In this document: in pieces, positions 1 through 64,000 of the stretch | Layout of the letters: each line of letters begins with the position of its first letter | How positions within the stretch are numbered: position 1 is the stretch's first letter | Virus record (IMG/VR): IMGVR_UViG_3300035687_000002 | Location: 62,001-126,000 of that record | Length of the DNA stretch: 64,000 bases | Reading direction: 5' to 3' (one strand) | Source of the DNA: a virus | Position numbers and translations under genes: made by a program | Notes under the pieces: generated by a model | What the model was told of the DNA's origin: nothing | The model's input: only the letters and a program-made list of their open reading frames with translations | The model's database searches: none

Positions 1-2
1 TA

Positions 3-1487
3 ATGTCCAAGACAGGTAACTGGTATCAGGAAAATAAGCAAAGAGAACGTACAAACAATAGTGTTCTATTAATCAGGGGTGATGTTACAAAGGAACAATT
101 CGAAAGGATTGTGAACCTGAATAATGGAATGAATGATGTAGGATTCGTGTTTGCCAATAGCTGGTTTGATATGTTCAATCCATGTTATGAAATCTCCAAG
201 CTTCCAATTCTATACAGAGGAGACCTCAAGAAGATACTCTATGAGCACGTAGAAGAGTTTACAAGGGTTAATAAAGACCTTTTTGGAGTCCAAGGTTGTA
301 ACCTTAATGAGATTGTAGCTGAAAGAATTAAGACCCTAGAACAGTTCCTAAGAGCTTGTCAGGATGCTGCTGTACTGGGAACCTGTCAGGCAGGATACGT
401 TTCTTTCCCTTATCTGGGAAAAATCAGTGAACAAATCTTTGCAGGAGAGAGCTTATTAGGAGTTTCTATAATAGGTTGGATGAATAATCCTAAATTGTTT
501 AATCCAGAGTGGTTGCAAAAGGGAGCTCAGGTGGTAATCGAGACCAATGAGAAGATAGCCAAAATAATTGGAATCAATCCAGCAGCCCGTACAACCTGTG
601 TGAAGCCCGGAGGAAATAGTGGTACTATTGCTATGACAACTGGAGGATTGAAAGCTGAGGAGGCTGCAAGATACCTTAGAGTCATGCAAATTAACAAAGA
701 GTCTACGGTAGCCAAATATATGCAGGAAAACATGCCATTCATGCTTGAAGAAAGTGTTCATAGTGACACAAAGAGTGATTATGTAATATATGTTCCTATT
801 AGTGTTCCTGAAGGAGCAATCCTGAAGAATGACATTATAGGAGTTAAGCATTTGGAGTATATCAAACTGGTACAAGAGAACTGGGTTATTCCGGGAACTG
901 TACCTGAGAGATGTGCTTATGAAGGTATCACTCATAATGTATCATGTACTGTAATTGTAGAAGATGATAAGACAGATGTAATTAATTACATATGGGATAA
1001 TAGAGAATCTTTCACAGCTATATCATTTTTATCTAATATGGGTAGTAGAGGATGGGCTCAGGCACCATACACAGAAGTTGTTCCTATGGAAGATATCATT
1101 AAGCTCTATGGAGTGGGAAGTATGTTTGCAGCTGGATTAATCGTTGATGCCTTGCATTATTTCGATGAAAATCTTTGGCTTGCTTGTTCTACAATCTTGG
1201 ATATCAAGAAGGAAATTCCTATTACAGGAACAAGAGAACAAGTTCTGCTTAAGAAATACTGGCTGGACAGAGGTAAGAAGTTTGCTAAGAACTACTTCAA
1301 AGGTGATGTTGAAAAGATGGTTAGCTGTCTTAAGGATATTCACATCTTACATAAGTGGGAAACAATTTGTAAAAAGTATAAGGATATTGATTTATCGAAA
1401 ATTTTAACAAAGCCTGAATATAAGGATGTGAGTGACTATGCAGCAACCGCTTGTAGCGGCGGCCAATGCGAAATTGTAAGGATGTAA
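3..1487 (+). CDS. nrdJ: Adenosylcobalamin-dependent (class II) ribonucleoside-triphosphate reductase, C-terminal part
   Basis: Reduces ribonucleotides to deoxyribonucleotides for phage DNA synthesis. The visible 494 residues carry the active-site N-x-C-x-E motif (N59-P-C61-Y-E63, thiyl-radical Cys) and end in a CX4C redox tail (C484, C489), as in monomeric class II enzymes. The active Cys normally lies several hundred residues in, so the N-terminal half is outside the window. The ATG at position 3 is probably an internal Met, not the start. No partner R2 subunit is visible, which fits class II. It heads a nucleotide and recombination operon and is followed by an HNH gene with its own promoter. 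The family call is firm. The exact subgroup is inferred from the CX4C tail. Confidence 0.9.
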   Translation: MSKTGNWYQENKQRERTNNSVLLIRGDVTKEQFERIVNLNNGMNDVGFVFANSWFDMFNPCYEISKLPILYRGDLKKILYEHVEEFTRVNKDLFGVQGCNLNEIVAERIKTLEQFLRACQDAAVLGTCQAGYVSFPYLGKISEQIFAGESLLGVSIIGWMNNPKLFNPEWLQKGAQVVIETNEKIAKIIGINPAARTTCVKPGGNSGTIAMTTGGLKAEEAARYLRVMQINKESTVAKYMQENMPFMLEESVHSDTKSDYVIYVPISVPEGAILKNDIIGVKHLEYIKLVQENWVIPGTVPERCAYEGITHNVSCTVIVEDDKTDVINYIWDNRESFTAISFLSNMGSRGWAQAPYTEVVPMEDIIKLYGVGSMFAAGLIVDALHYFDENLWLACSTILDIKKEIPITGTREQVLLKKYWLDRGKKFAKNYFKGDVEKMVSCLKDIHILHKWETICKKYKDIDLSKILTKPEYKDVSDYAATACSGGQCEIVRM

Positions 1488-1493
1488 AACTTA

Positions 1494-1525
1494 TTTGGTA
1501 TATAACATTTTATTTCGTATATTTG
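1494..1525 (+). promoter_or_regulatory. Bacteroidota-type promoter before HNH gene
   Basis: TTTG at 1494-1497, a 20-nt spacer, then TATATTTG at 1518-1525. This matches the Bacteroidota -33/-7 consensus TTTG / TAnnTTTG. It lies 21 nt upstream of the HNH start and just after the reductase stop, so the endonuclease can be expressed on its own. Confidence 0.8.
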
Positions 1526-1546
1526 TGTTATAAAATGTTATATACT

Positions 1547-2104
1547 ATGAGTAAGAGTAAAATTGATTTGATTGGAAAGAAGTTTGGACATTTAACGGTA
1601 GTTAAAGAGATTGAAGATAGGCAAAAAACACATATAAAATATGAATGTGTCTGTGACTGTGGTAAAAGTCATAATGTATTAGGTCACCATCTCAGAAAAA
1701 TGTCTATAACTAATTGTGGCTGTATTAAAACAATAGGTAAAAATCATCATCAGTGGACAGGCTCTGGGGAAATATCTGGTGGATTTTGGTACGAAATCAA
1801 AAGGAATGCATCTGGTGAAAAAGGTGGTCGAAGAATTAAAGAAGTAACAATAACAATAGACCAAGCGTGGGCACTATTTCTTAAACAAGATAGAAAATGC
1901 GCTTTAACTGGTTTACCTCTGCACTTTCCTGAAAAGTGGAAAGGAGATTATAATGCATCATTGGATAGAATTGATTCAGATAAAGATTATTCAATAGATA
2001 ATGTTCAATGGGTTCATAAACATGTTAATATTATGAAGAATAAATTTTCCGAAAATTACTTCATTGATATGTGTAAAAGAATTGCAGAAAACAGACGTGC
2101 ATAA
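1547..2104 (+). CDS. Free-standing HNH homing endonuclease
   Basis: A 185-aa protein. The N-terminal third has a Cys-rich, probably zinc-binding segment (CVCDCG, then CGC about 25 residues later). The C-terminal half has the HNH-type pattern C-x2-TG, SLDRID, DNVQWV and NIMK found in phage homing endonucleases. A longer in-frame ORF begins at 1466, but the ATG at 1547 follows the promoter at 1494-1525 and opens a typical DLIGKKFG N-terminus, so it is preferred. It is inserted between the reductase and the first MazG gene and probably cleaves alleles lacking it. It is not needed for the pathway around it. Confidence 0.8.
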   Translation: MSKSKIDLIGKKFGHLTVVKEIEDRQKTHIKYECVCDCGKSHNVLGHHLRKMSITNCGCIKTIGKNHHQWTGSGEISGGFWYEIKRNASGEKGGRRIKEVTITIDQAWALFLKQDRKCALTGLPLHFPEKWKGDYNASLDRIDSDKDYSIDNVQWVHKHVNIMKNKFSENYFIDMCKRIAENRRA

Positions 2105-2140
2105 TTTGGAAGATTTGAAAAAGAGTTGTAAATTTACATT

Positions 2141-2419
2141 ATGATAGAAGAAACAATAGACCTTTTAATTGAGCAGTTTTCTGTAGAGAAATTCATTCTG
2201 AAAACTCTAGAGGAATATGCAGAATCATCAGAAGTTTTACTTAAAGTTCTGACAAAAAGCCCAGAGAGACAGCCTCCAAGGGAGAAGATAGTAGAGGAAC
2301 TGGGTGATGTTCTTTTCAGAGTACAAGCCCTATGCAAAAAGATGGGAATAACTGAAGAAGTTCAGGCAAGGAAGGAGGCAAAAGCACTCCAATTAAATAA
2401 CTGGATTAAAACATTCTAA
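2141..2419 (+). CDS. MazG-like NTP pyrophosphohydrolase (short all-alpha)
   Basis: A 92-aa all-helical protein with the EExxE...ExxD arrangement of MazG/PRA-PH enzymes: LEEYAESSE around residues 24-32, then EELGDVLFRVQAL around 52-64. This superfamily hydrolyses nucleoside triphosphates to monophosphate and pyrophosphate, and in phages is thought to adjust NTP pools or alarmone levels. Its stop codon directly abuts the recA start (TAAATG), indicating translational coupling. A second MazG-type gene follows recA. The fold is well supported. The substrate is unknown. Confidence 0.7.
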   Translation: MIEETIDLLIEQFSVEKFILKTLEEYAESSEVLLKVLTKSPERQPPREKIVEELGDVLFRVQALCKKMGITEEVQARKEAKALQLNNWIKTF

Positions 2420-3478
2420 ATGGCAGAGAAAAAAGGTCAGCAAACATTAGCTCAAGCAATCGCTGAGCTCGAAAAGACTTACGGAAAAGGAACCGTAATT
2501 CATGGTAAAAATCCCACAGTACAAGTATCAGGTCCAATTATCGACACAGGTTCGATAGGATTGAACTATGCTCTTGGTATTGGTGGAGTTGTTACCGGAA
2601 AAATCTATGAAATTATTGGCTGGGAATCAACAGGTAAAAGTACCTTATGTCAGACAATCATAGGTAATGCTCAAAAGAAAGGATTAAAATGTATCTATGT
2701 AGATGCTGAGAACTCTCTGGATAGAGATTATGCCAAAGCTCTTGGAGTTGATATGGAAGACCTGTATATTATTCAGATGGATGATACTGCAGGAGAAGGA
2801 GCCTATAATAAGGTTGATAAACTGGTTGAAACTGGAGAGATTGATATGGTTATCTATGATAGCTACAATGCTCTGCAGCCAAAATCAGTACTGGAAGGTG
2901 AAGTTGGTGACTCAGCTATTGGTAAACATGCCCGTATGCTTGGTCAGGCTGTAATGAAAGCCAACTATCTATCCATGAAACATGGAACTACATTTGTGTT
3001 TATTGGTCAGCTTAGGCAGAAAATTGGTGTTATGTTTGGTTCACCAGATACGACTCAAGGTGGTAATGCACTGAAATTCTATGCTCACGTTCGTATTGAG
3101 ACAACACGTTCAATATCAAAAGATAACTCTGTGTTCAATGGAGAAATCAAAATTGGTAATCAGACGATTGCTAAGGTGATAAAGAACAAACTTTCAGCAC
3201 CATTTAAAAAAGCTGAATTTAATGTACTCTATGGAGTTGGTATTGACAAACTACAGGAAGTTGTTGACCTTGGAAAGGACCTTGGTTTGCTTACGGTGAG
3301 AAAAGAGAAGTTAATTCCTTACATCACTTATGAGGGAACGAAGTATTCTGAATCTGAGTTCAAATCACTTCTTATTGATAATCCTGAATTTTACAGTAAA
3401 ATCTCTGCCAATATCCAAGACAAAATGGGTCAGGAGATTGTACTTGTAGAAGAAAAAATTGAAGCAGATGCAGTTTAA
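2420..3478 (+). CDS. recA: RecA/UvsX-family recombinase
   Basis: A 352-aa ATP-dependent strand-exchange protein for recombination-dependent replication and repair. Walker A is GWESTGKST at residues 67-75, and the Walker B strand MVIYD is at 143-147. The RecA L1 region follows at about 197-223, with GQLRQKIGVMFG and then GGNALKFYA. Length and motifs match cellular RecA closely, more so than T4 UvsX. It is coupled to MazG-like genes on both sides, with a direct stop/start upstream and an 11-nt overlap downstream. The first strand of the family motif NQxRxKIGVMFG reads GQLR here, a minor change. Confidence 0.93.
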   Translation: MAEKKGQQTLAQAIAELEKTYGKGTVIHGKNPTVQVSGPIIDTGSIGLNYALGIGGVVTGKIYEIIGWESTGKSTLCQTIIGNAQKKGLKCIYVDAENSLDRDYAKALGVDMEDLYIIQMDDTAGEGAYNKVDKLVETGEIDMVIYDSYNALQPKSVLEGEVGDSAIGKHARMLGQAVMKANYLSMKHGTTFVFIGQLRQKIGVMFGSPDTTQGGNALKFYAHVRIETTRSISKDNSVFNGEIKIGNQTIAKVIKNKLSAPFKKAEFNVLYGVGIDKLQEVVDLGKDLGLLTVRKEKLIPYITYEGTKYSESEFKSLLIDNPEFYSKISANIQDKMGQEIVLVEEKIEADAV

Positions 3479-3782
3479 TGAATATAATGAGTTTGTAAAA
3501 GGGATGAAAGTATATCCTGAGAAACATGCTATCATCTATCCTACCCTTGGAATTACAGGGGAGGGTGGAGAAATAGCTGAAAAGGTTAAAAAATGGCTAC
3601 GTGGTGACAAGGAATTGGACAAGGTAGAGCTTTTAAAAGAAGCTGGAGATGTTCTTTGGTACCTCACATCATTAGCTGATGACCTTGGATACACACTACA
3701 AGATGTAGTTGATGCCAATGTAGCAAAATTAAGCTCTCGTAAAGAGAGAGGAGTTCAAAAAGGAGACGGAGATAATAGATAA
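3468..3782 (+). CDS. mazG: MazG nucleotide pyrophosphohydrolase
   Basis: A 104-aa MazG-fold enzyme with GEGGEIAEKVKK (about residues 24-35) followed by LLKEAGDVLWYLTSLAD (about 50-66), the EExxE and ExxD metal-binding pairs. The track start at 3459 uses TTG. The ATG at 3468 (MQFNEYNEF) is preferred and overlaps the recA end by 11 nt. This single-domain form is common in phages and is proposed to hydrolyse non-canonical or signalling nucleotides. Its sequence is only distantly like the MazG-like gene at 2141, so these are two family members, not a recent duplicate. Confidence 0.85.
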   Translation: MQFNEYNEFVKGMKVYPEKHAIIYPTLGITGEGGEIAEKVKKWLRGDKELDKVELLKEAGDVLWYLTSLADDLGYTLQDVVDANVAKLSSRKERGVQKGDGDNR

Positions 3783-3785
3783 AAT

Positions 3786-4136
3786 ATGCTAAAAAGAACG
3801 TATTCAAATAAGCTTAATCAGCCTTCTCAAAAGAGACTGCAGAACATCAAGGATAAAAAGAAGATTACTCAAATGATGTTGAGTGTCTTTATGGATATCT
3901 GGATGGAGAGACCACACAAATCAGAAGTTTCTGGAAGGTGGTTAGGTCAAGAAGCACTGACTACATTTTTTCATCACATATTACCTAAGTCAAAGTGTCC
4001 TGAAGGAATTTTTGATAAAGATAACATTATCTTACTTACCTTTGATGAACACCAGAAGGTTGAACAAGACCCTACGTTTTATGAAGAGGTGAATAAGAGA
4101 CGTTTAAAACTAAAAGAAAGGTATGAAGGAACTTAA
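3786..4136 (+). CDS. Putative HNH-like (His-Me finger) phage protein
   Basis: A 116-aa basic protein. Its centre reads FFHHILPKSK, then DKDNIILLTFDEHQKVEQ, which resembles the HH...N...H spacing of His-Me finger nucleases, so a DNA endonuclease or resolvase-like role in recombination is plausible. It lacks flanking CxxC zinc knuckles. It starts 4 nt after mazG and overlaps the next gene by 14 nt, so it is part of the operon and not an inserted homing gene. Function is inferred from the motif only. Confidence 0.55.
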   Translation: MLKRTYSNKLNQPSQKRLQNIKDKKKITQMMLSVFMDIWMERPHKSEVSGRWLGQEALTTFFHHILPKSKCPEGIFDKDNIILLTFDEHQKVEQDPTFYEEVNKRRLKLKERYEGT

Positions 4137-4701
4137 AGAAGAATTTCTTAAACAAGAGTATTGGAGTAAAAGTCAGGCATTTCTACTACCATTGTCAGGC
4201 TTGGCGAAGACTCAAATATATAAGCTTGAATCCTATCTATTCTGGGAGAAGTACTCCATTGAAGATTATCACCTGATAGTCAAATTTACCTATGATAACT
4301 ATGATGAATTTGTAGAAAACTGCAACAAGGTTATATTTCCTGCCTTAGACAAAAGTGGATATCTCATTGAAACACATGACGTTGATAACACATGTATTAT
4401 GGTTCTTGACATTTCTGAGTGGGCACTTGATATTGAGTTATTCCTGAAAGGGAAGTATTCAAAAATGTCCAGAGAAGCCAAGGAGCTCATTACAACTTAT
4501 CACTACACTTATGCTAATAGGAAGAACAACATCAGTATTGATATACAAGCTGCTTTAGAACCAAATTCAAAGTACGAAGTCCTCGGAGGATTGACTCCAA
4601 TTGAGTACGTAGCAGAAACTTATGAATTGCCTCTGGAGGAACTGAGGAAACTCGGAGAAATTGGAGGTATTTATAGTAAAGAAAAAGAAACTCTTATATG
4701 A
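4123..4701 (+). CDS. Conserved phage protein of unknown function
   Basis: A 192-aa soluble, acidic protein with alternating helical and strand-like segments and no signal peptide or membrane span. I do not recognise the family. Its start overlaps the upstream gene by 14 nt and its TGA overlaps the ATG of the next small gene (ATGA), so it is translated as part of the recA operon. A role in replication or recombination is a guess from context. Confidence 0.6.
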   Translation: MKELKEEFLKQEYWSKSQAFLLPLSGLAKTQIYKLESYLFWEKYSIEDYHLIVKFTYDNYDEFVENCNKVIFPALDKSGYLIETHDVDNTCIMVLDISEWALDIELFLKGKYSKMSREAKELITTYHYTYANRKNNISIDIQAALEPNSKYEVLGGLTPIEYVAETYELPLEELRKLGEIGGIYSKEKETLI

Positions 4702-4871
4702 TGATTATTAATGAAAAGAAGGAGGTCCATTTGGATAATCCTTCTCTTGAGGAATTGTGTCAGGCCGTATGTGATGTACGGTCTGACCCATCTCTCAACG
4801 ATTTTAAAATTATGATAGATGGAACTGACGAGAACACAGATTCTAAAAGGGAACTTTGTCTATCCCGATGA
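4698..4871 (+). CDS. Small acidic protein, 57 aa
   Basis: A small ORF starting with two Met codons at 4698 and 4701. The first overlaps the preceding stop as ATGA, a strong sign of coupled translation. The product is acidic (begins MMIINEKKEV, contains LEELCQAV and KIMIDGTDEN). It overlaps the next gene by 53 nt in another frame. No family is recognised. The coupling and position argue that it is real, but its short length leaves doubt. Confidence 0.5.
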   Translation: MMIINEKKEVHLDNPSLEELCQAVCDVRSDPSLNDFKIMIDGTDENTDSKRELCLSR

Positions 4872-5136
4872 GTTGGTAAAATTGCATCCTACGAAGCATT
4901 TTATAGAGAGATTAGATGAGAGAGGGTTAGGACTTGATTGTATTCCTACCCTCATAAGGGTTACAAAAGACAACATCCACTCTGCAAAAACAGAGGATGG
5001 AACAAAACTGAATAGCGTAGTAGTAAGATTGGTTTATAATGCAAGTAAATATCTATTTATAGCATTTAACCCATTTGACGGAGGCACGAAGACACTATGG
5101 TTCAGAGATAAAGGAAATAAAAAACCCTCCAATTAG
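4819..5136 (+). CDS. Small conserved protein with HFIERLDERGLG motif
   Basis: A 105-aa protein with LHPTKHFIERLDERG near the N-terminus and C-terminal strands (VVRLVYN, LFIAFNP, TLWFRDKG). The His/Arg-rich start followed by strands recalls small DUF4258-like or RelE-fold RNase-like proteins, but the match is by eye only. It is the last gene of the plus-strand operon. Its final codons form the left arm of the terminator hairpin. The start lies inside the preceding 57-aa ORF. A later internal start is possible but would lose the conserved-looking N-terminus. Confidence 0.6.
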   Translation: MELTRTQILKGNFVYPDELVKLHPTKHFIERLDERGLGLDCIPTLIRVTKDNIHSAKTEDGTKLNSVVVRLVYNASKYLFIAFNPFDGGTKTLWFRDKGNKKPSN

Positions 5137-5152
5137 GAGGGTTTTTCTTTTT
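5115..5152. terminator. Bidirectional intrinsic terminator between convergent operons
   Basis: Hairpin AAACCCTCC (5122-5130) / GGAGGGTTT (5136-5144), loop AATTA. It is followed by T-rich sequence on the plus strand and preceded by an A-run that gives a T-run on the minus strand. It ends both the plus-strand recA operon and the minus-strand late operon. Confidence 0.9.
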
Positions 5153-5164
5153 CTTCACGGAGGA

Positions 5165-6082
5165 TTACGCAATCGTAGTTCCAGAATTTTCTAATGTTAC
5201 CCATGCTGCACCATTCCACTGTAGAATTACATAGTCTGTTGCATCATTAAAGGTAATTGTTGTACCAGCAGCTAAAGCTGCAGGAGTAACAACACCATCA
5301 CCACCACCATCAGCCACAAGAAGGATTTTCTTCATCTGACCTACCTGTGTACCAGCTGCCAGAGTGAAAGCATCACCACCAGCATCGGTATTAATTGTAG
5401 TTAGGTAATTAGTTACTGGAATAGCACCACCTGTACCTGCAGTAATGTTAGTCTGAGCTACCTGAGGATAGAAAGCAGCAATCATTGTTCCTGCGGAGTT
5501 CTTAATTCCACTAGCGATAACGAGTTCACTATCTGTTTCCCAATTTGTAGCATTCAGAGCTACGAAAGTAACTGTTGCACCTGCTGGTACAGCATAAGCT
5601 GCATTCGCAGAACCATCATTGATTGTATCTCCCAAGAAAGGAAATACATTCATTGCTGCAGCACCTTCATTTTTAACAATTACTACAGTTGAGGCTGCAG
5701 CTGTTGGTAGTTTAACGGAGTCACCAGCTGTTGCTACAGTAGTAACTTCATTATAACCAGCAGTTAGAGCTGTAGCTGAACCTTGACCACCACCTGCAAA
5801 GGCTGTTATACCTGTTGCAGCAGCACCAAATCCACCAACTGTTTCTACCCAAGCAGTACCATTGAAGTACTCAAGAGAGCCAGTTGTAACATTGAAACGT
5901 ACAGGACCCGGATTTTCACTGGCTTCTGCACAACAAATGTCATAAAATGGAACTTCCAATTTGTTCAGATAGGAATGGAACATCTTACGGAATCCGTAAA
6001 AGTTCTTTGACCAACCTCTTTTGTTTCTCTCAGAAGTGTTCAACTCTCTGATGAGACCCATGTCTAAACCTTTGTCTTTCAT
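5165..6082 (-). CDS. Virion protein, Ala/Gly/Thr-rich beta structure (tail or decoration)
   Basis: A 305-aa protein. A basic N-terminus (residues 1-45) precedes a segment reading RFNVTTGSLEYFNGTAWVE, a pattern typical of phage fibre and decoration proteins. The rest is low-charge and strand-rich, with two similar beta units: a PTAAASTVVIVKNEG / GDTIND / VPAGATVTF unit around 125-180, and an AAGTTITFND / VILQWNGAAW unit at the C-terminus. It is the last gene of the late operon, next to the lysis genes. It has noticeably more GC/Ala codons than its AT-rich neighbours. A fibre or capsid-decoration role is inferred. Confidence 0.6.
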   Translation of the reverse strand: MKDKGLDMGLIRELNTSERNKRGWSKNFYGFRKMFHSYLNKLEVPFYDICCAEASENPGPVRFNVTTGSLEYFNGTAWVETVGGFGAAATGITAFAGGGQGSATALTAGYNEVTTVATAGDSVKLPTAAASTVVIVKNEGAAAMNVFPFLGDTINDGSANAAYAVPAGATVTFVALNATNWETDSELVIASGIKNSAGTMIAAFYPQVAQTNITAGTGGAIPVTNYLTTINTDAGGDAFTLAAGTQVGQMKKILLVADGGGDGVVTPAALAAGTTITFNDATDYVILQWNGAAWVTLENSGTTIA

Positions 6083-6124
6083 AATTTAAGCACCTATTTC
6101 TGTATCCGGAATAGGAGAACGGTT

Positions 6125-6577
6125 TTATTTTTTAAAGTATAACATTGATTCTGCATTTCTACGCCTAACTAATCCATTCATCACCTTTCCACCTGCTCTT
6201 ACCCACTTTCCAAACTCAGTTGCAATAGCTGGGTCATTTGGATTAACATTTACTTTCTTAAGTAAAGTACTGTTTTTGAGGTTTGCTAGACCTACATTAT
6301 AAGCAAAAGATACTAAAGCACCAAATTGATTTTCCGTTAGGTTCTTGGTTATCAGCTTTTTTACCCCTTCAGAGAAAGTATTAACATCGTATGTCAGGAA
6401 CATTTCAGCTTGCTCTGGAGTGATACTATCACCCAGTTTAACTTTCTGAATACCTTTATATATAGTGGTTCCATAGCCAATTGTTATTGGTTCACCACCT
6501 GTTCCGGGGTCTACATAGGCTTTCAGAACCAGACCCTCAAATGACTTAATTAAGTCTACTGTTGCTTTATTGACCAT
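6125..6577 (-). CDS. Endolysin, GH24 phage-type lysozyme
   Basis: A 150-aa muramidase that cleaves peptidoglycan at lysis. The T4-lysozyme-type E-D-T triad is visible: E14 in SFEGL, D23 in YVDPGTGG and T32 in ITIGYGTT. The QFGALVSFAYNVG helix and the C-terminal GLVRRRNAE segment are family hallmarks. Length fits a single-domain GH24 enzyme. No signal peptide is seen, so export probably depends on a holin. Its start overlaps the upstream membrane protein gene by 11 nt. Confidence 0.93.
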   Translation of the reverse strand: MVNKATVDLIKSFEGLVLKAYVDPGTGGEPITIGYGTTIYKGIQKVKLGDSITPEQAEMFLTYDVNTFSEGVKKLITKNLTENQFGALVSFAYNVGLANLKNSTLLKKVNVNPNDPAIATEFGKWVRAGGKVMNGLVRRRNAESMLYFKK

Positions 6578-6989
6578 CTGGATTGTCGATTTGTACTTTT
6601 GATGTAATATTTGTGTTTGTTGTATTAACAGTATCTACTTGAGCAGCATTTACAGTTTTAGCTGTAGTTGTATTTGTAGCTGTATTTACGTTCTCAACCT
6701 TCTCAATTGTGATGGCAGGAGCTGTAGGATTTGCTGCAAGACTGTCAATCTTCTGAGCTGCCATGTTCTGATAAGTAGTTAAACCTAATAAAGCTACTAT
6801 TAGACCAGCTTCAATACCAAGAACTAGTGATAAACCCTCAAGAGTTCTACCACCATCCCATTTAAAGATGGCATGAGATAAATTATGAATAAAATCAATA
6901 GAGAAGGCTATAGCCAAAGCAGACCTTACAGATATTTTACCATCTGCACCCTGCCATAAAGGTTCTATATATTTAAAAATTCTCTTCAT
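6567..6989 (-). CDS. Holin candidate, two-span membrane protein
   Basis: A 140-aa protein. The N-terminal 75 residues hold hydrophobic segments at about 25-43 and 55-75 (LVLGIEAGLIVALLGLTTY). The C-terminal half is a Thr/Asn/Val-rich tail (TATNTTTAKTVNAAQ) of low complexity. It overlaps the lysozyme gene downstream and shares a TAATG junction with the PAS gene upstream. That position, size and membrane topology make it the best holin candidate, but no specific holin family is recognised. Confidence 0.55.
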   Translation of the reverse strand: MKRIFKYIEPLWQGADGKISVRSALAIAFSIDFIHNLSHAIFKWDGGRTLEGLSLVLGIEAGLIVALLGLTTYQNMAAQKIDSLAANPTAPAITIEKVENVNTATNTTTAKTVNAAQVDTVNTTNTNITSKVQIDNPDGQ

Positions 6990-7633
6990 TATTCGTGTAT
7001 ATAAGGTTCTCCAATTTTCAGAAGCCTACCCAAACTATTTAAAACTTTACCATCTTTATCTTTATTGTGTATAACGATTGGCTGTACCATTTGATATTTA
7101 CCATCATTTCTTCTTAGTGAATGTACTAATATGAATTCGGAGCCATTTGCTACTGATTCTCTCCATAGTTTTACAACCATATCCCTGTCCCATGAAGCAA
7201 CTCTTCCTACCCATGAATTTCCCATTACCTCTAAAGGTGATGCACCAATCAAATCACAAAAAGCTATTGATACATAAGTAATTCTACCTTCACTATCAGA
7301 TTCCCATGAAGCAATATCCAAAATATCCCAAGTATTTCTGTTGGATACTTGTAAGCTATTTAATTTTAATATGACACTTTCTACTTGAGATAACATTTTT
7401 CTTTGGGTATCAAACATGCTACTACCACCATTCGGATAAAGCATGTGCTTAATAGATGCAATTTCCCTATTCTGAGAAGCTAACTCCGCAGTTAACTTGT
7501 CCCAGCGAGCATGTAGCGAAGCTCTGTATCTATTCCACCACTTCTTAGCAAAGGTTTTCCAAATAATGGTTCCCACCGCTATAACGCTACCTAATACTTC
7601 ACCTGTCGTCTTTAATGTATCTAATAGTGCCAT
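6989..7633 (-). CDS. Membrane-anchored PAS-domain protein in the lysis cassette
   Basis: A 214-aa protein. It has an N-terminal hydrophobic segment (about residues 10-27, GEVLGSVIAVGTIIWKTF), a basic, coiled-coil stretch (30-95), then a PAS-like fold (about 103-207). The PAS signs are ASWESDSEGRITYVS, FCDLIGASPLEVMGNSWVGRV, W-x-D and a closing HSLRRNDGKYQMVQPIVI strand pair. PAS domains bind small ligands or sense redox or light. A phage membrane PAS protein directly upstream of holin and lysozyme candidates could tie lysis timing to host state. No histidine kinase or cyclase domain follows. The PAS call is by pattern, and the lysis role is inference. Confidence 0.65.
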   Translation of the reverse strand: MALLDTLKTTGEVLGSVIAVGTIIWKTFAKKWWNRYRASLHARWDKLTAELASQNREIASIKHMLYPNGGSSMFDTQRKMLSQVESVILKLNSLQVSNRNTWDILDIASWESDSEGRITYVSIAFCDLIGASPLEVMGNSWVGRVASWDRDMVVKLWRESVANGSEFILVHSLRRNDGKYQMVQPIVIHNKDKDGKVLNSLGRLLKIGEPYIHE

Positions 7634-7680
7634 AATATAATATAATTAAAAAATTTGAAATATTAAAATAATTCTGTACG

Positions 7681-8625
7681 TTATTTTACTTCTTGTATAG
7701 CTTTGATATATTGTTCGGATGCTGAGTTAGGTTTGGTGATAATAACTTGACCAATTGGAGATTTATGAATCCAATCTCCTTTATAGAACAGTTCAGATTT
7801 ATCCTTGGTTGCCCCGGCATTATGATAAATTGGCTTCTTATTAAACTCTTCGATGCTTGAAGTTGCCCACGAGAAGTCCAGAAGTGGTGTTACGTTCGTT
7901 ATTTTTCCTCTACTCCACAAAGCCATGTTAAGAGCCCACATATCAGCACACCAGCTCTGAAAGCCCTTATTTTCACTCTCAAAGTACTTTTTATTGATAG
8001 AGTTAGGAGAATTAAACCAGAAAGCTTTCCTTATCTCTATACATTGTCTTTCTACATCGGACCAGAAGGCTGAATCGACTTCTTTGAGGATACATTGAGC
8101 TCCACCTGTCTTATTTGTGTAACTTTGAATGACTTCTATCGGAATATTTCCGATATTAGCCAATATTTTTACAGCTTCGTCATCAGGAATATTACCTTCC
8201 TTTTCTTTCCTCTTGAGGTAATTGTAATCAAGATAGCTTGAACAATCTGATTGCCAATTGATATTATCGTCCAAAAGTGACTCAAAATCAGGGAGATAAT
8301 TGAATATTATATCACTATCGTGGTAAAATATAGTCTCTCTCTTGAGAGACGGAATAGCTGCAAAATGCTTCTTTATAGTATGTGGTCGAAGCTGAGAGAT
8401 ATATAATCCAAGATTAACACCTTCATCTTTATAAAAAAAGAATCTTGTTTCCGGGTATTTATCCTGTAAAGCTCTCCATGCTTCCAGTTCTGCAGCCCTT
8501 CTTTCAGGGTACCAAACTAATATATGCATCTTTCCTGATACTCCGAATTTACGAAAATTTGTAATCTGTACTTCTACTTGCCAAAGGAAATAACTATCCA
8601 CTGGCTGACAACTTAAATATATCAT
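7681..8625 (-). CDS. Putative GT-A-type glycosyltransferase
   Basis: A 314-aa soluble protein with a Rossmann-like N-terminal half and a DxD-type motif, YHDSDIIF (about residue 100), which binds the metal/nucleotide-sugar in GT-A enzymes. The C-terminal half (AQCILKEVDSAFWSDVE, WCADMWALNMALW, PIYHNAG) resembles the acceptor-side region of viral and bacterial glycosyltransferases. No signal peptide is present. It lies 11 nt from a GT6-family gene, so the two probably act on one glycan. The CAZy family is not assigned. The acceptor could be the phage fibre, host surface or DNA. Confidence 0.65.
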   Translation of the reverse strand: MIYLSCQPVDSYFLWQVEVQITNFRKFGVSGKMHILVWYPERRAAELEAWRALQDKYPETRFFFYKDEGVNLGLYISQLRPHTIKKHFAAIPSLKRETIFYHDSDIIFNYLPDFESLLDDNINWQSDCSSYLDYNYLKRKEKEGNIPDDEAVKILANIGNIPIEVIQSYTNKTGGAQCILKEVDSAFWSDVERQCIEIRKAFWFNSPNSINKKYFESENKGFQSWCADMWALNMALWSRGKITNVTPLLDFSWATSSIEEFNKKPIYHNAGATKDKSELFYKGDWIHKSPIGQVIITKPNSASEQYIKAIQEVK

Positions 8626-8636
8626 GTTTGTTGGTT

Positions 8637-9398
8637 TTATACAAAGATAAGCTTGTTATGCTGTATGTCAAATAACTTATTAGTATTTTCACGCAAGCGT
8701 TTTCTGAACTCATCCGTATTTAATTTTGTATTACGGGTTTCTCCTATTCCTCCTTTGTCACTAACTAAAAATTCAAACTTATCACAAGGAACTGTTAAAG
8801 TGGGAGGATTATAATGAAAATATTGATTAATGTAACTCTCATCATTAACAACTGGCTCATAAGGTATCTTCTTATCTTCCAGTTGATTATTATATAATGT
8901 TTGGCAGAAATCTATCATTCTGTCTTTCTTACCTCCAAAGAATGCTCCATAATAGTAAGTACAAGGTAACTTGCTGAAGTAAGGAACATAGGCTTTGCTT
9001 TTCGGATTGTGGTCAAAACCTACTCCATCTTTAAGATAATTCCTGTTTCCATAATGTTCGCCACCCACCAAATCTCCAAGGAACCATTCATCAGTAAAAT
9101 CTTTAGTGATATTTGTATCTGCATCGAATTGGTACATATAATCTTCGTCCTTTAAATCTTTCTCTATTGATATTATATTAGCAAATTTAGAATTTGTTCC
9201 ATCTTGCCAACATTTATGAGTTCTATAGAAATACTTGAACCTTATATTATCTGAAAGGTATGGTTTTGGGTCTTCATCACTAAATATATAAAAAGTTATA
9301 GTATTATTACCCTTATAGTGATTCATGAACTTCTTCATAAACCTCAACCCAAGAATAAAGTAAGCATTAGTTGCTACCAAAGTTATAGCTATGTTCAT
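8637..9398 (-). CDS. Family 6 glycosyltransferase (ABO/alpha-1,3-GalT-like)
   Basis: A 253-aa enzyme with the main GT6 landmarks: FDAD at residues 91-94 (DxD metal site), YYYGAFFGG at 148-156 and NDESYINQYF at 185-194, corresponding to the donor and acceptor motifs of vertebrate ABO and alpha-1,3-galactosyltransferases. It lacks a membrane anchor. It retains DxD, which is known to be altered in many bacterial GT6 members but present in a cyanophage homologue. It would transfer Gal or GalNAc (or a related sugar) in alpha-1,3 linkage. The acceptor is unknown. Its 5' end overlaps the GIY-YIG gene by 32 nt. Confidence 0.85.
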   Translation of the reverse strand: MNIAITLVATNAYFILGLRFMKKFMNHYKGNNTITFYIFSDEDPKPYLSDNIRFKYFYRTHKCWQDGTNSKFANIISIEKDLKDEDYMYQFDADTNITKDFTDEWFLGDLVGGEHYGNRNYLKDGVGFDHNPKSKAYVPYFSKLPCTYYYGAFFGGKKDRMIDFCQTLYNNQLEDKKIPYEPVVNDESYINQYFHYNPPTLTVPCDKFEFLVSDKGGIGETRNTKLNTDEFRKRLRENTNKLFDIQHNKLIFV

Positions 9399-9936
9399 AT
9401 TGTAAATTGGTTTTATTTATTCTTGTACCATTTAAATAACTCTTTAGAGTACTATGTGTTACTCCAATTGAGTCAGCTGCAACCCTAGCAGAAGGATAAA
9501 TTTCCTTAGTAATTAGGTCAACAACTATCTTGGCTGATTTAGGATATTGTCCCTTCTTTGCGAGACCATTATTTATACAATGTTGTTTCGACTTAGGTTT
9601 TCCTAATGATGCAAGTCTCATTAACTCCTTAGTTCTAACATTATGTTTTCCTCCAGTCCCAGCTTCTCTGATATTCATCAAAATTATCCCACAATCCCTG
9701 TGTGTATCAATATACAATTGTTCATAACTATCTAGTATTGACTGTGTTATGTCCTCTGGAAGCTCATGAACTATCTCAAATATATGATTTGTATACCCAT
9801 GTTTTGCCAAAGAATGATATATGTAACGCTGTGCCTTATTACAATATTTGTAATCTATGAACCTCTTAAGAATATTCCAAGACTGTCCAATATAGGCTTT
9901 ACCAGAAGGGCTTGTTATTTTGTATATCCCTATCAT
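9367..9936 (-). CDS. GIY-YIG homing endonuclease
   Basis: A 189-aa protein. The catalytic domain shows GIYKI (3-7), GKAYIGQS (about 12-19), a downstream Arg (KRFIDY) and the metal-binding Glu in SYEQLYID (about 71-78). A NUMOD-type / DNA-binding tail follows, with a helix-turn-helix-like segment near the C-terminus (SARVAADSIGVTHSTLKSYLNG). It is inserted between the poly-Thr fibre gene (TAATG junction) and the GT6 gene (32-nt overlap). It has no promoter of its own, so it uses the late transcript. Confidence 0.9.
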   Translation of the reverse strand: MIGIYKITSPSGKAYIGQSWNILKRFIDYKYCNKAQRYIYHSLAKHGYTNHIFEIVHELPEDITQSILDSYEQLYIDTHRDCGIILMNIREAGTGGKHNVRTKELMRLASLGKPKSKQHCINNGLAKKGQYPKSAKIVVDLITKEIYPSARVAADSIGVTHSTLKSYLNGTRINKTNLQYEHSYNFGSN

Positions 9937-11615
9937 TATGTTAAATCAAACCATATTACACCTGTTGCACCTGCAGAGAATGTATTATGAACTCTTATAA
10001 AATGATTGGCTGGTGGTAAGTTAAACTGGTGATTCACTCCATTATAAGTAAGACCAGATGTTACACTTGTAATCTCAAAAGCTGCAATATTAGCTCCTTC
10101 AAGTAAAGTGAATAATCCATTTCCTCTCTGCCAAGCTCCACTACTTCCATTATATGTTAATAAATCTGTAGATACATTAATTGTCTTAGTTCCATCAGGT
10201 GTTCTTACGTCTCCAAATCCATCATCAATTGTAGCTTCATCATCATCTGTCCAATAATTTAACTCTATTTCAATAGCAGGTGAAGGTCCTAAATCACTGA
10301 TATTCAAGCAATTAGCTGGTATTAAAGAAGCCGGAGTATTTGGTGTATAGTAATCATTTGCTGAGAACCATACGATTGCACCTCTATCTCCAACTGTAGG
10401 ACTATTGGTGAAATATACTATATCTTCCTCTATAGGAACAGTAGTTATTGTAGTCGTAGATGTAGTTGTGGTCGTTGTGGTGGGTGCTGCCGTTGTTGTA
10501 GTTGTTGTAGATGTAGTAGTAGTTGTCGTTGTAAGAAGGTCGTTATTACAAGCATCTATATCAGCACAGGCAGCAAGGTCTGTGATAGTTAATCCAAATC
10601 CACTAATGAAACCATTTGGAGCACATCTGAGTACTCCTGTTCCGGCAGGAACAACCTCCTGTTGTATATCACCATCACAATCTGTGTAATTAAGAACCCT
10701 ATCAACAGCACCCGGATTTTGAACATTATAGCATCTACAAGGTGGTAATGTAGTAGTAGTTGTTGTAGAAGTAGTTATTTCATCACAGTCAGCAACAGCT
10801 ATTATTTCAACAGGACTCCTGTCTGGAATAACAACACTATCAGTACAAGCACAATCAATAATCGTTTCTTCATTAGGAAGAACCCAAACAAATGCAGGTA
10901 ATTGTGTAGCACAATCTATATAATGAATCTGCTGTGGTTCATCTAAATTATTTATTAATGTATACTTATTGCAACTCTCACATGATTCAGCGTTACAAGT
11001 GTCACTGATAAACTCAGCTATAATTTCATTATCATACTCAAAACTATCACTACATCCACAAATAGTTACACTTTCTCCTGCACCAAGAGTAATATTTGAT
11101 GGACTAAGGGTATCACAGTTTACATAATCAATATCATGGTCTTCATTATCCGGATTAACGAATCTAATTGTGTAACAATCAGGACATTCTTGTATTGTGG
11201 TAGTTGTTGTGGTAGAAGTTGTTGTGGTTGTTGTAGTTGGATTACAGCAGTTGCAGATTTTATCTATTACTGCTTGCCACTTCTCTTTTGAGGAGAAAGT
11301 ATTCCAATCCGAATCTATACATAAACCATCCGTTTCGTTTATCTCATCTGTAAATTGAGAGGCTATAAAACAACGCTTTACTGTAACTCCTCTTTCATCC
11401 TTGAAAGATATACATATCTTGTCATCAATTACTGTAAAGGTACTTAATGAGGTTACTGTCTCACACTCACTGATATCCTGACAGTCCGAAGTTGTTGCAC
11501 ATTCATCCTCAGTTTCTACCAAACTGCATATATTACATGCCAACTTCTCTGCCCACACTTGTGGGAGAGCATCTAATTCTTCTATTACCTGTTTTACGCA
11601 ATTATTATAAGTCAT
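9936..11615 (-). CDS. Cys-rich tail fibre with poly-threonine linkers
   Basis: A 559-aa protein. The N-terminal domain (1-130) resembles the whole upstream 133-aa protein. Then come three Cys-rich repeats of about 60 residues, each beginning near CxxC or CRC and separated by linkers of 6-20 Thr/Ser residues, and a C-terminal domain (about 400-559) ending in a jelly-roll-like VIWFDLT. The ATG at 11615 is preferred over an upstream in-frame Met because it overlaps the previous stop as TAATG. Thr runs make flexible, mucin-like spacers. A receptor-binding role is inferred. Two glycosyltransferase genes lie downstream. Confidence 0.75.
   Translation of the reverse strand: MTYNNCVKQVIEELDALPQVWAEKLACNICSLVETEDECATTSDCQDISECETVTSLSTFTVIDDKICISFKDERGVTVKRCFIASQFTDEINETDGLCIDSDWNTFSSKEKWQAVIDKICNCCNPTTTTTTTSTTTTTTIQECPDCYTIRFVNPDNEDHDIDYVNCDTLSPSNITLGAGESVTICGCSDSFEYDNEIIAEFISDTCNAESCESCNKYTLINNLDEPQQIHYIDCATQLPAFVWVLPNEETIIDCACTDSVVIPDRSPVEIIAVADCDEITTSTTTTTTLPPCRCYNVQNPGAVDRVLNYTDCDGDIQQEVVPAGTGVLRCAPNGFISGFGLTITDLAACADIDACNNDLLTTTTTTTSTTTTTTAAPTTTTTTTSTTTITTVPIEEDIVYFTNSPTVGDRGAIVWFSANDYYTPNTPASLIPANCLNISDLGPSPAIEIELNYWTDDDEATIDDGFGDVRTPDGTKTINVSTDLLTYNGSSGAWQRGNGLFTLLEGANIAAFEITSVTSGLTYNGVNHQFNLPPANHFIRVHNTFSAGATGVIWFDLT
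10441..10532 (-). repeat. Low-complexity Thr-codon tract
   Basis: A degenerate run of ACA/ACT/ACG codons on the minus strand encodes about 30 Thr/Ser residues with one AAP break. Shorter tracts of the same kind occur at about 10752-10780, 11197-11241, 11626-11650 and 63765-63826. The repeats could slip during replication and vary linker length or reading frame. Confidence 0.8.
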
Positions 11616-12016
11616 TATGGAGCTATAGTTGTTGTTGTGGTTGTAGTGTGCTGCTGACAAGTACATGCATAGTCAATAATTGCCTGTATCTGGTCTCTCC
11701 ATGATAACAAATCCCAATCTTCTTGGTCCATTATACATTTTGGGTCCAAATCTAATCCTACGTCATTCATATCAAAACAACGAGTAACTGCTGTACCATT
11801 CTCATCAGTGTATGTAATACATACCTCACTTCCATCCACAGTAAATGCGGATAAGGAGGTTAAAGTCTCACAATTCTTAACACTATTACAGTCAAGAGGA
11901 ACAGTAGGATTGATGAACTTACAGATAACCTTAGCCATCTGTTTTGACCACGCAGAAGGCAAATCACATAGATATTTCTGCATTAATTCCTCACAATTAT
12001 TACAAGTTATTTTCAT
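11615..12016 (-). CDS. Short fibre-associated protein, paralogue of the next gene's N-terminus
   Basis: A 133-aa protein. The order of conserved pieces (DCNSVKNCETLTSLSAFTV, VCITYTDENG, TRCF, W-x-LS, IQAIIDYACTC, then HTTTTTTT) matches the first 130 residues of the downstream fibre (DCQDISECETVTSLSTFTV, ICISFKDERG, KRCF, QAVIDKICNCC, TTTTTTT). It therefore looks like a tandem duplicate lacking the Cys-rich repeats. It ends in Thr7-IAP and overlaps the downstream start as TAATG. It is probably an adaptor or truncated fibre. Confidence 0.7.
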   Translation of the reverse strand: MKITCNNCEELMQKYLCDLPSAWSKQMAKVICKFINPTVPLDCNSVKNCETLTSLSAFTVDGSEVCITYTDENGTAVTRCFDMNDVGLDLDPKCIMDQEDWDLLSWRDQIQAIIDYACTCQQHTTTTTTTIAP

Positions 12017-12026
12017 ATATTATTAT

Positions 12027-12146
12027 TTATGGGGCAGCCGTAGTTGTTGTAGTTGTTGAATCACAGCTGCAATTTTCCATTACTGCTCCTACGTAAATAG
12101 GTTTTACAGGTACATCCTTCGGTTTTATTACTATTTCACAAGCCAT
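12027..12146 (-). CDS. 39-aa peptide ending in poly-Thr
   Basis: A small ORF (starts MACEIVIKPKDV, ends CDSTTTTTTAAP) whose ATG overlaps the stop of the preceding membrane-protein gene (TAATG). Its ending copies those of the neighbouring fibre proteins, with a CxC followed by Thr6 and AAP. It may be a linker remnant or a very short fibre component. It contains DST, which fits the D-(S/T)-x O-glycosylation motif known in Bacteroidota. Confidence 0.5.
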   Translation of the reverse strand: MACEIVIKPKDVPVKPIYVGAVMENCSCDSTTTTTTAAP

Positions 12147-12490
12147 TATTCTTCTTTTTTTAAGAATTTTCTGATTAATTTATATAATAGTAAAATTATT
12201 GCAAAATAAAAATTACTATATTTTGGAGTACTTATCTCAAAGGGATTTAAGAATAATATATCAAATATATCAAATATAATTAAATCTCTAACAAAGCTAA
12301 GAAAATACTTGAAGGTTTTATCTTCTATAAATAATCTCGTAAAAGCTATAAAATATAATATCTCTCCTACAATTTGTCCTAATGCTTCTACTATTTCAGC
12401 TATTTGTATATTTGGTATATGAAACCAAAACATACTAGTGAGTATTTGTATTATTACACCAATAACAATTAAGTATTTTGCAGTTTTCAT
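12146..12490 (-). CDS. Small multi-span membrane protein
   Basis: A 114-aa very hydrophobic protein with about four membrane segments (about residues 5-22, 35-55, 62-80 and 93-107) and a basic end (RKFLKKEE). It is far richer in A/T-ending codons than neighbouring fibre genes. Both ends are coupled by TAATG junctions. A role in superinfection exclusion or lysis is possible, but no family is recognised. Confidence 0.55.
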   Translation of the reverse strand: MKTAKYLIVIGVIIQILTSMFWFHIPNIQIAEIVEALGQIVGEILYFIAFTRLFIEDKTFKYFLSFVRDLIIFDIFDILFLNPFEISTPKYSNFYFAIILLLYKLIRKFLKKEE

Positions 12491-12672
12491 TAGCTATGTG
12501 GATGAGGTCTTGGTCCTACTGAAAATCCATTTGGACATTCTTCCTCAGCTTGAGGTACAGTTAATCCTGTTGTATAATAAGCTTCTTCATTTACAAAAGT
12601 TGTTGTTTTTGGTGAAAGTGTCTTGATATATTCTAAAGAATCACCACTTACACGAAAAAATGAATATTCCAT
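12490..12672 (-). CDS. 60-aa protein of unknown function
   Basis: Begins MEYSFFRVSGDS and ends in GFSVGPRPHPHS. It has no membrane span. It is coupled to the downstream membrane-protein gene by TAATG. Short, Pro/His-ending fibre-operon proteins like this are common in Bacteroidota phages, but I cannot name it. A 16-codon ORF just upstream (about 12683-12733) is too short to support. Confidence 0.5.
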   Translation of the reverse strand: MEYSFFRVSGDSLEYIKTLSPKTTTFVNEEAYYTTGLTVPQAEEECPNGFSVGPRPHPHS

Positions 12673-12748
12673 AATTTTTATTTTAATTGTTTTAAAAAAT
12701 CTACTAAAATTGTATCTAAAAACTCCATTATAGAACTTTGTGCTATTT

Positions 12749-12859
12749 TTATATTAACGCATCATCTTTAAACTCACATGCTAATAATATCAATATTGCT
12801 ATGTTGGTAACCCAACTGAAAGTCTTTTTTGTTAAATTAAACCAGATGGGATTTTCCAT
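12749..12859 (-). CDS. 36-aa single-span peptide, possible mini-lipoprotein
   Basis: The ATG immediately follows the stop of the 461-aa fibre gene (TAA then ATG with no gap). The peptide has a basic patch (LTKKT) and a hydrophobic segment ending in ILLAC, which is close to a lipobox, with only eight residues after the Cys. It could be a tiny membrane or lipid-anchored peptide. It is supported only by coupling and composition. Confidence 0.35.
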   Translation of the reverse strand: MENPIWFNLTKKTFSWVTNIAILILLACEFKDDALI

Positions 12860-14245
12860 TTAATTATATATTCTGATTTCTACCAAAGTATTAGTAAATA
12901 AGCCATCTGTACCTGTCAAAGAAAGTATTAAGGTAATAACGCTCTGTACTGTTGAATTAAATGTTACTACTGTAGTAGAAGTTACAGCAGCAGTATATTT
13001 TTGCAAACCATTGGCTTCTAATGATGTTATAACCACTGTTTTACCTGCTGTAAAAGTTGGTGTTGAAGCTGTTACTGTATATTGTCCAGCTAAACTTCTT
13101 GCCCAAGTAAATGTTGTAGCTCCAAAGTTAGCATCTTTTCTAACTGCTGAAGGTGCAGAACCACCAGATTGAGTAACTATAGCTTCATAGGCTGTATAAT
13201 TTGGTGTATAAAGCGTTGGAAATGTAGCTAACGATAAATCTCCTCTTATATATTGTCCTGTTGTACCAGTTGTAATGACATTCTGTTTAAGATCTAGAGC
13301 TGTCTGTGTGGCTGTAGAAACGGGTTTATTAGCATCTGTGGTATTATCTACATTACCTAATCCAATATCTCCTTTCGCTAAAGTCCAAGTACGATTAGCT
13401 GATAAATCTTGAGTAGTACCATTTATATTAATAGTTCTTGCATTGGTTACAGGGGTATATCCTAAAGCTGTTGTAACATTTCCACTAGTTATAGATGCTA
13501 AATACCCAGCATCATTTGTAAATGAAGATACTACTGTAGGTGCTCCAGAGAGCTTACTATAAGCTAAAGCTGTTATCCAAGCTGGATTACCATAGCTACC
13601 TGTTAATTGTGGATAACGAGCATCTCCTCTTGCATTAGTCCAGTAGAGATTAATATTCTCTGCTAAATCATTAGTAGTTTTAGCTGCAAATTTTGTATCA
13701 AATTGTGGGTCTGTCTCTGTATAGGATTGCAAGTATCTTGTATCACCTAATGTTTTTGTATAATAATTAGCTAAACTACTTGTATTATTATCTATGTAAT
13801 TAGAAGGATTGCTTGCATTGTATTTTAAGGCAATAGCAGCATTAATAGAAGCTATAGCTGCCACTGCTGAATCACTTTGCATTATTGGTCCATTAGGATA
13901 AAGCATTGTGATCATTGGAGTAGTCTTTTGATAGCCATTAGCATCTATCCAATTCATAGCTGCATTAGTTGTTGGCAAACCATCTGTATGAGGATGTGCA
14001 AATTGCTTCATCCATAAATTACCAGCCCACCATTCTAAAGTATTAGCTTTGTATACAGCAATAGTATCATTTGGTGCTGTTGTTTTACGTATGGCACTTG
14101 TAGCTGTTGGATTATTTACTATAATATTATAAGCTTGTCCAGATACTACCTCTGTAATTGCTGTAGCAGCTACAAATATTGGAGCTACTTTCTTTATTAT
14201 AAAAGAACTACAGAGAATACTTAAACCTAAAAGAATTTTTTTCAT
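12860..14245 (-). CDS. Tail fibre with signal-peptide-like N-terminus
   Basis: A 461-aa protein. Residues 1-37 resemble a signal peptide (MKKILLGLSILCSSF, then a hydrophobic stretch ending SGQA), unusual for a fibre assembled in the cytoplasm. The rest is fibre-like: YYTKTLGDTRYLQSYTETDP and YWTNARGDARYPQ motifs, then LGYTPV, AKGDIGLGNVDNT and ATQTALDLKQNV, which are shared by many phage fibre and side-tail-fibre shafts. The C-terminal 100 residues are strand-rich. It is 16 nt downstream of the next large fibre. Confidence 0.7.
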   Translation of the reverse strand: MKKILLGLSILCSSFIIKKVAPIFVAATAITEVVSGQAYNIIVNNPTATSAIRKTTAPNDTIAVYKANTLEWWAGNLWMKQFAHPHTDGLPTTNAAMNWIDANGYQKTTPMITMLYPNGPIMQSDSAVAAIASINAAIALKYNASNPSNYIDNNTSSLANYYTKTLGDTRYLQSYTETDPQFDTKFAAKTTNDLAENINLYWTNARGDARYPQLTGSYGNPAWITALAYSKLSGAPTVVSSFTNDAGYLASITSGNVTTALGYTPVTNARTININGTTQDLSANRTWTLAKGDIGLGNVDNTTDANKPVSTATQTALDLKQNVITTGTTGQYIRGDLSLATFPTLYTPNYTAYEAIVTQSGGSAPSAVRKDANFGATTFTWARSLAGQYTVTASTPTFTAGKTVVITSLEANGLQKYTAAVTSTTVVTFNSTVQSVITLILSLTGTDGLFTNTLVEIRIYN

Positions 14246-14261
14246 ATATTTATATTATTTT

Positions 14262-16502
14262 TTAATTGATAACTTCGTAATCAGTTCCGTTACTCTGAAC
14301 TTGTATTGTTGAATATGGATTTCCTTTAGTAGGAAGTAAAAATGTAGAAGCATAAACACCACTTGTAGGGTCTTCTATATTACCACCAGCAGTATCAATT
14401 GTTATAATTCCTATATCTGTAGAAGATTTACGTTTAATTACAAATATTTGTCCTATATTAGTTGTGGCATCAGGCAATGTTAAAGTTACTGTAGCGGCTG
14501 TATTATTAATACTTACAGTATAGTCATTACTTGTTATATTCCCACTTATAGAAGTAGTTCTATAAGAATGGAATGAAGCTCCTGAAGCACTCAATACCCC
14601 ACTTGCATCTGCTAATACTGCACGGGAACCTGTGCCGGATAAATTATTTACCTGTACTGTTGCCGAACTGTTAGAGAATACATATGTTTCAGTAGCATCG
14701 TCTATAAATAAAGAGGTATTATTATTATTCCCATCTAAATCCCCAATACCGTATTGATTTACGGTCAAATCAGCTAAAATAAATTTATTGCCATTGCCTG
14801 TTTCAATAACTTTAAAGCTATTTGCACCAGTGATATCAAATTTACCGCTACCCACCACATCTAAAGCTACTGATGGTGTAGATGTGTTTATGCCAAACTT
14901 ACCTGTGGTAGCCCCGTTAGTAAAAAAACCTTTATTATCCCCATCAACTATAGTTAATTGAGTTCCGTTAACAAAAGAACCACCATCTCCTATAGTTGCT
15001 GTACCAGCACTCGGATATACAGATAAAAAACCATCACCGTATGTTGAATTATATATTTTAGTATCCCCAAAAACAGTTAATGCGACATCAGGCGCATTAG
15101 TATTTATCCCAAACTTACCTGTGTGTGCTGTGTTGTCGTAGTAGGCTAAATTAGCGGTGTTGGTAAGTCTGATTTGATTCCCGTTTGTTTCAGCATCCAA
15201 ATCGCCTATGTATACATTATGATTATCACCTCTTGCAAAAAACGTTAAATTAACTCCATCTTGTCCTAATGCAAGATTAGTTCCATCGTATGTAAACTGG
15301 TCACTCCCTGTCAACAAATTACTTCCATCTCCATACCCTACATAAGTACTTGTAAGAGAGGGTATAGTACCTACCGTGGCTGAGCTGTACCACGCAAATG
15401 TCCCGTCATTTTGTATCTGTATGCTGGCCCACCGAGTTGATAGTGTTTTTGTAAATGATCCATCTATCCTCTGTGTTCCCGATCCATCAATGGTAACTAT
15501 ATTGGCGCTATCATCAATCTTTTTTATATTGTAAATACGGCCAAAACTGGTAGTTACGGTGGGTAGAGATATAACAACATCTCCTGCAGACGCATCTACC
15601 AATACAGCATAGTGGGATGCATCCAGCGTAGTATCTTCACCTACATACGTTACATTAGCGCCAAATGAGCCATTAGTTTGTAATATTGAAGTAGGATAAA
15701 TATTTACACCTAGTGAACCATTTATCCTTATTAGTTGATTAGTAATTGCTGAATTTTGTTGTATATATATTGGTGACTCAGTTTGGTCTCCATTATAATC
15801 AATTCTATCTAAAGAGTTTATAAATACTCTGTCTGATTCTGTGTTATTATATCTTCCAGCAAAAGAACCTATTCCTATATTATTATTAATAAGAGCTGTT
15901 GAGAAATGAGTATCTCCGAATCCAGATAATGCTCCTATAAAGGTATTATTATCTCCATTTATATTACTACCACACTCATCTCCAATTAAAGTATTAAAAC
16001 TACCATCAGTAATTCCTAAATTTGCTATACCACCAGCAAATTCACCTATTGCTACATTATCATTTCCTGTAGTTAGAGAACATAAAGCTAATCTACCAAA
16101 AGCAACGTTGTCATCACCATCAGTAATTGCCTCTAAAGCTCTATAGCCAAAAGAGGTATTTGGAGCAATAATTCCTTGATCAGAGGATATATAACCAGCT
16201 TTTTCATTATTTACTCTAATTGTAAAAGGTACATCATCCGTTGTGCCAATAAAATTAACATCTGGATCTATTCCTACATTACCCCCTAATAACCAAGCAT
16301 CACCACCACCAGAAGCTATTAATGCCCAATTACCACTTTCATCTTTATAGTAGATGTCGCCTGAGGAATTATCTATTCCTAAGACATGACAACAGCTTGA
16401 CGGACCGGATAAGGGTCCGTCACTATAAAGAATTTGTTTGTATTTTAGCTTAGATAGACGATTAATCTGTCTTTGTAAGCCAATTGGAGTTAAATCTTGC
16501 AT
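14262..16502 (-). CDS. Large tail fibre with YadA-like head repeats
   Basis: A 746-aa protein. Around residues 105-250 there are several GxxAxxxxxxGxxNVAxG-type units (NTSFGYRALEAITDGDDNVAFG, LTTGNDNVAIGEFAG, FNTLIGDECGSNINGDNNTFIG), as in trimeric YadA-type and Bacteroidota fibre heads. Two similar beta units follow, at about 290-375 and at the C-terminus, each with a LPxxTTxxGxxxxIKR/K core. The phrase GKFGINTxxPxVAL occurs twice. These indicate a trimeric receptor-binding fibre. A promoter lies upstream at 16554-16585, so it could also be expressed apart from the long late transcript. Confidence 0.8.
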   Translation of the reverse strand: MQDLTPIGLQRQINRLSKLKYKQILYSDGPLSGPSSCCHVLGIDNSSGDIYYKDESGNWALIASGGGDAWLLGGNVGIDPDVNFIGTTDDVPFTIRVNNEKAGYISSDQGIIAPNTSFGYRALEAITDGDDNVAFGRLALCSLTTGNDNVAIGEFAGGIANLGITDGSFNTLIGDECGSNINGDNNTFIGALSGFGDTHFSTALINNNIGIGSFAGRYNNTESDRVFINSLDRIDYNGDQTESPIYIQQNSAITNQLIRINGSLGVNIYPTSILQTNGSFGANVTYVGEDTTLDASHYAVLVDASAGDVVISLPTVTTSFGRIYNIKKIDDSANIVTIDGSGTQRIDGSFTKTLSTRWASIQIQNDGTFAWYSSATVGTIPSLTSTYVGYGDGSNLLTGSDQFTYDGTNLALGQDGVNLTFFARGDNHNVYIGDLDAETNGNQIRLTNTANLAYYDNTAHTGKFGINTNAPDVALTVFGDTKIYNSTYGDGFLSVYPSAGTATIGDGGSFVNGTQLTIVDGDNKGFFTNGATTGKFGINTSTPSVALDVVGSGKFDITGANSFKVIETGNGNKFILADLTVNQYGIGDLDGNNNNTSLFIDDATETYVFSNSSATVQVNNLSGTGSRAVLADASGVLSASGASFHSYRTTSISGNITSNDYTVSINNTAATVTLTLPDATTNIGQIFVIKRKSSTDIGIITIDTAGGNIEDPTSGVYASTFLLPTKGNPYSTIQVQSNGTDYEVIN

Positions 16503-16553
16503 AGTTTATATATCTTATTTCTGATATATTAGAGTGATATCAGTATCTTAAAG

Positions 16554-16585
16554 ACAATATAAGACATTTATTTGTCTTTACCAAA
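16554..16585 (-). promoter_or_regulatory. Bacteroidota-type promoter before fibre genes
   Basis: On the minus strand TTTG (16582-16585), 20 nt, then TATATTGT (16554-16561). The spacing is identical to the other promoters here, but the -7 box is weaker. It would start the fibre-lysis segment about 45 nt before the 746-aa fibre. Confidence 0.6.
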
Positions 16586-16591
16586 AAAACT

Positions 16592-16828
16592 TTAGTTCCA
16601 GTCCGTTGCTACTGCTGTCTCTTCGGAGAGAATGATATCAGGTATATCTTCAACTTCTATCTTACCTTGCGGACAAGTTGCTGAAAACGGATTTTCTATG
16701 AAAACCCCTAAATCGTCAGCTATAGAATTCTGATAAAATTCGTCAACATCCTTTTCTTCTAGTTTGAAGAGCCACTCATAGGTGGAGAGATATATGACCT
16801 TTCCTGTTGGTAAACTAATATTAGGCAT
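16592..16828 (-). CDS. 78-aa acidic protein of unknown function
   Basis: An acidic protein (LEEKDVDEFYQNS, KIEVEDIPDIILSEE) with a strand-rich N-terminus (ISLPTGKVIYLSTYEWLF). It starts 2 nt after the remnant homing endonuclease ends and precedes the fibre promoter. It may be a small tail component or chaperone. No family is recognised. Confidence 0.55.
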   Translation of the reverse strand: MPNISLPTGKVIYLSTYEWLFKLEEKDVDEFYQNSIADDLGVFIENPFSATCPQGKIEVEDIPDIILSEETAVATDWN

Positions 16829-16830
16829 AA

Positions 16831-17309
16831 TTAATTGATTTTTAATAAGTTATGAAACTTTTCATATTTTCTACACATAGATATTGTAGAATCTTTATAT
16901 ACAAGATTACTAAAATTCTCTACAGATGTTTTACGATAAATATCTAGACGGTAAATTTTTGATGGTCCTTTGGTTATTCTGACAGAAATACCTTTTGTTT
17001 CAAGATAGTTTGAAAGAGGAGTGAGAAAATCTGATGTGCCGAGAAGATTTACATATAAGTCATTACGACCTTTCTTCTGGTGAACGCAGCCATCACCATC
17101 AAAATATCCTCTGATGAAGTGTGTGAGCCTAGTAACCTATTTACCTCTTCCAGCAAATATGAATCATCCTTTTTGAGTGTTATGGATACTCTATATCTCG
17201 TTCCTGCAAAATTATTACCATCTGCATAAAACAGTCCTAGAACATAAGCCTTCTCAGCACTATCTATAGTATCAAAGAATGATTCATTATGTAGGTACCT
17301 ATTTGGCAT
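16831..17309 (-). pseudogene. Broken LAGLIDADG homing endonuclease
   Basis: An open segment from 17309 encodes SFFDTIDSAEKAYVLGLFYADGNNF, with motif 1 of a LAGLIDADG enzyme. It then breaks near 17110. In a shifted frame, HFIRGYFDGDGCV (motif 2) and a C-terminal part ending RKYEKFHNLLKIN run to the stop at 16831. Compared with the intact relative at 39239-40069, about 90 central residues are deleted and the frame is shifted. The 86-aa ORF at 17049-17309 is therefore only a remnant. Its start still overlaps the upstream stop as TAATG. Confidence 0.85.
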
Positions 17310-20300
17310 TATTGTCCTGATTTATTGGTTAATGTAATTCCCCAATCTTTAGCCATTTCACTGTCAAATGTTGGGATATATGTTAAAATTTCTTTTAATA
17401 CGGGTAAAACTTTGAAAGTATATTTCATTGGTTTGGCTTTTTTCTGCCATTCTTCTCCTATTTCTTCTGCACCTGCAGCTTCTAAGGCTACCCCAAACCA
17501 CTGTTTACTAATATTTGAGAACATATTATAGCTATCTTTAAACAATCCTAGAATTGGAGGGCCTTGACCAGCAACATCTGCCAATGATTTAGGAGAATAG
17601 AAGAATGAGATTTCATCTGTCATCTTGTCAATTTGTCTTCTAACAAGCTTTTTGATATTTTTTTGTTCATCATCATCATCGTCATCACCTTTCATTATAC
17701 CAAAAGTAAGTAATAACATCATGAATGTCATGGTTCTGAATTCTACAAAGGCAGAATTTATACCTTGCATATACATGTCTATGAACTCCTCTTGAGTGAT
17801 AAAATCCTTCTCATTGTACAAACCAAGGTCCTGAAACTGCTTTTTCTTCTCTTTATAAACTTCTATTGCTTTCTTAATGTAATCTGTTCTGGCTAAATTC
17901 TTAGTAGAAGCTCCTATAAGGATTGGAACTGGTATTAACTTGGCTGCAGAAGCTAACCAGTTAGCTCCCATGGCTCTATAGAACATTCTGAAACGTCCAT
18001 ATTCATAAGCGTTGTGAGCTTGGGATTTGTGAAATTCACCAAAACGAACGTCTACCTGACGAGGAATCCAATTCTTAAAGGTCATGAATAACCTCCAATA
18101 GATGTTATAGCGATAAGGAGCTATATCAAAGTCGTCCATGTTACCAGTGGCATCCTTGGAAATGGTGTGAATTGTGGTACGCAATTGTTCAACATCTTTA
18201 GAATTTCTATCAATACCCGGAATCTCTACGATTGTTTCTTTCTTACCATTCCTCTCTACTTCTTTAAATATTACTTTATTTGTTAATAAATAATTATCTT
18301 TCAGTTCTTTAAGACGGTCTTCGAACTTTTTTGTTATTTCTTTTTGTTGAGCTAGAGTAGTAACATTATCACCATCTGCAAAACGACCTTTATATCCAGT
18401 TTCATTTGCAGCCATTTCTCTAAGGTTAACTAATTTACCGTCGATAATTCCTGTGTTTTCCAGATATGCTAAGAAAATGTTAAGTTGAACAATTTCATCA
18501 GTTTTTCTTTGTGGTGCCATTAACCACTCTTGAGAAAGAATAGTAGATGCTGTACTTACTGATAACTGGGTAGATTTGAAATGAGCTCTGTTATCTAGAA
18601 GTGGAAGAAAGTAGTCCACAAGTGCAGCTCTTTTTTTCATGTCTTCTGTAGCATAGAATGCTCCAGATACCATTTTTGTGTGAGCCAAACGTAAATCATT
18701 TTCACTAAAATATTTCTTGTATATTTTACTAGCTGCAAAAGAGGAACCAAATAAGTTTGATAAACCAGATGATATATTCAATCCAAGTATCCTTTTCTGG
18801 TTAAGATTGTTCAACCACATTAGAGTTTTAGATGCAGATATTTTTGTAGGTGAGTAAGTTTCAGGGTCAATATCAAATTTCCACAGTTTTCCTGCTACAG
18901 AATTATTCCATTTTTCTCTAAGACCGAAAGAAATGGTATTATCTGCATCAACCTGTAATAATTCACCCTCAACAATTGCTTTATAGTATTTTTTAAGAAG
19001 GTCAAGATTTTGACCCTTCTCTTTAGAGAGTTGCAATTTATCCCCTCTTTTAGATATAACTCCAAATTTGTTACTTTGGAATGATTGCTTGTTAGCTTCA
19101 ACTGCTAAAAGACCTCTTAATATCTCATCATTCTTAGATAACTGATTTTCCTTAGCAATCTGCTTGGTCATTAGACCGTATATAGTAAAAATATCGTATG
19201 ATTTTTCTTCAGGTTTTACATAACCAACATATGGAATATATCTCTTACCAATCTTTTCACCTGTAATTTCATCCCTCTTACCTTCATAATTCAACTCATA
19301 ATCCTGAACCATTAGAGATTTCTTCCAATTGTTATAGGAATTTAATCCTATATCTTTGATTTTTGTTAACCAATTTGTATCATCAAAAGTCAATACATCT
19401 GCGAAACCTTTTCTTACATTAGGAATAAATGTATATTGTTCCCACTCTCTAATAGCTCCGGCGTTAACAAGCTCTCTATTCTTTGATACAAAGAAATCAT
19501 ACATCTCCATTAAAGGAGTATTCTCTGACTTTTGAAGTTCCTTGTAGGATTCACTTAACCAAGCTGTTTCTTTAATACCTCTACTCCAGACAAAAGGGTT
19601 ATGTTTACCAAAAGCAGTTAAAGGATGCTTTGTGATATTATAATTTTCTGCAAATATATATTTCTTTCTTTTCTTGATTTGAGAATCTTCTGCCTTGTCT
19701 GCAGAATAAGTCTGAGTTTTCCAGAAGGCTTCCTGTTCAGCTAATGTTTTCTTATACCATTCCTCATAAGCCTCTATGTCATAATTATCCCTTACGAACT
19801 GAAGGATAGCTTTCTTATCTCTGGAATCGTATATCTTCTGTCTGGTCTCATAGAATTCTTTGGATATCTTAGAGTGAAGAGTACCATTCTTGTAGTTAAC
19901 TAACTTTCCAATAGCTTCCTCTTTGGATAACCCTTTCGATTTTATGAATTCACTAAATTTGAACTTAATATTTTCCAGTTCTGTAAGGTCTTTTTCATAC
20001 TCTATTTCAGTCTGATTATAAGCTCTCTTTGTTAACTCGAACATCAACCTGCTGGTTGCAAGGTCCTGATTACCTAATGTTCTAAATAATTTAGATATGT
20101 TTCCAATGACCATTTCGGGTTTAAGAAGATTATAAATTCCCTCCTGTTCAGCGAGTTTTTCAAGGAATTCTTCCCTTATTTTCTCAAGGTTACTCATTCT
20201 TCTGTCAATTCTACTTAAAACATTTGATAACGCAATTCTTTCCTTCTCTGAAATAGAAGTATCCTCTACAAGTAAAGAGGCATCTTCAAGAGCTCCATAT

Positions 20301-22537
20301 ATTGTTTCATATAGGGAAATATCACTTAGATAACTTGTTAAAGTAGGTATATCAAATATTGTTTCTTTCTTAGCAAGAGCTAGAATGTCATCCATTCTAC
20401 CTTGTAAATCCTGCAAATAGATTGTTAGATTCTTAATAGAAGAAGAAACTCTCAGCTCATATATAGCATCATTAATCTCAGTTAGAACTGCACGATTAGT
20501 TGTGTCATTCTGCCTCAAGAGGTTAACAAATTTATCGTAAATTCCAGATAGGGACATTATTAAATTGTCCTTCTCTTCATTTCCTGTTGATTCACTATCT
20601 GAGATTATTGGACGAAGATATCTCTCTGATATTTTTTCAAGCTTTAAAGAACCCAATTCAATATCAACCAGTGTGAATCCACCAGCCTTATCATCCTTTT
20701 GTACCCTGCCAACCGGAACAGCACGTATTTTATCAAACTTTTCTACACCATAATTATCTCTTAGAATTTCCTTGTATGCATTTAATTGAATATCAACACC
20801 TTTCTTTTTGTAATCAGCAGCTCCTTCCAAAGTTCTCATTAACATACTCTTCCAGTCAAAAATTGATACAACACCTTCTTTATTTTCATCGGAAGGCTCA
20901 ATAGCTAAAAAGTCAATTGTTCCTAATCTGTTATTCTCTTTATCAAAGACAATGGTTTCAGACAGAAAACGAGTACCTTCCGGGAACCCTTTAAGGAAGT
21001 TTTGCATGTAATTGAATATCTTGTTTGATATTGCTTGTTCTGTTTTATTTGTAACAAGGGAAGAATTTCTGGTTCCCATTACATCTCTGATTAACCCAGT
21101 TTCTCCATCAATAAGGACGTTCATAGCATCCTCAAATAGAGAGTGAATGTAAGTACCAGAGGCAGCTTGTTTATCATAGTATTCACGCTTAGATTCATCC
21201 AAAGGTCTATTCTTGAATATCTGCTTGTAGTATTTGTCCACAAGGTCAGATACTCTTTCCCCCTCCCATTTTACTCCATCCTTATAGTATTGGTCATCAA
21301 TCTTGGTAATTCCAAGATTTGTTGGCTTATCTCTAATACGTTCATAAGTTTCCTTTGTATTATTGTACTTGTCATCTCTTTCCTCTAGAGAGAGTTGAGG
21401 TTTATTAGCTGCTAGGAAAACTTGGTCTGAATATATATCGTCATATTCACCGAATGCTAAATTATCCTGCTCTAGGCGAGCGAGTGCCTTTTGGAAAGGA
21501 TTCTTGAACTTACCAAACTTGGACCTAATCCAGTCCTTAACAGCAACCCACCAAGAGTTAACTCTCTGTACTTTAGCCTGATTCTCAATATCTTGTTCAG
21601 TATTGCCCACAAGGAATTCAGCCAATAACTTGGCTATGGTTTCTTTTTTAATCTTGGGATAGTTCACTGAACCATCAGAATTCTGATATAATGGATTTTT
21701 TGAATAAGCTGGGTCTCTCAGCACATCTAAATATAACTGATAATCAATTACTTCCTTCTCCATTTTACGGAAAAGATTCTTATCTGAGTTCTCAATTAAC
21801 TCGACAAGTATGTGCATTGCTTCTTCAGGAAGGGTAACGTCCTCTTTACCTTCTACAACCTGCATTACTTTATTAAGAAAATCTATATAAGCGTCACCTT
21901 CAATAGGTGCTCCATTGTGAACCAGTTGTTTTACGGTTTGTATATTGGTAAATCCAATGTTCTTTAGGAAAGTCAATATCTTTTCTCTTGTAAGAGTTCC
22001 AGCTTCTGTAACTTGAGTTTTTCCGGGTTGAGATGTGAAGATTGAGTCCTGATTATCAGGAATATCTCTAATCTCTGTACTTAATGGTTTTTCAGCTAAA
22101 AGATTATTTAAGTACTTATTTACAAGTTCATCTGATGGTTCGATTTCATTTGAGACCTCTTGAGGATTATCAACTAAGGCATAGATAGTATCTGCTACTT
22201 TTGCTCCAAGCGCAACACTTGTAGCTTCTTCTGAATTTTTGTCAGCCAATTGGTCAGCTAACTCTTTGAGTGCTTCCCTCTTTTCTATATCTGATGAATC
22301 GTCACTTTTAATAACATTGGTCCATGCAAGCATAATTCCTTCATACTCACGCTCCTTGATTGCTGCAATAGCTTCGTTCTCTATAGAGCTTAATTTAGTA
22401 TCTGGAGCTTTAACAAAATCTTCACCAAATCTCTGATTTATTTCATCTGGAGACACACCTTTAACAATAAGCTCTTGAGCTTTTACTATTATACCCTTCT
22501 TTACAGTATCAAAATTTATTGGACATTCACTCTTCAT
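17309..22537 (-). CDS. 1,742-aa virion cargo-type protein with PD-(D/E)XK nuclease domain
   Basis: A giant, mostly helical protein. A RecB/Cas4-like nuclease core is readable: GTYIHSLFE upstream, GTID (539-542), FDWKS with D561 and K563, and QLNAY (584-588). Long coiled-coil-prone stretches follow (700-960). There is a hydrophobic patch near 1,470-1,590, including TMTFMMLLLTFGIM, and then an Asp7 run. It is the last of three consecutive huge proteins, which in crAss-like phages are packaged cargo delivered with the genome. An injected nuclease could act on host DNA or process phage ends. The nuclease motifs are clear. The packaging role is inferred. Confidence 0.75.
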   Translation of the reverse strand: MKSECPINFDTVKKGIIVKAQELIVKGVSPDEINQRFGEDFVKAPDTKLSSIENEAIAAIKEREYEGIMLAWTNVIKSDDSSDIEKREALKELADQLADKNSEEATSVALGAKVADTIYALVDNPQEVSNEIEPSDELVNKYLNNLLAEKPLSTEIRDIPDNQDSIFTSQPGKTQVTEAGTLTREKILTFLKNIGFTNIQTVKQLVHNGAPIEGDAYIDFLNKVMQVVEGKEDVTLPEEAMHILVELIENSDKNLFRKMEKEVIDYQLYLDVLRDPAYSKNPLYQNSDGSVNYPKIKKETIAKLLAEFLVGNTEQDIENQAKVQRVNSWWVAVKDWIRSKFGKFKNPFQKALARLEQDNLAFGEYDDIYSDQVFLAANKPQLSLEERDDKYNNTKETYERIRDKPTNLGITKIDDQYYKDGVKWEGERVSDLVDKYYKQIFKNRPLDESKREYYDKQAASGTYIHSLFEDAMNVLIDGETGLIRDVMGTRNSSLVTNKTEQAISNKIFNYMQNFLKGFPEGTRFLSETIVFDKENNRLGTIDFLAIEPSDENKEGVVSIFDWKSMLMRTLEGAADYKKKGVDIQLNAYKEILRDNYGVEKFDKIRAVPVGRVQKDDKAGGFTLVDIELGSLKLEKISERYLRPIISDSESTGNEEKDNLIMSLSGIYDKFVNLLRQNDTTNRAVLTEINDAIYELRVSSSIKNLTIYLQDLQGRMDDILALAKKETIFDIPTLTSYLSDISLYETIYGALEDASLLVEDTSISEKERIALSNVLSRIDRRMSNLEKIREEFLEKLAEQEGIYNLLKPEMVIGNISKLFRTLGNQDLATSRLMFELTKRAYNQTEIEYEKDLTELENIKFKFSEFIKSKGLSKEEAIGKLVNYKNGTLHSKISKEFYETRQKIYDSRDKKAILQFVRDNYDIEAYEEWYKKTLAEQEAFWKTQTYSADKAEDSQIKKRKKYIFAENYNITKHPLTAFGKHNPFVWSRGIKETAWLSESYKELQKSENTPLMEMYDFFVSKNRELVNAGAIREWEQYTFIPNVRKGFADVLTFDDTNWLTKIKDIGLNSYNNWKKSLMVQDYELNYEGKRDEITGEKIGKRYIPYVGYVKPEEKSYDIFTIYGLMTKQIAKENQLSKNDEILRGLLAVEANKQSFQSNKFGVISKRGDKLQLSKEKGQNLDLLKKYYKAIVEGELLQVDADNTISFGLREKWNNSVAGKLWKFDIDPETYSPTKISASKTLMWLNNLNQKRILGLNISSGLSNLFGSSFAASKIYKKYFSENDLRLAHTKMVSGAFYATEDMKKRAALVDYFLPLLDNRAHFKSTQLSVSTASTILSQEWLMAPQRKTDEIVQLNIFLAYLENTGIIDGKLVNLREMAANETGYKGRFADGDNVTTLAQQKEITKKFEDRLKELKDNYLLTNKVIFKEVERNGKKETIVEIPGIDRNSKDVEQLRTTIHTISKDATGNMDDFDIAPYRYNIYWRLFMTFKNWIPRQVDVRFGEFHKSQAHNAYEYGRFRMFYRAMGANWLASAAKLIPVPILIGASTKNLARTDYIKKAIEVYKEKKKQFQDLGLYNEKDFITQEEFIDMYMQGINSAFVEFRTMTFMMLLLTFGIMKGDDDDDDEQKNIKKLVRRQIDKMTDEISFFYSPKSLADVAGQGPPILGLFKDSYNMFSNISKQWFGVALEAAGAEEIGEEWQKKAKPMKYTFKVLPVLKEILTYIPTFDSEMAKDWGITLTNKSGQ

Positions 22538-22541
22538 TATA

Positions 22542-22573
22542 CAAATATAGTATTAAAAATCAGTTATTTAAAA
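22542..22573 (-). promoter_or_regulatory. Possible promoter before the 1,742-aa gene
   Basis: TATATTTG on the minus strand (22542-22549) ends only 4 nt before the ATG. The expected upstream TTTG position reads TTTT. If used, the transcript would be almost leaderless. It is weaker than the other promoters. Confidence 0.3.
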
Positions 22574-25500
22574 TTAACATGTAGGAGTAATTTGTTCTTC
22601 ATCAGAAGGATTTCTCTCATTTAGTATGTCAGATAGAGCATGAGCCTGATTAATATCTGTTTTAGCAAACATATCAGTCAATACTTTACCTTTAGTTTTT
22701 TCAGCTAACTCATCTATCAGAGCTGGGTTTTGCTCAGCAAATACTTCCCAAAGTCCTTTATATCTCATCCAAGACTCTTCCTGAGTCATAGCTCTTAATG
22801 GAGCTTTACCTTTACCAGCATTAACAGAAGAATATCCTTTTACTCCAATCTGGTAGATTTCTTCTATAGATGAATCCCTCTCAAGAACATATTCTGGTTT
22901 GTCTGGTAAATCTAGTAAAGTTCCTTTCTTAATCATAGCAAAGAATGCAGAGAATCTTTTATCTCCTTTAGAGGAAACCTCATATGAATTAGGAGACCTT
23001 TTAGCCCATGCATAGTTCTTCGGAGTAGCTTTACCAAAAGTAACATTAAGATTTTTCTTAACTCTTTCTTCTGGAGTAATTGGTGTTTCTTGTTCTGTTC
23101 TTACTTCTTCCATAGTCCTGTTCACAAATTTAACTGCCATTCCGGGCTTTAATTTAACTGTTTCAACGATTTGTTCATCAGTTTGTTCTTGAATTGCAAT
23201 GTTACTTCTCAGGATTGATGGTGTTCCTGTCACATTTCCGTTATCATCTTCTGATAGATTTGCTACCTCATTGAAACCAAAATCACCTGCAGAATTGATA
23301 GGTTTGTATAACAAAGATACGGAAACTTGACCTTTATTCTTACCCTTTCCTTCTTTAAAACGAAGTACTGAAGGCTTAGTTCCATCCAGACCAACAAGTT
23401 TATACACCTGAATAAATGCCCAAGAGAAATCTTTTTTATCAATCATTTCGTTTACTTTCCTGCTAACAGCTCTCTTTACAGTTGGGGTTCCATCTTCACC
23501 AATTGATTCTACCATGACTACATATTCTGGTCTTGGCATCTTCACAGCTACAAATTCTGGAGCATTTCCTAAGATTGTTTCATTATCATCAGTTTCATCC
23601 ATATATTTCTGCCACATGAACACTGGACGACTTACCATCTTGGCATTTGCATCAGCTATTTCTTCTTTGAAAAGATTACGGAATTCTTCATGATTAATAG
23701 TATCAGAGGATTTTCCATATACTTGAGCATACTTTTGAACAATAGCTTCTTCACCAAAGTATTTTCTCAGTTCTCCAGTTCCCATATTTCTTACAAATAC
23801 TCTTTGAGTAAGAGTTGGTCTCTTTTTCAGTTTCCTCTGTTCTGCATTTCTATTTCCCCAGATTGTAACAATATTACCACCAGCATCAAGATAGTCCATT
23901 GCCATTGGTTCAGACTGCTGAACAAAATTCTTCTTATAAGCATTCTCTCTTACAACTTCTTCATCAAAATTACTGAAATCCGCAAGTTGAATGTTATCAA
24001 TTACAGGTGCTGAAACCTGAGAGTAATACTCAAGAGGAATAAGTGGAGTCATGCTATTTCTTTGGGGCTTAACACCATATTGAATGATAGTTCCATATAA
24101 TAATGCTCTACCAAACTGGGAAAGCTTTTCATCAGAACTTTCTATGATATCTCTCCAGCCATTAATGATTAGGTTTCTTGATAGTGTATCTTCTCTTGCC
24201 AGAGTTCTGCTTAGGTCAATTGTGTAAACACCTAATTTATCATCAAATTCTATAGCAAGATTTGCCATGAAGAAGTTATTAAGCATAACTCTTTTATATC
24301 TATCATCAGTTCTGATAGAGTCAAAAGTTTCATATAGATTATTGGCATGTAGTGTTCCTCTAGAGGTCACCTCTGAAGGTAAGAATAACTGATTCTTCAA
24401 TGCAGCGATAGGAACATTACCAATTTTTGCATAGTTATTCAATAGCGTGTCGACAATAGCTGCGTCATATTCCTTCATTACAGCATTGAAGTCATCTTCA
24501 CGTTGGTAAGGATTTCTCTTATATATTCTTCTTGCAACCTTATTTAACACTTCTTTAGGATTGTTTTTCTGTAGTGCAAACAGATTTGTAGTAGAGAAGA
24601 CTCCACTGAATGTATTTAACAGGTCAATAGTTTTCTGGATGAAAGTTCCTTTACGAATGGCATCAGCTCCATTTTCAAATCCTCCTTCTGCAGTTGGAGC
24701 CATAATCAAGTTACCTTCATAAGTTCTGTTTCTGATTAAATCCTTTCTTGTTAGCGAGTGAGAAGAACGAATACCAGAAGTGTCGTGATTACTTGAAGTA
24801 CGAACATCATTCAGATTATTAGCCATGGCTTCCATTTTAAGGAAGTTAACAAAAGCTAACCATTGTAATTTCTTTTCACTATCTGTCCATTCAGAAACTT
24901 TTGTTCTTGGTTTACCATTTCTGGCTCTTGTATCAGATTCCTTCTGTTCTCTCTTAATCTTTTCACCTTTTCTTACCATATCTGCTAATACATTCTCAGT
25001 GAATTCTACTTTTTCATATTTCATATCTGGACCTGTGCTATATTTACCAAGTATATATTCATTGATTTCTTTCTTCCACAGGAATTTAGAGTAACCAAAT
25101 TCAGGATTTTTCCTATATATATTTTCTCTCAGATAATCTCTAATTGATGGCTGCATTAGGAACAAGGCTATATTCTTACCTTTGATTCCAGCTCTTTCGA
25201 GAAGCATGTAAACATTTGCCATATCGGAGTGCATACCCATTTCAATAATTACAGGGTCTTTAGCAACGTCCACAGCACCGTTAATATATCCAGAAATTTT
25301 ATCCATGATATATCTTCCATCTGCTGATTTTTCATAACCCAAAGGGATGAAATCCCATCCATTGATATTCAACAGAGGAGCCTCTTCAAAAGGTAAAGAA
25401 ATATCATATCCAACAGCCTGCATAATTGCTTCATCCTCAGGACGAACCTGACCTTGAGTAATACCTAAACCAGTAATCTGAGAGTTAGCATAGTTCGTCA

Positions 25501-28500
25501 TACTGACAGCAAAGATGGCAATGTCATACTTACCTCTAATGAATGAGTGTCTCTTATCAGATAAGTAGTTAATATCCAAGAAGTTAGAGTATTTCAACTC
25601 TTTCTTTTCATCAGATTTGTACTCAGGGTCCATAGCTGTTTGTACAGTATCTCTATTCTCCTTGATATTACTCATATCATTTGGAGATAGTAACTGTAGG
25701 AAACGCTCTGATTGCTTTAAGATTTGTCTGATACTATCAAAGTACTCATTTTCTACAGCACCTCTAGAGTTCTGTAGATGAACAGGTAGTTTAGAGAAAC
25801 CCTCGTGATTTAAAAGGCTTAGTCCTTCAGCAATAACATTTGACATTTCAAGCTGGAAAGCTCTATTTTCCATATTTTTCACACTTCTAGCTCTTGCTAT
25901 AGCTGCGGTTAGTTTTTCAAAAGCTTCATCTTTTAATTTAATAAGCTTAATCACACTTCTGTAATTATCCAACATCTGGTTAAATCTTGGTACTACTTCC
26001 TCAGCTGTTACCACTTCCTGCTCAATATATTTTTTCTTTGTCTTTTTGTCTATTCTTTCAACATTTAATGTAACAGCTTTGTTTTCTTCAAATGTTTTGA
26101 TGAATTCAGTAGTGTAGTTATAATAACTTGCAAGTTTAGTTACAAAGTTTTCATTTGTAAGCTCGTCTTCTTTTTCCCAATATTGTTGTTTGATAGATAA
26201 CGGTAATTCCTTGAATATGTAATATCCAGCAGTATATTCATCTTTTACCTCTTTCTTAGCCTCATCAATGTCTTCAGATTCATCAGCAATCTTGGAATAT
26301 ACATCATCAATTCTTCCCTTCTTTTCAATGAATTCCTTGCTCTCTCTCATAGCTTTGAAGATATCTCTATCATTCCTTTCTACGTGCTGATTTACATATG
26401 TGATAAATCTGTCAGAAGTATCTTCTGAAGCATCCAACTGTTCAAATACAGGCATACCTTCACTGTTCAACTTCCAGTTGTTTAAATAAGTCTGTAACTT
26501 ATCCACGTCAAAGTCAGAACCAGCCTTTGCAGTAATGTCAGAAGGTACAACCACAGCCTTACCAAAAGATTCTGGTAAGAACCCTTTGATTGTAAAGAAT
26601 TCAATTGAGGATGAAGCCTGAGTTGGAATACGAAAACCAATACCCTGTAATAATTTAGAATTTTCGGGCTGGTTTAACCACTCCATTAATTTCTCATCTG
26701 AAACAATAGGTAAACCTAATACTCTTCTTTTGTCATTTACTTTTTTTCTATATATGTGAGGAAGCTTTATTTCCATACCTTGAATTTCTTTACCATCTTT
26801 TTCAAGGGTGTAGAATTCTAGGTCAGATGCAGTTAGTACCAATTTCTTACCCTCTGCTTGCAGACGATTGAAATCTTCCTGATTATCAACTCTTATCCAT
26901 CTGTCACCATCTCTGTATGCAGCTCCTCTCTGGGAGTCATTAAAGAAGGCAGAAGATACCTGAATATAAGGTACACCATTCACCTTTAGAGCAGAAATAG
27001 ATTTATCTGCCAAAGCCCAAATTACATTTGATACAACATTGTAAGAAGGAAGTGATTCAGAAGGATGAAGGAACGCATCAAGGTCTTCATTTAACTCCAG
27101 TCCATCAATGATATTATCATCAATATCCAAACGAGTAAGTTCATTCATAATATGCTGCTGTAACTTTACTAAGTCTACGGAAGAGTACTTGAATTCACCA
27201 TTTTCATATGTATAGCCAATACCAATTGTATCAAAAGTATCCATTACACTCTTATCTTTCAGATTCTCAAGAGTTTTAATGGTATTCTGAACTAATTTGT
27301 AATCCTTGGACTTATTTTTATCCTCTTGAGGTAAAGCTAACCAAGAGTTGATTAATTGTTCTTCTGTTAAGGAATTGTTATCCTTTCTGAAATCTGAAGG
27401 AACACCATTTGGCATCAGATTTAAGTTGATATCTTTCGTTAACTGGCTACCAAGACGTGTTTTACCTCCACCTTGAGTTTCAACCTGAATACCCAGTGTT
27501 CTGAAAGACAGTTCATACTGTACATTTCCAACTGTTTGTAAATCAGTTAGTTCAAAAGGGGACACAGAGCTACCGATTCTCTTATAATGAGAACTAACTC
27601 TTCCTTCATTATCTAAATCGGCACCAACCTTGTGAGCACTTTTAAAGTTCCTGATATCGGTACGTTCGTTGAGCATTGTCACATACAATCTTTTCAACTC
27701 ATGATGTTCTCTGGCTATCTGCCAGCTATTAGGATATACTGAGTGCTTCATCAAATCCTGAGTTCCATCTGGACGAACAGAAGGAATTAAAGTTTTCAAA
27801 GGAGAAGGTCCTTCAGTTGGAGGGTTATCTTTATATTTATCTACAATTTTTTCATCGAGAGCTCTCAGCTCTTCAGAGGAATAAGTATATGCTCCAATCT
27901 CTGCTAATTCCTGTCTTGCTAACGCTGTATCATATTGGAAAAAATCCTCAAACTTTTGAGTCCATCTCCAACCAGCCTTAATCATTACTTGTCTGAATGC
28001 CTGTAAAGTGGAAATAGACTGACCATCAGCTTCATTTACATCTTCATAAGCATCAAATTTTGCACCCATTTCCCGAAGTGTGTTTAATAACTCAGGATTT
28101 ACTGTCATTATATCATCAATAGTGCTACCAGTGATGGAATTTCTGAAGCTAGTGCTGAATATATCCGTATTAGGAATAGCGACAACTTCATCTTCGAACT
28201 CTGCATTATTCTTATTTTCATTTAACCACGTATTAAATTCTCCAGTTCTGTCATAATAGGCTTGTTCAATAGGACCAAATAGGGATTTTGCTCTCTTTTC
28301 CCAATCCTTATATTGAGCAACGTCACCATATATTAACTTAAACTGCTCAAAATTAGCAAGTTGTGTATTAACAACTGCATACATAACAACATCCCTAATT
28401 CCTGTAAGGGAATGAGAATTGCCAAATTTCTTTTCTAATATAGTTGTTAAATCATTAATAGAGTAAACGATACCACCTTCACTTGTTTCAGTTTCGTTAA

Positions 28501-31500
28501 TTACCCTGTTTTCAATTAAATTGTTAAAAGTATCCAGTGTACTGAACTGAATATAATTCTTTATTGCATTCCTTATTGCTGTTCTGTTTTCAGAAATGAT
28601 TACAGAAGGTTGCTTACCATTCTGAATATCTTCATGGATTTTATCCACTAATTCTCTAGAGGTCTGTCCTTTATCCGTGTACTGAAGAATATCTTTGAAG
28701 AAACGTAGGGATTTACCAATCTTATAGCCAGTTTCCGGATGTATAGTATTCATCTGCTGATGAGTACTATTGAATTCCAGAGCCAATCTTATTTCAGCTT
28801 CAAGCTTTGGAATATAGAAATCACTTACTACCTCACCCAAGTTATTCTTACCTTGTTCATTACTTTCTATATAGTTCTCAAAAGGTACAAATTCACCCAT
28901 ATTAAAAGCCCACTCAGTTTCAGAGTCAGCTGTAAGAGCATTATACATACCTGATAATCCTAATGTGAACTGTAGACCAATTCTCTGGTGATATTCCAGC
29001 CGAGCTGTCTTTTTAAAGGTTTCTTTTCCACCTTCCTCAGCAGATTTGATACCTTCGATATAACTTAGAGAAGATAGAATTTTGCTCTTTCTTGAACCAT
29101 CCGGATTGAACATTTTATTTATCATGATAGAGTCAGTGATGTAAATACCATCCTGTAATCTAACATGCTGATGTAAGTGAGGAAATGCCTCTAAGAGCTC
29201 ACCAAGATTGTTGACATTTGACATTTCTGCCAGTACTCTTGATGTAAATGAAGGAGAAATATAGTCCTGTGTAGCGTTATTATTACCATCTAAGTGAGTA
29301 AGTAATTTCTCTGACTGAGAAGCTGCAATTTCATCCAATATAGCTAAAATTTCATTTGTGTATCCGAATATGTCCAGATTAGCAACTGTAATTGTACCAG
29401 CGAATGCTTCTACAGTTTGTAGTCTTCCACCAATATTATGAAGAACTCTTACTAACTCTCTATATTTGTCTATATCACTTTCCTTTAGAGCAATAAGAAA
29501 TTGTGGAGTCAGAACACCCTTGCCATCTTTCTGGTTATATAACCCAAGGAATTGAAGGAACTGACCAAAGTATATTTTCTCTTTTGTCTTCTCTGGTGCA
29601 ATGAAGAAATTGGCACCTAGTTCTACTGTTTGCTTCTTAGGAACATAAGTCTTTATTCCTTTCTCTACTTTCTTTGTAAAGAATATACCTACATTCTTGG
29701 TCATGGCAGCACGTAATCTCTTATAGAATTTCTCATTGGAAATTCTATTTGTAGACTGTATGAGAGAAACACCACTATTATCATTCATCATCAGGATGTA
29801 AGGCACAGGAAATTGCTTGGAAGTGTAGGAAAGGAACTTCGTACGCAAATTCCACATCGCCCCTTGTGAGATTACCCTGTTTGGAGAGAATAGACGTGTG
29901 TATAGAATAGTAAAAGCAGCTTCATCAGAAGTAATTGACTGAGCAATCTCTTGTTGTTCATCTACTGCTGAAGCGTTCTCCAGACGTGATATTCCAGAAA
30001 GTTGTTTTAACTTCTGTTCAATTAGGGTCATATCATTCAGATTAGCAAACTCACTTGCTACCATAGACATCATTCTATCATAATTTTCCAGCTGTGGAAG
30101 ACGTGAAGATGAGTTATCCAATACAAGATTAGGGAATATTCTATCTAATCCAGTTGTGAATTTACCATCTCTTCCTTTCTTAACAACAGCTTTTAGGAGT
30201 GTACCAATCATAAATCTCACAGATAATGAAGCAGAGTTCTTATTTGATACCTCAAAAGGGTTACCTGAATACTCATTTCTGTTTGACATGTTCTCATCAT
30301 CAGAAGCTAACTGATATTCTTCATCAAATTTAATACGGAACTTACGTAATTCAAATTTGTGGTTTTGTACAAAATCAGCCCACTTATTCTTAATTTTATC
30401 CCAGTTATTTACAATATCTTCCAGAGCTTTCTCTTTCTTCCTGTTGATTTCATTCAATTCCTGATTTGGAGTATTGGTTGGGAATGCTCCTGCATCAAAT
30501 TCTTCCAGCATAGTAATATACATATCATCTATCTTATCACGAATTCTATCGTATAAAGTAGAGTCAACTTCACCAACTTCATCAAGTTTTACTATAGAAT
30601 CTGTAGTTTCAAAAATATCTCTGAACATCACAGCTGTAAATCCTTGTAAAAATTCATTATATTTTCTATATGGAATAGGATATTCCTTTGTTCTGTAATT
30701 TGTATCAAAACGATTAGTTCCACGAACACCACGATTTATGAACTTGCCTTCATCAATACTATCAAATATACCTTTGATTGTATTCTGGAAACCGAAGAAT
30801 TTCTTAATGAAATCCAGAATAACTTGGAAGAATGTACGTGTGTTCTTTTGTCCATCAAAGACTTTACCCGTCATCTTGAACGTACGAAATTCCTCAGCAA
30901 TCTCTTCCTTAATTTGATGTGGAGTAGCTTTTGAGTAGGCAACTGTCTCCCCTGTTTCTCTGTCTGTAAAGGTTCCTTTTCTTGATTTGAATTCTTTAGC
31001 AATGGAGTTCCATTCATAATCTGTTAGTATTTTATTAACAACACCCTCAAATATTTCATGATATAATGTTCCTTCTTCAGCACCCTCCCAAAGTCTGATA
31101 GCTTGACCAGTAAACTCACCCCAAACTTGTAAATTTTCAGATTTCTGGATGATTTTCTTTAATCTTTCCACAGGAAATTGAGGTAGTACACGTTGAGCAT
31201 AGGCAATGACAGACTCTAGGTCCTCTTCAGTTTTGAAGAAACCTGCTTTTGCTACACGGAATGCAGAAGTATCATCATTCCATTTTAAATCTTCATCCTC
31301 AAGAGGTTCAGTTCTGTTAGTTGTTTCACCCGCTTTTTCCTCAGCCTCCTTCTTTTCTCTTGCTTCCAATAGTTTTCTCAGCATAGGAGATGTTACTTTA
31401 CCAGATGCTTTCTCTTCTGCAGCAGCTTTCGTAGCGGCAGCTTTACTAACTCCACTTCTCTCCCTTAGCTTGCTCATAAGGTCAGAGGTTGGCTTAGGAG

Positions 31501-34500
31501 TAGAAACTTTTGGCTTCTTACCAGATAACAAGTCACTAACACTTGTTAATTCACCAAAGTCATACTCACCATTATCATTAAGAGTTTGCTCAGTAGGTTC
31601 ATCTTCCTGCTCAATGATATTCTTCTTCTTAATAGTTTCACCATAAGGGACACCAAGAATAATAGACTGAGACGTATATGTTCCCGGAGGATTATTTGCC
31701 TCTTGAGCTGCTTGCTCAGGAGTATGAATTTGAGTTGTAATTGGAATATATGTACGCACAGAACCATTCGGGAAGTTCTTTGATAACAGGTAATGGTTAT
31801 ATGTCTTCCATTTCCTATCTTTTAGTTCTCCATTATCCAGATAATATTCTATATATTCCTCTGATGCTTTTTTAGCATTGGCATAATACAGAACATTGTG
31901 ATATAATTTGGATAAATATTGTTTTGCCTCAGGATTAGTAGAAAATCCTCCTGTAGAGATATCAATTCTGGTATCACCAAAGTGTATAAAGCTACCTTTC
32001 AGGTAAATCTTGTTTGGATGTACCTTTTCATTCTTACTTAATAAACCAAAGTGGATAACTGAGTTAAGGTATCTCATGTAGCTCTTGTTAAAAGAACCTT
32101 TGGTACTCTTGTTGAATGCAAGAATAACCTTCATTCTATCACTATATGAAAGGTCTGATAATTTCTTATCACCTAGCTGCTTCTTCATAACTTCCTCAAC
32201 CTTCTGAACATAAATAGCAGATAATTTATCAAAAACTGTTAATATAGTGTTAACTGTATTTTCATCAAGTATGTTATTATCAGCATAGTGCAGCTTTTCA
32301 AATAGACCACCAGTCTTAATATAAGCTCTACCAACTGGTAGTGTTATATTAGTCTCATTTAAGGTATATTTACCTGTAGTAGTTACAACTACAGTCTGAG
32401 CATTAATTTGTGCCTCTGATAATAGAACATCCGTTACAGGGTTATGAACCTTATTTTCAGTTACAGATTCTGTTCTTACTGGAATACCTCTTGTGATATC
32501 AAATGAGAATACACCTGTTGGTGTTGCAAGAGTAAAGTTTTTAGAATTATCTATGAACTTCTTTCTTTGATTTGTACCATACTCCAGAGCCTTTGCTTTA
32601 TCCTGTTCCCAAGTTTTATTGTTGGCTTGTTGTTCATCATACTGTGATTCCTCTTTAGAGGAGAATCTGCTAGAGCGTAATATTGAACGAGCTATCTTTG
32701 GCTTATCTGCATCCTTTATTTCAGAGATTTCCCCAAGCTTGTTTAATTCCTTATCAACAAAGTATAATTTACCCTTATCTTGTATAACATGTAGGAAATC
32801 AATACGCTTGATAGCAGGGTCTGTTTCTTCCCAAAACTTGACTTGGTCATTCTTTTCAATTTTGGTATATAAAAGGTCCCTTAAACCTAATGAATCTATG
32901 TTGTGTTCTGTTACAGCAAGAACTTTCAATTTTCCTCTTCCAAGCTTTTGGTTGATTTCAGCTGTGTTCTTTCCGGAAGACAGATATTCCATCAAATGAA
33001 AGTGGTCCTTCTCTGGCTGAGAAAGACTTTCATAATCAGAACCTATAATTGTACCTGCAGCATCATAAACTCTTCTGTCACTGAAAGTTGAAGTAATGAA
33101 CTTAGTGGCAAGTGGACGTAAATAATCAGGACCATCCCAATCATCTGCTACGTTTGTAGACATGTTACTAACTGGAGGTGCTCCAAATTCTGGAATGAAA
33201 GAATCTGTTGTTTGTTGTTCTTCTGTTGAAGACTGAATAACCTGAGGCTTATTTGTAAGGAATTTCAACTGTTCATCAAAACCATTTAATACAGCTTGTT
33301 CAGTTGCATTAATAATATCCTGATAATACGTGATTTTACCTTCTGTATACTTAAATATTTTTTGTAAATCTTCAAGTTCTTTTTCAAGTGCTCTCTTTTC
33401 AGACTCTTTAACAGCTATTTCCCTGAATCCTTCTACTGCTCCAAAGCTACCTTTTTCTAAATGCTCATTGAAATTCTTTCTGGAAACAAAGAAATTACCC
33501 TTGAAATCAGCAAATTGTTTATAAGCAAGGTTTGTAACTTCCTTAATTATTTTAATTAATCTGTCTAATAGAGATTTTTTGTCAGCTATTTCATTGGTAA
33601 TCCAATCTTTTTCCTTCTTTAATTCAGTTGTCACATTTCTAATACCTTGAAAATCACCAGCTTGAGCTTCTTCTTCAAGAGCAGCAATCTTTCTATCCAG
33701 ATTGGCAAGTTCTTTTTCATCTGCTTTTAGGGACTCATCTAAGTCATCAATTGCCTTTTGAGTTGAATATATGAGAGTTTGAATTTCCTGAACTCCTACT
33801 TTGTTATCTTTCAGTCTATTCAATAGAGTGTCAGTCAGTGTCTGAGTAGATACTGATAAATCTCCAATTTTATATTTCTTTTCAAATATTGCAGAGAGTA
33901 GTGCGTCTCTTGTTTTAGTTACTGCATTTAACTTAGATGTGAATATATTTTTGGTCTCCTGAGTAAGAGACTTTTCGTATAAAGGGATTAATTCTTCTAC
34001 CAATGGACCATAATTCTGACGTAACTGGGTTTCCTCTGGAGAGAATTCTGTCTTACCTGAAATTATAGAACCAACAAGTCTTACAACCCTTCTGAAATCT
34101 CCGGGAGTTGTTTCTGTGTGCTTTGAGAATATAGAACTCTTAAAGTTAGATTCCTCAGCCTTTATCTGAGCCTTGATTTCCTTAATTATAGGAATTTCTT
34201 TTAACCCTTCATAAAATTTTAACCAATCTTTAGATAATAGATTAGACTCTCTCCACTGACCTTGTTCAATTATATTTGTATAATTTGCACGTCTTTGATT
34301 TGAGTTCTGTACTGCAGCATCAGATAGAGAATCTACCAGATTACCATTTGCATCTTTGTGCTGAGCAATATAATATCCAGATGCATCAACTCTTGTTTCT
34401 TCAAGCATTGAGGCATTTTCTGTTTTGTAATCTTCTATTTTCTTAATAAGTTCTTTTTCCTTATCAAGATGATATTTTTGCTCCAGTTCAGATAGACCCT

Positions 34501-36691
34501 TAGTAAAAGAAGGGTCGCTAATTGCTTTTTGTGTGTAATATAGCTGGTACTTAAGGAAGTTAATTTGTTCGGCAGGGAATGCAGATAAAGAAGCATTAGA
34601 TAAGGTTCTAATGTTATTTAATGTAGATAACATTTTACTATTCTCCTTATCAATATAGTCAGAGAATATAATATTCTGAATACGAGCTGTGTATAAATCT
34701 GACTTAGCAGCTTTAGATTTAGTATCATAATCCTTAGCGGAAAGTCCGGAATTTGGTAATTCTTCTTTTTCTGTTCTAACTACTGTATCCTCAGCTTTCT
34801 TAGCAAAAATTCCATATTCCCCAGCTTTATCTGTAGGAACAGCTTGATTTATACCAAATATAGCTGCTTGTTCTGAAGTCAGTTGAGAGAATCTTGCACT
34901 TACATCTTCAATTCCCAGCTTGTGCATTGAAGATATATATTGACTCAATGCTGCTTTAGTAACAGCATCTACAGCTGCACTATTTTGAAATTCCTCTAGA
35001 GTGGAAAGTTGTACCTTTCCAAATATTTTTTCAAGTCCATCTTTTTTAGATTGCAACTTGGCAGGTGAAATCACAGGAGTTCCGTCTACAATTTTTATAT
35101 TGTTATCAGCATCTCTTTCATATACATCATTTACAGAAAATAGGTTATTTTTAAGTATCTTACTTTCATCAACTATTCGGTCATACTGAGCAAGTAGCTC
35201 CTTTCTCTCTCCAGAGAGTTTAGAGAAACCTCCACCAGCTACAATACCAATTAAACCACCAAGTCCAATATTTTTTGCAGCTTCCTTATCATCTCCAGTA
35301 AATGCTCCAACTGTTTGCTTCTTTAATTGCTTAAAGAATGCACCCATTCCGGAACCTTCTACAAGAGGATTACCTTGGTCATCCAAGGAATTCATTCTCT
35401 GAACAGCTAACTGGGCATTTTCTTCCCATAAACCTTCAGCAAGGAAACCTTCTGCAGCCTTTTTACCATAGAAAACACCTCTTGATAAACCAGTTTTTGA
35501 ACCTCCAGCAACCCAATCAGTTCCAAGTTTAAGAGTAGGAGAACTGGCTTTAAATGGCTTAAAGAATAAAGTATTCTCCCAAGCATTTGATAAACCAAGT
35601 ATCATAAAGTTAGACCCAACAGTATTAGCCGCTAATTTACCAGCAACTGTTCTCATATCTTCATCTGACATATTGGCATATTCACCAACACCTCTATCAC
35701 GAAGTTCTTTCATTTTTGCCAGACCATCTTTGAAGACCTGACTTCCTTCCATAGCTGATTCCATGGCAGTATTAAATGTCCATGCTGCTAATTCAGCAGG
35801 TGAACCTAATCCTACACTGGATGCTACTTTACCTATTCTACTTGTTGTAGAGAAGGCTTTACCAAAAGCATTGAAAGCTTGTTCTCCTTCAGCTATACCT
35901 GCAGTTGCACGGGCAACTTTACTTAGCATACCAAGCTTACCTAAAGCCATTGCAGGTATAGCTGCAGAAGCCATAAACGCAACACCATCAGCCACATCTT
36001 CATTCCAGAAGGCATAATTTGTCATCTGAGAGAAGAACCCTTTTTCATCAAAACCTGCAGCATGATATATAGGGACAATCTTATCCTTGAATGACTGCTC
36101 CTGTGTTTCTAGCCATTTTGACATAGCATTATCAGCTACATCAGCCCAATAGTTTGTACTTCCAATAGAAGTTACCATTGCACCAACATATCCAAATCCT
36201 TCACCTAATTTCATAACTGCAGGGACTACAGTTCTACCTAAGAAACGTAGGACGTTCAGGCCAGTTCTTTTTATAACTCCATCCTGCATGTAGTCATTTC
36301 TGTAGTAGTAATCCTCAATATCAGGAACTGTGGCATCGAAGCCGAACTTCTTATCAATATATTTCTGAGCCTTATCATAAGGAGTTCTTATTTCTTCACC
36401 TAAGCCTAACTTGTAATAGGGGTCAGAAGCTGTTTCCTGTTCCAGATGCTTAACACCTAAGTCCCTGATTTTAGGGTCATTAGATTGTAATGCGTCTTCA
36501 TATGTCATACCTTGTGGTAAGTCCAGTGTAGGAGCTAATGCTCCAGAACCTTGTGGAGTTGGTGGTAAGTAAGGATTGTCAGGTTTATTAAGTACATCAC
36601 TCATTGTCTTGAAGGTATCTAACTTCAATTCAAACATGCTATTACTATCAAATCCTGTTCTTATATCTCCTTGTAATGTTGGGTCTGGCAT
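22574..36691 (-). CDS. 4,705-aa giant virion-type protein with RNA polymerase DFDVD motif
   Basis: One uninterrupted 14.1-kb ORF. The N-terminal region (about 130-480) has several Ala/Gly-rich hydrophobic segments that could form a membrane conduit. Coiled coil dominates about 640-1,180. A zincin-like site, YHEIFEGVV, sits at 1,878-1,882 with EEIAEEF downstream. Near 3,340-3,400 it reads FRIPTQASSSIEFF, VVVPSDITAKAG, then DFDVD (3,393-3,397), echoing the RNA polymerase beta-prime run R-x-PT...HP...NADFDGD and the DFDxD motif of crAss-like virion RNA polymerases. It is probably packaged and injected to transcribe early genes. The polymerase assignment rests on motif order. The other domains are less certain. 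Confidence 0.75.
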   Translation of the reverse strand: MPDPTLQGDIRTGFDSNSMFELKLDTFKTMSDVLNKPDNPYLPPTPQGSGALAPTLDLPQGMTYEDALQSNDPKIRDLGVKHLEQETASDPYYKLGLGEEIRTPYDKAQKYIDKKFGFDATVPDIEDYYYRNDYMQDGVIKRTGLNVLRFLGRTVVPAVMKLGEGFGYVGAMVTSIGSTNYWADVADNAMSKWLETQEQSFKDKIVPIYHAAGFDEKGFFSQMTNYAFWNEDVADGVAFMASAAIPAMALGKLGMLSKVARATAGIAEGEQAFNAFGKAFSTTSRIGKVASSVGLGSPAELAAWTFNTAMESAMEGSQVFKDGLAKMKELRDRGVGEYANMSDEDMRTVAGKLAANTVGSNFMILGLSNAWENTLFFKPFKASSPTLKLGTDWVAGGSKTGLSRGVFYGKKAAEGFLAEGLWEENAQLAVQRMNSLDDQGNPLVEGSGMGAFFKQLKKQTVGAFTGDDKEAAKNIGLGGLIGIVAGGGFSKLSGERKELLAQYDRIVDESKILKNNLFSVNDVYERDADNNIKIVDGTPVISPAKLQSKKDGLEKIFGKVQLSTLEEFQNSAAVDAVTKAALSQYISSMHKLGIEDVSARFSQLTSEQAAIFGINQAVPTDKAGEYGIFAKKAEDTVVRTEKEELPNSGLSAKDYDTKSKAAKSDLYTARIQNIIFSDYIDKENSKMLSTLNNIRTLSNASLSAFPAEQINFLKYQLYYTQKAISDPSFTKGLSELEQKYHLDKEKELIKKIEDYKTENASMLEETRVDASGYYIAQHKDANGNLVDSLSDAAVQNSNQRRANYTNIIEQGQWRESNLLSKDWLKFYEGLKEIPIIKEIKAQIKAEESNFKSSIFSKHTETTPGDFRRVVRLVGSIISGKTEFSPEETQLRQNYGPLVEELIPLYEKSLTQETKNIFTSKLNAVTKTRDALLSAIFEKKYKIGDLSVSTQTLTDTLLNRLKDNKVGVQEIQTLIYSTQKAIDDLDESLKADEKELANLDRKIAALEEEAQAGDFQGIRNVTTELKKEKDWITNEIADKKSLLDRLIKIIKEVTNLAYKQFADFKGNFFVSRKNFNEHLEKGSFGAVEGFREIAVKESEKRALEKELEDLQKIFKYTEGKITYYQDIINATEQAVLNGFDEQLKFLTNKPQVIQSSTEEQQTTDSFIPEFGAPPVSNMSTNVADDWDGPDYLRPLATKFITSTFSDRRVYDAAGTIIGSDYESLSQPEKDHFHLMEYLSSGKNTAEINQKLGRGKLKVLAVTEHNIDSLGLRDLLYTKIEKNDQVKFWEETDPAIKRIDFLHVIQDKGKLYFVDKELNKLGEISEIKDADKPKIARSILRSSRFSSKEESQYDEQQANNKTWEQDKAKALEYGTNQRKKFIDNSKNFTLATPTGVFSFDITRGIPVRTESVTENKVHNPVTDVLLSEAQINAQTVVVTTTGKYTLNETNITLPVGRAYIKTGGLFEKLHYADNNILDENTVNTILTVFDKLSAIYVQKVEEVMKKQLGDKKLSDLSYSDRMKVILAFNKSTKGSFNKSYMRYLNSVIHFGLLSKNEKVHPNKIYLKGSFIHFGDTRIDISTGGFSTNPEAKQYLSKLYHNVLYYANAKKASEEYIEYYLDNGELKDRKWKTYNHYLLSKNFPNGSVRTYIPITTQIHTPEQAAQEANNPPGTYTSQSIILGVPYGETIKKKNIIEQEDEPTEQTLNDNGEYDFGELTSVSDLLSGKKPKVSTPKPTSDLMSKLRERSGVSKAAATKAAAEEKASGKVTSPMLRKLLEAREKKEAEEKAGETTNRTEPLEDEDLKWNDDTSAFRVAKAGFFKTEEDLESVIAYAQRVLPQFPVERLKKIIQKSENLQVWGEFTGQAIRLWEGAEEGTLYHEIFEGVVNKILTDYEWNSIAKEFKSRKGTFTDRETGETVAYSKATPHQIKEEIAEEFRTFKMTGKVFDGQKNTRTFFQVILDFIKKFFGFQNTIKGIFDSIDEGKFINRGVRGTNRFDTNYRTKEYPIPYRKYNEFLQGFTAVMFRDIFETTDSIVKLDEVGEVDSTLYDRIRDKIDDMYITMLEEFDAGAFPTNTPNQELNEINRKKEKALEDIVNNWDKIKNKWADFVQNHKFELRKFRIKFDEEYQLASDDENMSNRNEYSGNPFEVSNKNSASLSVRFMIGTLLKAVVKKGRDGKFTTGLDRIFPNLVLDNSSSRLPQLENYDRMMSMVASEFANLNDMTLIEQKLKQLSGISRLENASAVDEQQEIAQSITSDEAAFTILYTRLFSPNRVISQGAMWNLRTKFLSYTSKQFPVPYILMMNDNSGVSLIQSTNRISNEKFYKRLRAAMTKNVGIFFTKKVEKGIKTYVPKKQTVELGANFFIAPEKTKEKIYFGQFLQFLGLYNQKDGKGVLTPQFLIALKESDIDKYRELVRVLHNIGGRLQTVEAFAGTITVANLDIFGYTNEILAILDEIAASQSEKLLTHLDGNNNATQDYISPSFTSRVLAEMSNVNNLGELLEAFPHLHQHVRLQDGIYITDSIMINKMFNPDGSRKSKILSSLSYIEGIKSAEEGGKETFKKTARLEYHQRIGLQFTLGLSGMYNALTADSETEWAFNMGEFVPFENYIESNEQGKNNLGEVVSDFYIPKLEAEIRLALEFNSTHQQMNTIHPETGYKIGKSLRFFKDILQYTDKGQTSRELVDKIHEDIQNGKQPSVIISENRTAIRNAIKNYIQFSTLDTFNNLIENRVINETETSEGGIVYSINDLTTILEKKFGNSHSLTGIRDVVMYAVVNTQLANFEQFKLIYGDVAQYKDWEKRAKSLFGPIEQAYYDRTGEFNTWLNENKNNAEFEDEVVAIPNTDIFSTSFRNSITGSTIDDIMTVNPELLNTLREMGAKFDAYEDVNEADGQSISTLQAFRQVMIKAGWRWTQKFEDFFQYDTALARQELAEIGAYTYSSEELRALDEKIVDKYKDNPPTEGPSPLKTLIPSVRPDGTQDLMKHSVYPNSWQIAREHHELKRLYVTMLNERTDIRNFKSAHKVGADLDNEGRVSSHYKRIGSSVSPFELTDLQTVGNVQYELSFRTLGIQVETQGGGKTRLGSQLTKDINLNLMPNGVPSDFRKDNNSLTEEQLINSWLALPQEDKNKSKDYKLVQNTIKTLENLKDKSVMDTFDTIGIGYTYENGEFKYSSVDLVKLQQHIMNELTRLDIDDNIIDGLELNEDLDAFLHPSESLPSYNVVSNVIWALADKSISALKVNGVPYIQVSSAFFNDSQRGAAYRDGDRWIRVDNQEDFNRLQAEGKKLVLTASDLEFYTLEKDGKEIQGMEIKLPHIYRKKVNDKRRVLGLPIVSDEKLMEWLNQPENSKLLQGIGFRIPTQASSSIEFFTIKGFLPESFGKAVVVPSDITAKAGSDFDVDKLQTYLNNWKLNSEGMPVFEQLDASEDTSDRFITYVNQHVERNDRDIFKAMRESKEFIEKKGRIDDVYSKIADESEDIDEAKKEVKDEYTAGYYIFKELPLSIKQQYWEKEDELTNENFVTKLASYYNYTTEFIKTFEENKAVTLNVERIDKKTKKKYIEQEVVTAEEVVPRFNQMLDNYRSVIKLIKLKDEAFEKLTAAIARARSVKNMENRAFQLEMSNVIAEGLSLLNHEGFSKLPVHLQNSRGAVENEYFDSIRQILKQSERFLQLLSPNDMSNIKENRDTVQTAMDPEYKSDEKKELKYSNFLDINYLSDKRHSFIRGKYDIAIFAVSMTNYANSQITGLGITQGQVRPEDEAIMQAVGYDISLPFEEAPLLNINGWDFIPLGYEKSADGRYIMDKISGYINGAVDVAKDPVIIEMGMHSDMANVYMLLERAGIKGKNIALFLMQPSIRDYLRENIYRKNPEFGYSKFLWKKEINEYILGKYSTGPDMKYEKVEFTENVLADMVRKGEKIKREQKESDTRARNGKPRTKVSEWTDSEKKLQWLAFVNFLKMEAMANNLNDVRTSSNHDTSGIRSSHSLTRKDLIRNRTYEGNLIMAPTAEGGFENGADAIRKGTFIQKTIDLLNTFSGVFSTTNLFALQKNNPKEVLNKVARRIYKRNPYQREDDFNAVMKEYDAAIVDTLLNNYAKIGNVPIAALKNQLFLPSEVTSRGTLHANNLYETFDSIRTDDRYKRVMLNNFFMANLAIEFDDKLGVYTIDLSRTLAREDTLSRNLIINGWRDIIESSDEKLSQFGRALLYGTIIQYGVKPQRNSMTPLIPLEYYSQVSAPVIDNIQLADFSNFDEEVVRENAYKKNFVQQSEPMAMDYLDAGGNIVTIWGNRNAEQRKLKKRPTLTQRVFVRNMGTGELRKYFGEEAIVQKYAQVYGKSSDTINHEEFRNLFKEEIADANAKMVSRPVFMWQKYMDETDDNETILGNAPEFVAVKMPRPEYVVMVESIGEDGTPTVKRAVSRKVNEMIDKKDFSWAFIQVYKLVGLDGTKPSVLRFKEGKGKNKGQVSVSLLYKPINSAGDFGFNEVANLSEDDNGNVTGTPSILRSNIAIQEQTDEQIVETVKLKPGMAVKFVNRTMEEVRTEQETPITPEERVKKNLNVTFGKATPKNYAWAKRSPNSYEVSSKGDKRFSAFFAMIKKGTLLDLPDKPEYVLERDSSIEEIYQIGVKGYSSVNAGKGKAPLRAMTQEESWMRYKGLWEVFAEQNPALIDELAEKTKGKVLTDMFAKTDINQAHALSDILNERNPSDEEQITPTC

Positions 36692-36695
36692 AATA

Positions 36696-39239
36696 TTATT
36701 TTATTTTCACATCTTCTTGTCCGGTGAGTAGATTATTGATGTAATTTAAAGCAGCTGTTTCATTATCTCCTATCTTGGCAGGTATCTCGGTACCATTTAC
36801 TAAAATAGTGTATCTAGGTTCTCCTGTTGCTAAACTTCTTTTTGTTTTTAATTGGATAACATTGCCTCTTGGAGTAATACCTGCTTTAATTATAAGACCT
36901 GTAGGTATATTTTCCGTAGTTACTCTTTTGGCAGCATATGTCATAAGATTTTTTATTTCTTCATTGAATTCTGGCTTAGGTACAACTCCTGATAAATAAT
37001 CAACTTTAATACGTATTGAATTTGGATGTTTACCTTCTTCAATTATTGAAGCACCTGCTGTTGATGATGCTGCTGCTTTTCTCAAATCACCTGATGAAAT
37101 TGATTTCCCTTTAGAGTCGACTGCTTGTATGTCGACCCAACCATCAACAGGGTCAAAACCACCGATTGTGTTGAATGTTGCATCTTCACCTAATGAAGAA
37201 CCAAAAATATCTGATATAAAGCTCATTGTAGCAGTCATTTCCTGTGATATTTTACCTTTACCTAAAAGATTCCCTGAAGCAAGTCTAATCTTTTGTACAG
37301 CAGTTGTACTTTCTAAAAAGTTATTTACTTTTGTTTTATAACTTCCTTCTTTCTGTGATTGTAACCCTTTTATCTTTTCATACATTCTGTCTATTGGAGA
37401 ACCAAATTCTGTCAATATTTCATTGGTAGCTTTAGAGCGTAAAACATATCCTATTTCGCCTCCACTTTCGCCTCCACTACTTAGCTGGTCAATGTAAAAA
37501 GAAGGATGAGTATCATTAATAATAGCAGTCATATCTGCTTTAGATAGTATTATTCCTCCCCTAGTTGTATAAGCTTGAGGTATTGATTGTATTACTTTTT
37601 CAACTCCTTGTTTATAAGTTCTGGCGATATCTGGATTCTTATCAGTAACTGTTTTCTCAGCATCATCTAAAATACTCTTCATTGAAGTTCTTTTATTTAC
37701 TAAACTTGTATAAGCATTTAGTGCATCCTTCCACTCTATCATTTGTACATCATTAGAATTAGCAGTCAATCTCTTTTTGATTACATCTTCAATTTTCCCC
37801 AATTCTTTTGTGAAAGACTCTTCATCTTCTACTCCTTCAAGAATTTTAGCTATATCAGGATTGCTTTGTAAAGCCTGTACAATTTCTGTCATTTTTGATT
37901 TAACAGAATTATCAGCTGAATTGATAGCTGTTTGTAATTCATTATAACTAGTACCTTCTTCTTTTTCTGCTTGCCCTAAAACTCTCTGAATTTCAGCATC
38001 AGAAACACCCATTCCTCTGAGCATACGAACACGAGTTGGTATATCAGCATTACTATCTCCCAATAGGAGTTTTTGCTTTAACTTGTAATCTTCTATTTTG
38101 TAATCATGAGCGAAACCAGCTACTTGTCTGTTATCTAATTTTTGTTGAGTATAATACATTATACCTACAGGGTCTGCTTTTTTGCTTTCCTCTACGTCTT
38201 TCCTAGCGAATGCTTCAGCAAAAATACCATTTGCTCTTTTCATATATGCCATTGAAGCTAAATCTTCGTAATTATTCTTAATATAATCATCATCATGTAG
38301 TTTAACTATGGTTCCTTGAAGATTAGTAATTTGATTGTTATATTGGTCTATTCGAGACCCTATTTCTTTAACTGTCTCTTCAGAGCCTATTTGTCCGGCG
38401 AGTGCTACCTTTTGAGCTGAAAGATTTTTAATTTCCTCATTATAACTTTTCACTTTTTCCTCTGTCGCTGGAATATAATCCATTCTAAGAGCATTATAAT
38501 CATCTCCGTATCTAACTACACCTGAGATTCTCATCTGCTGCCTCGCTTTATCAGATAACCCTGCCTCGAGACAGCCCCACAACTTTTGGGCTGAAAGAGA
38601 ATTTGCCTTTTCGGTCTCTAAATACATTCCCTGAGTAGTTGTTTTACTAATAACATTTGGTTTACATTTGTCTAATATAGCAGACCTTTCTTTAGAGACA
38701 TCATGATATGGTGTATACTGAGCATCTTTTGCAGTTTTAAAGATACTCTCTAGTTGTTCTCTCGATGTGGATTTTGAAAATCCTTTGAAAGAACGCAAAG
38801 CATATGCTAAATTGTCCATGTGGAAACCCTCACCTTTAGTTTTTTCATCATTTTTCCACTGGTCGGCCTCAGATAATACATCTTTATATTTCTTAGTTAA
38901 ATAATCATCATACATTATACCTTTGTCTTGTAATAAAGGTCGGAATATTCCAAATCCTTGCCTTTGGACTGATGGGTCAGATAGGTCCATACTGGAAAGC
39001 TTCATCATCTGTTTCTCAGCTTTACTCATGTAATCTTTTCTTAATTCTTGGTTTGCATCAAGAGTTAAGTCTAAATTAAGAGCATTCTCATAAATATTTT
39101 TTACCCTCGCTGCTCCTTGGTCCCAAAAAGCATTTTGTGCGGATATACCTTTATATATATCATTGATTGGGAGAGAAAACGGGCGAAAGTTACCAACAGC
39201 TTGGTAATCATTATTTTGATATGGAGAAGTAGCACTCAT
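36696..39239 (-). CDS. 847-aa helical cargo-type virion protein
   Basis: The N-terminus (PFSLPINDIYKGISAQNAFWDQGAARVKNIYENALN) resembles those of crAss-like cargo proteins, which begin with a Pro-rich stretch and a YxxG-type helix. The rest is largely helical with coiled coils near 260-300 and 430-520 and no catalytic motif. It starts at a TAATG junction with the LAGLIDADG gene and ends 4 nt before the giant gene. A structural or ejection role is inferred from neighbours and composition. Confidence 0.6.
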   Translation of the reverse strand: MSATSPYQNNDYQAVGNFRPFSLPINDIYKGISAQNAFWDQGAARVKNIYENALNLDLTLDANQELRKDYMSKAEKQMMKLSSMDLSDPSVQRQGFGIFRPLLQDKGIMYDDYLTKKYKDVLSEADQWKNDEKTKGEGFHMDNLAYALRSFKGFSKSTSREQLESIFKTAKDAQYTPYHDVSKERSAILDKCKPNVISKTTTQGMYLETEKANSLSAQKLWGCLEAGLSDKARQQMRISGVVRYGDDYNALRMDYIPATEEKVKSYNEEIKNLSAQKVALAGQIGSEETVKEIGSRIDQYNNQITNLQGTIVKLHDDDYIKNNYEDLASMAYMKRANGIFAEAFARKDVEESKKADPVGIMYYTQQKLDNRQVAGFAHDYKIEDYKLKQKLLLGDSNADIPTRVRMLRGMGVSDAEIQRVLGQAEKEEGTSYNELQTAINSADNSVKSKMTEIVQALQSNPDIAKILEGVEDEESFTKELGKIEDVIKKRLTANSNDVQMIEWKDALNAYTSLVNKRTSMKSILDDAEKTVTDKNPDIARTYKQGVEKVIQSIPQAYTTRGGIILSKADMTAIINDTHPSFYIDQLSSGGESGGEIGYVLRSKATNEILTEFGSPIDRMYEKIKGLQSQKEGSYKTKVNNFLESTTAVQKIRLASGNLLGKGKISQEMTATMSFISDIFGSSLGEDATFNTIGGFDPVDGWVDIQAVDSKGKSISSGDLRKAAASSTAGASIIEEGKHPNSIRIKVDYLSGVVPKPEFNEEIKNLMTYAAKRVTTENIPTGLIIKAGITPRGNVIQLKTKRSLATGEPRYTILVNGTEIPAKIGDNETAALNYINNLLTGQEDVKIK

Positions 39240-40069
39240 TATTTTATACTTTTGAATTTTTCATATTTTCTTTCAAGAAATATAGATGAATCTTTATACA
39301 TCCATTCAGCTATTTTCTTACATTGTTTATTTCCACTATATTCAAGATAAAAGACATTTCTATGTTTTTTAATTTTGGTCATAGTTAAATTTAATTCTTT
39401 TACCATTATTTTTTGAATTGAACTTACAAAATCAAAAGTTCCCACTACTGACCAATCAAATTCCAAAAGTTTACTGTTTCTGGAAAAATGTGGTTTTACT
39501 CCTGTTATACAACCATCACCATCAAAATATCCTCTGATAAAGTGGTTGTGAAGACTTTCAGGAACTTGGTCTTCAGAAGGAAATGTTAAAATTAAAGATT
39601 TAGCTTTTACAGCTCCTAATTTTGTTAGTTTATCACTTATTCTTTTGCTTGATATGGTTAAAATATATTGAGCTGAGCTATTTCTATACGAAGATGTAGA
39701 AGCTTTTCTGTAATATAATGGTCTATCATAATTTAACAAAGTTTTAAAAGTTTCTAAAAGAGTTTTATCTTTTTCTTGTAATCCTATTACTACTCTTGTT
39801 CCTTCTGGAAAATTACAACCATCAGCATAAATAAATCCTAACATATAAGCTTTTTCTTCACTATCTATTTTATCAAAAAAATCTTCTTTTAAAGAATACT
39901 TTCTATTGATTTCTGAAATAGACTTTGCTTTGTATCCTCTTCTTTCAAGTAACCCTCTACAAGTTCCTAACCCTTTATTAAAATATGTATCCAAATCCTT
40001 GAAGTTATACTTTCCTGTTTCGTACATTTCAATCATTTTTTCTATTTCTAATTTAGACATCCTCTTCAT
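39239..40069 (-). CDS. LAGLIDADG homing endonuclease (intact)
   Basis: A 276-aa double-motif enzyme: KAYMLGFIYADGCNF (about residues 70-84) and HFIRGYFDGDGCI (about 165-177), with catalytic acidic residues at each motif end. An N-terminal helix-turn-helix-like part (KLEIEKMIEMYETG, LDTYFNKGLGTC) precedes them. The ORF can extend to a GTG at 40075, but that lies in the -7 box. The ATG at 40069 is 5 nt past the box. It is inserted between two cargo genes, with a TAATG junction downstream and its own promoter upstream. It is closely related to the remnant at 16831-17309. Confidence 0.9.
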   Translation of the reverse strand: MKRMSKLEIEKMIEMYETGKYNFKDLDTYFNKGLGTCRGLLERRGYKAKSISEINRKYSLKEDFFDKIDSEEKAYMLGFIYADGCNFPEGTRVVIGLQEKDKTLLETFKTLLNYDRPLYYRKASTSSYRNSSAQYILTISSKRISDKLTKLGAVKAKSLILTFPSEDQVPESLHNHFIRGYFDGDGCITGVKPHFSRNSKLLEFDWSVVGTFDFVSSIQKIMVKELNLTMTKIKKHRNVFYLEYSGNKQCKKIAEWMYKDSSIFLERKYEKFKSIK

Positions 40070-40074
40070 AATCA

Positions 40075-40106
40075 CAAAGATACGATATCATTCTCAGGAA
40101 ACCAAA
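40075..40106 (-). promoter_or_regulatory. Promoter of the LAGLIDADG gene
   Basis: On the minus strand TTTG (40103-40106), 20 nt, TATCTTTG (40075-40082). The start codon is 5 nt past the -7 box, so the transcript has almost no leader. It could also supply the 847-aa and giant genes. Confidence 0.8.
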
Positions 40107-40125
40107 TAATATTTTAAGTTATTTT

Positions 40126-42102
40126 TCAATTGTATGGATTCTTACTTTTTATCTTCCCACCTTTCTTATAAGGGGTTGATGGTTGCTGAAGATATGGAAG
40201 AATATTCTTTTGTCTTAGTAATTTTTCGTATATTTCCCATTTCTTAGGGTCACTATCAGGTAATTTCTGTATACCTTTGAAGATATCATCATATACATCC
40301 TTTGTTTGACCACTCTGCACGTCCATAACGCTCTTGTTTGTACGGGTAAAGTTTCCACTATCCCAGTCAAATCCATAGGCAGGATTGTTCTGCTGCAATA
40401 AAGAATATGCTAATTTCTGATTTGTAGAAGCGTCAGCCATTGTATTACTCATAGCTGTGTTTCTTAAAAAAGTCTTCATATTGTCATAATTCACCTCAGC
40501 GGTAGTTGAATCTCTACTGTAATCCTTATCATTCTGCATATTTACCAGACTCTCATTATTTTTAATCTGGTTGTTATATTGTCTGAACTGGTTTACAATA
40601 CCCACATTTTGATTGTCATACTGACTACGGATGCTGGGAATAGTATTCAAAGCCTGTCCATAAGCTTGTGCTCCCTGAGCGTTACGAAGGATAGGGTTTA
40701 GTACATTTGCAGCACTAAGTTGCTGATTAAACACGCCTTTAGCATCACCAACAGCTTGTTCCGGATTAACCAGTGCAGGATTTGTGTATGTTGCATTGTA
40801 GTGAGCACGGTCTGGAGTATATTTAGTAACATTCAGAGCATTTAACCAATCATAGGCATGAGAAGCCCTTTGCCATGGAGTAAACTTCCAATTGGCTTGT
40901 TTTACACCTTGTGGTTCACCTGTAACTTCTCCGGGAATTAATGGAGGTTCAGGAGGTGAAGGCCACTGTTCTTGAGGAGGAGCAGTAATTCTAGCTGTAT
41001 CCCTTTGTGGTGGGGTAACTGGTGCTGGTGTAGTGGCTGGAGGCTGCTTTGTTGTAATCTCTTTTAGAGCATTAGCCCATCTAATACCAATTTTACCATC
41101 GAACATACCATCATTCGGCCCTACATTATATTTATTATGCCATTTGTCTATAACAGCTTTATTCTCTGGAGAGCTATTATATAACCATTGCTGGAAGGAT
41201 TTATTATCCTTTGGACCAGCGTAACCTAATTGTGCAGCTACAGCAGCTACGTCTGTTATTTTGTCAGCAGCATTTGATACACCATATCTGTTAGGAAAAA
41301 TAGGTAATTTGTCTCCTTGCCATGCTCCCCAGTTATTACCTACACTTGGGACTGCTGGTGCAGTTGCAGGAGCATCTTTTGCTGCTTCTTCCTTTTGTTT
41401 CATGTACTGGATAGCACGGGCAAAACCCCCCAATTGAGCATATGGATTATTTATAGTTCCACCAGCTTTGGCATATTGTTTGTTTTCCATGAGTTTATCT
41501 TTTAGTTCAGTATCGTATACTGGTGCTGTATCCATAGCAAAATCAGGAATTCCCTGTGGAAATTCTTTCTTTTCTTCTTGAATATAAGCTATATTGCCAA
41601 GAGTTTTAATATATTTATCAAGCATACGAGCAGCTGACTTTTTAGCTAGGTCATCTTTATCAGGGTCTCCGAGTATTGTAACCAGACCATTATAATGTTT
41701 AAGGTCTATGTTCCTTTTGAGAACATCTGCAGGTGTATCTGTTGACTTTTTGCCTCCTTCCTTCAGTTCAAATAATTCAAAATCTTTCTTGGTAAGTTTT
41801 AACTTATCATAGTCTGAGAAAATGAAAGAGTCAGGTTTAAGAAGTACGTCCATACCTCCCTTAGAGTGTCTCTTACCAACTGCGTTGAATAAGGCACTTA
41901 AATCTGGCTGCAGAACAACCTCTTTTCCTTCAATCTCAACATTCGAACGATAAGGATTCTCCTTAATAGTTGAATTGACCTTTGGGTCCACGTTAATAGA
42001 AGGGTTGTCTTTAGCTGTACTTTCAGGGTCTCTAAAGATACTGTTGTTCTTGTCATTAAATAAATACTCGTTTTTGTAACTTCTGTTATCTGCTACTCCC
42101 AT
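40126..42102 (-). CDS. 658-aa virion protein with HSKGGMDVLLKP motif
   Basis: The N-terminal part carries NVEIEGKEVVLQPDLSALF, then GKRHSKGGMDVLLKPDSFIFSD. This pattern recurs in structural proteins of Bacteroidota phages. A Pro/Ala-rich linker (about 235-390) precedes a helical C-terminal region (LPSRQ-like, ending YKKGGKIKSKNPYN). The Lys/Gly-rich ending KKGGKIKSK also appears in the two upstream proteins (KAGGT, QRGGIS, FKKGGF phrases). It is probably a tail or cargo component. No enzymatic motif is seen. Confidence 0.6.
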   Translation of the reverse strand: MGVADNRSYKNEYLFNDKNNSIFRDPESTAKDNPSINVDPKVNSTIKENPYRSNVEIEGKEVVLQPDLSALFNAVGKRHSKGGMDVLLKPDSFIFSDYDKLKLTKKDFELFELKEGGKKSTDTPADVLKRNIDLKHYNGLVTILGDPDKDDLAKKSAARMLDKYIKTLGNIAYIQEEKKEFPQGIPDFAMDTAPVYDTELKDKLMENKQYAKAGGTINNPYAQLGGFARAIQYMKQKEEAAKDAPATAPAVPSVGNNWGAWQGDKLPIFPNRYGVSNAADKITDVAAVAAQLGYAGPKDNKSFQQWLYNSSPENKAVIDKWHNKYNVGPNDGMFDGKIGIRWANALKEITTKQPPATTPAPVTPPQRDTARITAPPQEQWPSPPEPPLIPGEVTGEPQGVKQANWKFTPWQRASHAYDWLNALNVTKYTPDRAHYNATYTNPALVNPEQAVGDAKGVFNQQLSAANVLNPILRNAQGAQAYGQALNTIPSIRSQYDNQNVGIVNQFRQYNNQIKNNESLVNMQNDKDYSRDSTTAEVNYDNMKTFLRNTAMSNTMADASTNQKLAYSLLQQNNPAYGFDWDSGNFTRTNKSVMDVQSGQTKDVYDDIFKGIQKLPDSDPKKWEIYEKLLRQKNILPYLQQPSTPYKKGGKIKSKNPYN

Positions 42103-42111
42103 AGTTGTATA

Positions 42112-42855
42112 TTAATAATATCCTAAATGTATATGTTTGCCTGTTCCGTGATTAGGGTCTAGGGCTTTGTTAAATCCGTATTTTGGTACCAGAACATTCT
42201 GGTAATAATTATAAGCTTCAGGGTCATAAGATAAATCGACAGCTCTTCCCTGTGGATGAGCATCCTTATCTCCCCAACTTCTTCTACCTGAAGTTAAACG
42301 TAAGTTAGGGAATTTAGCTAATAATTCCTCTGTAGCTGAAGCCACGTTCTTGTCTATGTCCTTATAAGCTGTTCCGTATGTTGATAAATCATTAACATAT
42401 TCGGACTTGTAGGGATTTCCAGATGTTTGCATGTGAGCAGGAACTTCGTAGGGATTTCCTTGCTGATTAGCAATGGAAAGAGCTAATTCATAGTCATCAT
42501 CAGGTGACTCAACTACTTTTTCCTCCTGAGGTGCCTCAGCCATTTCTTCTTGTACAGGTGCTGTGGTAGGTTCTTCCCTATCTTCTTCAGGGTCATAAAG
42601 AAAATTTAAAAGTTTTTCCCTTGATATTCCACCTCGTTGCATTGGTATTTCTCTTACCACAGTTCCTTCGAACTTGTAAGGATTCGTGGTTCCGGCTTTC
42701 ATTTTCTTCCTGTTACCAAGATTGTCAATACCTATTAGATCCATTTCAGTATTGCTCATGTCAATAAGTCCCTCTGGAGTAATAATATCCAGATAAGGAT
42801 TCCCTGCATAAGGAGAACCTTTAGAATAACCTAGTATTGATTTCAAATCATTCAT
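42112..42855 (-). CDS. M15-type peptidoglycan peptidase with linker N-terminus
   Basis: A 247-aa protein. The C-terminal 80 residues form a D-Ala-D-Ala-type metallopeptidase: HPQGRAVD gives zinc ligands H200 and D207, and GKHIHLGYY supplies H243. The N-terminal 150 residues are low-complexity and acidic (PEEDREEPTTAPVQEEMAEAPQEE) with GGIS and NPY phrases shared with neighbouring virion proteins. It lies in the tail/cargo block and not in the lysis cassette, so it is more likely a virion-associated lysin that opens the cell wall during entry. It overlaps the HNH gene by 8 nt. Confidence 0.8.
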   Translation of the reverse strand: MNDLKSILGYSKGSPYAGNPYLDIITPEGLIDMSNTEMDLIGIDNLGNRKKMKAGTTNPYKFEGTVVREIPMQRGGISREKLLNFLYDPEEDREEPTTAPVQEEMAEAPQEEKVVESPDDDYELALSIANQQGNPYEVPAHMQTSGNPYKSEYVNDLSTYGTAYKDIDKNVASATEELLAKFPNLRLTSGRRSWGDKDAHPQGRAVDLSYDPEAYNYYQNVLVPKYGFNKALDPNHGTGKHIHLGYY

Positions 42856-43228
42856 AAACTAATTTCATGTTTTTAGTTAAGGACCTTGGATGATGAACAA
42901 GGTCTCCCTTTGAGTTAATTTTTAAATGTCTTCTTATGTGACAGTTGGCACAAACAATTTCTAGATTCTCTGGAATGTTATTATTATGATTTCCATCTTT
43001 ATGGTGAATTTGTAATAAATATTTCTCAGTAATTCCACATTCACAAGTTGAACTTTCTAATAACTCATCATAAAACTTAGTCTGCCTTTTTAATCTCTTT
43101 AAGTTCTCTTTTCTTCTGTTATTATAACATTCTCTACTACAGTAGCTATTCTTGTTTCTTTCAATATCTCTTCTGTATTTATTCATATCCTTATCACAAA
43201 CAACACATTTCATATTTATTGCATTCAT
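42848..43228 (-). CDS. HNH homing endonuclease with zinc knuckles
   Basis: A 126-aa protein. It has a zinc-finger-like CVVCDKDM...YCSRECY pair (C-x2-C) in the N-terminal 35 residues. The HNH core is STCECG...LQIHHKDGNHNNNIPENLEIVCANCHIRRH. The longer ORF starts at 43252 inside the preceding gene. The ATG at 43228 lies 1 nt past that gene's stop (TAATATG) and is preferred. It is inserted between two virion genes, overlaps the peptidase gene by 8 nt and has no promoter of its own. Confidence 0.88.
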   Translation of the reverse strand: MNAINMKCVVCDKDMNKYRRDIERNKNSYCSRECYNNRRKENLKRLKRQTKFYDELLESSTCECGITEKYLLQIHHKDGNHNNNIPENLEIVCANCHIRRHLKINSKGDLVHHPRSLTKNMKLVYE

Positions 43229-43229
43229 A

Positions 43230-45506
43230 TTATTTCTTTTTATGGAATCCATGATGCTCCTTTAGAGTTAATGCAAGACGTTTACGTGCCCCAGTACAAT
43301 GTGGATTACTAAGAGGTGTACACCATCCCTTATGTGCAGGATTTATACCCATGAATCCACCCTTTTTAAACTGTAAACCCTTTCCTCTTAAGAATTTTTT
43401 CAATTCTTCTGGATTTTTCATTAATTCAGTATCTGGACTATTCACATATCCTCTCTGACTACCATCTTTTCCTACTCCAACTTCACCTTGATATGGAGTA
43501 AATTGTCCGTTGTTATAGTATCCAATAACAGAATTAGCTGGTCCATACACAGGGTCACCTTGTTGTTCTGGCATCTGTGATTGAGTTGGAACAGTGATTT
43601 TAGCTGGTCTACTTTGTCCTGCTACTGGAGCTGGAAATATTTTTTCAGGAACTTCTACTGATTTATTACTTGGATAAACAAATATTTGTTCTCCGCTTCC
43701 TGTTTTGTGTAAACCAATAGGTACAAGACCATTATCATTTTTATATTTTGATTGTGAAAAATTTCTTGGCAATGGTGCATAGTGTGAAACTTTTGAGCCA
43801 TAAGCATCTACATACATACTTGCAGTAACAGCAGGTTTGTCAATCACTTCTTCTTTTAAATTTAAAGTTTCTAAATCTTTATCAAAATATTTTTTAATCT
43901 CAGCTTTCTGTATAGTAGATTTATTTGGTTGTGGTTTCTGATATACTACTGGTGTGCCATCCTTATTATATACAATTGGTTGTACAGGTTTTTTGTATAC
44001 AGGACTTGTAGCTATACCATCAAAATATTCTCCAACTGGTCTTATATTTTTGTGGACGATATCTGGAGATGAATATTTACCAATAGCTACTGGTTCATTA
44101 AATGACAAAGATCTATAATAATCATAAATCTTATTATCCCCCAACTTTGTTTTCATTGGATCAAAATTTTGAGATGGATTTTTCTTAAAAGAGTTATAAT
44201 CGTAAGCTCTTACCAATTTTTGAGTAGCTCCTACTTTACCCATATTTTTCTCACGTATTTTTCCAAGTTGCTCCGGAGTCATTGGTGCTCTTGTAGTGGC
44301 TAAAGATTTAGAATATTCCTCTAATAATGGTTTATAATTTGCATTTTTCTTTTGAAATTCATAAGCTTTAAATAAATTCAAACTATCATTATAAGCTTTT
44401 AAACGAGGGTCATTAGGATTGGTTACAGTAATTGGCTGACGACCACCTTTCTGAGCTCTTTTTAAACCTTTGTAAGGGTGAGGACCTGAACCAAACTGCA
44501 TTAGTTTACGAATGAAGTCGTTAACTATCATTTCATCAAGAGCAAATCCACCTTTCTTCATCTTACCTTTATCATCAATAGCTCCTTCTCCCATATCCAT
44601 TGGAGGAGCATCATTTGTCCATTTTTCATAATCTTTGATAATACGCTTAAGGTTCCCTCCATATTTTGCATGCTGGGAATAAGGATTTATCATTCCTCCC
44701 TCTTGAGCGTATAACCTATTTGGCGTTGTGTAATCAATGTTGCTATACTGAAATTGAGAAACTGGTATTGGATTCATTTGACCAAGAGCAGTATCTTGCT
44801 TGTAAGCATAATCATTCAATCTGTTGTTTCTCTTCTTCTGTACAAGATAGCTCGCTGCCATCTGAGCTCCTCTTAATCCTAAGAATATATCAGTATTCCA
44901 ATTGTGAGCTGGTTGATTTGAAGTAGTAGTTTCATCTGTTGAATGTGCTCTTTCATCATATGTCCCAACTGATTGTCCAGTTGTGTCTTTATATGGATGG
45001 TCATCAGGTAAACGCTGGTCAAAAGTCTGTCCATCAATCACATCTTCTGGAGTATTATGCCACATTGGTGGCTTATAATCAGGACTCATAGGAATTTGAG
45101 TTCCTGTTGGGTTCGTTGGGACAAGTGGATTTGCTTGACCTCTAGCTAACCAAGGAGATGTTCCAAAAGGATTGTAGGGCTGTGATGGTGTAACTGAGGG
45201 TGTAATTGAGGGAGTATTTTCCCAAGCAGGATTTGGATTCGTTACAGGAATCTGTCCCATATCTCCAGCTTTCTTTGGAGGTACTATATCCCCAGTTGAA
45301 ACCCAAACACCTGTTTTCTTATCTAAATACCCCGGACTCCAGCTTCCATCAAGTAGAAATTGGCCACCAGTTTGTTTTTTACCTCTGTAATTCATCTTTA
45401 AATTTTTATAGTTTGTGGCATTTGCCCACTCCTTACAATTGACTTTGTTCCCAAAACCATGGGTTGCGAAACACGCTTTACTCTGCTTTTTAGATTTGAA
45501 TGGCAT
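43230..45506 (-). CDS. 758-aa virion protein with basic N- and C-terminal signatures
   Basis: The N-terminus MPFKSKKQSKACFATHGFG and the C-terminus (INPAHKGWCTPLSNPHCTGARKR, ending HHGFHKKK) are phrases that recur in Bacteroidota phage structural proteins. The middle is Pro/Asn/Gln-rich with many tandem NP motifs and GGMINPYSQHAKYGG-type segments, suggesting an extended, poorly ordered virion component. A DNA-contacting or cargo role would fit the basic ends. It shares a TAATG junction with the 1,569-aa gene. Confidence 0.6.
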   Translation of the reverse strand: MPFKSKKQSKACFATHGFGNKVNCKEWANATNYKNLKMNYRGKKQTGGQFLLDGSWSPGYLDKKTGVWVSTGDIVPPKKAGDMGQIPVTNPNPAWENTPSITPSVTPSQPYNPFGTSPWLARGQANPLVPTNPTGTQIPMSPDYKPPMWHNTPEDVIDGQTFDQRLPDDHPYKDTTGQSVGTYDERAHSTDETTTSNQPAHNWNTDIFLGLRGAQMAASYLVQKKRNNRLNDYAYKQDTALGQMNPIPVSQFQYSNIDYTTPNRLYAQEGGMINPYSQHAKYGGNLKRIIKDYEKWTNDAPPMDMGEGAIDDKGKMKKGGFALDEMIVNDFIRKLMQFGSGPHPYKGLKRAQKGGRQPITVTNPNDPRLKAYNDSLNLFKAYEFQKKNANYKPLLEEYSKSLATTRAPMTPEQLGKIREKNMGKVGATQKLVRAYDYNSFKKNPSQNFDPMKTKLGDNKIYDYYRSLSFNEPVAIGKYSSPDIVHKNIRPVGEYFDGIATSPVYKKPVQPIVYNKDGTPVVYQKPQPNKSTIQKAEIKKYFDKDLETLNLKEEVIDKPAVTASMYVDAYGSKVSHYAPLPRNFSQSKYKNDNGLVPIGLHKTGSGEQIFVYPSNKSVEVPEKIFPAPVAGQSRPAKITVPTQSQMPEQQGDPVYGPANSVIGYYNNGQFTPYQGEVGVGKDGSQRGYVNSPDTELMKNPEELKKFLRGKGLQFKKGGFMGINPAHKGWCTPLSNPHCTGARKRLALTLKEHHGFHKKK

Positions 45507-48500
45507 TATCTTACACTTAAAAGTTTCTTAATATTGTAAAGTTTTGTTATAAACTTGTTCTTTCCTGAAATATTCTTAATCAGACGGAACTTGTTCCAAT
45601 AGTGACGGAATTTCTTTCTTTGTTCCTCAGGCTTGTTTATATCAATTGCCTGTGGATTTACTACTTGCTTGTAACCACTTTCATCCGTAGGGAATAAATG
45701 GTTTTCAGCAAGACTGAACTCACCTCTGTCTTTAACAGAGTCCCAGAATTGATTAACCCTGTATTTATTCTCCTCTTTTGAGAAAAGAATATCATAAGTC
45801 ACTGGATTATCCAGATTCCTCTTTGGATAAGCTAAGTCTACCTCTGGATTGTTAGAACGATAACTCAAAGCTAACAATGGTGATATCTGTTCAGTATTGT
45901 GAACTACAAGATGAGAGAAGTTTTCGTGGTGTACATGGAAACGGTCTCTTCCAAAGTTCTTGTAATGATAAACTTCAAGCATGTATTCCAATGAACGTGG
46001 GATGTCAATCTGCTGTCCGGAGTTACTTATAAATTCTATCTCAAAAGGAAAATCATTTCCATAGAATTTACAGAAGCTATCAAAACTTTCATTGTGTTTC
46101 CAAACTCCGTTGTCCTTTACAGTCATAAAGTGGTCATCTCTCTGAATAACCCAATCAGGATGCCAGTCATGCCAGCTTATAAATCCTTTCTCAAGAGGGC
46201 TGTAAGATAACGTCCATGATATATCATTAAAATATCTATTGTCTCTGAGTGTGACTACATTTCCTCTGTATTTGAACGTCGAGGACATTTTGTCCCAGAT
46301 AATGTCCTCGAACTTAGGAGAGAAATCTCTCTTAGTAATATAGACAGTCTCATTAAAGCTATCAAATACAGTTAAGTATCCTACACCAGCAACAGGATTT
46401 TCAACCTGAGGATATTCTGGAAAATACTTATATAGAGCTATTGGCATGTAGTTCTTACACCAGTAAGAAACTCCTTGTCTGCTGATATCTTCCGGCACAT
46501 TAGTAAAGTCAAATATTCTACCTTGTCTCTCAGATGGATAATATTTTCCAAGATGAGTGTTACTGAAGGCATATTTGCTGTTACATGCACCATAATTATT
46601 ATCTGTTGGCATACTCTCACGAGGGTCCTGAGCAAATAATCCACCATCTCCAATAGTTACTTTCCTACCTGACTGCTCTAATTCAAGGAAATCTCTTCCC
46701 ATAGAAACAAATGGAGATGCCTTTGAGAACAGGAATATAACTCTATCTTGGTCCATTTTATGGATACCTGTAAGGTTTCCAAAATCACTTTCCCTAAAAG
46801 CAAAATAATTAGCTGGTAGAAAGTGCTGCCAGTTATCTGTAGTTTGCAGGTTAAATGCTGGCATACTATAAATTACACTATTGCTTTGGTCAGTAGGAAT
46901 TGGGTCTGCAGGGTCAAAATCACTTCTCTGAACAGGAGCATAAATCTCTGTCGTATATAAATCTGAAAATGCACGAGAAATCACGAATTCTTCAGGAGTG
47001 TCAAGTCTGTCAGAACGAAATATGTCCTGAACATTCCTGTTATTCTTAGAGAAATATGGAAATTCATTAGTTTGCTTCTCTCTGTAGTCTACATTGTAAT
47101 CAGCCTCTACAAAGAAATCGAGTCCTGCATTACTAGATAAATACATATATGCATCATCAACACGGGCTATATTCTTCTTGTCATTACCTATACAATCCAA
47201 GTTGTATTTTGATGAAGTAGTTCTGTTAAATTTAGCATAATTAATTGTTTTTGATGATAACAATTCACCAAAGTCAAACTTAGTTGTATCCATCCAAAAG
47301 CGAGGATATGCCAAATTACGATATTTTCTGTAATCATATTCAGTTCCTGCTTGAAAATTTGTATTAGCCAGATTCTGAGTAAAGAACTGCATCCTCTTCT
47401 GGAACTGGAAACGTGTGATAACACAATCTCCACCATATAAAATAGGAGTTTCAGTAATATCTTCATCGAATTCCAGAGCACAACCATGCATAGATACAGA
47501 TGAAGCTGAACCTAATTGTCCATATTGATTAGGATTTATTTCCTTGTTCGTTACATAGAAAGCAGAACCAACTGATTTTGTCTTCTTTGTAATGTCATTA
47601 CACACCTTAAATCCTGTGGCTGTGTTTCTTGAAGTATCCTTTGTTGTAGGGTCAGATATTTCCTTATTCAACTGGAAATATACAGAAGGTTCCCTTAATA
47701 GGTTATTGTAAACATCACCTTCAATACTTACTATAGTAGGAGGAATTTGGAGAGGAGCTCTTAATAGTCTTCTTCTCTTGTTTCCCTCTGGAGTGCAAAT
47801 AGATTTGTTGAATACTGCAGCAGCGTTATACTGATATACGTAGTCAGTAAATCCCATGAAGTTGTAAATTGTGTTCAATACTTCATCTGCATATCTAATT
47901 ACTGAAACTGCAGTTAAAGCAGCTGTTACACCAATATTAACTATCAGGGCTATAACACTCTTAATTACTTTCAAATATGCAGCTAATCCCTGTGAATTAC
48001 CACTTCCAATAGCTGAAATGATGGACTGAATACTGTCAACAATACCTTGTCCAGTTACAGACAATGCAGAACCTCCACCTGTTGAAGTGGATGAGGAAGT
48101 ATTTCTTACACCCAGTGGGTCAGCTAAATTAGACCCGAATGTAATAGCAGATTGTGGTCCCGGAGTAGTTGTAATAGCTCCACCTGCAACACCTGCCAGT
48201 GAACCAGTAAAGCTAAAACCAGCACTTCCTTTAGTAGAACCCTGTGTATTCGTTGTTATTTGGTTCTTTAAACCTGCAGCTTCAAAGTAAGTTTCAACTA
48301 TACCAATGGCTAACGCAACCCAAAAAGCAAATTGGTTTAATAACTTTGCCTGTGGGTGATTATATACAATATCAAATTTACCACTTACATCAGCTACTTC
48401 TTCAGATTCAATCTTGATTTCAGGACCAAGTGAATACTTTGGCTCGAATAATGTATGTGGAGAATGAAACGTGAATTTATCCTTGTGATACTCTGTTAGT

Positions 48501-50215
48501 GGAGTAAAATTGGTTTCCTTATGGTTCTTGAATACAGTTTGAGTTGATGATAAAAACTGGTCTGGTGACAGGTCATTTACTGGATAGTTTGAATAGTAAA
48601 CTGTTTCATCAAATGACTTGTCGTAATATGAACGGACATTTGTCATAAGACCTCTGGCAACTACTGTCCCATTTCCACCTTTTCTATCAGAACGTGTAAT
48701 TTTGTATCCTACAATATCTGGATTATCGAACTTAGCAATGTTCTTAAAACGAACACCAAGGATATTAACATATGTTTTACCTTCAATGATGCTGTAACGA
48801 GGTACTTTACACTCATCTGGCATTTTGTGGAAACGTATTGGCTTGTTAGCATCCCTTCCAAATATTGGATTATCTGGATATAATTCTGTACTTTCGACAT
48901 AACCAAAGCTTCCTGTTCCAAGAACTCTCCTTCCACAACTGAATTCGTTGTTCTCAGGGATAAGCTTTCCAGCAGTATTTTCTACTCTCCAACGAGGAAT
49001 AGCATCTTTGGTTTCACAGTCTGAAAATTGTGTATCCAGCTCAAATACATCAGCAGAAGACACAGGAGCTTTATCAATTCCTGTTGCAATTCTCCCCGGC
49101 ATGTGAAACTTATCAGTTAATTCACCAGTATTATAAATACCTTGAATATAAAAATCATAATTTTCATCTCTGTAATAACCAACATCTGAACCATCAGTTT
49201 CATAGTAATCAGCTAAGACTTGTTCTACAACGTACTCAGCCTCGATATTCATTGCCTTTAGTTGATAGTTTTCCTCTGGACGAGATACTAAATCAGCAAG
49301 GAATAGATAGTTCGCATTTGAGGAAATAATACCAGCCTTTACCCAAGTAGGTTTCTGAATAACCAAATTTGAAAGGAGGACCTCTTGATAAGATGAATTT
49401 ATGAAGTCAGTTATAGAAACACTTTTCACTTTCGTAGAATAGGTTCCTACTACTTTTGCAAGCTTTGTGACACCTTTTGTTGTAGGGTCTATGTAATTAC
49501 CAACAACAATTAAGCTAAAATGGTCAAACTCACTATCAAGATTCTCCAGTTTCACCTCAAGAGAGTTACTGTTTGTCAGGGAAAATAAAGGAACCCTATT
49601 TGATATTCCATACCAATCAGTAAAAACTTGTCCATTAACTGTGTAAGCCAGAGCTACAGAATACATACCATTTGGAATGTTTCCACTTTGACCCTTTTTA
49701 ACCTTGATACAAGGGTATTTTACCTTTCTGAATGTACGAATATCATCACAATCATTTACTTTATCAATATTCTTAAGTTCAATCCTTCTTGGAGGATTAT
49801 TGTTATCTGTGAAGTAGATAATTGTACCCTTCTGAAAGTCCTTTTTGCTTTCACCTGTTACAGGAAATGCATCATTAAAATTAAGACAATCACCATTGAA
49901 AACTTTGGTATATGTACAAGTTACACTGTTTCCTATACCAATTTCAGACTTTATATTGTTTGTAGAGAAAATTACAATATCATTATCTGCCAAATTTATA
50001 GTTCCAATAATCTTATATGGAGCTTCAAAGCAAAGAGTATTTGAAGGTTCATTACCAATAGAGCCTAAATCTCCATCCTTAGAGTTACGGACAGCATTTC
50101 TGGCATGAGTATACTGTTCGTTACTCACGAGAGAATCAGTCAAGTCCGTTACTAATCCAGCTTTACCTGTAACATTAGTTGATGTCGAAGATGTATTCTG
50201 TAATTTATCAGCCAT
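45506..50215 (-). CDS. 1,569-aa tail protein, muzzle/stabilisation-like
   Basis: The N-terminus contains ARNAVRNSKDGDLGSIGNEPSN and then regularly spaced strand segments (DNDIVIFSTNN, GTIIYFTDNNNPPRRIEL), a beta-propeller-like pattern seen in tail stabilisation and muzzle proteins of podovirus-like and crAss-like phages. Residues about 640-790 form an Ala/Gly/Ser-rich hydrophobic insert with possible membrane-active helices. The C-terminal half is again strand-rich. It follows the ring-type proteins and ClpP-like protease, as expected for the distal tail. Muzzle is inferred from size, order and N-terminus. Confidence 0.65.
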   Translation of the reverse strand: MADKLQNTSSTSTNVTGKAGLVTDLTDSLVSNEQYTHARNAVRNSKDGDLGSIGNEPSNTLCFEAPYKIIGTINLADNDIVIFSTNNIKSEIGIGNSVTCTYTKVFNGDCLNFNDAFPVTGESKKDFQKGTIIYFTDNNNPPRRIELKNIDKVNDCDDIRTFRKVKYPCIKVKKGQSGNIPNGMYSVALAYTVNGQVFTDWYGISNRVPLFSLTNSNSLEVKLENLDSEFDHFSLIVVGNYIDPTTKGVTKLAKVVGTYSTKVKSVSITDFINSSYQEVLLSNLVIQKPTWVKAGIISSNANYLFLADLVSRPEENYQLKAMNIEAEYVVEQVLADYYETDGSDVGYYRDENYDFYIQGIYNTGELTDKFHMPGRIATGIDKAPVSSADVFELDTQFSDCETKDAIPRWRVENTAGKLIPENNEFSCGRRVLGTGSFGYVESTELYPDNPIFGRDANKPIRFHKMPDECKVPRYSIIEGKTYVNILGVRFKNIAKFDNPDIVGYKITRSDRKGGNGTVVARGLMTNVRSYYDKSFDETVYYSNYPVNDLSPDQFLSSTQTVFKNHKETNFTPLTEYHKDKFTFHSPHTLFEPKYSLGPEIKIESEEVADVSGKFDIVYNHPQAKLLNQFAFWVALAIGIVETYFEAAGLKNQITTNTQGSTKGSAGFSFTGSLAGVAGGAITTTPGPQSAITFGSNLADPLGVRNTSSSTSTGGGSALSVTGQGIVDSIQSIISAIGSGNSQGLAAYLKVIKSVIALIVNIGVTAALTAVSVIRYADEVLNTIYNFMGFTDYVYQYNAAAVFNKSICTPEGNKRRRLLRAPLQIPPTIVSIEGDVYNNLLREPSVYFQLNKEISDPTTKDTSRNTATGFKVCNDITKKTKSVGSAFYVTNKEINPNQYGQLGSASSVSMHGCALEFDEDITETPILYGGDCVITRFQFQKRMQFFTQNLANTNFQAGTEYDYRKYRNLAYPRFWMDTTKFDFGELLSSKTINYAKFNRTTSSKYNLDCIGNDKKNIARVDDAYMYLSSNAGLDFFVEADYNVDYREKQTNEFPYFSKNNRNVQDIFRSDRLDTPEEFVISRAFSDLYTTEIYAPVQRSDFDPADPIPTDQSNSVIYSMPAFNLQTTDNWQHFLPANYFAFRESDFGNLTGIHKMDQDRVIFLFSKASPFVSMGRDFLELEQSGRKVTIGDGGLFAQDPRESMPTDNNYGACNSKYAFSNTHLGKYYPSERQGRIFDFTNVPEDISRQGVSYWCKNYMPIALYKYFPEYPQVENPVAGVGYLTVFDSFNETVYITKRDFSPKFEDIIWDKMSSTFKYRGNVVTLRDNRYFNDISWTLSYSPLEKGFISWHDWHPDWVIQRDDHFMTVKDNGVWKHNESFDSFCKFYGNDFPFEIEFISNSGQQIDIPRSLEYMLEVYHYKNFGRDRFHVHHENFSHLVVHNTEQISPLLALSYRSNNPEVDLAYPKRNLDNPVTYDILFSKEENKYRVNQFWDSVKDRGEFSLAENHLFPTDESGYKQVVNPQAIDINKPEEQRKKFRHYWNKFRLIKNISGKNKFITKLYNIKKLLSVR

Positions 50216-50901
50216 TATATTTTAGTTAGAGAGCTCCAATCGTAGTTAAATATCTGGTCAGAGAATCCATATTCAATAGATTCTTCTGCAGTGAAGAACA
50301 CATCTTCTTTTTTATCCATTTGACTACGTAGCCACTTTTTTATTTTGAGGGTATCTTGTCCTTTGAATTTCCCTTTCTCTGCCATTTTTTCAGCGTAGAT
50401 ATCAAACATTACCTTCTCTGTACGCTTATCGAACTCCATATTTGACATAACTCCTTTGTATGTTCCTTCAATTCCATATGTGCCATCATGTATCATAAAA
50501 TATGAATTTGGCATCATCACTCTCTTATCTGCTGCCTGAAAGATGATTGAAGACATACTTCTGGCGTGTGTATAATTCAGAATAATAACAGGAGATGGGC
50601 ATGATTTTATAGCATCATAAATTGCCATTCCTTCATTCCAATCTCCTCCACAGGTCTTCATGTGTACCAGAATTGGTTTATCTGGATTAACCCTCATACA
50701 CATGTTAATATTTTTGATGAACCTTTTTGCAATCACATAATCAATTCCGGGTTCACTTGCATCCGAAGTAACTTCATACCCTCTGTCAACTCCCATTAGA
50801 TATATATGATTACTAATCAAATCAATATCAAATTCATGCAAATGGAAGAGTAAATCCTCAGATTTGATTTTGAGCTTGTGGTCAAGTTTATATTCAAGCA
50901 T
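50215..50901 (-). CDS. ClpP-like serine protease (family S14)
   Basis: A 228-aa ClpP/crotonase-fold protein. The catalytic Ser is probably S115 (THARSMSS). H138 in YFMIHDG matches the ClpP MIHxP site. The oxyanion-side strand LVHMKTCGGDWNEG (about 78-91) is also present. It lies inside the tail-protein block between a ring-type protein and the large muzzle-like protein, with TAATG junctions at both ends. It may process virion proteins during assembly or act as a head maturation protease, but no unprocessed substrate is evident. Confidence 0.82.
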   Translation of the reverse strand: MLEYKLDHKLKIKSEDLLFHLHEFDIDLISNHIYLMGVDRGYEVTSDASEPGIDYVIAKRFIKNINMCMRVNPDKPILVHMKTCGGDWNEGMAIYDAIKSCPSPVIILNYTHARSMSSIIFQAADKRVMMPNSYFMIHDGTYGIEGTYKGVMSNMEFDKRTEKVMFDIYAEKMAEKGKFKGQDTLKIKKWLRSQMDKKEDVFFTAEESIEYGFSDQIFNYDWSSLTKI

Positions 50902-51776
50902 TATTGAAAATATTTAAAGTATTGATTATACCAACCCATTTCTTTTCTTCTTTGCATATCAACATATTCCCCATATTCTTTTGTAGAAGCTACATTGTAA
51001 GCATCCAACCAAGCTTTTACTCTTTCCTGCTGAGCGAGCTTAAATTGCTCACCATAGTTCCCATCTGAATTGAAGATAGTGTCCTGCCAAATCTTCTCTT
51101 TAACTGACCACTCATAATAAGGAGTGATTAGAGGATGGAAGGGGAAGAGTAAGTGACCATCTTCATCCTGCATTGTGGCGAGATACATAATATAAATCTC
51201 ACCAGAACGAAAAGGAGTACTAATATGGTCATCTTCTATAGTTACCATATATTTACCTTTTCTTCTTGTATTAGGGCAGGATGTGTGACAATGTGACTGA
51301 CTGGCTGGAGAAACACCCAACTCTATGAAAGTAGTGGAAGCATGAACAGTGATATTCTCCGTTCTTTTGATGGTAACTCCATAGCAATCCGGACAACCTA
51401 ATGAGTCTCTGTCGACATGAGCTTCGTATATTGCATCCCTATCAAAGTTGTTTGAGAAAGGATTACGCATTGTAACTGTTATCCCATTAGTTGCGGATAG
51501 TGCTGTAACGAAAAATAGCTTCTCAAAATTCAGAGGAAGCTTTGCTTGGTACTCATGAACTGGAATACATATTTGCTTGATGTCACGGATTGAGATTCCC
51601 AATCTTTCATTACAAGCCATTACAGTCTTAATACAGACTCCATCATCAATCAAGCCCTCTGCATCCAGTTTCCTTAGGTCACGCTTTACAATTGCCATTA
51701 ATTCATCCATAGGACGAAGTTCCAATAGCTTCTTAGGAACAGGAATGTGTATTTTATGTTTATCGTGGTGTTCCAT
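50901..51776 (-). CDS. 291-aa tail ring/connector-type protein
   Basis: A soluble mixed alpha/beta protein with MRNPFSNN, LFPFHPLITPYYEWSVKEKIW and a helical C-terminal part (LAQQERVKAWLDAYNVAS) resembling tail connector proteins of crAss-like phages. A CPDCYGV / CHTSCPNTRR pair of Cys clusters about 25 residues apart could bind metal. TAATG junctions couple it to the genes on both sides. Structural role inferred. Confidence 0.6.
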   Translation of the reverse strand: MEHHDKHKIHIPVPKKLLELRPMDELMAIVKRDLRKLDAEGLIDDGVCIKTVMACNERLGISIRDIKQICIPVHEYQAKLPLNFEKLFFVTALSATNGITVTMRNPFSNNFDRDAIYEAHVDRDSLGCPDCYGVTIKRTENITVHASTTFIELGVSPASQSHCHTSCPNTRRKGKYMVTIEDDHISTPFRSGEIYIMYLATMQDEDGHLLFPFHPLITPYYEWSVKEKIWQDTIFNSDGNYGEQFKLAQQERVKAWLDAYNVASTKEYGEYVDMQRRKEMGWYNQYFKYFQ

Positions 51777-52459
51777 TAAGCTTTAGTATTTGGATTTTTA
51801 TTTATTTGTTCATCATCTGGTAATCTTTTTGTAACTCCTGCAAGAAGTTCTACTGCTTTAGCCATCATTTCTGCTTCAACCCATCCGGGTATCCAGAATG
51901 GAGTGTCAAGGAAACGGATACAATCCTTCTTCTCACAATCCAAACAATCCTGCTCATGCATTGAGATATCATCTGTATAGAATCCGAATACAGTAGCAAA
52001 GTTCGGATTGTGTTCAGGGAACCAAAGATATCCATCTTCAAAGAATACATATTTTGTTGTTCCTTTACTTCTATAAGGGTCTTTTCTTATTTGCATCCAA
52101 ACTGTTGATGTAGTATAGAAGAAGTCTGTTGAACCATCTACGGAAGATACACTTTTGAGTAAAGGACCATTAGCATCCTCCCACAAATCTGGTAATCGCT
52201 CTGCACTTCTGAATATCCTACAACCAGTTTTTATGGGTAAGCAGGAGTCAATCAGTGGAACCTCGATAACTCGGATTGTAAGAGGTTGAAATAATGAACT
52301 ACTTGCCCAAACTCTTCCAGCAGAAGCTTCTCTCCTGATTAACCATTTACCCTGTTCCAAAAGAGTCTGATAAAGAAACTGATTGCTGTAAGTGCTATCA
52401 GCATTCAGCTCATTTAGTTTCTTACGTAAGGATTCTATACTTTTTCTCTTTGTACTCAT
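51776..52459 (-). CDS. 227-aa tail ring/connector-type protein
   Basis: A protein with a helical start (ESLRKKLNELNADS, FLYQTLLEQGKWLI) followed by a strand-rich core (RVIEVPLIDSCLPIKTGC, TKYVFFEDGYLWFPEH) and a terminal helix (WVEAEMMAKAVELLAGV). This arrangement resembles small ring proteins in crAss-like phage tails. CLDCEKKDC is a Cys cluster near residue 175. It is separated by 1 nt from the gene upstream and shares TAATG downstream. Confidence 0.6.
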   Translation of the reverse strand: MSTKRKSIESLRKKLNELNADSTYSNQFLYQTLLEQGKWLIRREASAGRVWASSSLFQPLTIRVIEVPLIDSCLPIKTGCRIFRSAERLPDLWEDANGPLLKSVSSVDGSTDFFYTTSTVWMQIRKDPYRSKGTTKYVFFEDGYLWFPEHNPNFATVFGFYTDDISMHEQDCLDCEKKDCIRFLDTPFWIPGWVEAEMMAKAVELLAGVTKRLPDDEQINKNPNTKA

Positions 52460-52460
52460 T

Positions 52461-52985
52461 TTATCTTTTTTTGGTCCAGATATTGGGTTTTCCTCCCACT
52501 GTTACTCTGGCTACTCTAATTGAATTAGGATTTTTGACAATGTATTCTCCGGCAGCTTCTGTTAACTCACGGGTTTCATCAAATGCATAGAATTGGAGAA
52601 CTTTATTGAATCTTGCTGCCCATCTTCTTTCCCACTTAACACGGGCTGGTTTCCCTTTAGAGTCGAAGTTGAAGTGATGTACTTCTTCACCATGTTCTTC
52701 TGAGGCTGCATGGTCAATGATATCCATCTTGTAAGGTATATATTGAACCTTAAGTTCTCCTGTGTAACTTCCTAATTTCACTCCCAAGGGATTATTGACA
52801 GCTTCATATCTTATCTTCTCAGCAATCTCAAGCCAGCTTTTATAGAATATATCCCAAGTCATATCCTTATGCTCAGGGAACTCCTCAAGGAACTTTTTGA
52901 ACAGCTCCTTCGTCACGACAATCTTTGAGAATTCAGCTTTCCTCATTCTCGGAGCAGTCCTATTATTACTATAAATTCGACCCAT
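52461..52985 (-). CDS. 174-aa tail-connector-type protein, first gene of the late operon
   Basis: A basic 174-aa protein (FKKFLEEFPEHKDMTWDIFYKSWLEIAEKI, NPLGVKLGSYTGELKVQYIP, WERRWAARFNKVLQFYAFD). It starts next to a promoter-like site at 53013-53043 and begins the long minus-strand late series. Its small size and position ahead of ring-type proteins suggest a connector or head-completion role. No family is firmly recognised. Confidence 0.55.
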   Translation of the reverse strand: MGRIYSNNRTAPRMRKAEFSKIVVTKELFKKFLEEFPEHKDMTWDIFYKSWLEIAEKIRYEAVNNPLGVKLGSYTGELKVQYIPYKMDIIDHAASEEHGEEVHHFNFDSKGKPARVKWERRWAARFNKVLQFYAFDETRELTEAAGEYIVKNPNSIRVARVTVGGKPNIWTKKR

Positions 52986-53012
52986 TAACGCAATAAATTA
53001 TTTAATATAAGC

Positions 53013-53043
53013 TAAAGATAACCTTTTTTAATCATTTTTCAAA
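53013..53043 (-). promoter_or_regulatory. Candidate late-operon promoter
   Basis: TATCTTTA on the minus strand (53013-53020) with TTTG 19 nt upstream (53040-53043). It lies directly after the terminator at 53057-53086 and 28 nt before the first late gene. Both boxes deviate slightly, so a late-specific variant or a virion polymerase promoter is possible. Confidence 0.5.
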
Positions 53044-53056
53044 ATTAACCTTAGGC

Positions 53057-53086
53057 ATTAAAAAACCCCCCGTAGAGACGGAGGGT
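53057..53086 (-). terminator. Terminator of the exonuclease gene
   Basis: The minus strand forms ACCCTCCGT / ACGGGGGGT (plus positions 53078-53086 and 53065-53073, one G-T pair) with loop CTCT and a following T-run (53059-53064). Confidence 0.88.
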
Positions 53087-53095
53087 TAATGAAAA

Positions 53096-53935
53096 CTAGA
53101 GTTTATATCGAAACTTCTTTATTGGGCAATATTGCTGTAGTTTGTTATAGACTTTTTCAAGGAGAACAACGTCTTCCTTACAGTAATCCACCATTAATTT
53201 CATTGCTTTATTGTCATTTCTAAGGAGAATATCCTTCCACATATCATAATTAGTTTCTATTTTACCTCCAAATCCAAGGAATTTTCCCATGTAATCAAGC
53301 CTATTAGCATTGAAACGGAACCCTTGCCTTGCCATCTTGAGGGTATCAATAGAGTTGAATTTAGGGCTTATAGGGATATTGTGATAGATACACCTAGTCC
53401 TAACCCATTTAATGTCAAAATTGTCTCCATTTTGAGCTATAAGCTCATCTGCTGAATCTACTATCTTAGCGAATTTCTGTAATATCTCTTTATCGCACCC
53501 ATTGTTCCACTTTAGAGAGTAAACTTTATCATCTCCGGCCCACTTCCAGCATATACAAATAATTGCTCTTTCCTGAATAATTGAATCATGACTTAATGAT
53601 ACTTTCCTTCCAATACCCCATGATAATACTATATCCGGAGATACTTCAATATCAAAGAAAAGCTTGGTTTTAGGACGATTCTTCTGTTCCATAATCCTAT
53701 CATACATGTCTATCATGTCTGTTTCCTCCTTAGAGGCAATATAGGATGATGCTGAACGTAATGTAGTCTGGACATCTCTTATTAAGGTTAACTCTTTCGT
53801 TATCTCAGATGTCGTCTTCTTTGCTCCTGTGTGAGGTTGTGTTAACCAGATAGCTCCAGCTACATTGGCTGGAGATTTCTTAATGTATCCCCGTTTAGTT
53901 AATAGGAATGTTTTGACTTGTGCTCTAGTTATCAT
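53096..53935 (-). CDS. DnaQ-like 3'-5' exonuclease (PolB-type proofreading fold)
   Basis: A 279-aa protein. ExoI is FFDIE (D95, E97), ExoII is NGDNFDIKW and ExoIII is MVDYCKEDVVLLEKVY, the YxxxD form. These mark a DEDDy RNase H-like nuclease like the proofreading domain of family B polymerases, but no polymerase domain is attached. The preceding region (1-75) is basic and may bind DNA. The ORF opens at 54022, but the first 29 residues overlap the promoter region. The ATG at 53935 is 24 nt past a TAGATTTG box (53960-53967) whose -33 element is poor. It ends at its own terminator. Confidence 0.85.
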   Translation of the reverse strand: MITRAQVKTFLLTKRGYIKKSPANVAGAIWLTQPHTGAKKTTSEITKELTLIRDVQTTLRSASSYIASKEETDMIDMYDRIMEQKNRPKTKLFFDIEVSPDIVLSWGIGRKVSLSHDSIIQERAIICICWKWAGDDKVYSLKWNNGCDKEILQKFAKIVDSADELIAQNGDNFDIKWVRTRCIYHNIPISPKFNSIDTLKMARQGFRFNANRLDYMGKFLGFGGKIETNYDMWKDILLRNDNKAMKLMVDYCKEDVVLLEKVYNKLQQYCPIKKFRYKL

Positions 53936-54047
53936 GTTATCGTTTTTAATTAAGATACACAAATCTACCGCTAATTGCAAGCAAAACCTATTATTTATTG
54001 TTAAGATAGTGTTAACAAACAAAACATCTAACGTCCAGTGAACGTTA

Positions 54048-54079
54048 TTTGGATTTGTTAATTATTCTTCGTATATTAG
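54048..54079 (+). promoter_or_regulatory. Promoter of plus-strand HNH gene
   Basis: TTTG (54048-54051), 20 nt, TATATTAG (54072-54079). The HNH start is 4 nt downstream. It lies divergently from the exonuclease gene and points into the tRNA cluster. Confidence 0.75.
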
Positions 54080-54083
54080 TAGT

Positions 54084-54443
54084 ATGAAAAAACTAAAAAG
54101 ATATGGATATGAGGAATATATCCAAAAGTGGAAAGATGGAGAAGTAACAGGTGGGAAAGGAGATTTACAAGGTCATGGAAAGGTTTCTGACCATGTAAGA
54201 AAATACCTATTTGAAAAGTATGAGAGTAAATGTACTCTATGTGAATGGTCTAAACTAAATCCTACTACCAATAGTATTCCTCTAGAGGTAGAACATATAG
54301 ACGGAAATTCAATGAATCATTCTGAAAATAATTTAACTCTTCTTTGTCCAAACTGTCATTCATTGACGAAAGGACATAGTACCTCTAAAGGTAATGGTAG
54401 AAGATACTACAGACAGAAGTATCACAGAGAAAAAGTGGGTTAG
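54084..54443 (+). CDS. HNH homing endonuclease (plus strand)
   Basis: A 119-aa protein with CTLCEWSK, LEVEHIDGNSMNHSENNLTLLCPNCHSLT, a complete HNH motif with two CxxC zinc pairs. The N-terminal part is basic and may bind DNA. It is the only plus-strand gene between 5150 and 64000, has its own promoter, and converges on the tRNA array. Its last codons overlap the 3' end of the tRNA-Tyr-like gene on the other strand by 8 nt (54436-54443). Confidence 0.88.
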   Translation: MKKLKRYGYEEYIQKWKDGEVTGGKGDLQGHGKVSDHVRKYLFEKYESKCTLCEWSKLNPTTNSIPLEVEHIDGNSMNHSENNLTLLCPNCHSLTKGHSTSKGNGRRYYRQKYHREKVG

Positions 54444-54499
54444 GAGAGAATCGAACTCTCGTGCCTATGATTTACAGTCATTGCTGGTTGCCCTGACCT
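54436..54499 (-). tRNA. tRNA-Tyr(GTA)-like, D-arm missing
   Basis: The T arm (GAGAG-TTCGATT-CTCTC) is perfect. The anticodon arm has loop CTGTAAA and four pairs. The only acceptor partner for CTAACCC is AGGTCAG (five of seven pairs), which leaves 10 nt and no room for a normal D arm. Either a D-armless tRNA or a decayed gene. If functional it supplies the only Tyr tRNA here. Confidence 0.4.
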
Positions 54500-54512
54500 C
54501 TGACTCAGGTAG

Positions 54513-54597
54513 CGGAGAGTATGAGATTCGAACTCATGGGCCGAATAAACGACCACAGTTTAGCAAACTGCTCCAATAGCCACTCTGGCAACTCTCC
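54513..54597 (-). tRNA. tRNA-Ser(GCT)
   Basis: Acceptor ends GGAGAGT / ACTCTCC, T loop TTCGAAT, anticodon loop TTGCTAA, long class II variable arm. Reads AGC/AGT. CCA is not encoded. Confidence 0.9.
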
Positions 54598-54602
54598 TTG
54601 TG

Positions 54603-54688
54603 CGGAAGGTAAGAGACTCGAACTCTTACGTGGCTCATCACCGACCTAGCTGTTTTCAAGACAGTGTACCTCTCCTTTGGGACCTTCC
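54603..54688 (-). tRNA. tRNA-Ser(TGA)
   Basis: Acceptor GGAAGGT / ACCTTCC, T arm AAGAG-TTCGAGT-CTCTT, anticodon loop CTTGAAA, class II variable arm. Reads UCN. CCA is not encoded. Confidence 0.9.
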
Positions 54689-54697
54689 TTATAATTG

Positions 54698-54782
54698 TGA
54701 CCAAGGTGGGATTCGAACCCACACGCCCATTTCTGAGCAAGGGATTTTAAGTCCCTCGTGTCTACCATTCCACCAAAGGGCC
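54698..54782 (-). tRNA. tRNA-Leu(TAA)
   Basis: D arm GTGGAATGGTAGACAC, anticodon loop CTTAAAA, long variable arm and a perfect T arm. The acceptor is poor: 5' GGCCCTT with 3' CTTGGTC leaves three mismatches at the base of the stem. Its 5' end lies about 5 nt from the T-run of the upstream terminator. Confidence 0.75.
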
Positions 54783-54784
54783 AA

Positions 54785-54820
54785 ATAAAAAAACCCTCCG
54801 AACATTGCTGCTGGAGGGTG
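54785..54820 (-). terminator. Intrinsic terminator upstream of tRNA-Leu
   Basis: Minus-strand hairpin ACCCTCC / GGAGGGT (54813-54819 and 54793-54799), then TTTTTTTATT. It ends the small-gene transcript from 55266, but the tRNA cluster starts within about 5 nt, so the tRNAs need read-through or a hidden promoter. Confidence 0.85.
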
Positions 54821-54838
54821 AAAAAAGAAATTTCTTCT

Positions 54839-54910
54839 TTACATAGTTCTTCCAGCTCGACTTTTAATCAAGAGTGATAAACTGGAATAATATGATGTTA
54901 TTGTTTTCAT
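54839..54910 (-). CDS. 23-aa peptide
   Basis: MKTITSYYSSLSLL start, ending KSRAGRTM. The ATG overlaps the stop of the 118-aa gene (TAATG), the junction used throughout this genome, so it may be translated. Only coupling supports it. Confidence 0.3.
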   Translation of the reverse strand: MKTITSYYSSLSLLIKSRAGRTM

Positions 54911-55266
54911 TATAATTTGTAACCTGTTGAATTTGTTATTGGATTACAGTTATTAGGACCTGTAGAACCTATTCTGCCTGATATCCTGCTATCTATTCTT
55001 TCTGCAGTTTCAGCTAATTCGTGTGATTGAATCGGAAAAACTCTAATATAGGTTGTCTTGTCACTTTCACCATTTATTATGTGGTGGTCAAAGGAAACTG
55101 ATAACCAAGAACTCTCTCCTCCCAAAGATTGAAAAAATGTCTTTAAAAGACCATCTCTTACATCATCACTGTCTATTAACTTAATAGCAATAACTGGCTC
55201 TAAACCTTTTCCTTCACCTCTATCGGTGAAATCTACTTTAATTTGACTTTTCATATGTTTATCCAT
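54910..55266 (-). CDS. 118-aa protein of unknown function
   Basis: An acidic N-terminal half (VDFTDRGEGKGLEPVIAIKLID) then FFQSLGGESSWLSVSF and an Asn-rich end (GPNNCNPITNSTGYKL). The ATG at 55254 is an alternative start (MKSQIKVDF). It is transcribed from the promoter at 55309-55340 and followed by a terminator. No family is recognised. It sits beside tRNA genes, but there is no sequence sign of a tRNA-linked role. Confidence 0.55.
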   Translation of the reverse strand: MDKHMKSQIKVDFTDRGEGKGLEPVIAIKLIDSDDVRDGLLKTFFQSLGGESSWLSVSFDHHIINGESDKTTYIRVFPIQSHELAETAERIDSRISGRIGSTGPNNCNPITNSTGYKL

Positions 55267-55308
55267 CAGTTTTTAGGTTGCCTACTTGGTCAAACCCTGA
55301 TTGGAATA

Positions 55309-55340
55309 CAAATATACGAAAGTATTTTGAAATAACCAAA
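55309..55340 (-). promoter_or_regulatory. Promoter of 118-aa gene
   Basis: Minus-strand TTTG (55337-55340), 20 nt, TATATTTG (55309-55316). Leader about 42 nt. Confidence 0.82.
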
Positions 55341-55346
55341 TTTATT

Positions 55347-56141
55347 TTAGAACTTGTTTCCACAGGTTGGACAGAACTTGTATTTACCACTTTTGTTCTT
55401 AGTCCCACATTCTGTACAATACTGAGATATCTCATTTACCTCTAGAGGTTTTTCAGAGAAAGGAAGTAACTTAATTTTCACTGTATTTGTACTCCAGCTA
55501 TTGAAGCTTCCTGAATAGTTAGTGAATGTCTGGTTAGAGACATCTCCTTGTTCAATTCTACCTGTTTCCTTTTGTGTAGGGATTGACTTCTTTACACGGT
55601 CAAATGCTGCATTATCTCCTACTCTTGAGGAGAACATAGACATGGTTGCAGCACCATCATGCATAAAATCCATGGAACGTATGTTTGAGTCCCTCTGATT
55701 CAGATAATTTACATTCTGAGCAGAAGAACCTACCATAGAATTCCAGTCAAAATAAACGGGTGCTGGTGGAACATGTTCATCATAGAAAGATACCTTTATC
55801 AGACCATTTTGCTGAATTGCAGCTGTGACTGATGGATTGTTGTCTACTACATAGGTTTCAAACTGGAACTTTCGAGGAGTATCAATATATCTCTCGATAT
55901 AAGCCCTCTGTCCCGGCTTTAAAACTATACCTGATGATGAAATTTGCTTACCATTAATGGAGATTTTGGCAAGTTTTGTGGATGTGGAAGGGTTGTTAAG
56001 CTCAATCTCAAACTCTTGTTTGTCAGAGAGATAAACACTGTTGTTAATGTTGGCTAGGTTTGTTGGATATGACCTTACCCTGTTTTTCTTTACGGCAATA
56101 AATGCCTCTCCCGTGGTGGGAGCTACTGTTGATGTGAACAT
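55347..56141 (-). CDS. Virion-type protein with C-terminal zinc ribbon
   Basis: A 264-aa protein. The N-terminal domain (1-105) carries SVYLSDKQEFEIELNNPS, AKISINGKQISSSGIVLKPGQR and YIERYIDTPRKFQFETY, a beta-domain phrase I recall from large phages and some giant viruses, where the protein is often uncharacterised. The centre is Asn/Ser-rich. The C-terminus is a zinc ribbon, YCTECGTKNKSGKYKFCPTCG (two CxxC). It has its own promoter and stands between tRNA genes and small membrane genes. Function is unknown. Confidence 0.65.
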   Translation of the reverse strand: MFTSTVAPTTGEAFIAVKKNRVRSYPTNLANINNSVYLSDKQEFEIELNNPSTSTKLAKISINGKQISSSGIVLKPGQRAYIERYIDTPRKFQFETYVVDNNPSVTAAIQQNGLIKVSFYDEHVPPAPVYFDWNSMVGSSAQNVNYLNQRDSNIRSMDFMHDGAATMSMFSSRVGDNAAFDRVKKSIPTQKETGRIEQGDVSNQTFTNYSGSFNSWSTNTVKIKLLPFSEKPLEVNEISQYCTECGTKNKSGKYKFCPTCGNKF

Positions 56142-56231
56142 ATATTTGCGTTACTTCTTTTAAGTACCAACATCTTCCCAGCATTATACTGGTCTCGGAC
56201 ATAATCCGGATGCAAATACAAAATAACAACT

Positions 56232-56263
56232 CAAAGGTACGGACTTTTTTGCTGAAAACCAAA
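56232..56263 (-). promoter_or_regulatory. Promoter of zinc-ribbon gene
   Basis: Minus-strand TTTG (56260-56263), 20 nt, TACCTTTG (56232-56239). It lies immediately downstream of the terminator at 56275-56304. Confidence 0.75.
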
Positions 56264-56274
56264 TTAATTTTTAA

Positions 56275-56304
56275 AATGAAAAAACCCCAGTGAAAACTGG
56301 GGTT
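56275..56304 (-). terminator. Terminator of the coiled-coil/membrane gene pair
   Basis: Minus strand AACCCCAG / CTGGGGTT (56297-56304 and 56283-56290), loop TTTTCA, then a T-run. A promoter starts 12 nt further on. Confidence 0.9.
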
Positions 56305-56309
56305 AAAAT

Positions 56310-56630
56310 TTAAGCTTCAGGAGCTTCAGTTGTCTCAGGGGTGTCTGGATTTAGGTCATCCAGTACCTGAACTTTTGCTTTAAGAGCATCAAAGGCTGCT
56401 TGAACTTCTGGTGTTACGTCATCGGCTGCATCAAAGGCTGCTTCAAGAGCATCTACTTTAGCCATGATTTCACCTGCAACCTTGTCAAGCTGAGTGCTTA
56501 ATGCTTCCAGCTGAGCTGCTAATTCTGTCTGTTCTGCCATGATTTTATCAAGTTTAGAGTTAATAATATCCAGTACCTTCATATCAGGAGATACATAGAT
56601 GTTTACAATTGTCTTGTTTATGAATGCCAT
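56310..56630 (-). CDS. 106-aa coiled-coil protein
   Basis: After a strand-forming start (MAFINKTIVNIYVSPD) there is an almost continuous heptad region (LDIINSKLDKIMAEQTELAAQLEALSTQLDKV, then MAKVDALEAAF). The end is acidic and Pro/Thr-rich. Length and layout resemble small phage trimerisation or virion-associated proteins. It lies 11 nt downstream of the membrane gene. Function is not assignable. Confidence 0.6.
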   Translation of the reverse strand: MAFINKTIVNIYVSPDMKVLDIINSKLDKIMAEQTELAAQLEALSTQLDKVAGEIMAKVDALEAAFDAADDVTPEVQAAFDALKAKVQVLDDLNPDTPETTEAPEA

Positions 56631-56641
56631 TGTACTATATT

Positions 56642-56827
56642 TTACACATGTACATTACTTAGAAATGATAAGATACCTAACCCTTTAAGTAACCAAAGGA
56701 CTAAAGCACCTATAACAACCCAATTAAGAATTGTCTTCACTTTACCATCCATAGGTATGAACCTGTTGATTAAGTATAAAGCAACTCCTGCTACTACCAG
56801 TACGACTAAAATTGTAAGTATTGACAT
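56642..56827 (-). CDS. 61-aa two-span membrane protein (Thivi_2564-like)
   Basis: Hydrophobic segment about 3-19, a linker NRFIPMDGKVKTILN, then a second segment about 36-55. This arrangement matches a short membrane family (Thivi_2564-like) that is widespread in phages and bacteria and has no known function. It is driven by the promoter at 56847-56878. Confidence 0.65.
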   Translation of the reverse strand: MSILTILVVLVVAGVALYLINRFIPMDGKVKTILNWVVIGALVLWLLKGLGILSFLSNVHV

Positions 56828-56846
56828 AATTAAATGTTTTATAAGT

Positions 56847-56878
56847 ACAATATAAAAAATATTTTAGAAAAAACCAAA
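56847..56878 (-). promoter_or_regulatory. Promoter of small membrane/coiled-coil genes
   Basis: Minus-strand TTTG (56875-56878), 20 nt, TATATTGT (56847-56854), the same weak -7 variant as at 16554. Confidence 0.65.
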
Positions 56879-56929
56879 TTTTTAATGTTGTATTTCTTCT
56901 ACAATAATGTGGTATTTTTTCTACAATTG

Positions 56930-57002
56930 TGGAGATGAAGGGCTTCGAACCCTCAACCTTCAGCTTGCAAAGCTGTTGCACGTCCACTTGTGCTTCACCC
57001 CC
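56930..57002 (-). tRNA. tRNA-Ala(TGC)
   Basis: Acceptor GGGGGTG / CATCTCC with G-T pairs, D stem GCAC / GTGC, anticodon loop TTTGCAA, T loop TTCGAAG. Confidence 0.88.
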
Positions 57003-57008
57003 ATGGAC

Positions 57009-57061
57009 GAAATAACTTAACCAATCACGCAATGGTGTGCTTCTATACCAGAGGTTATTTC
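57009..57061 (-). other. Hairpin-closed tRNA spacer
   Basis: GAAATAAC (57009-57016) pairs with GTTATTTC (57054-57061), closing a 53-nt spacer between tRNA-Ala and tRNA-Ile(GAT). An inner TGGT / ACCA pair is possible. No ORF is present. It may be a processing signal. Confidence 0.5.
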
Positions 57062-57064
57062 TTG

Positions 57065-57137
57065 TGCAGATACAAGGATTCGAGCCTTGGACCTACGTCG
57101 TATCAGGACGTTGCTCTACCAACTGAGCTATACCTGC
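57065..57137 (-). tRNA. tRNA-Ile(GAT)
   Basis: Acceptor GCAGGTA / TATCTGC, AGCTCAGTTGGTAGAGC D arm, anticodon stem ACGTC / GACGT with loop CTGATAC, perfect T arm. Confidence 0.94.
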
Positions 57138-57138
57138 A

Positions 57139-57441
57139 TTAATATTCAAAATAATCAATTCCTTCTTTAGGTCTTTCCTGCAATCTTCTCTGATGTGTAA
57201 CAATTCTGTGACAATTGGCACATCTAACTTCACATTTCTCTATTTCCCTCAAGAGAGAAACTAAAGAAGTTCCATTAGAGACCATCTTGGAGATATTTGC
57301 TTTCTTTTCTCCTTTCACATGATCGAAGTCCAATACAACAATGTTATTGTTCCCACAATCAGTGCAAGGATGCTTAGATAAATAGTCCCTAACAAAGTTT
57401 CTATTTCTTGTTCTTGTTCTTGCAAAATCTTTGCTTTTCAT
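57139..57441 (-). CDS. HNH endonuclease filling the gap between two tRNA-Ile genes
   Basis: A 100-aa protein with HPCTDCG, VVLDFDHVKG and CEVRCANCHRIVTHQRR, a full HNH with two CxxC pairs. The ORF can start at 57447, inside tRNA-Ile(TAT). The ATG at 57441 starts just after that tRNA and is preferred. It ends 2 nt before tRNA-Ile(GAT), so it fills the gap exactly and must be made from the tRNA precursor. Confidence 0.88.
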   Translation of the reverse strand: MKSKDFARTRTRNRNFVRDYLSKHPCTDCGNNNIVVLDFDHVKGEKKANISKMVSNGTSLVSLLREIEKCEVRCANCHRIVTHQRRLQERPKEGIDYFEY

Positions 57442-57442
57442 G

Positions 57443-57516
57443 TACATCTATTCAGATTCGAACTGAAAACCTTGACGATATAAGCGTCCTGCTCCGACCA
57501 GTTGAGCTATAGATGC
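57443..57516 (-). tRNA. tRNA-Ile(TAT)
   Basis: Acceptor GCATCTA / TAGATGT (G-T first pair), anticodon loop CTTATAT, perfect T arm TTCAG / CTGAA. Reads AUA, which would help a very AT-rich phage. Confidence 0.9.
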
Positions 57517-57521
57517 ATTTG

Positions 57522-57594
57522 CCGAGATAACGGGATTCGAACCCGTACCGCACGGATTGACAATCCGGCATTGTAACCATTCAACCATACCTCG
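57522..57594 (-). tRNA. tRNA-Asp(GTC)
   Basis: Acceptor CGAGGTA / TATCTCG (one G-T pair), anticodon loop TTGTCAA, T arm ACGGG / CCCGT. Confidence 0.92.
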
Positions 57595-57598
57595 TGGT

Positions 57599-57710
57599 AA
57601 TGTAGTAGTCATTGTCGAAGTGCCCATCACATCTCTGGCTAGTGTCAGATTGGAAATGCTGGAAAATCCTCTGACCTTCGAATAACTATATCAGCATTAG
57701 CTACTACATT
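57599..57710 (-). ncRNA. 112-nt structured RNA of unknown type in the tRNA array
   Basis: Three nested stems, all with full pairing: 57599-57608 with 57701-57710 (10 bp), 57615-57620 with 57676-57681 (6 bp), 57644-57649 with 57670-57675 (6 bp). The space exceeds a tRNA and no D, anticodon or T arm fits. No sizeable ORF is present. It starts 4 nt from tRNA-Asp and ends 1 nt before tRNA-Glu. Confidence 0.55.
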
Positions 57711-57711
57711 G

Positions 57712-57785
57712 TCATGCGTACGGGATTTGAACCCGTGAATATCACCTTGAAAGGATGACGACTTAGACCACTTGTCGAACGCATG
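57712..57785 (-). tRNA. tRNA-Glu(TTC)
   Basis: Acceptor CATGCGT / ACGCATG, anticodon stem TCATC / GGTGA with loop CTTTCAA, T loop TTCAAAT. Confidence 0.9.
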
Positions 57786-57790
57786 TTAAG

Positions 57791-57862
57791 AGCAGATAAA
57801 GAGAATCGAACTCTTATCCTCGACTTGGCAAGCCGATGCACTAACCGTTGTGCTACACCTGC
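57791..57862 (-). tRNA. tRNA-Gly(GCC)
   Basis: Acceptor GCAGGTG / TATCTGC with G-T pairs, anticodon stem TCGGC / GTCGA with loop TTGCCAA, perfect T arm. Confidence 0.92.
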
Positions 57863-57867
57863 AATTG

Positions 57868-57940
57868 TGCAGTAGACAGGACTCGAACCTGCCGCCCCTA
57901 ACTTGGAAGGATAGTGCTCTACCAGATGAGCTACTACTGC
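57868..57940 (-). tRNA. tRNA-Gly(TCC)
   Basis: Acceptor GCAGTAG / CTACTGC, D arm AGCTCATCTGGTAGAGC, anticodon loop CTTCCAA. Confidence 0.92.
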
Positions 57941-57945
57941 GTGGA

Positions 57946-57989
57946 GGCGAGGGGCAGTGTCCCCACTGTGGATTCCCTTTCAACTCGCC
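57946..57989 (-). other. Hairpin-closed spacer between DUF458 gene and tRNA-Gly
   Basis: GGCGAG (57946-57951) pairs with CTCGCC (57984-57989). An alternative inner GGGG / CCCC hairpin (57951-57954 with 57961-57964) exists. There is no T-run, so not a terminator. Confidence 0.45.
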
Positions 57990-57993
57990 ATGT

Positions 57994-58470
57994 TTATTTA
58001 TACATTTCTTTGTGTCTACATACGTGGTCAGCAGACTTTGTTGCTATTTTCTCTCCACCTTTGAAAGAAGCATTCAAACCCATTCCTTTTACCCACCCTC
58101 TCAAAGCTGACACTACACGAGTGGAAAGAGTCTTCTTAACATCAGCGTAATCGAACTCAAGTGCTTCAAAATTTATAGAAAGAATTTCTGCTCTTATCAA
58201 TTCTGCAACTTCAATGGTACGTGTACCTTCTGTGTACAGACGAGTGAACATATCCCAAATCCTTGGAACTGACTCTCTTGAGTAGATGAAGTGTGCTCCG
58301 TTTCTGCCATATCTGTATACTATACAAGTTGCATATTCACTGCATGGACCTTCGTCTTGACTGTCCGTTCCAATGTATATCTTGACATTCGGATTCTGCT
58401 GAATCTGCTCTAAAGTGTGTTCAACTATGTTGACTAACTCACCATCCTTTTTTCTGAAATATTTTGTCAT
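57994..58470 (-). CDS. DUF458 / YkuK-like RNase H-fold protein
   Basis: A 158-aa protein with VKIYIGTDSQ near residue 30, followed by an RNase H-like strand pattern (YATCIVYRYGRNGAHFIYSRESVP) and a late acidic segment (EALEFDYADV). This is the layout of the DUF458/YkuK family, whose members are predicted RNase H-like and functionally uncharacterised. It ends near tRNA-Gly and is encoded with an HNH gene (4-nt overlap). A role in RNA metabolism is only suggested by fold and place. Confidence 0.72.
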   Translation of the reverse strand: MTKYFRKKDGELVNIVEHTLEQIQQNPNVKIYIGTDSQDEGPCSEYATCIVYRYGRNGAHFIYSRESVPRIWDMFTRLYTEGTRTIEVAELIRAEILSINFEALEFDYADVKKTLSTRVVSALRGWVKGMGLNASFKGGEKIATKSADHVCRHKEMYK

Positions 58471-59057
58471 TCTCTATCTCTAAATTTTTTACCTTCTTCT
58501 AAGGCTTCTGTACAGGTTTTACAATTATGTCTCTTAATGTGACAATTAGCACACAAAAGTACACATTTATCTGCTTCCTTTTTTAGTTTTTCAATAGATA
58601 CTGACTTTCCACAAACATTAAACTCTTTTTCTTTAGGATTAAGATGATGAAAATGTAGAGCTTCTATACATTCATCATATCCACAATCTTCACACTTTCC
58701 ACCTTTATAATCAACAAGAATTGCTTTCTTACGAAGTCTCCATTTAAGAAAATAAATTGTTCTTCTTTTCTTTTGTTTTAATCTTTTTGGAACTATAAGA
58801 TATTTTCTAATTGTTTGAAGTGAAAAGCCTGTTATTTCTCTTATCTCATTAAAAGCTTTTCCTTCAATATAAAGTTCATTAATTTTTCCCTTTTGTTTTA
58901 TAGTTAAAGGTATATTGTTTCCTTTTCTTTTAGGTGAATTTCTTTGAGATTTATAGTAAGATATAACAGATCTTACACAACCTAAGATTCTTGCAACTTC
59001 TACTGGTTTCTTCCCTTCATCTAAAAGTTTATATACTTCATCCCTATCTAATTTCAT
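58467..59057 (-). CDS. HNH endonuclease with helix-turn-helix domains
   Basis: A 196-aa protein. Two N-terminal HTH-like segments (KPVEVARILGCVRSVISYY; NEIREITGFSLQTIRKYL) suggest sequence recognition. The C-terminal HNH domain is CEDCGYDE, ALHFHHLNPKEKEF, CVLLCANCHIKRH. It overlaps the DUF458 gene by 4 nt and has its own promoter at 59075-59106, so it may supply that downstream gene too. Confidence 0.88.
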   Translation of the reverse strand: MKLDRDEVYKLLDEGKKPVEVARILGCVRSVISYYKSQRNSPKRKGNNIPLTIKQKGKINELYIEGKAFNEIREITGFSLQTIRKYLIVPKRLKQKKRRTIYFLKWRLRKKAILVDYKGGKCEDCGYDECIEALHFHHLNPKEKEFNVCGKSVSIEKLKKEADKCVLLCANCHIKRHNCKTCTEALEEGKKFRDRE

Positions 59058-59074
59058 TGTTCGAATATTTAATA

Positions 59075-59106
59075 CAAATATACCAAATATTTCTCACAAT
59101 TCCAAA
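59075..59106 (-). promoter_or_regulatory. Promoter of HTH-HNH gene
   Basis: Minus-strand TTTG (59103-59106), 20 nt, TATATTTG (59075-59082). Confidence 0.85.
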
Positions 59107-59124
59107 TATATTTTAGAACAATTG

Positions 59125-59198
59125 TTGGGTATACCAGATTCGAACTGGTGAATGCTACCTTATGAGAGTAGTGAATTAGACCACTATTCTAATACCCA
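59125..59198 (-). tRNA. tRNA-Met(CAT), elongator-type
   Basis: Acceptor TGGGTAT / ATACCCA, anticodon stem CTACT / GGTAG with loop CTCATAA. A lysidine-modified Ile2 tRNA cannot be ruled out from sequence alone. Confidence 0.87.
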
Positions 59199-59204
59199 AT
59201 TTAG

Positions 59205-59280
59205 ATGCAGGGGCTGGATTCGAACCAGCGTTCTCGAAGGTTATGAGCCTTGAAGGATATGACCACTTCCCTACCCTGCG
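59205..59280 (-). tRNA. Initiator-like tRNA-Met(CAT)
   Basis: Acceptor CGCAGGG / CCCTGCA has an unpaired C1-A72, the hallmark of bacterial initiator tRNA. The anticodon loop is CTCATAA. The stem base has AGG / CCT instead of the usual GGG / CCC, so initiator function is likely but not certain. Confidence 0.82.
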
Positions 59281-59288
59281 TATAATTG

Positions 59289-59362
59289 CGTCCAAGAGAG
59301 GGCTCGAACCTCCTATCTTCTGCTTAACAGGCAGTAGCTTATACCACTTAAGCTTCTCAGAC
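59289..59362 (-). tRNA. tRNA-Asn(GTT)
   Basis: Acceptor GTCTGAG / CTTGGAC with two G-T pairs, anticodon loop CTGTTAA, T loop TTCGAGC. Confidence 0.88.
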
Positions 59363-59405
59363 GAATATGTTTTTTAACTCCACGCAGAAACATTAACTGA
59401 CCTTG

Positions 59406-59478
59406 TACACCTGAGCAGATTCGAACTGCTATAAACTGCTTAGAAGGCAGTTGTCCTAATCCATTGAACGACGGGTGC
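59406..59478 (-). tRNA. tRNA-Arg(TCT)
   Basis: Acceptor GCACCCG / CAGGTGT (one mismatch), anticodon stem ACTGC / GCAGT with loop CTTCTAA, perfect T arm. Reads AGA/AGG. Confidence 0.9.
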
Positions 59479-59485
59479 ATATTTG

Positions 59486-59559
59486 TAGAGCCAGTCAGAC
59501 TCGAACTGACACATCTTTGTTTAGGAAACAAAGGTCCTAATCCATTAAACGATGGCTCC
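59486..59559 (-). tRNA. tRNA-Arg(CCT)
   Basis: Acceptor GGAGCCA / TGGCTCT, anticodon stem TTTGT / ACAAA with loop TTCCTAA, T arm GTCAG / CTGAC. Confidence 0.92.
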
Positions 59560-59564
59560 ATCTG

Positions 59565-59639
59565 TACCTCTTATCCGATTCGAACGGATGGTCTTCTGCT
59601 TGTAAGGCAGACGCTTTAAACCAACTAAGCTAAAGAGGC
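59565..59639 (-). tRNA. tRNA-Val(TAC)
   Basis: Acceptor GCCTCTT / AAGAGGT, anticodon stem TCTGC / GCAGA with loop CTTACAA. Its first 15 nt are also the end of the HNH gene at 59625-59972, whose stop is in the D stem. Confidence 0.92.
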
Positions 59640-59972
59640 ATCTTTATTTCTCTCATCATAATGATGTATGGCATGACAATTATGACATAATACATCACAT
59701 TTTGCAATCTCATTCTCTAATTTCTTTCTTGCTCCATCCCATGCCATCACAGAGACCTCTCCTAATTTTTTCTCACCTTTCCTATGATGGAACGATAAGG
59801 CTGTAGGATGAGCAAAACCACAGATTTTACAACTGAGAGTTTTCTTGTATTCTCTGAACCATTCAGCTATTTCTTTTCTGGTTCTGTTATACTGTGCTCT
59901 CCTTTTCTCTTTGTTTTTAAGATAGTATGTTCTATTCCACTCCTTTGTTTGTTCTTTTGTTGGATTCTTCAT
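59625..59972 (-). CDS. HNH endonuclease overlapping tRNA-Val
   Basis: A 115-aa protein with a basic N-terminal helix (NPTKEQTKEWNRTYYLKNKEKRRAQYNRTRK) and the HNH core SCKICGFAHPTALSFHHRKG...CDVLCHNCHAIHH. The last five codons and the TAG lie inside tRNA-Val (15-nt overlap). It is transcribed from the promoter at 59977-60008, which therefore can also transcribe the tRNA-Val to tRNA-Met cluster. Confidence 0.88.
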   Translation of the reverse strand: MKNPTKEQTKEWNRTYYLKNKEKRRAQYNRTRKEIAEWFREYKKTLSCKICGFAHPTALSFHHRKGEKKLGEVSVMAWDGARKKLENEIAKCDVLCHNCHAIHHYDERNKDASLA

Positions 59973-59976
59973 AGAA

Positions 59977-60008
59977 CAAATATACGAAAAAACTCTTAAT
60001 CTACCAAA
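59977..60008 (-). promoter_or_regulatory. Promoter of HNH gene and downstream tRNAs
   Basis: Minus-strand TTTG (60005-60008), 20 nt, TATATTTG (59977-59984). Confidence 0.85.
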
Positions 60009-60024
60009 TTTTTAAGAACTTTTG

Positions 60025-60097
60025 TGCTTCCATTCGGACTCGAACCGAAAACCCATGAGTTAAGAGCTCATTACTCTACCTATTGAGCTATAGAAGC
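60025..60097 (-). tRNA. tRNA-Lys(CTT)
   Basis: Acceptor GCTTCTA / TGGAAGC, anticodon stem ATGAG / CTCAT with loop CTCTTAA, perfect T arm. Confidence 0.93.
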
Positions 60098-60100
60098 TTG

Positions 60101-60173
60101 TACCGCCCAAGGGATTCGAACCCTTTGTCCTCACTTTAAAAGAGTGCAGCTTGTCCACATAAGCTCCGACGGT
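60101..60173 (-). tRNA. tRNA-Lys(TTT)
   Basis: Acceptor ACCGTCG / GGGCGGT (one mismatch at the base), D stem GCTT / AAGC, anticodon loop CTTTTAA, T arm AAGGG / CCCTT. It follows the T-run of the attenuator-like terminator by 5 nt or so. Confidence 0.87.
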
Positions 60174-60177
60174 ATTT

Positions 60178-60212
60178 AATAAAAAATCCCGAAGCTTTGT
60201 GGGCTCCGGGAC
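60178..60212 (-). terminator. Terminator upstream of the tRNA-Lys pair
   Basis: Minus-strand TCCCGGAGC / GCTTCGGGA (60203-60211 with 60187-60195, eight of nine pairs), then TTTTTTATT. Its 5' arm can pair instead with 60258-60267, see the regulatory entry. Confidence 0.85.
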
Positions 60213-60267
60213 TCTTTTTGGTGGTAATATCTTTTATTACATGACAGCCAATAGGAATCCCGGAGCC
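60187..60267 (-). promoter_or_regulatory. Terminator/antiterminator switch (candidate attenuator)
   Basis: In transcript order: arm A (60267-60258, GGCTCCGGGA), arm B (60211-60202, TCCCGGAGCC), arm C (60195-60187). A pairs with B over 10 bp without mismatch. B with C forms the terminator. The two are mutually exclusive. A 22-codon ORF (60237-60305) covers arm A, as in translation-controlled attenuators. Function is inferred from pairing only. Confidence 0.5.
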
Positions 60268-60305
60268 GATTTCTCGTTCGCCCCAATCATTCTATCCACT
60301 ATCAT
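60237..60305 (-). CDS. Possible 22-aa leader peptide
   Basis: Begins MIVDRMIGANEKS and ends FLLAVM. It contains arm A of the candidate switch. It has only one Lys, so classical Lys-codon stalling is not obvious. It is supported by position only. Confidence 0.25.
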   Translation of the reverse strand: MIVDRMIGANEKSAPGFLLAVM

Positions 60306-60319
60306 ATTTAAGTTGTACA

Positions 60320-60442
60320 TTATTTGCTTTCTGTCTTTTTAAGTTTATCTATAATTTTTTCTCCCTGTTTAGCATTGTTACGGAAAACAAGTGCTCCAAT
60401 TACGAATCCCACAATTCCACCGATTATTAATCCTGTTATCAT
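60320..60442 (-). CDS. 40-aa single-span membrane peptide
   Basis: MITGLIIGGIVGFVIGALVF is a Gly-rich transmembrane helix with a glycine-zipper look. A basic tail follows (QGEKIIDKLKKTESK). It starts 18 nt after the -7 box of a strong promoter and precedes the tRNA-Lys switch. Size and topology resemble YtxH-like or small holin-like peptides, without a firm family. Confidence 0.6.
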   Translation of the reverse strand: MITGLIIGGIVGFVIGALVFRNNAKQGEKIIDKLKKTESK

Positions 60443-60460
60443 GTTCTATGCTTTAGAATA

Positions 60461-60492
60461 CAAATATACGAAATTAATTCCTATCTACCAAA
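60461..60492 (-). promoter_or_regulatory. Promoter of 40-aa membrane peptide (and tRNA-Lys leader)
   Basis: Minus-strand TTTG (60489-60492), 20 nt, TATATTTG (60461-60468). It is the only clear promoter upstream of the tRNA-Lys switch. Confidence 0.85.
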
Positions 60493-60502
60493 TTTATTTT
60501 TG

Positions 60503-60576
60503 AGCAGAATGTGAGATTCGAACTCTACATATCTCTTCGTTCGTAGCGAAGTGTTTTTCCATTAAACTAATTCTGC
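60503..60576 (-). tRNA. tRNA-Arg(ACG)
   Basis: Acceptor GCAGAAT / ATTCTGC and anticodon stem CTTCG / CGAAG are perfect, with loop CTACGAA. The T stem has only three clear pairs. A34 would need tRNA adenosine deaminase to read CGN. Confidence 0.85.
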
Positions 60577-60580
60577 ATGG

Positions 60581-60653
60581 GGTGATATACGGAATTCGAA
60601 TCCGTGTCCTCTGAATCACAATCAGATACTTTAACCAGCTAAGCTAATACCAC
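60581..60653 (-). tRNA. tRNA-His(GTG)
   Basis: Acceptor GTGGTAT / ATATCAC, discriminator C as expected for His, anticodon stem TCTGA / TCAGA with loop TTGTGAT, perfect T arm. Confidence 0.93.
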
Positions 60654-60655
60654 AG

Positions 60656-60726
60656 TTGCGATACAGAGATTCGAACTCCAACTAAGGGCTTCAGAGACCC
60701 GTGTGCTACCGTTACACAATATCGCA
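60656..60726 (-). tRNA. tRNA-Gln(CTG)
   Basis: Acceptor TGCGATA / TATCGCA, anticodon loop CTCTGAA, T stem with two G-T pairs. 71 nt, short variable and D regions. Confidence 0.87.
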
Positions 60727-60733
60727 ATATATG

Positions 60734-60804
60734 TTACTCCAATAGGACTCGAACCTATAACTTGACTGTCAAAGAGTCTGATGTTACCATTACACCATGG
60801 AGCA
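60734..60804 (-). tRNA. tRNA-Gln(TTG)
   Basis: Acceptor TGCTCCA / TGGAGTA, anticodon loop CTTTGAC, T arm ATAGG / CCTAT. Confidence 0.9.
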
Positions 60805-60809
60805 ATATG

Positions 60810-60882
60810 CACGGATGAGAGGACTCGAACCCCTGACTCTTGGTTTTGGAGACCAAAGCTCTACCAGCTGAGCTACACCCGT
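60810..60882 (-). tRNA. tRNA-Trp(CCA)
   Basis: Acceptor ACGGGTG / CATCCGT, anticodon stem TTGGT / ACCAA with loop CTCCAAA, discriminator G as usual for Trp. Confidence 0.94.
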
Positions 60883-61000
60883 GTGTTGCCTCGATTTATG
60901 GCTGAGGCTATCCAGTGAATGTACGTCTTTGAGTGCTGTACTACTACTTTGGAGGTCCGTTATCACGTTTTTCAACACCCACGGACCAAGAGCTGTTATG
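60883..61000 (-). other. 118-nt spacer with two hairpins
   Basis: Between tRNA-Phe and tRNA-Trp. GGTCCGT / ACGGACC (60954-60960 with 60981-60987) and GCCTC / GAGGC (60888-60892 with 60904-60908). No sizeable ORF, tRNA or T-run is present. Confidence 0.45.
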
Positions 61001-61072
61001 TGGTGAAAGGGAGAATCGAACTCCCCACGCAAGCCTCTTCAGGGCTTCGCTCTACCGATGAGCTACATCACC
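61001..61072 (-). tRNA. tRNA-Phe(GAA)
   Basis: Anticodon stem AAGCC / GGCTT with loop CTGAAGA, T arm GGGAG / CTCCC. Acceptor GGTGATG / TTTCACC has one mismatch and one G-T pair. Confidence 0.9.
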
Positions 61073-61146
61073 ATAAACCCGGATTTTTCACTGATGGACT
61101 GACCATCACTTCTCAACAAGTGGCATTCTTCATTCCGGAAACCTTG
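61073..61146 (-). other. 74-nt spacer that can form a three-way junction
   Basis: CCGGA near 61080 pairs with TCCGG near 61135, enclosing GATGG / CCATC and CACTT / AAGTG hairpins. It is tRNA-sized but lacks a D arm and normal loops. Possibly a decayed tRNA. Confidence 0.4.
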
Positions 61147-61221
61147 AGGTCGTAGTCAGATTCAAACTGACGATTGTAACGTTTTGCAGACGTGTGCCTT
61201 TGTTCACTCAGCCATACGACC
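61147..61221 (-). tRNA. tRNA-Cys(GCA)
   Basis: Acceptor GGTCGTA / TACGACC, anticodon loop CTGCAAA, T arm GTCAG-TTTGAAT-CTGAC. The 5' 18 nt overlap the end of the HNH gene. Confidence 0.88.
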
Positions 61222-61617
61222 ATTATTAAATCTTTTACTATTATGTATTCTCTTGTCTTCCTTACAAATATCACATCTGCATCCTCTTCTTTCATAAGTA
61301 GACCTACCATGTTTAACTCTAAAATCATCCTTATCCACTATTTTCTCAGGTATCCTTCTTGCATCTATATTACACTTTAAATGAGAAAATGCAATATTAT
61401 CCAAATCAAAGAACAATTTTTTAGGGTCATGCGAGTCTAAGTAAGGAATTTTGTGCTCAATAGATAAAGTCTCAATCTTATCAATTTCTGCAGAGCATTG
61501 AAAACAAAAGTTTAACTTTGCATCTTTTAGAAGTTTGAAAATAATAGCTTTACGCAATCTTGCATTTGCTGTACCATGTGGCATACCTAGCTGCCCAGAT
61601 TTTTTATCTGTATTCAT
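61204..61617 (-). CDS. HNH endonuclease overlapping tRNA-Cys
   Basis: A 137-aa protein: CFQCSAEIDK, LSIEHKIPYLDSHD, DLDNIAFSHLKCN form the HNH core, followed by a CRCDICKEDK zinc knuckle. The last codons and TGA lie inside tRNA-Cys (18-nt overlap). It has no promoter of its own and lies between tRNA-Thr and tRNA-Cys, so it is probably translated from the tRNA precursor. Confidence 0.85.
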   Translation of the reverse strand: MNTDKKSGQLGMPHGTANARLRKAIIFKLLKDAKLNFCFQCSAEIDKIETLSIEHKIPYLDSHDPKKLFFDLDNIAFSHLKCNIDARRIPEKIVDKDDFRVKHGRSTYERRGCRCDICKEDKRIHNSKRFNNGRMAE

Positions 61618-61645
61618 ATATTTACCCTTCGGCTTTTATGTTTAG

Positions 61646-61719
61646 AGCTTCTTGAGTTACTCGAAAACTCTCTAATCCTCATTACAAGTGAGGTGCAGCA
61701 CCATATCTGCATAAGAAGC
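61646..61719 (-). tRNA. tRNA-Thr(TGT)
   Basis: Acceptor GCTTCTT / AAGAAGC, D stem GCAG / CTGC, anticodon stem CCTCA / TGAGG with loop CTTGTAA, T arm GAGTT / AACTC. All stems pair fully. Confidence 0.95.
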
Positions 61720-61725
61720 ATTATG

Positions 61726-61798
61726 TCGAGATGACAAGGGTCGAACCTGCATCTTCTTGCTCCCAAAGCAAGTGGCTTACCAATTAGCCAACATCTCG
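61726..61798 (-). tRNA. tRNA-Pro(TGG)
   Basis: Acceptor CGAGATG / CATCTCG, anticodon stem CTTGC / GCAAG with loop TTTGGGA. It starts about 5 nt after the T-run of the upstream terminator. Confidence 0.93.
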
Positions 61799-61799
61799 A

Positions 61800-61828
61800 A
61801 ATTAAAAACCCCCTAGTTTCCTAGAGGG
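61800..61828 (-). terminator. Terminator directly upstream of tRNA-Pro
   Basis: Minus-strand CCCTCTAG / CTAGGGGG (61821-61828 with 61809-61816), tetraloop GAAA, then TTTTT. Confidence 0.9.
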
Positions 61829-61853
61829 TCTTTTGTATAGAACTGTACGAATT

Positions 61854-61994
61854 TTAACTAGTACGTATACAGAGACCCCCACTACATCCAAACGGACATT
61901 GTGTACAGGTTGGCGTATGCCACTGGCGTAAACCTTTCTTAGGCTTTGGTTTCCCACAGCCACATCCTCCATATATGTTTGTATCAAGTATCAT
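61854..61994 (-). CDS. 46-aa Cys-rich peptide
   Basis: Begins MILDTNIYGG, followed by CGCGKPKPKK and CTQCPFGCSGGLC, with seven Cys in all. It could bind zinc or an iron-sulphur cluster. It starts 4 nt after the -7 box of a strong promoter (nearly leaderless) and stops shortly before the terminator. The competing 61-aa frame is less convincing. Confidence 0.6.
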   Translation of the reverse strand: MILDTNIYGGCGCGKPKPKKGLRQWHTPTCTQCPFGCSGGLCIRTS

Positions 61995-61998
61995 AAAG

Positions 61999-62030
61999 CA
62001 AATATACAACAATTATTTGTATTTACCAAA
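61999..62030 (-). promoter_or_regulatory. Promoter of Cys-rich peptide
   Basis: Minus-strand TTTG (62027-62030), 20 nt, TATATTTG (61999-62006). Confidence 0.85.
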
Positions 62031-62031
62031 T

Positions 62032-62133
62032 TTATTTTTTCTTTTGGAGTAAAATATATTCGGTTAGTCTTTTGTTTTCTTTGATTAACTCTTTTATGAG
62101 TTTATTCAATATGTCTGTTTTTGATTGTTTCAT
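62032..62133 (-). CDS. 33-aa basic coiled-coil peptide
   Basis: MKQSKTDILNKLIKELIKENKRLTE then YILLQKKK. It starts 5 nt after the NUMOD4-HNH stop and ends next to the promoter of the Cys-rich gene. It is helical and Lys/Leu-rich. A small regulatory role is possible. Confidence 0.4.
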   Translation of the reverse strand: MKQSKTDILNKLIKELIKENKRLTEYILLQKKK

Positions 62134-62138
62134 ATATT

Positions 62139-62579
62139 TTAGTTAAAATGAGGAATTATTTTTCTGATAAAATCTGAAAGTTCTAAGTCAATATTCTCTT
62201 CATACAATACTGTTAATTTTTGTAATGATATTACTGACCCATTTTTTGTTATATTTCTTGAATGATGAATATTTTCTTTTTGAGTACACCATTCAAGATT
62301 TTCAACGACATTATTTGCTCTATTTCCATCTTTGTGATTTATATTGGGTTTATTATAAGGATTATCTAGGAATGCAAATGCAACTACTCTATGTACACGA
62401 GCTGTTGTAGCTTTACTATCTTTCCATAGCAAAGTTTTAGGATATCCATTCTTTAAAGATAATTTTAATATTTTCTCTTTTCGTTTAGAGGGAAAATTTC
62501 CCTGCAGACTTTTTAGTCTTCCTAGATTACTCACTTGATAACGACCTTCAAAATCTATTATATCTTTCCATATTTCCAT
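62139..62579 (-). CDS. NUMOD4-HNH homing endonuclease
   Basis: A 146-aa protein. The N-terminal NUMOD4 phrase is MEIWKDIIDFEGRYQVSNLGR. The HNH core is ARVHRVVAFAFLDNPYNKPNINHKDGNRANNVVENLEWCTQKEN. It starts 3 nt after the -7 box of the promoter at 62583-62614, which follows a fibre-gene terminator. The C-terminal 25 residues are variable. Confidence 0.92.
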   Translation of the reverse strand: MEIWKDIIDFEGRYQVSNLGRLKSLQGNFPSKRKEKILKLSLKNGYPKTLLWKDSKATTARVHRVVAFAFLDNPYNKPNINHKDGNRANNVVENLEWCTQKENIHHSRNITKNGSVISLQKLTVLYEENIDLELSDFIRKIIPHFN

Positions 62580-62582
62580 AGT

Positions 62583-62614
62583 ATAATATACGAAAAAGTT
62601 TTGAAACTGCCAAA
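62583..62614 (-). promoter_or_regulatory. Promoter of NUMOD4-HNH gene
   Basis: Minus-strand TTTG (62611-62614), 20 nt, TATATTAT (62583-62590). The terminator T-run runs into the TTTG box. Confidence 0.78.
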
Positions 62615-62640
62615 TAAAAAGGTCCTCGAGAACGAGGACC
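62613..62640 (-). terminator. Terminator of the fibre genes
   Basis: Minus-strand GGTCCTCG / CGAGGACC (62633-62640 with 62621-62628), loop TTCT, then TTTTT. Confidence 0.92.
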
Positions 62641-62672
62641 AGAAATAACTCGGAGAACCAACAACCGAGGTT

Positions 62673-63737
62673 TTAAATATTTGGATGAGAGATTGCTCCA
62701 TCGAGGTTCACTACGATAACCTTTGAGGTTGCAGAAGTGAAAGATGACTGGAACTCTAAAAGTAGGTTTTGGGTTGATTTCCGGATGATGTAATTATACA
62801 TCTGACCTACACTCTCAATATAAGTTATTGACTTTAAATCTGCTGTACCTGCTTGTTCTACAAGAGACAAACAAGTTGTTGGGATATTTCCCATGGTAAT
62901 TGTAAACTTCCTGTTGGCTGAAGTATTAGCTGCAAAATTTACAGTGAAAGAGATAGAACCTCTGAACTCGAGAGTGCCATCAAAACGGTAACGGTACTCT
63001 GGAGCACCAGCTAAGAATATCACATTTGCATTTCCTGTTGGGACTAAATTGATTGTTCTCCATACAGCATCGAAACAAGGACGAGCTACTTGGATGGAAG
63101 GATTAGTGGAAACTATGTAAGGGTCAATTATAGTACCCTGACCTGTTACTGTTACTCCTGTTCCCTGTATAACCTTAGTTTCGGAACCATCTGGAGCTAT
63201 ACAAGTTGACATAAGACCACCATCTGTACCAATATATAAAGGATTATCAGGGTCAGTTGATAGTAAGTTCACTGGAACTACATCTAACTCAAGATTTTCA
63301 TTACCAGCAGCGTTATTAATAGTTTTACTTATATAAGCACCTGTTGTTAACTTATTGTTAAGATATCCTGATGTAGTATCAGCTCCGGAAACTCTTACAT
63401 TTATGTCAATAGGAACTCCACCTTCTACAGCATCAATTCTTAGTGTTCTGTCACATCCAGTACCTACCTCTGTCAGAGTAATATTTGTACCAGCTTCCAG
63501 TTTATCTATGAGATATTCTGGACATGTGTCATCACCACTAATAAGAACTTTACCAATATCGCATACTTTGGCATCTATCTTGGCTAAGATAGAATCTCCA
63601 TCCTCTGCATTATCTACATCAAGGCACTCTAGATGAGTACCTGAATAAGTTGTACATCCGAACGTGTTTGGATTTGTGCATCCACAATCCTGATGTTCGG
63701 TGCAAGGATTACATGGGTTGTTATCTGGACAAGACAT
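62673..63737 (-). CDS. 354-aa tail fibre/adhesin
   Basis: A Cys-rich N-terminus (CPDNNPCNPCTEHQDCGC) precedes a strand-rich shaft (ETKVIQGTGVTVTGQGTIIDP, DKLEAGTNITL) and a globular-looking C-terminal domain of about 140 residues (from RPCFDAVWRTIN to NLDGAISHP). The N-terminal Cys cluster resembles those of the poly-Thr fibres, which suggests a shared attachment mode. It lies 19 nt downstream of another poly-Thr fibre gene and ends at a terminator. Confidence 0.75.
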   Translation of the reverse strand: MSCPDNNPCNPCTEHQDCGCTNPNTFGCTTYSGTHLECLDVDNAEDGDSILAKIDAKVCDIGKVLISGDDTCPEYLIDKLEAGTNITLTEVGTGCDRTLRIDAVEGGVPIDINVRVSGADTTSGYLNNKLTTGAYISKTINNAAGNENLELDVVPVNLLSTDPDNPLYIGTDGGLMSTCIAPDGSETKVIQGTGVTVTGQGTIIDPYIVSTNPSIQVARPCFDAVWRTINLVPTGNANVIFLAGAPEYRYRFDGTLEFRGSISFTVNFAANTSANRKFTITMGNIPTTCLSLVEQAGTADLKSITYIESVGQMYNYIIRKSTQNLLLEFQSSFTSATSKVIVVNLDGAISHPNI

Positions 63738-63756
63738 ATTTGTTAAATTTTAATTA

Positions 63757-64000
63757 TTAAGGTATAGTTGTTGTTGTCGTGGTTGCAAAAGGACTTAAGT
63801 CAAATGTTGTGGTAGTTGTAGTTGATACATCGGGACCTCTACTTGTTCCTCCACTTCCACTTGTTGGTATCTCTGATGTTACTGGATAATCTGCACAATC
63901 CATCAACTGAGCGTAATATCTAGTAGGAGTTCCAGTATTACCTGAATTTCCCTGTATCTCTACATATACAGTATTTCCAATTTCCTCTATGGCTTTAAAC
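63757..64000 (-). CDS. C-terminal end of a poly-Thr fibre protein (partial)
   Basis: Eighty codons are visible before the TAA. The protein ends in two Thr tracts: SRGPDVSTTTTTTFDLSPF, then ATTTTTTIP, preceded by YYAQLMDCADYP and Gly/Ser-rich sequence. The rest is beyond the window edge. The Thr6-x-P ending matches the short fibre-associated peptides near 12 kb, so the two sets are related. Confidence 0.72.
   Translation of the reverse strand, partial: FKAIEEIGNTVYVEIQGNSGNTGTPTRYYAQLMDCADYPVTSEIPTSGSGGTSRGPDVSTTTTTTFDLSPFATTTTTTIP

Follow-up and report, generated by a model that had tools for sequence, protein, structure and literature searches.

Many unrelated phages, including the one described here, probably put sugars of their own on their particles by means of threonine strings and a matching enzyme, as judged from their sequences. 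We propose, at a probability of roughly 0.8, that the protein family phrog_4417 is a dedicated poly-threonine O-glycosyltransferase that would glycosylate threonine tracts of virion proteins. The window, by which we mean the whole stretch of 64,000 nucleotides analysed here, is a section of a 146.7-kb virus record; no isolated phage resembling the window phage was found in the collection searched, either by DNA comparison or with two large proteins. The features that matter for the argument are the following.

7681 to 8625, minus strand: phrog_4417 GT-A enzyme (profile match, AF2 fold and Foldseek)
8637 to 9398, minus strand: GT6 glycosyltransferase of 253 aa with D92-A-D94 (DXD) and a DES motif (Pfam PF03414)
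9367 to 9936, minus strand: ORF resembling a GIY-YIG homing endonuclease, located after the tract genes and before GT6
9936 to 11615, minus strand: 559-aa protein (start ATG at 11615), an N-terminal module followed by Thr linkers between variable domains
11615 to 12016, minus strand: 133-aa protein, a Cys-containing N-terminal module (..CETLTSLS..) with the C-terminal tail TTTTTTTIAP (homologues in L002-L006)
12027 to 12146, minus strand: Thr-tailed 39-aa peptide MACEIVIKPKDVPVKPIYVGAVMENCSCDSTTTTTTAAP (sequence and translation)
63757 to 64000, minus strand: part of a 256-aa protein, cut by the window end, with the tail ..STTTTTTFDLSPFATTTTTTIP before the stop (L428:2758-3528)
12059-12039, minus strand: tract STTTTTT in the 39-aa peptide
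11647-11627, minus strand: tract TTTTTTT in the 133-aa protein
11237-11196, minus strand: tract TTTTTTTSTTTTTT in the 559-aa protein
10775-10749, minus strand: tract TTSTTTTTT in the 559-aa protein
10532-10491, minus strand: tract TTTTTTTSTTTTTT in the 559-aa protein, joined by AAP to the next
10481-10449, minus strand: tract TTTTTTTSTTT in the 559-aa protein

The threonine tracts were confirmed in three adjacent minus-strand ORFs (12146-9936), the first of which, the 39-aa peptide (12146-12027), is absent from the 60-aa ORF list. The preliminary description had given the tracts 6-20 residues; they are real, but their uninterrupted length is 7-14 and does not reach 20. The 133-aa and 559-aa proteins have an N-terminal module in common, which recurs in the relatives L002-L006, and the tracts sit exactly where this conserved module meets variable C-terminal domains or the stop. 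The two shorter proteins end similarly, in TTTTTTAAP and TTTTTTTIAP, such that the tract is followed by two or three residues with AP last. Profile searches with the window tract proteins returned no virion-family match, and the AF2 model of the shared module was too poor for use (pLDDT 51.6). Tail-fibre/spike-like genes adjoin the tract ORFs at 12860-16502, and the tract proteins appear to be part of the tail-fibre or virion set and would be present in the particle. The record holds two more Thr-tailed proteins, at 125.8 and 129.5 kb, the first of which is the 256-aa protein (63757 to 64000), a further candidate substrate in the same phage. ACN6 has 16 matches across the 146.7-kb record, in three places, and every one of them is on the coding strand; the tracts are therefore not a matter of chance. 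The fibres had been described as lying directly beside the two glycosyltransferases. The GT6 and GT-A genes do follow the tract genes, but the GIY-YIG ORF comes between; it is probably a passenger, because it is missing from the nearest relative (L002), in which GT6 begins 95 bp after the tract gene.

The product of 8625-7681 matched no Pfam family. It matched over its full length (residues 1-314, E=2.7e-53) the profile of phrog_4417, a family annotated as of unknown function. AlphaFold2 on 37 aligned relatives gave a confident GT-A fold (pLDDT 94.5, pTM 0.91), and Foldseek retrieved GT-A enzymes of GT6, GT8, GT24 and other families (E 4e-7 to 8e-5, probability about 1.00). TM-scores against the solved enzymes were about 0.4-0.5, and these are so low that the sugar donor and stereochemistry are not readable from the structure. 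Searches of solved structures by sequence and then by profile gave no match, and the fold comes from Foldseek only. The DXD pair D103/D105 was invariant in sets of 37 and 16 sequences, across phyla and down to about 27% identity. On the model, the product is predicted to be a GT-A fold glycosyltransferase with a DXD metal/nucleotide-sugar motif. It has only the fold in common with GT6 and is not a member of that family.

Linkage between enzyme and tract appeared when 80 viral loci were collected by searching with the phrog_4417 enzyme alone. A same-strand threonine tract lay within 500 bp of the enzyme in 69 of these loci and within 1 kb in 76, compared to 19 and 27 among 2,140 random gene-sized control slots in loci sampled only for eight alanine codons (Ala8). 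Tract density fell from 0.93 per kb in the first 1.5 kb around the enzyme to 0.018 per kb at distances above 4 kb. With phrog_4417 sequences clustered at 70% identity, a tract was found within 2 kb in 28 of 32 clusters of the stand-alone enzyme, versus 45 of the 2,140 control slots; two viral loci (L021 and L036) had the enzyme and no tract nearby. In the converse test, 120 random loci were drawn with eight threonine codons (Thr8) as the sole criterion; 12 of them carried phrog_4417, compared to none of 120 Ala8 loci (p=3.7e-4), and in 10 of those 12 the tract was within about 400 bp of the enzyme. Searches of whole records gave 3 of 22 for Thr8 and 0 of 22 for Ala8. The co-occurrence of glycosyltransferases and Thr-rich fibres across phage genomes had been put forward in the preliminary description as a check; for phrog_4417 and threonine tracts it was seen in the cluster and the Thr8 counts. 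Nevertheless, the link is one-sided and the enzyme cannot be presumed from a tract by itself, since phrog_4417 was not near the tract in 108 of the 120 Thr8 loci and was not found in 19 of the 22 longer records.

The neighbourhoods of phrog_4417 often contain other glycosyltransferases. Its 96 neighbours in the viral loci gave 17 matches to glycosyltransferase families (GT2 seven times, GT6, GT9, GT11, GT25, Galactosyl_T and Gly_transf_sug; one protein may match several families), as well as methyltransferases. We infer that phrog_4417 initiates the glycan and that a changing set of glycosyltransferases extends it. Among the matches listed for 113 neighbours of Thr8 tracts without phrog_4417, there was a single glycosyltransferase (GT25), and thus no general replacement for the enzyme was found.

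Isolated phages allow the candidate acceptor proteins to be named. The family occurs in 74 isolated-phage records. Most come from phages of Lactobacillus, Enterococcus, Staphylococcus and Lactococcus, and Chryseobacterium and Arcanobacterium are represented by a single phage each. The enzyme gene adjoins the capsid or major tail gene in the majority of the phages inspected, and these phages have C-terminal threonine tails on the capsid and/or major tail proteins. The isolate nearest to the window case is Chryseobacterium phage MA9V-3, in which the enzyme and a protein with Thr linkers are encoded next to each other. In phages of Bacillota and Actinomycetota the major tail protein bears the tails, and in many cases the major capsid protein does too; in phiFL1A, for example, the capsid protein ends in ..TTTTTKPTTTTTKPTTTTTTTQG and the tail protein in ..TTTTTSTTTTTTSSTTTTTTTQASSK. 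The major tail protein had a poly-Thr tail in all seven enzyme-bearing phages of a matched set (CHPC836, phiFL1A, R3.3, iLp84, VPE25, SA2 and TPWB06) and in none of nine enzyme-free phages (CHPC1175, D1811, Javan648, Geobacillus NIIg9.7, Javan47, 315.6, Javan311, Bassarid and phiJL-1), for which p=8.7e-5 is a guide because the set is small and partly related. The capsid protein was also Thr-tailed in four of the seven.

The cleanest pair is formed by the Lactococcus phages CHPC836 and CHPC1175, in which both flanks are about 95% identical. The capsid protein ends in ..VGNFTGAPTTTTTTQATTTTTSHA in CHPC836 and in ..VGNFTAGK in CHPC1175, and the enzyme gene is present directly behind the capsid gene in the former and absent there in the latter; phrog_4417 was not found anywhere in the complete CHPC1175 genome. 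A further 2.5 kb away, the major tail protein ends in ..NGYASTTTTTTTHA in CHPC836 and in ..NGYAGVGV in CHPC1175. It follows that two separate proteins gained or lost their tails together with the enzyme. By this pair and by the count of seven of seven against none of nine, a phage glycosyltransferase is tied genetically to candidate acceptor segments on virion proteins.

These comparisons bear directly on a different explanation, in which both enzymes of the window act on the surface polysaccharide of the host, as enzymes of serotype conversion or superinfection exclusion do, while the threonine tracts are plain flexible linkers and the position in a variable fibre locus is incidental. Enzymes of that kind do occur in phages. 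The GT6 of Prochlorococcus phage P-SSM2 is located inside a large glycosyltransferase/epimerase cluster, away from threonine tracts, and many tracts lack phrog_4417. We consider this explanation improbable for the two enzymes together, because it accounts neither for the linkage in 28 of 32 clusters nor for capsid and tail proteins that have threonine tails with the enzyme and lack them in enzyme-free homologues. For GT6 alone, a role in host polysaccharide is quite possible.

The tracts themselves seem to be kept for their amino acids. Synonymous threonine codons are mixed in the window tracts, with 14 identical neighbours seen against 16.9 expected, and over 346 tracts of related loci the proportion was 0.304 against 0.315. 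This scrambling rules out DNA slippage as the origin of the tracts and indicates that selection acts on the amino acids. The tracts might also serve as junctions of module shuffling, at which repeated ACN DNA drives recombination of the fibre genes, with the enzyme gene carried along as cargo. Their position between the conserved N-terminal module and variable domains or the stop would agree with this, as would the homing endonuclease inside the island. However, scrambled codons carry no repeat signature, and the tails in Bacillota end single-module major proteins that have no shuffled domain behind them. Shuffling may hold as well, but it leaves the dependence on the enzyme unexplained, and as the main explanation we regard it as slightly more remote even than that of host polysaccharide.

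We infer instead that the tracts are acceptors and that the transfer is O-linked. Of 35 Bacillota genome loci, 31 held at least two Thr-bearing ORFs. When proteins from the same phage were paired, the last two residues were identical in 24 of 55 pairs, compared to 5.8 expected and a maximum of 14 in 2,000 shuffles, a test that serves as a guide because some loci are related to each other. Threonine codons agreed at 59 of 146 aligned positions in virion proteins of one phage. Since the ends match while the codons differ, the ends are phage-specific and not simply copied DNA.

General O-glycosylation in Bacteroidota is periplasmic, depends on a D-(S/T)-x motif and is O-linked to Ser/Thr. The phage tracts would resemble it in the linkage to Ser/Thr. 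That system needs Asp before the Ser/Thr, whereas Asp directly precedes 11 of 363 phage tracts and Pro directly precedes 176 of 346, so that the D-(S/T)-x acceptor motif suggested earlier does not hold. The PTS domains of mucins are densely packed with runs of Thr/Ser acceptors, commonly preceded by Pro, and the initiating GT-A enzyme is a polypeptide GalNAc-transferase. In their dense runs, often after Pro, and in a dedicated initiating GT-A enzyme, the phage tags are similar; they differ in being short, almost pure threonine (T:S of 2818:342) and presumably glycosylated in the cytoplasm, and there is no sequence relationship. The fibres had been called mucin-like, and this is apt for composition and for nothing beyond it.

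In the window phage, the island would be a cassette for virion self-glycosylation. The tracts would serve as C-terminal tails or inter-domain linkers of virion-type proteins, and phrog_4417, acting first, would take a sugar from a nucleotide-sugar of the host and attach it to their threonines, in the cytoplasm and before or during assembly. GT6 may then add a second sugar. Candidate benefits are shielding from proteases, stiff and extended linkers, changed adsorption and hidden epitopes.

The place of GT6 in this scheme is less certain. Its product (8637-9398) can securely be assigned to the GT6 family, that of the ABO blood-group transferases and alpha-1,3-galactosyltransferase, with a PF03414 match of 6.7e-16 and 58.4 bits against a curated cut-off of 25, and with matches to the human ABO transferase (2e-13) and BoGT6 (4e-12). 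In the alignment NDES stands opposite HDES and DAD opposite DVD, so the catalytic Glu and the DXD are present. The GT6 of Bacteroides ovatus carries NXN instead and works without a metal (PMC3961637). Unlike that enzyme, the window GT6 has DXD (DAD) as in vertebrate GT6, and a metal requirement is therefore expected. GT6 was found in three of 30 phrog_4417 records, all of them among the closest relatives and all with the gene no more than about 5 kb from the island, and hence it resembles an optional extender. The GT2 frequent elsewhere was not found in the phage's own 146.7-kb record. We see an even chance that GT6 and phrog_4417 work on the same glycan. A more tentative view is that phrog_4417 glycosylates the tracts while GT6 is unrelated and has another acceptor, a host glycan or lipopolysaccharide. 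Its rarity among the records fits this view, and so do the Bacillota phages, which have phrog_4417 as the only obvious glycosyltransferase beside the tails; its retention near the island in the closest relatives and the frequent extra glycosyltransferases around phrog_4417 speak against it. The earlier proposal that the phage enzymes glycosylate the phage's own threonine tracts thus gains strong support for the GT-A enzyme, from its recurrence, the controls and the natural gain/loss pairs, and weaker support for GT6.

Glycosylation of phage virions is already known. In mycobacteriophages, phage glycosyltransferases are thought to place glycans on the C-termini of capsid and tail-tube proteins (Freeman et al. 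2023, Cell Host Microbe, as cited in PMC12619734 and PMC13313380). As far as those citing accounts go, the likeness would lie in phage-encoded glycosyltransferases, capsid and tail proteins and C-terminal glycans. Che8, which is reportedly among the phages of that study, lacks phrog_4417, and the C-termini of its capsid and tail proteins read ..FNKTGS and ..QYSDGS, so neither has a Thr tail. The enzyme family and the acceptor therefore differ, and identity of the two systems is ruled out for Che8. A literature search on poly-Thr tails in phages found nothing relevant in the partial library covered.

A function is hereby proposed for a widespread phage family, together with a recognisable acceptor, and so it should be predictable from sequence which phages are glycosylated and on which proteins. 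The prediction reaches phages of Lactobacillus, Lactococcus, Enterococcus and Staphylococcus. Virion glycosylation, which in the literature covered concerns mainly mycobacteriophages, becomes testable with two near-identical dairy phages. If the proposal is true, it would also provide a compact, genetically encoded tag for threonine glycosylation in protein chemistry and a lead toward glycosylated lanthipeptides.

In a broader form, which we favour by a narrow measure, the tag would be portable across at least three bacterial phyla: about seven Thr and a phage-specific end (such as SHA, SA, AAV or GAGA) would direct glycosylation by the phage's own phrog_4417, and accessory glycosyltransferases and methyltransferases would make the glycan phage-specific. 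The enzyme domain would separately have been joined to a galactosyltransferase in lanthipeptide clusters of Bacteroidota, giving sugar-bearing peptides. In Bacteroidota genomes (Chitinophaga, Sphingobacterium, Pedobacter and others), the phrog_4417 domain is mostly found within proteins of 480-830 aa, and a recognisable C-terminal galactosyltransferase domain (PF02709) was present in two of three fused proteins tested. The fused enzymes adjoin LanC-like and lantibiotic dehydratase genes and GG-leader peptides, which puts the family beside putative peptide substrates in an independent setting. A threonine tract was near the fused enzyme in one of 26 clusters, compared to the 28 of 32 for the stand-alone form (p=6e-11).

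Thr tracts and phrog_4417, a family with a predicted GT-A fold and putative poly-Thr O-glycosyltransferase, were also found apart. Two relatives, L021 and L036, retained phrog_4417 and its usual neighbour genes with no Thr tract nearby, and in L036 one neighbour ORF terminated at the point where the tract usually starts (..YECCNP*). Pure poly-Thr ends were carried by three ORFs close to a capsid gene in L094, and we found no phrog_4417 in the whole 76.8-kb record containing this locus (G001); a different enzyme may serve these Thr-tailed ORFs in its place.

Thr-rich frames were located in three phages that have phrog_4417 and a Thr tail on the major tail protein:

L084:4740-4890; L089:4667-4930; L090:4720-4926, Thr-rich frames of VPE25, SA2 and TPWB06

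In Enterococcus phage VPE25, the end of the capsid gene is the start of a long Thr-rich frame (KVTPQPTTTTTTTVKP..) in a different reading frame, and in SA2 and TPWB06 a second Thr-rich frame overlaps the Thr tail of the major tail gene. Some of the subunits in these phages may acquire longer Thr tails through ribosomal frameshifting.

The phrog_4417 domain was fused to another glycosyltransferase domain in lanthipeptide-like clusters of Bacteroidota (L347, L350, L356, L358, L362, L365), and it is possible that their products are glycosylated lanthipeptides.

Other genes were recognized in the window:

9367-9936, GIY-YIG homing-endonuclease-like ORF, an insertion that separates the tract gene from GT6 and is not present in the nearest relative, L002
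6989-7633, PAS-fold domain protein, uncommon in phages, between lysis-type genes and the glycosyltransferase island
54512-61798, 26 tRNA genes in a single stretch
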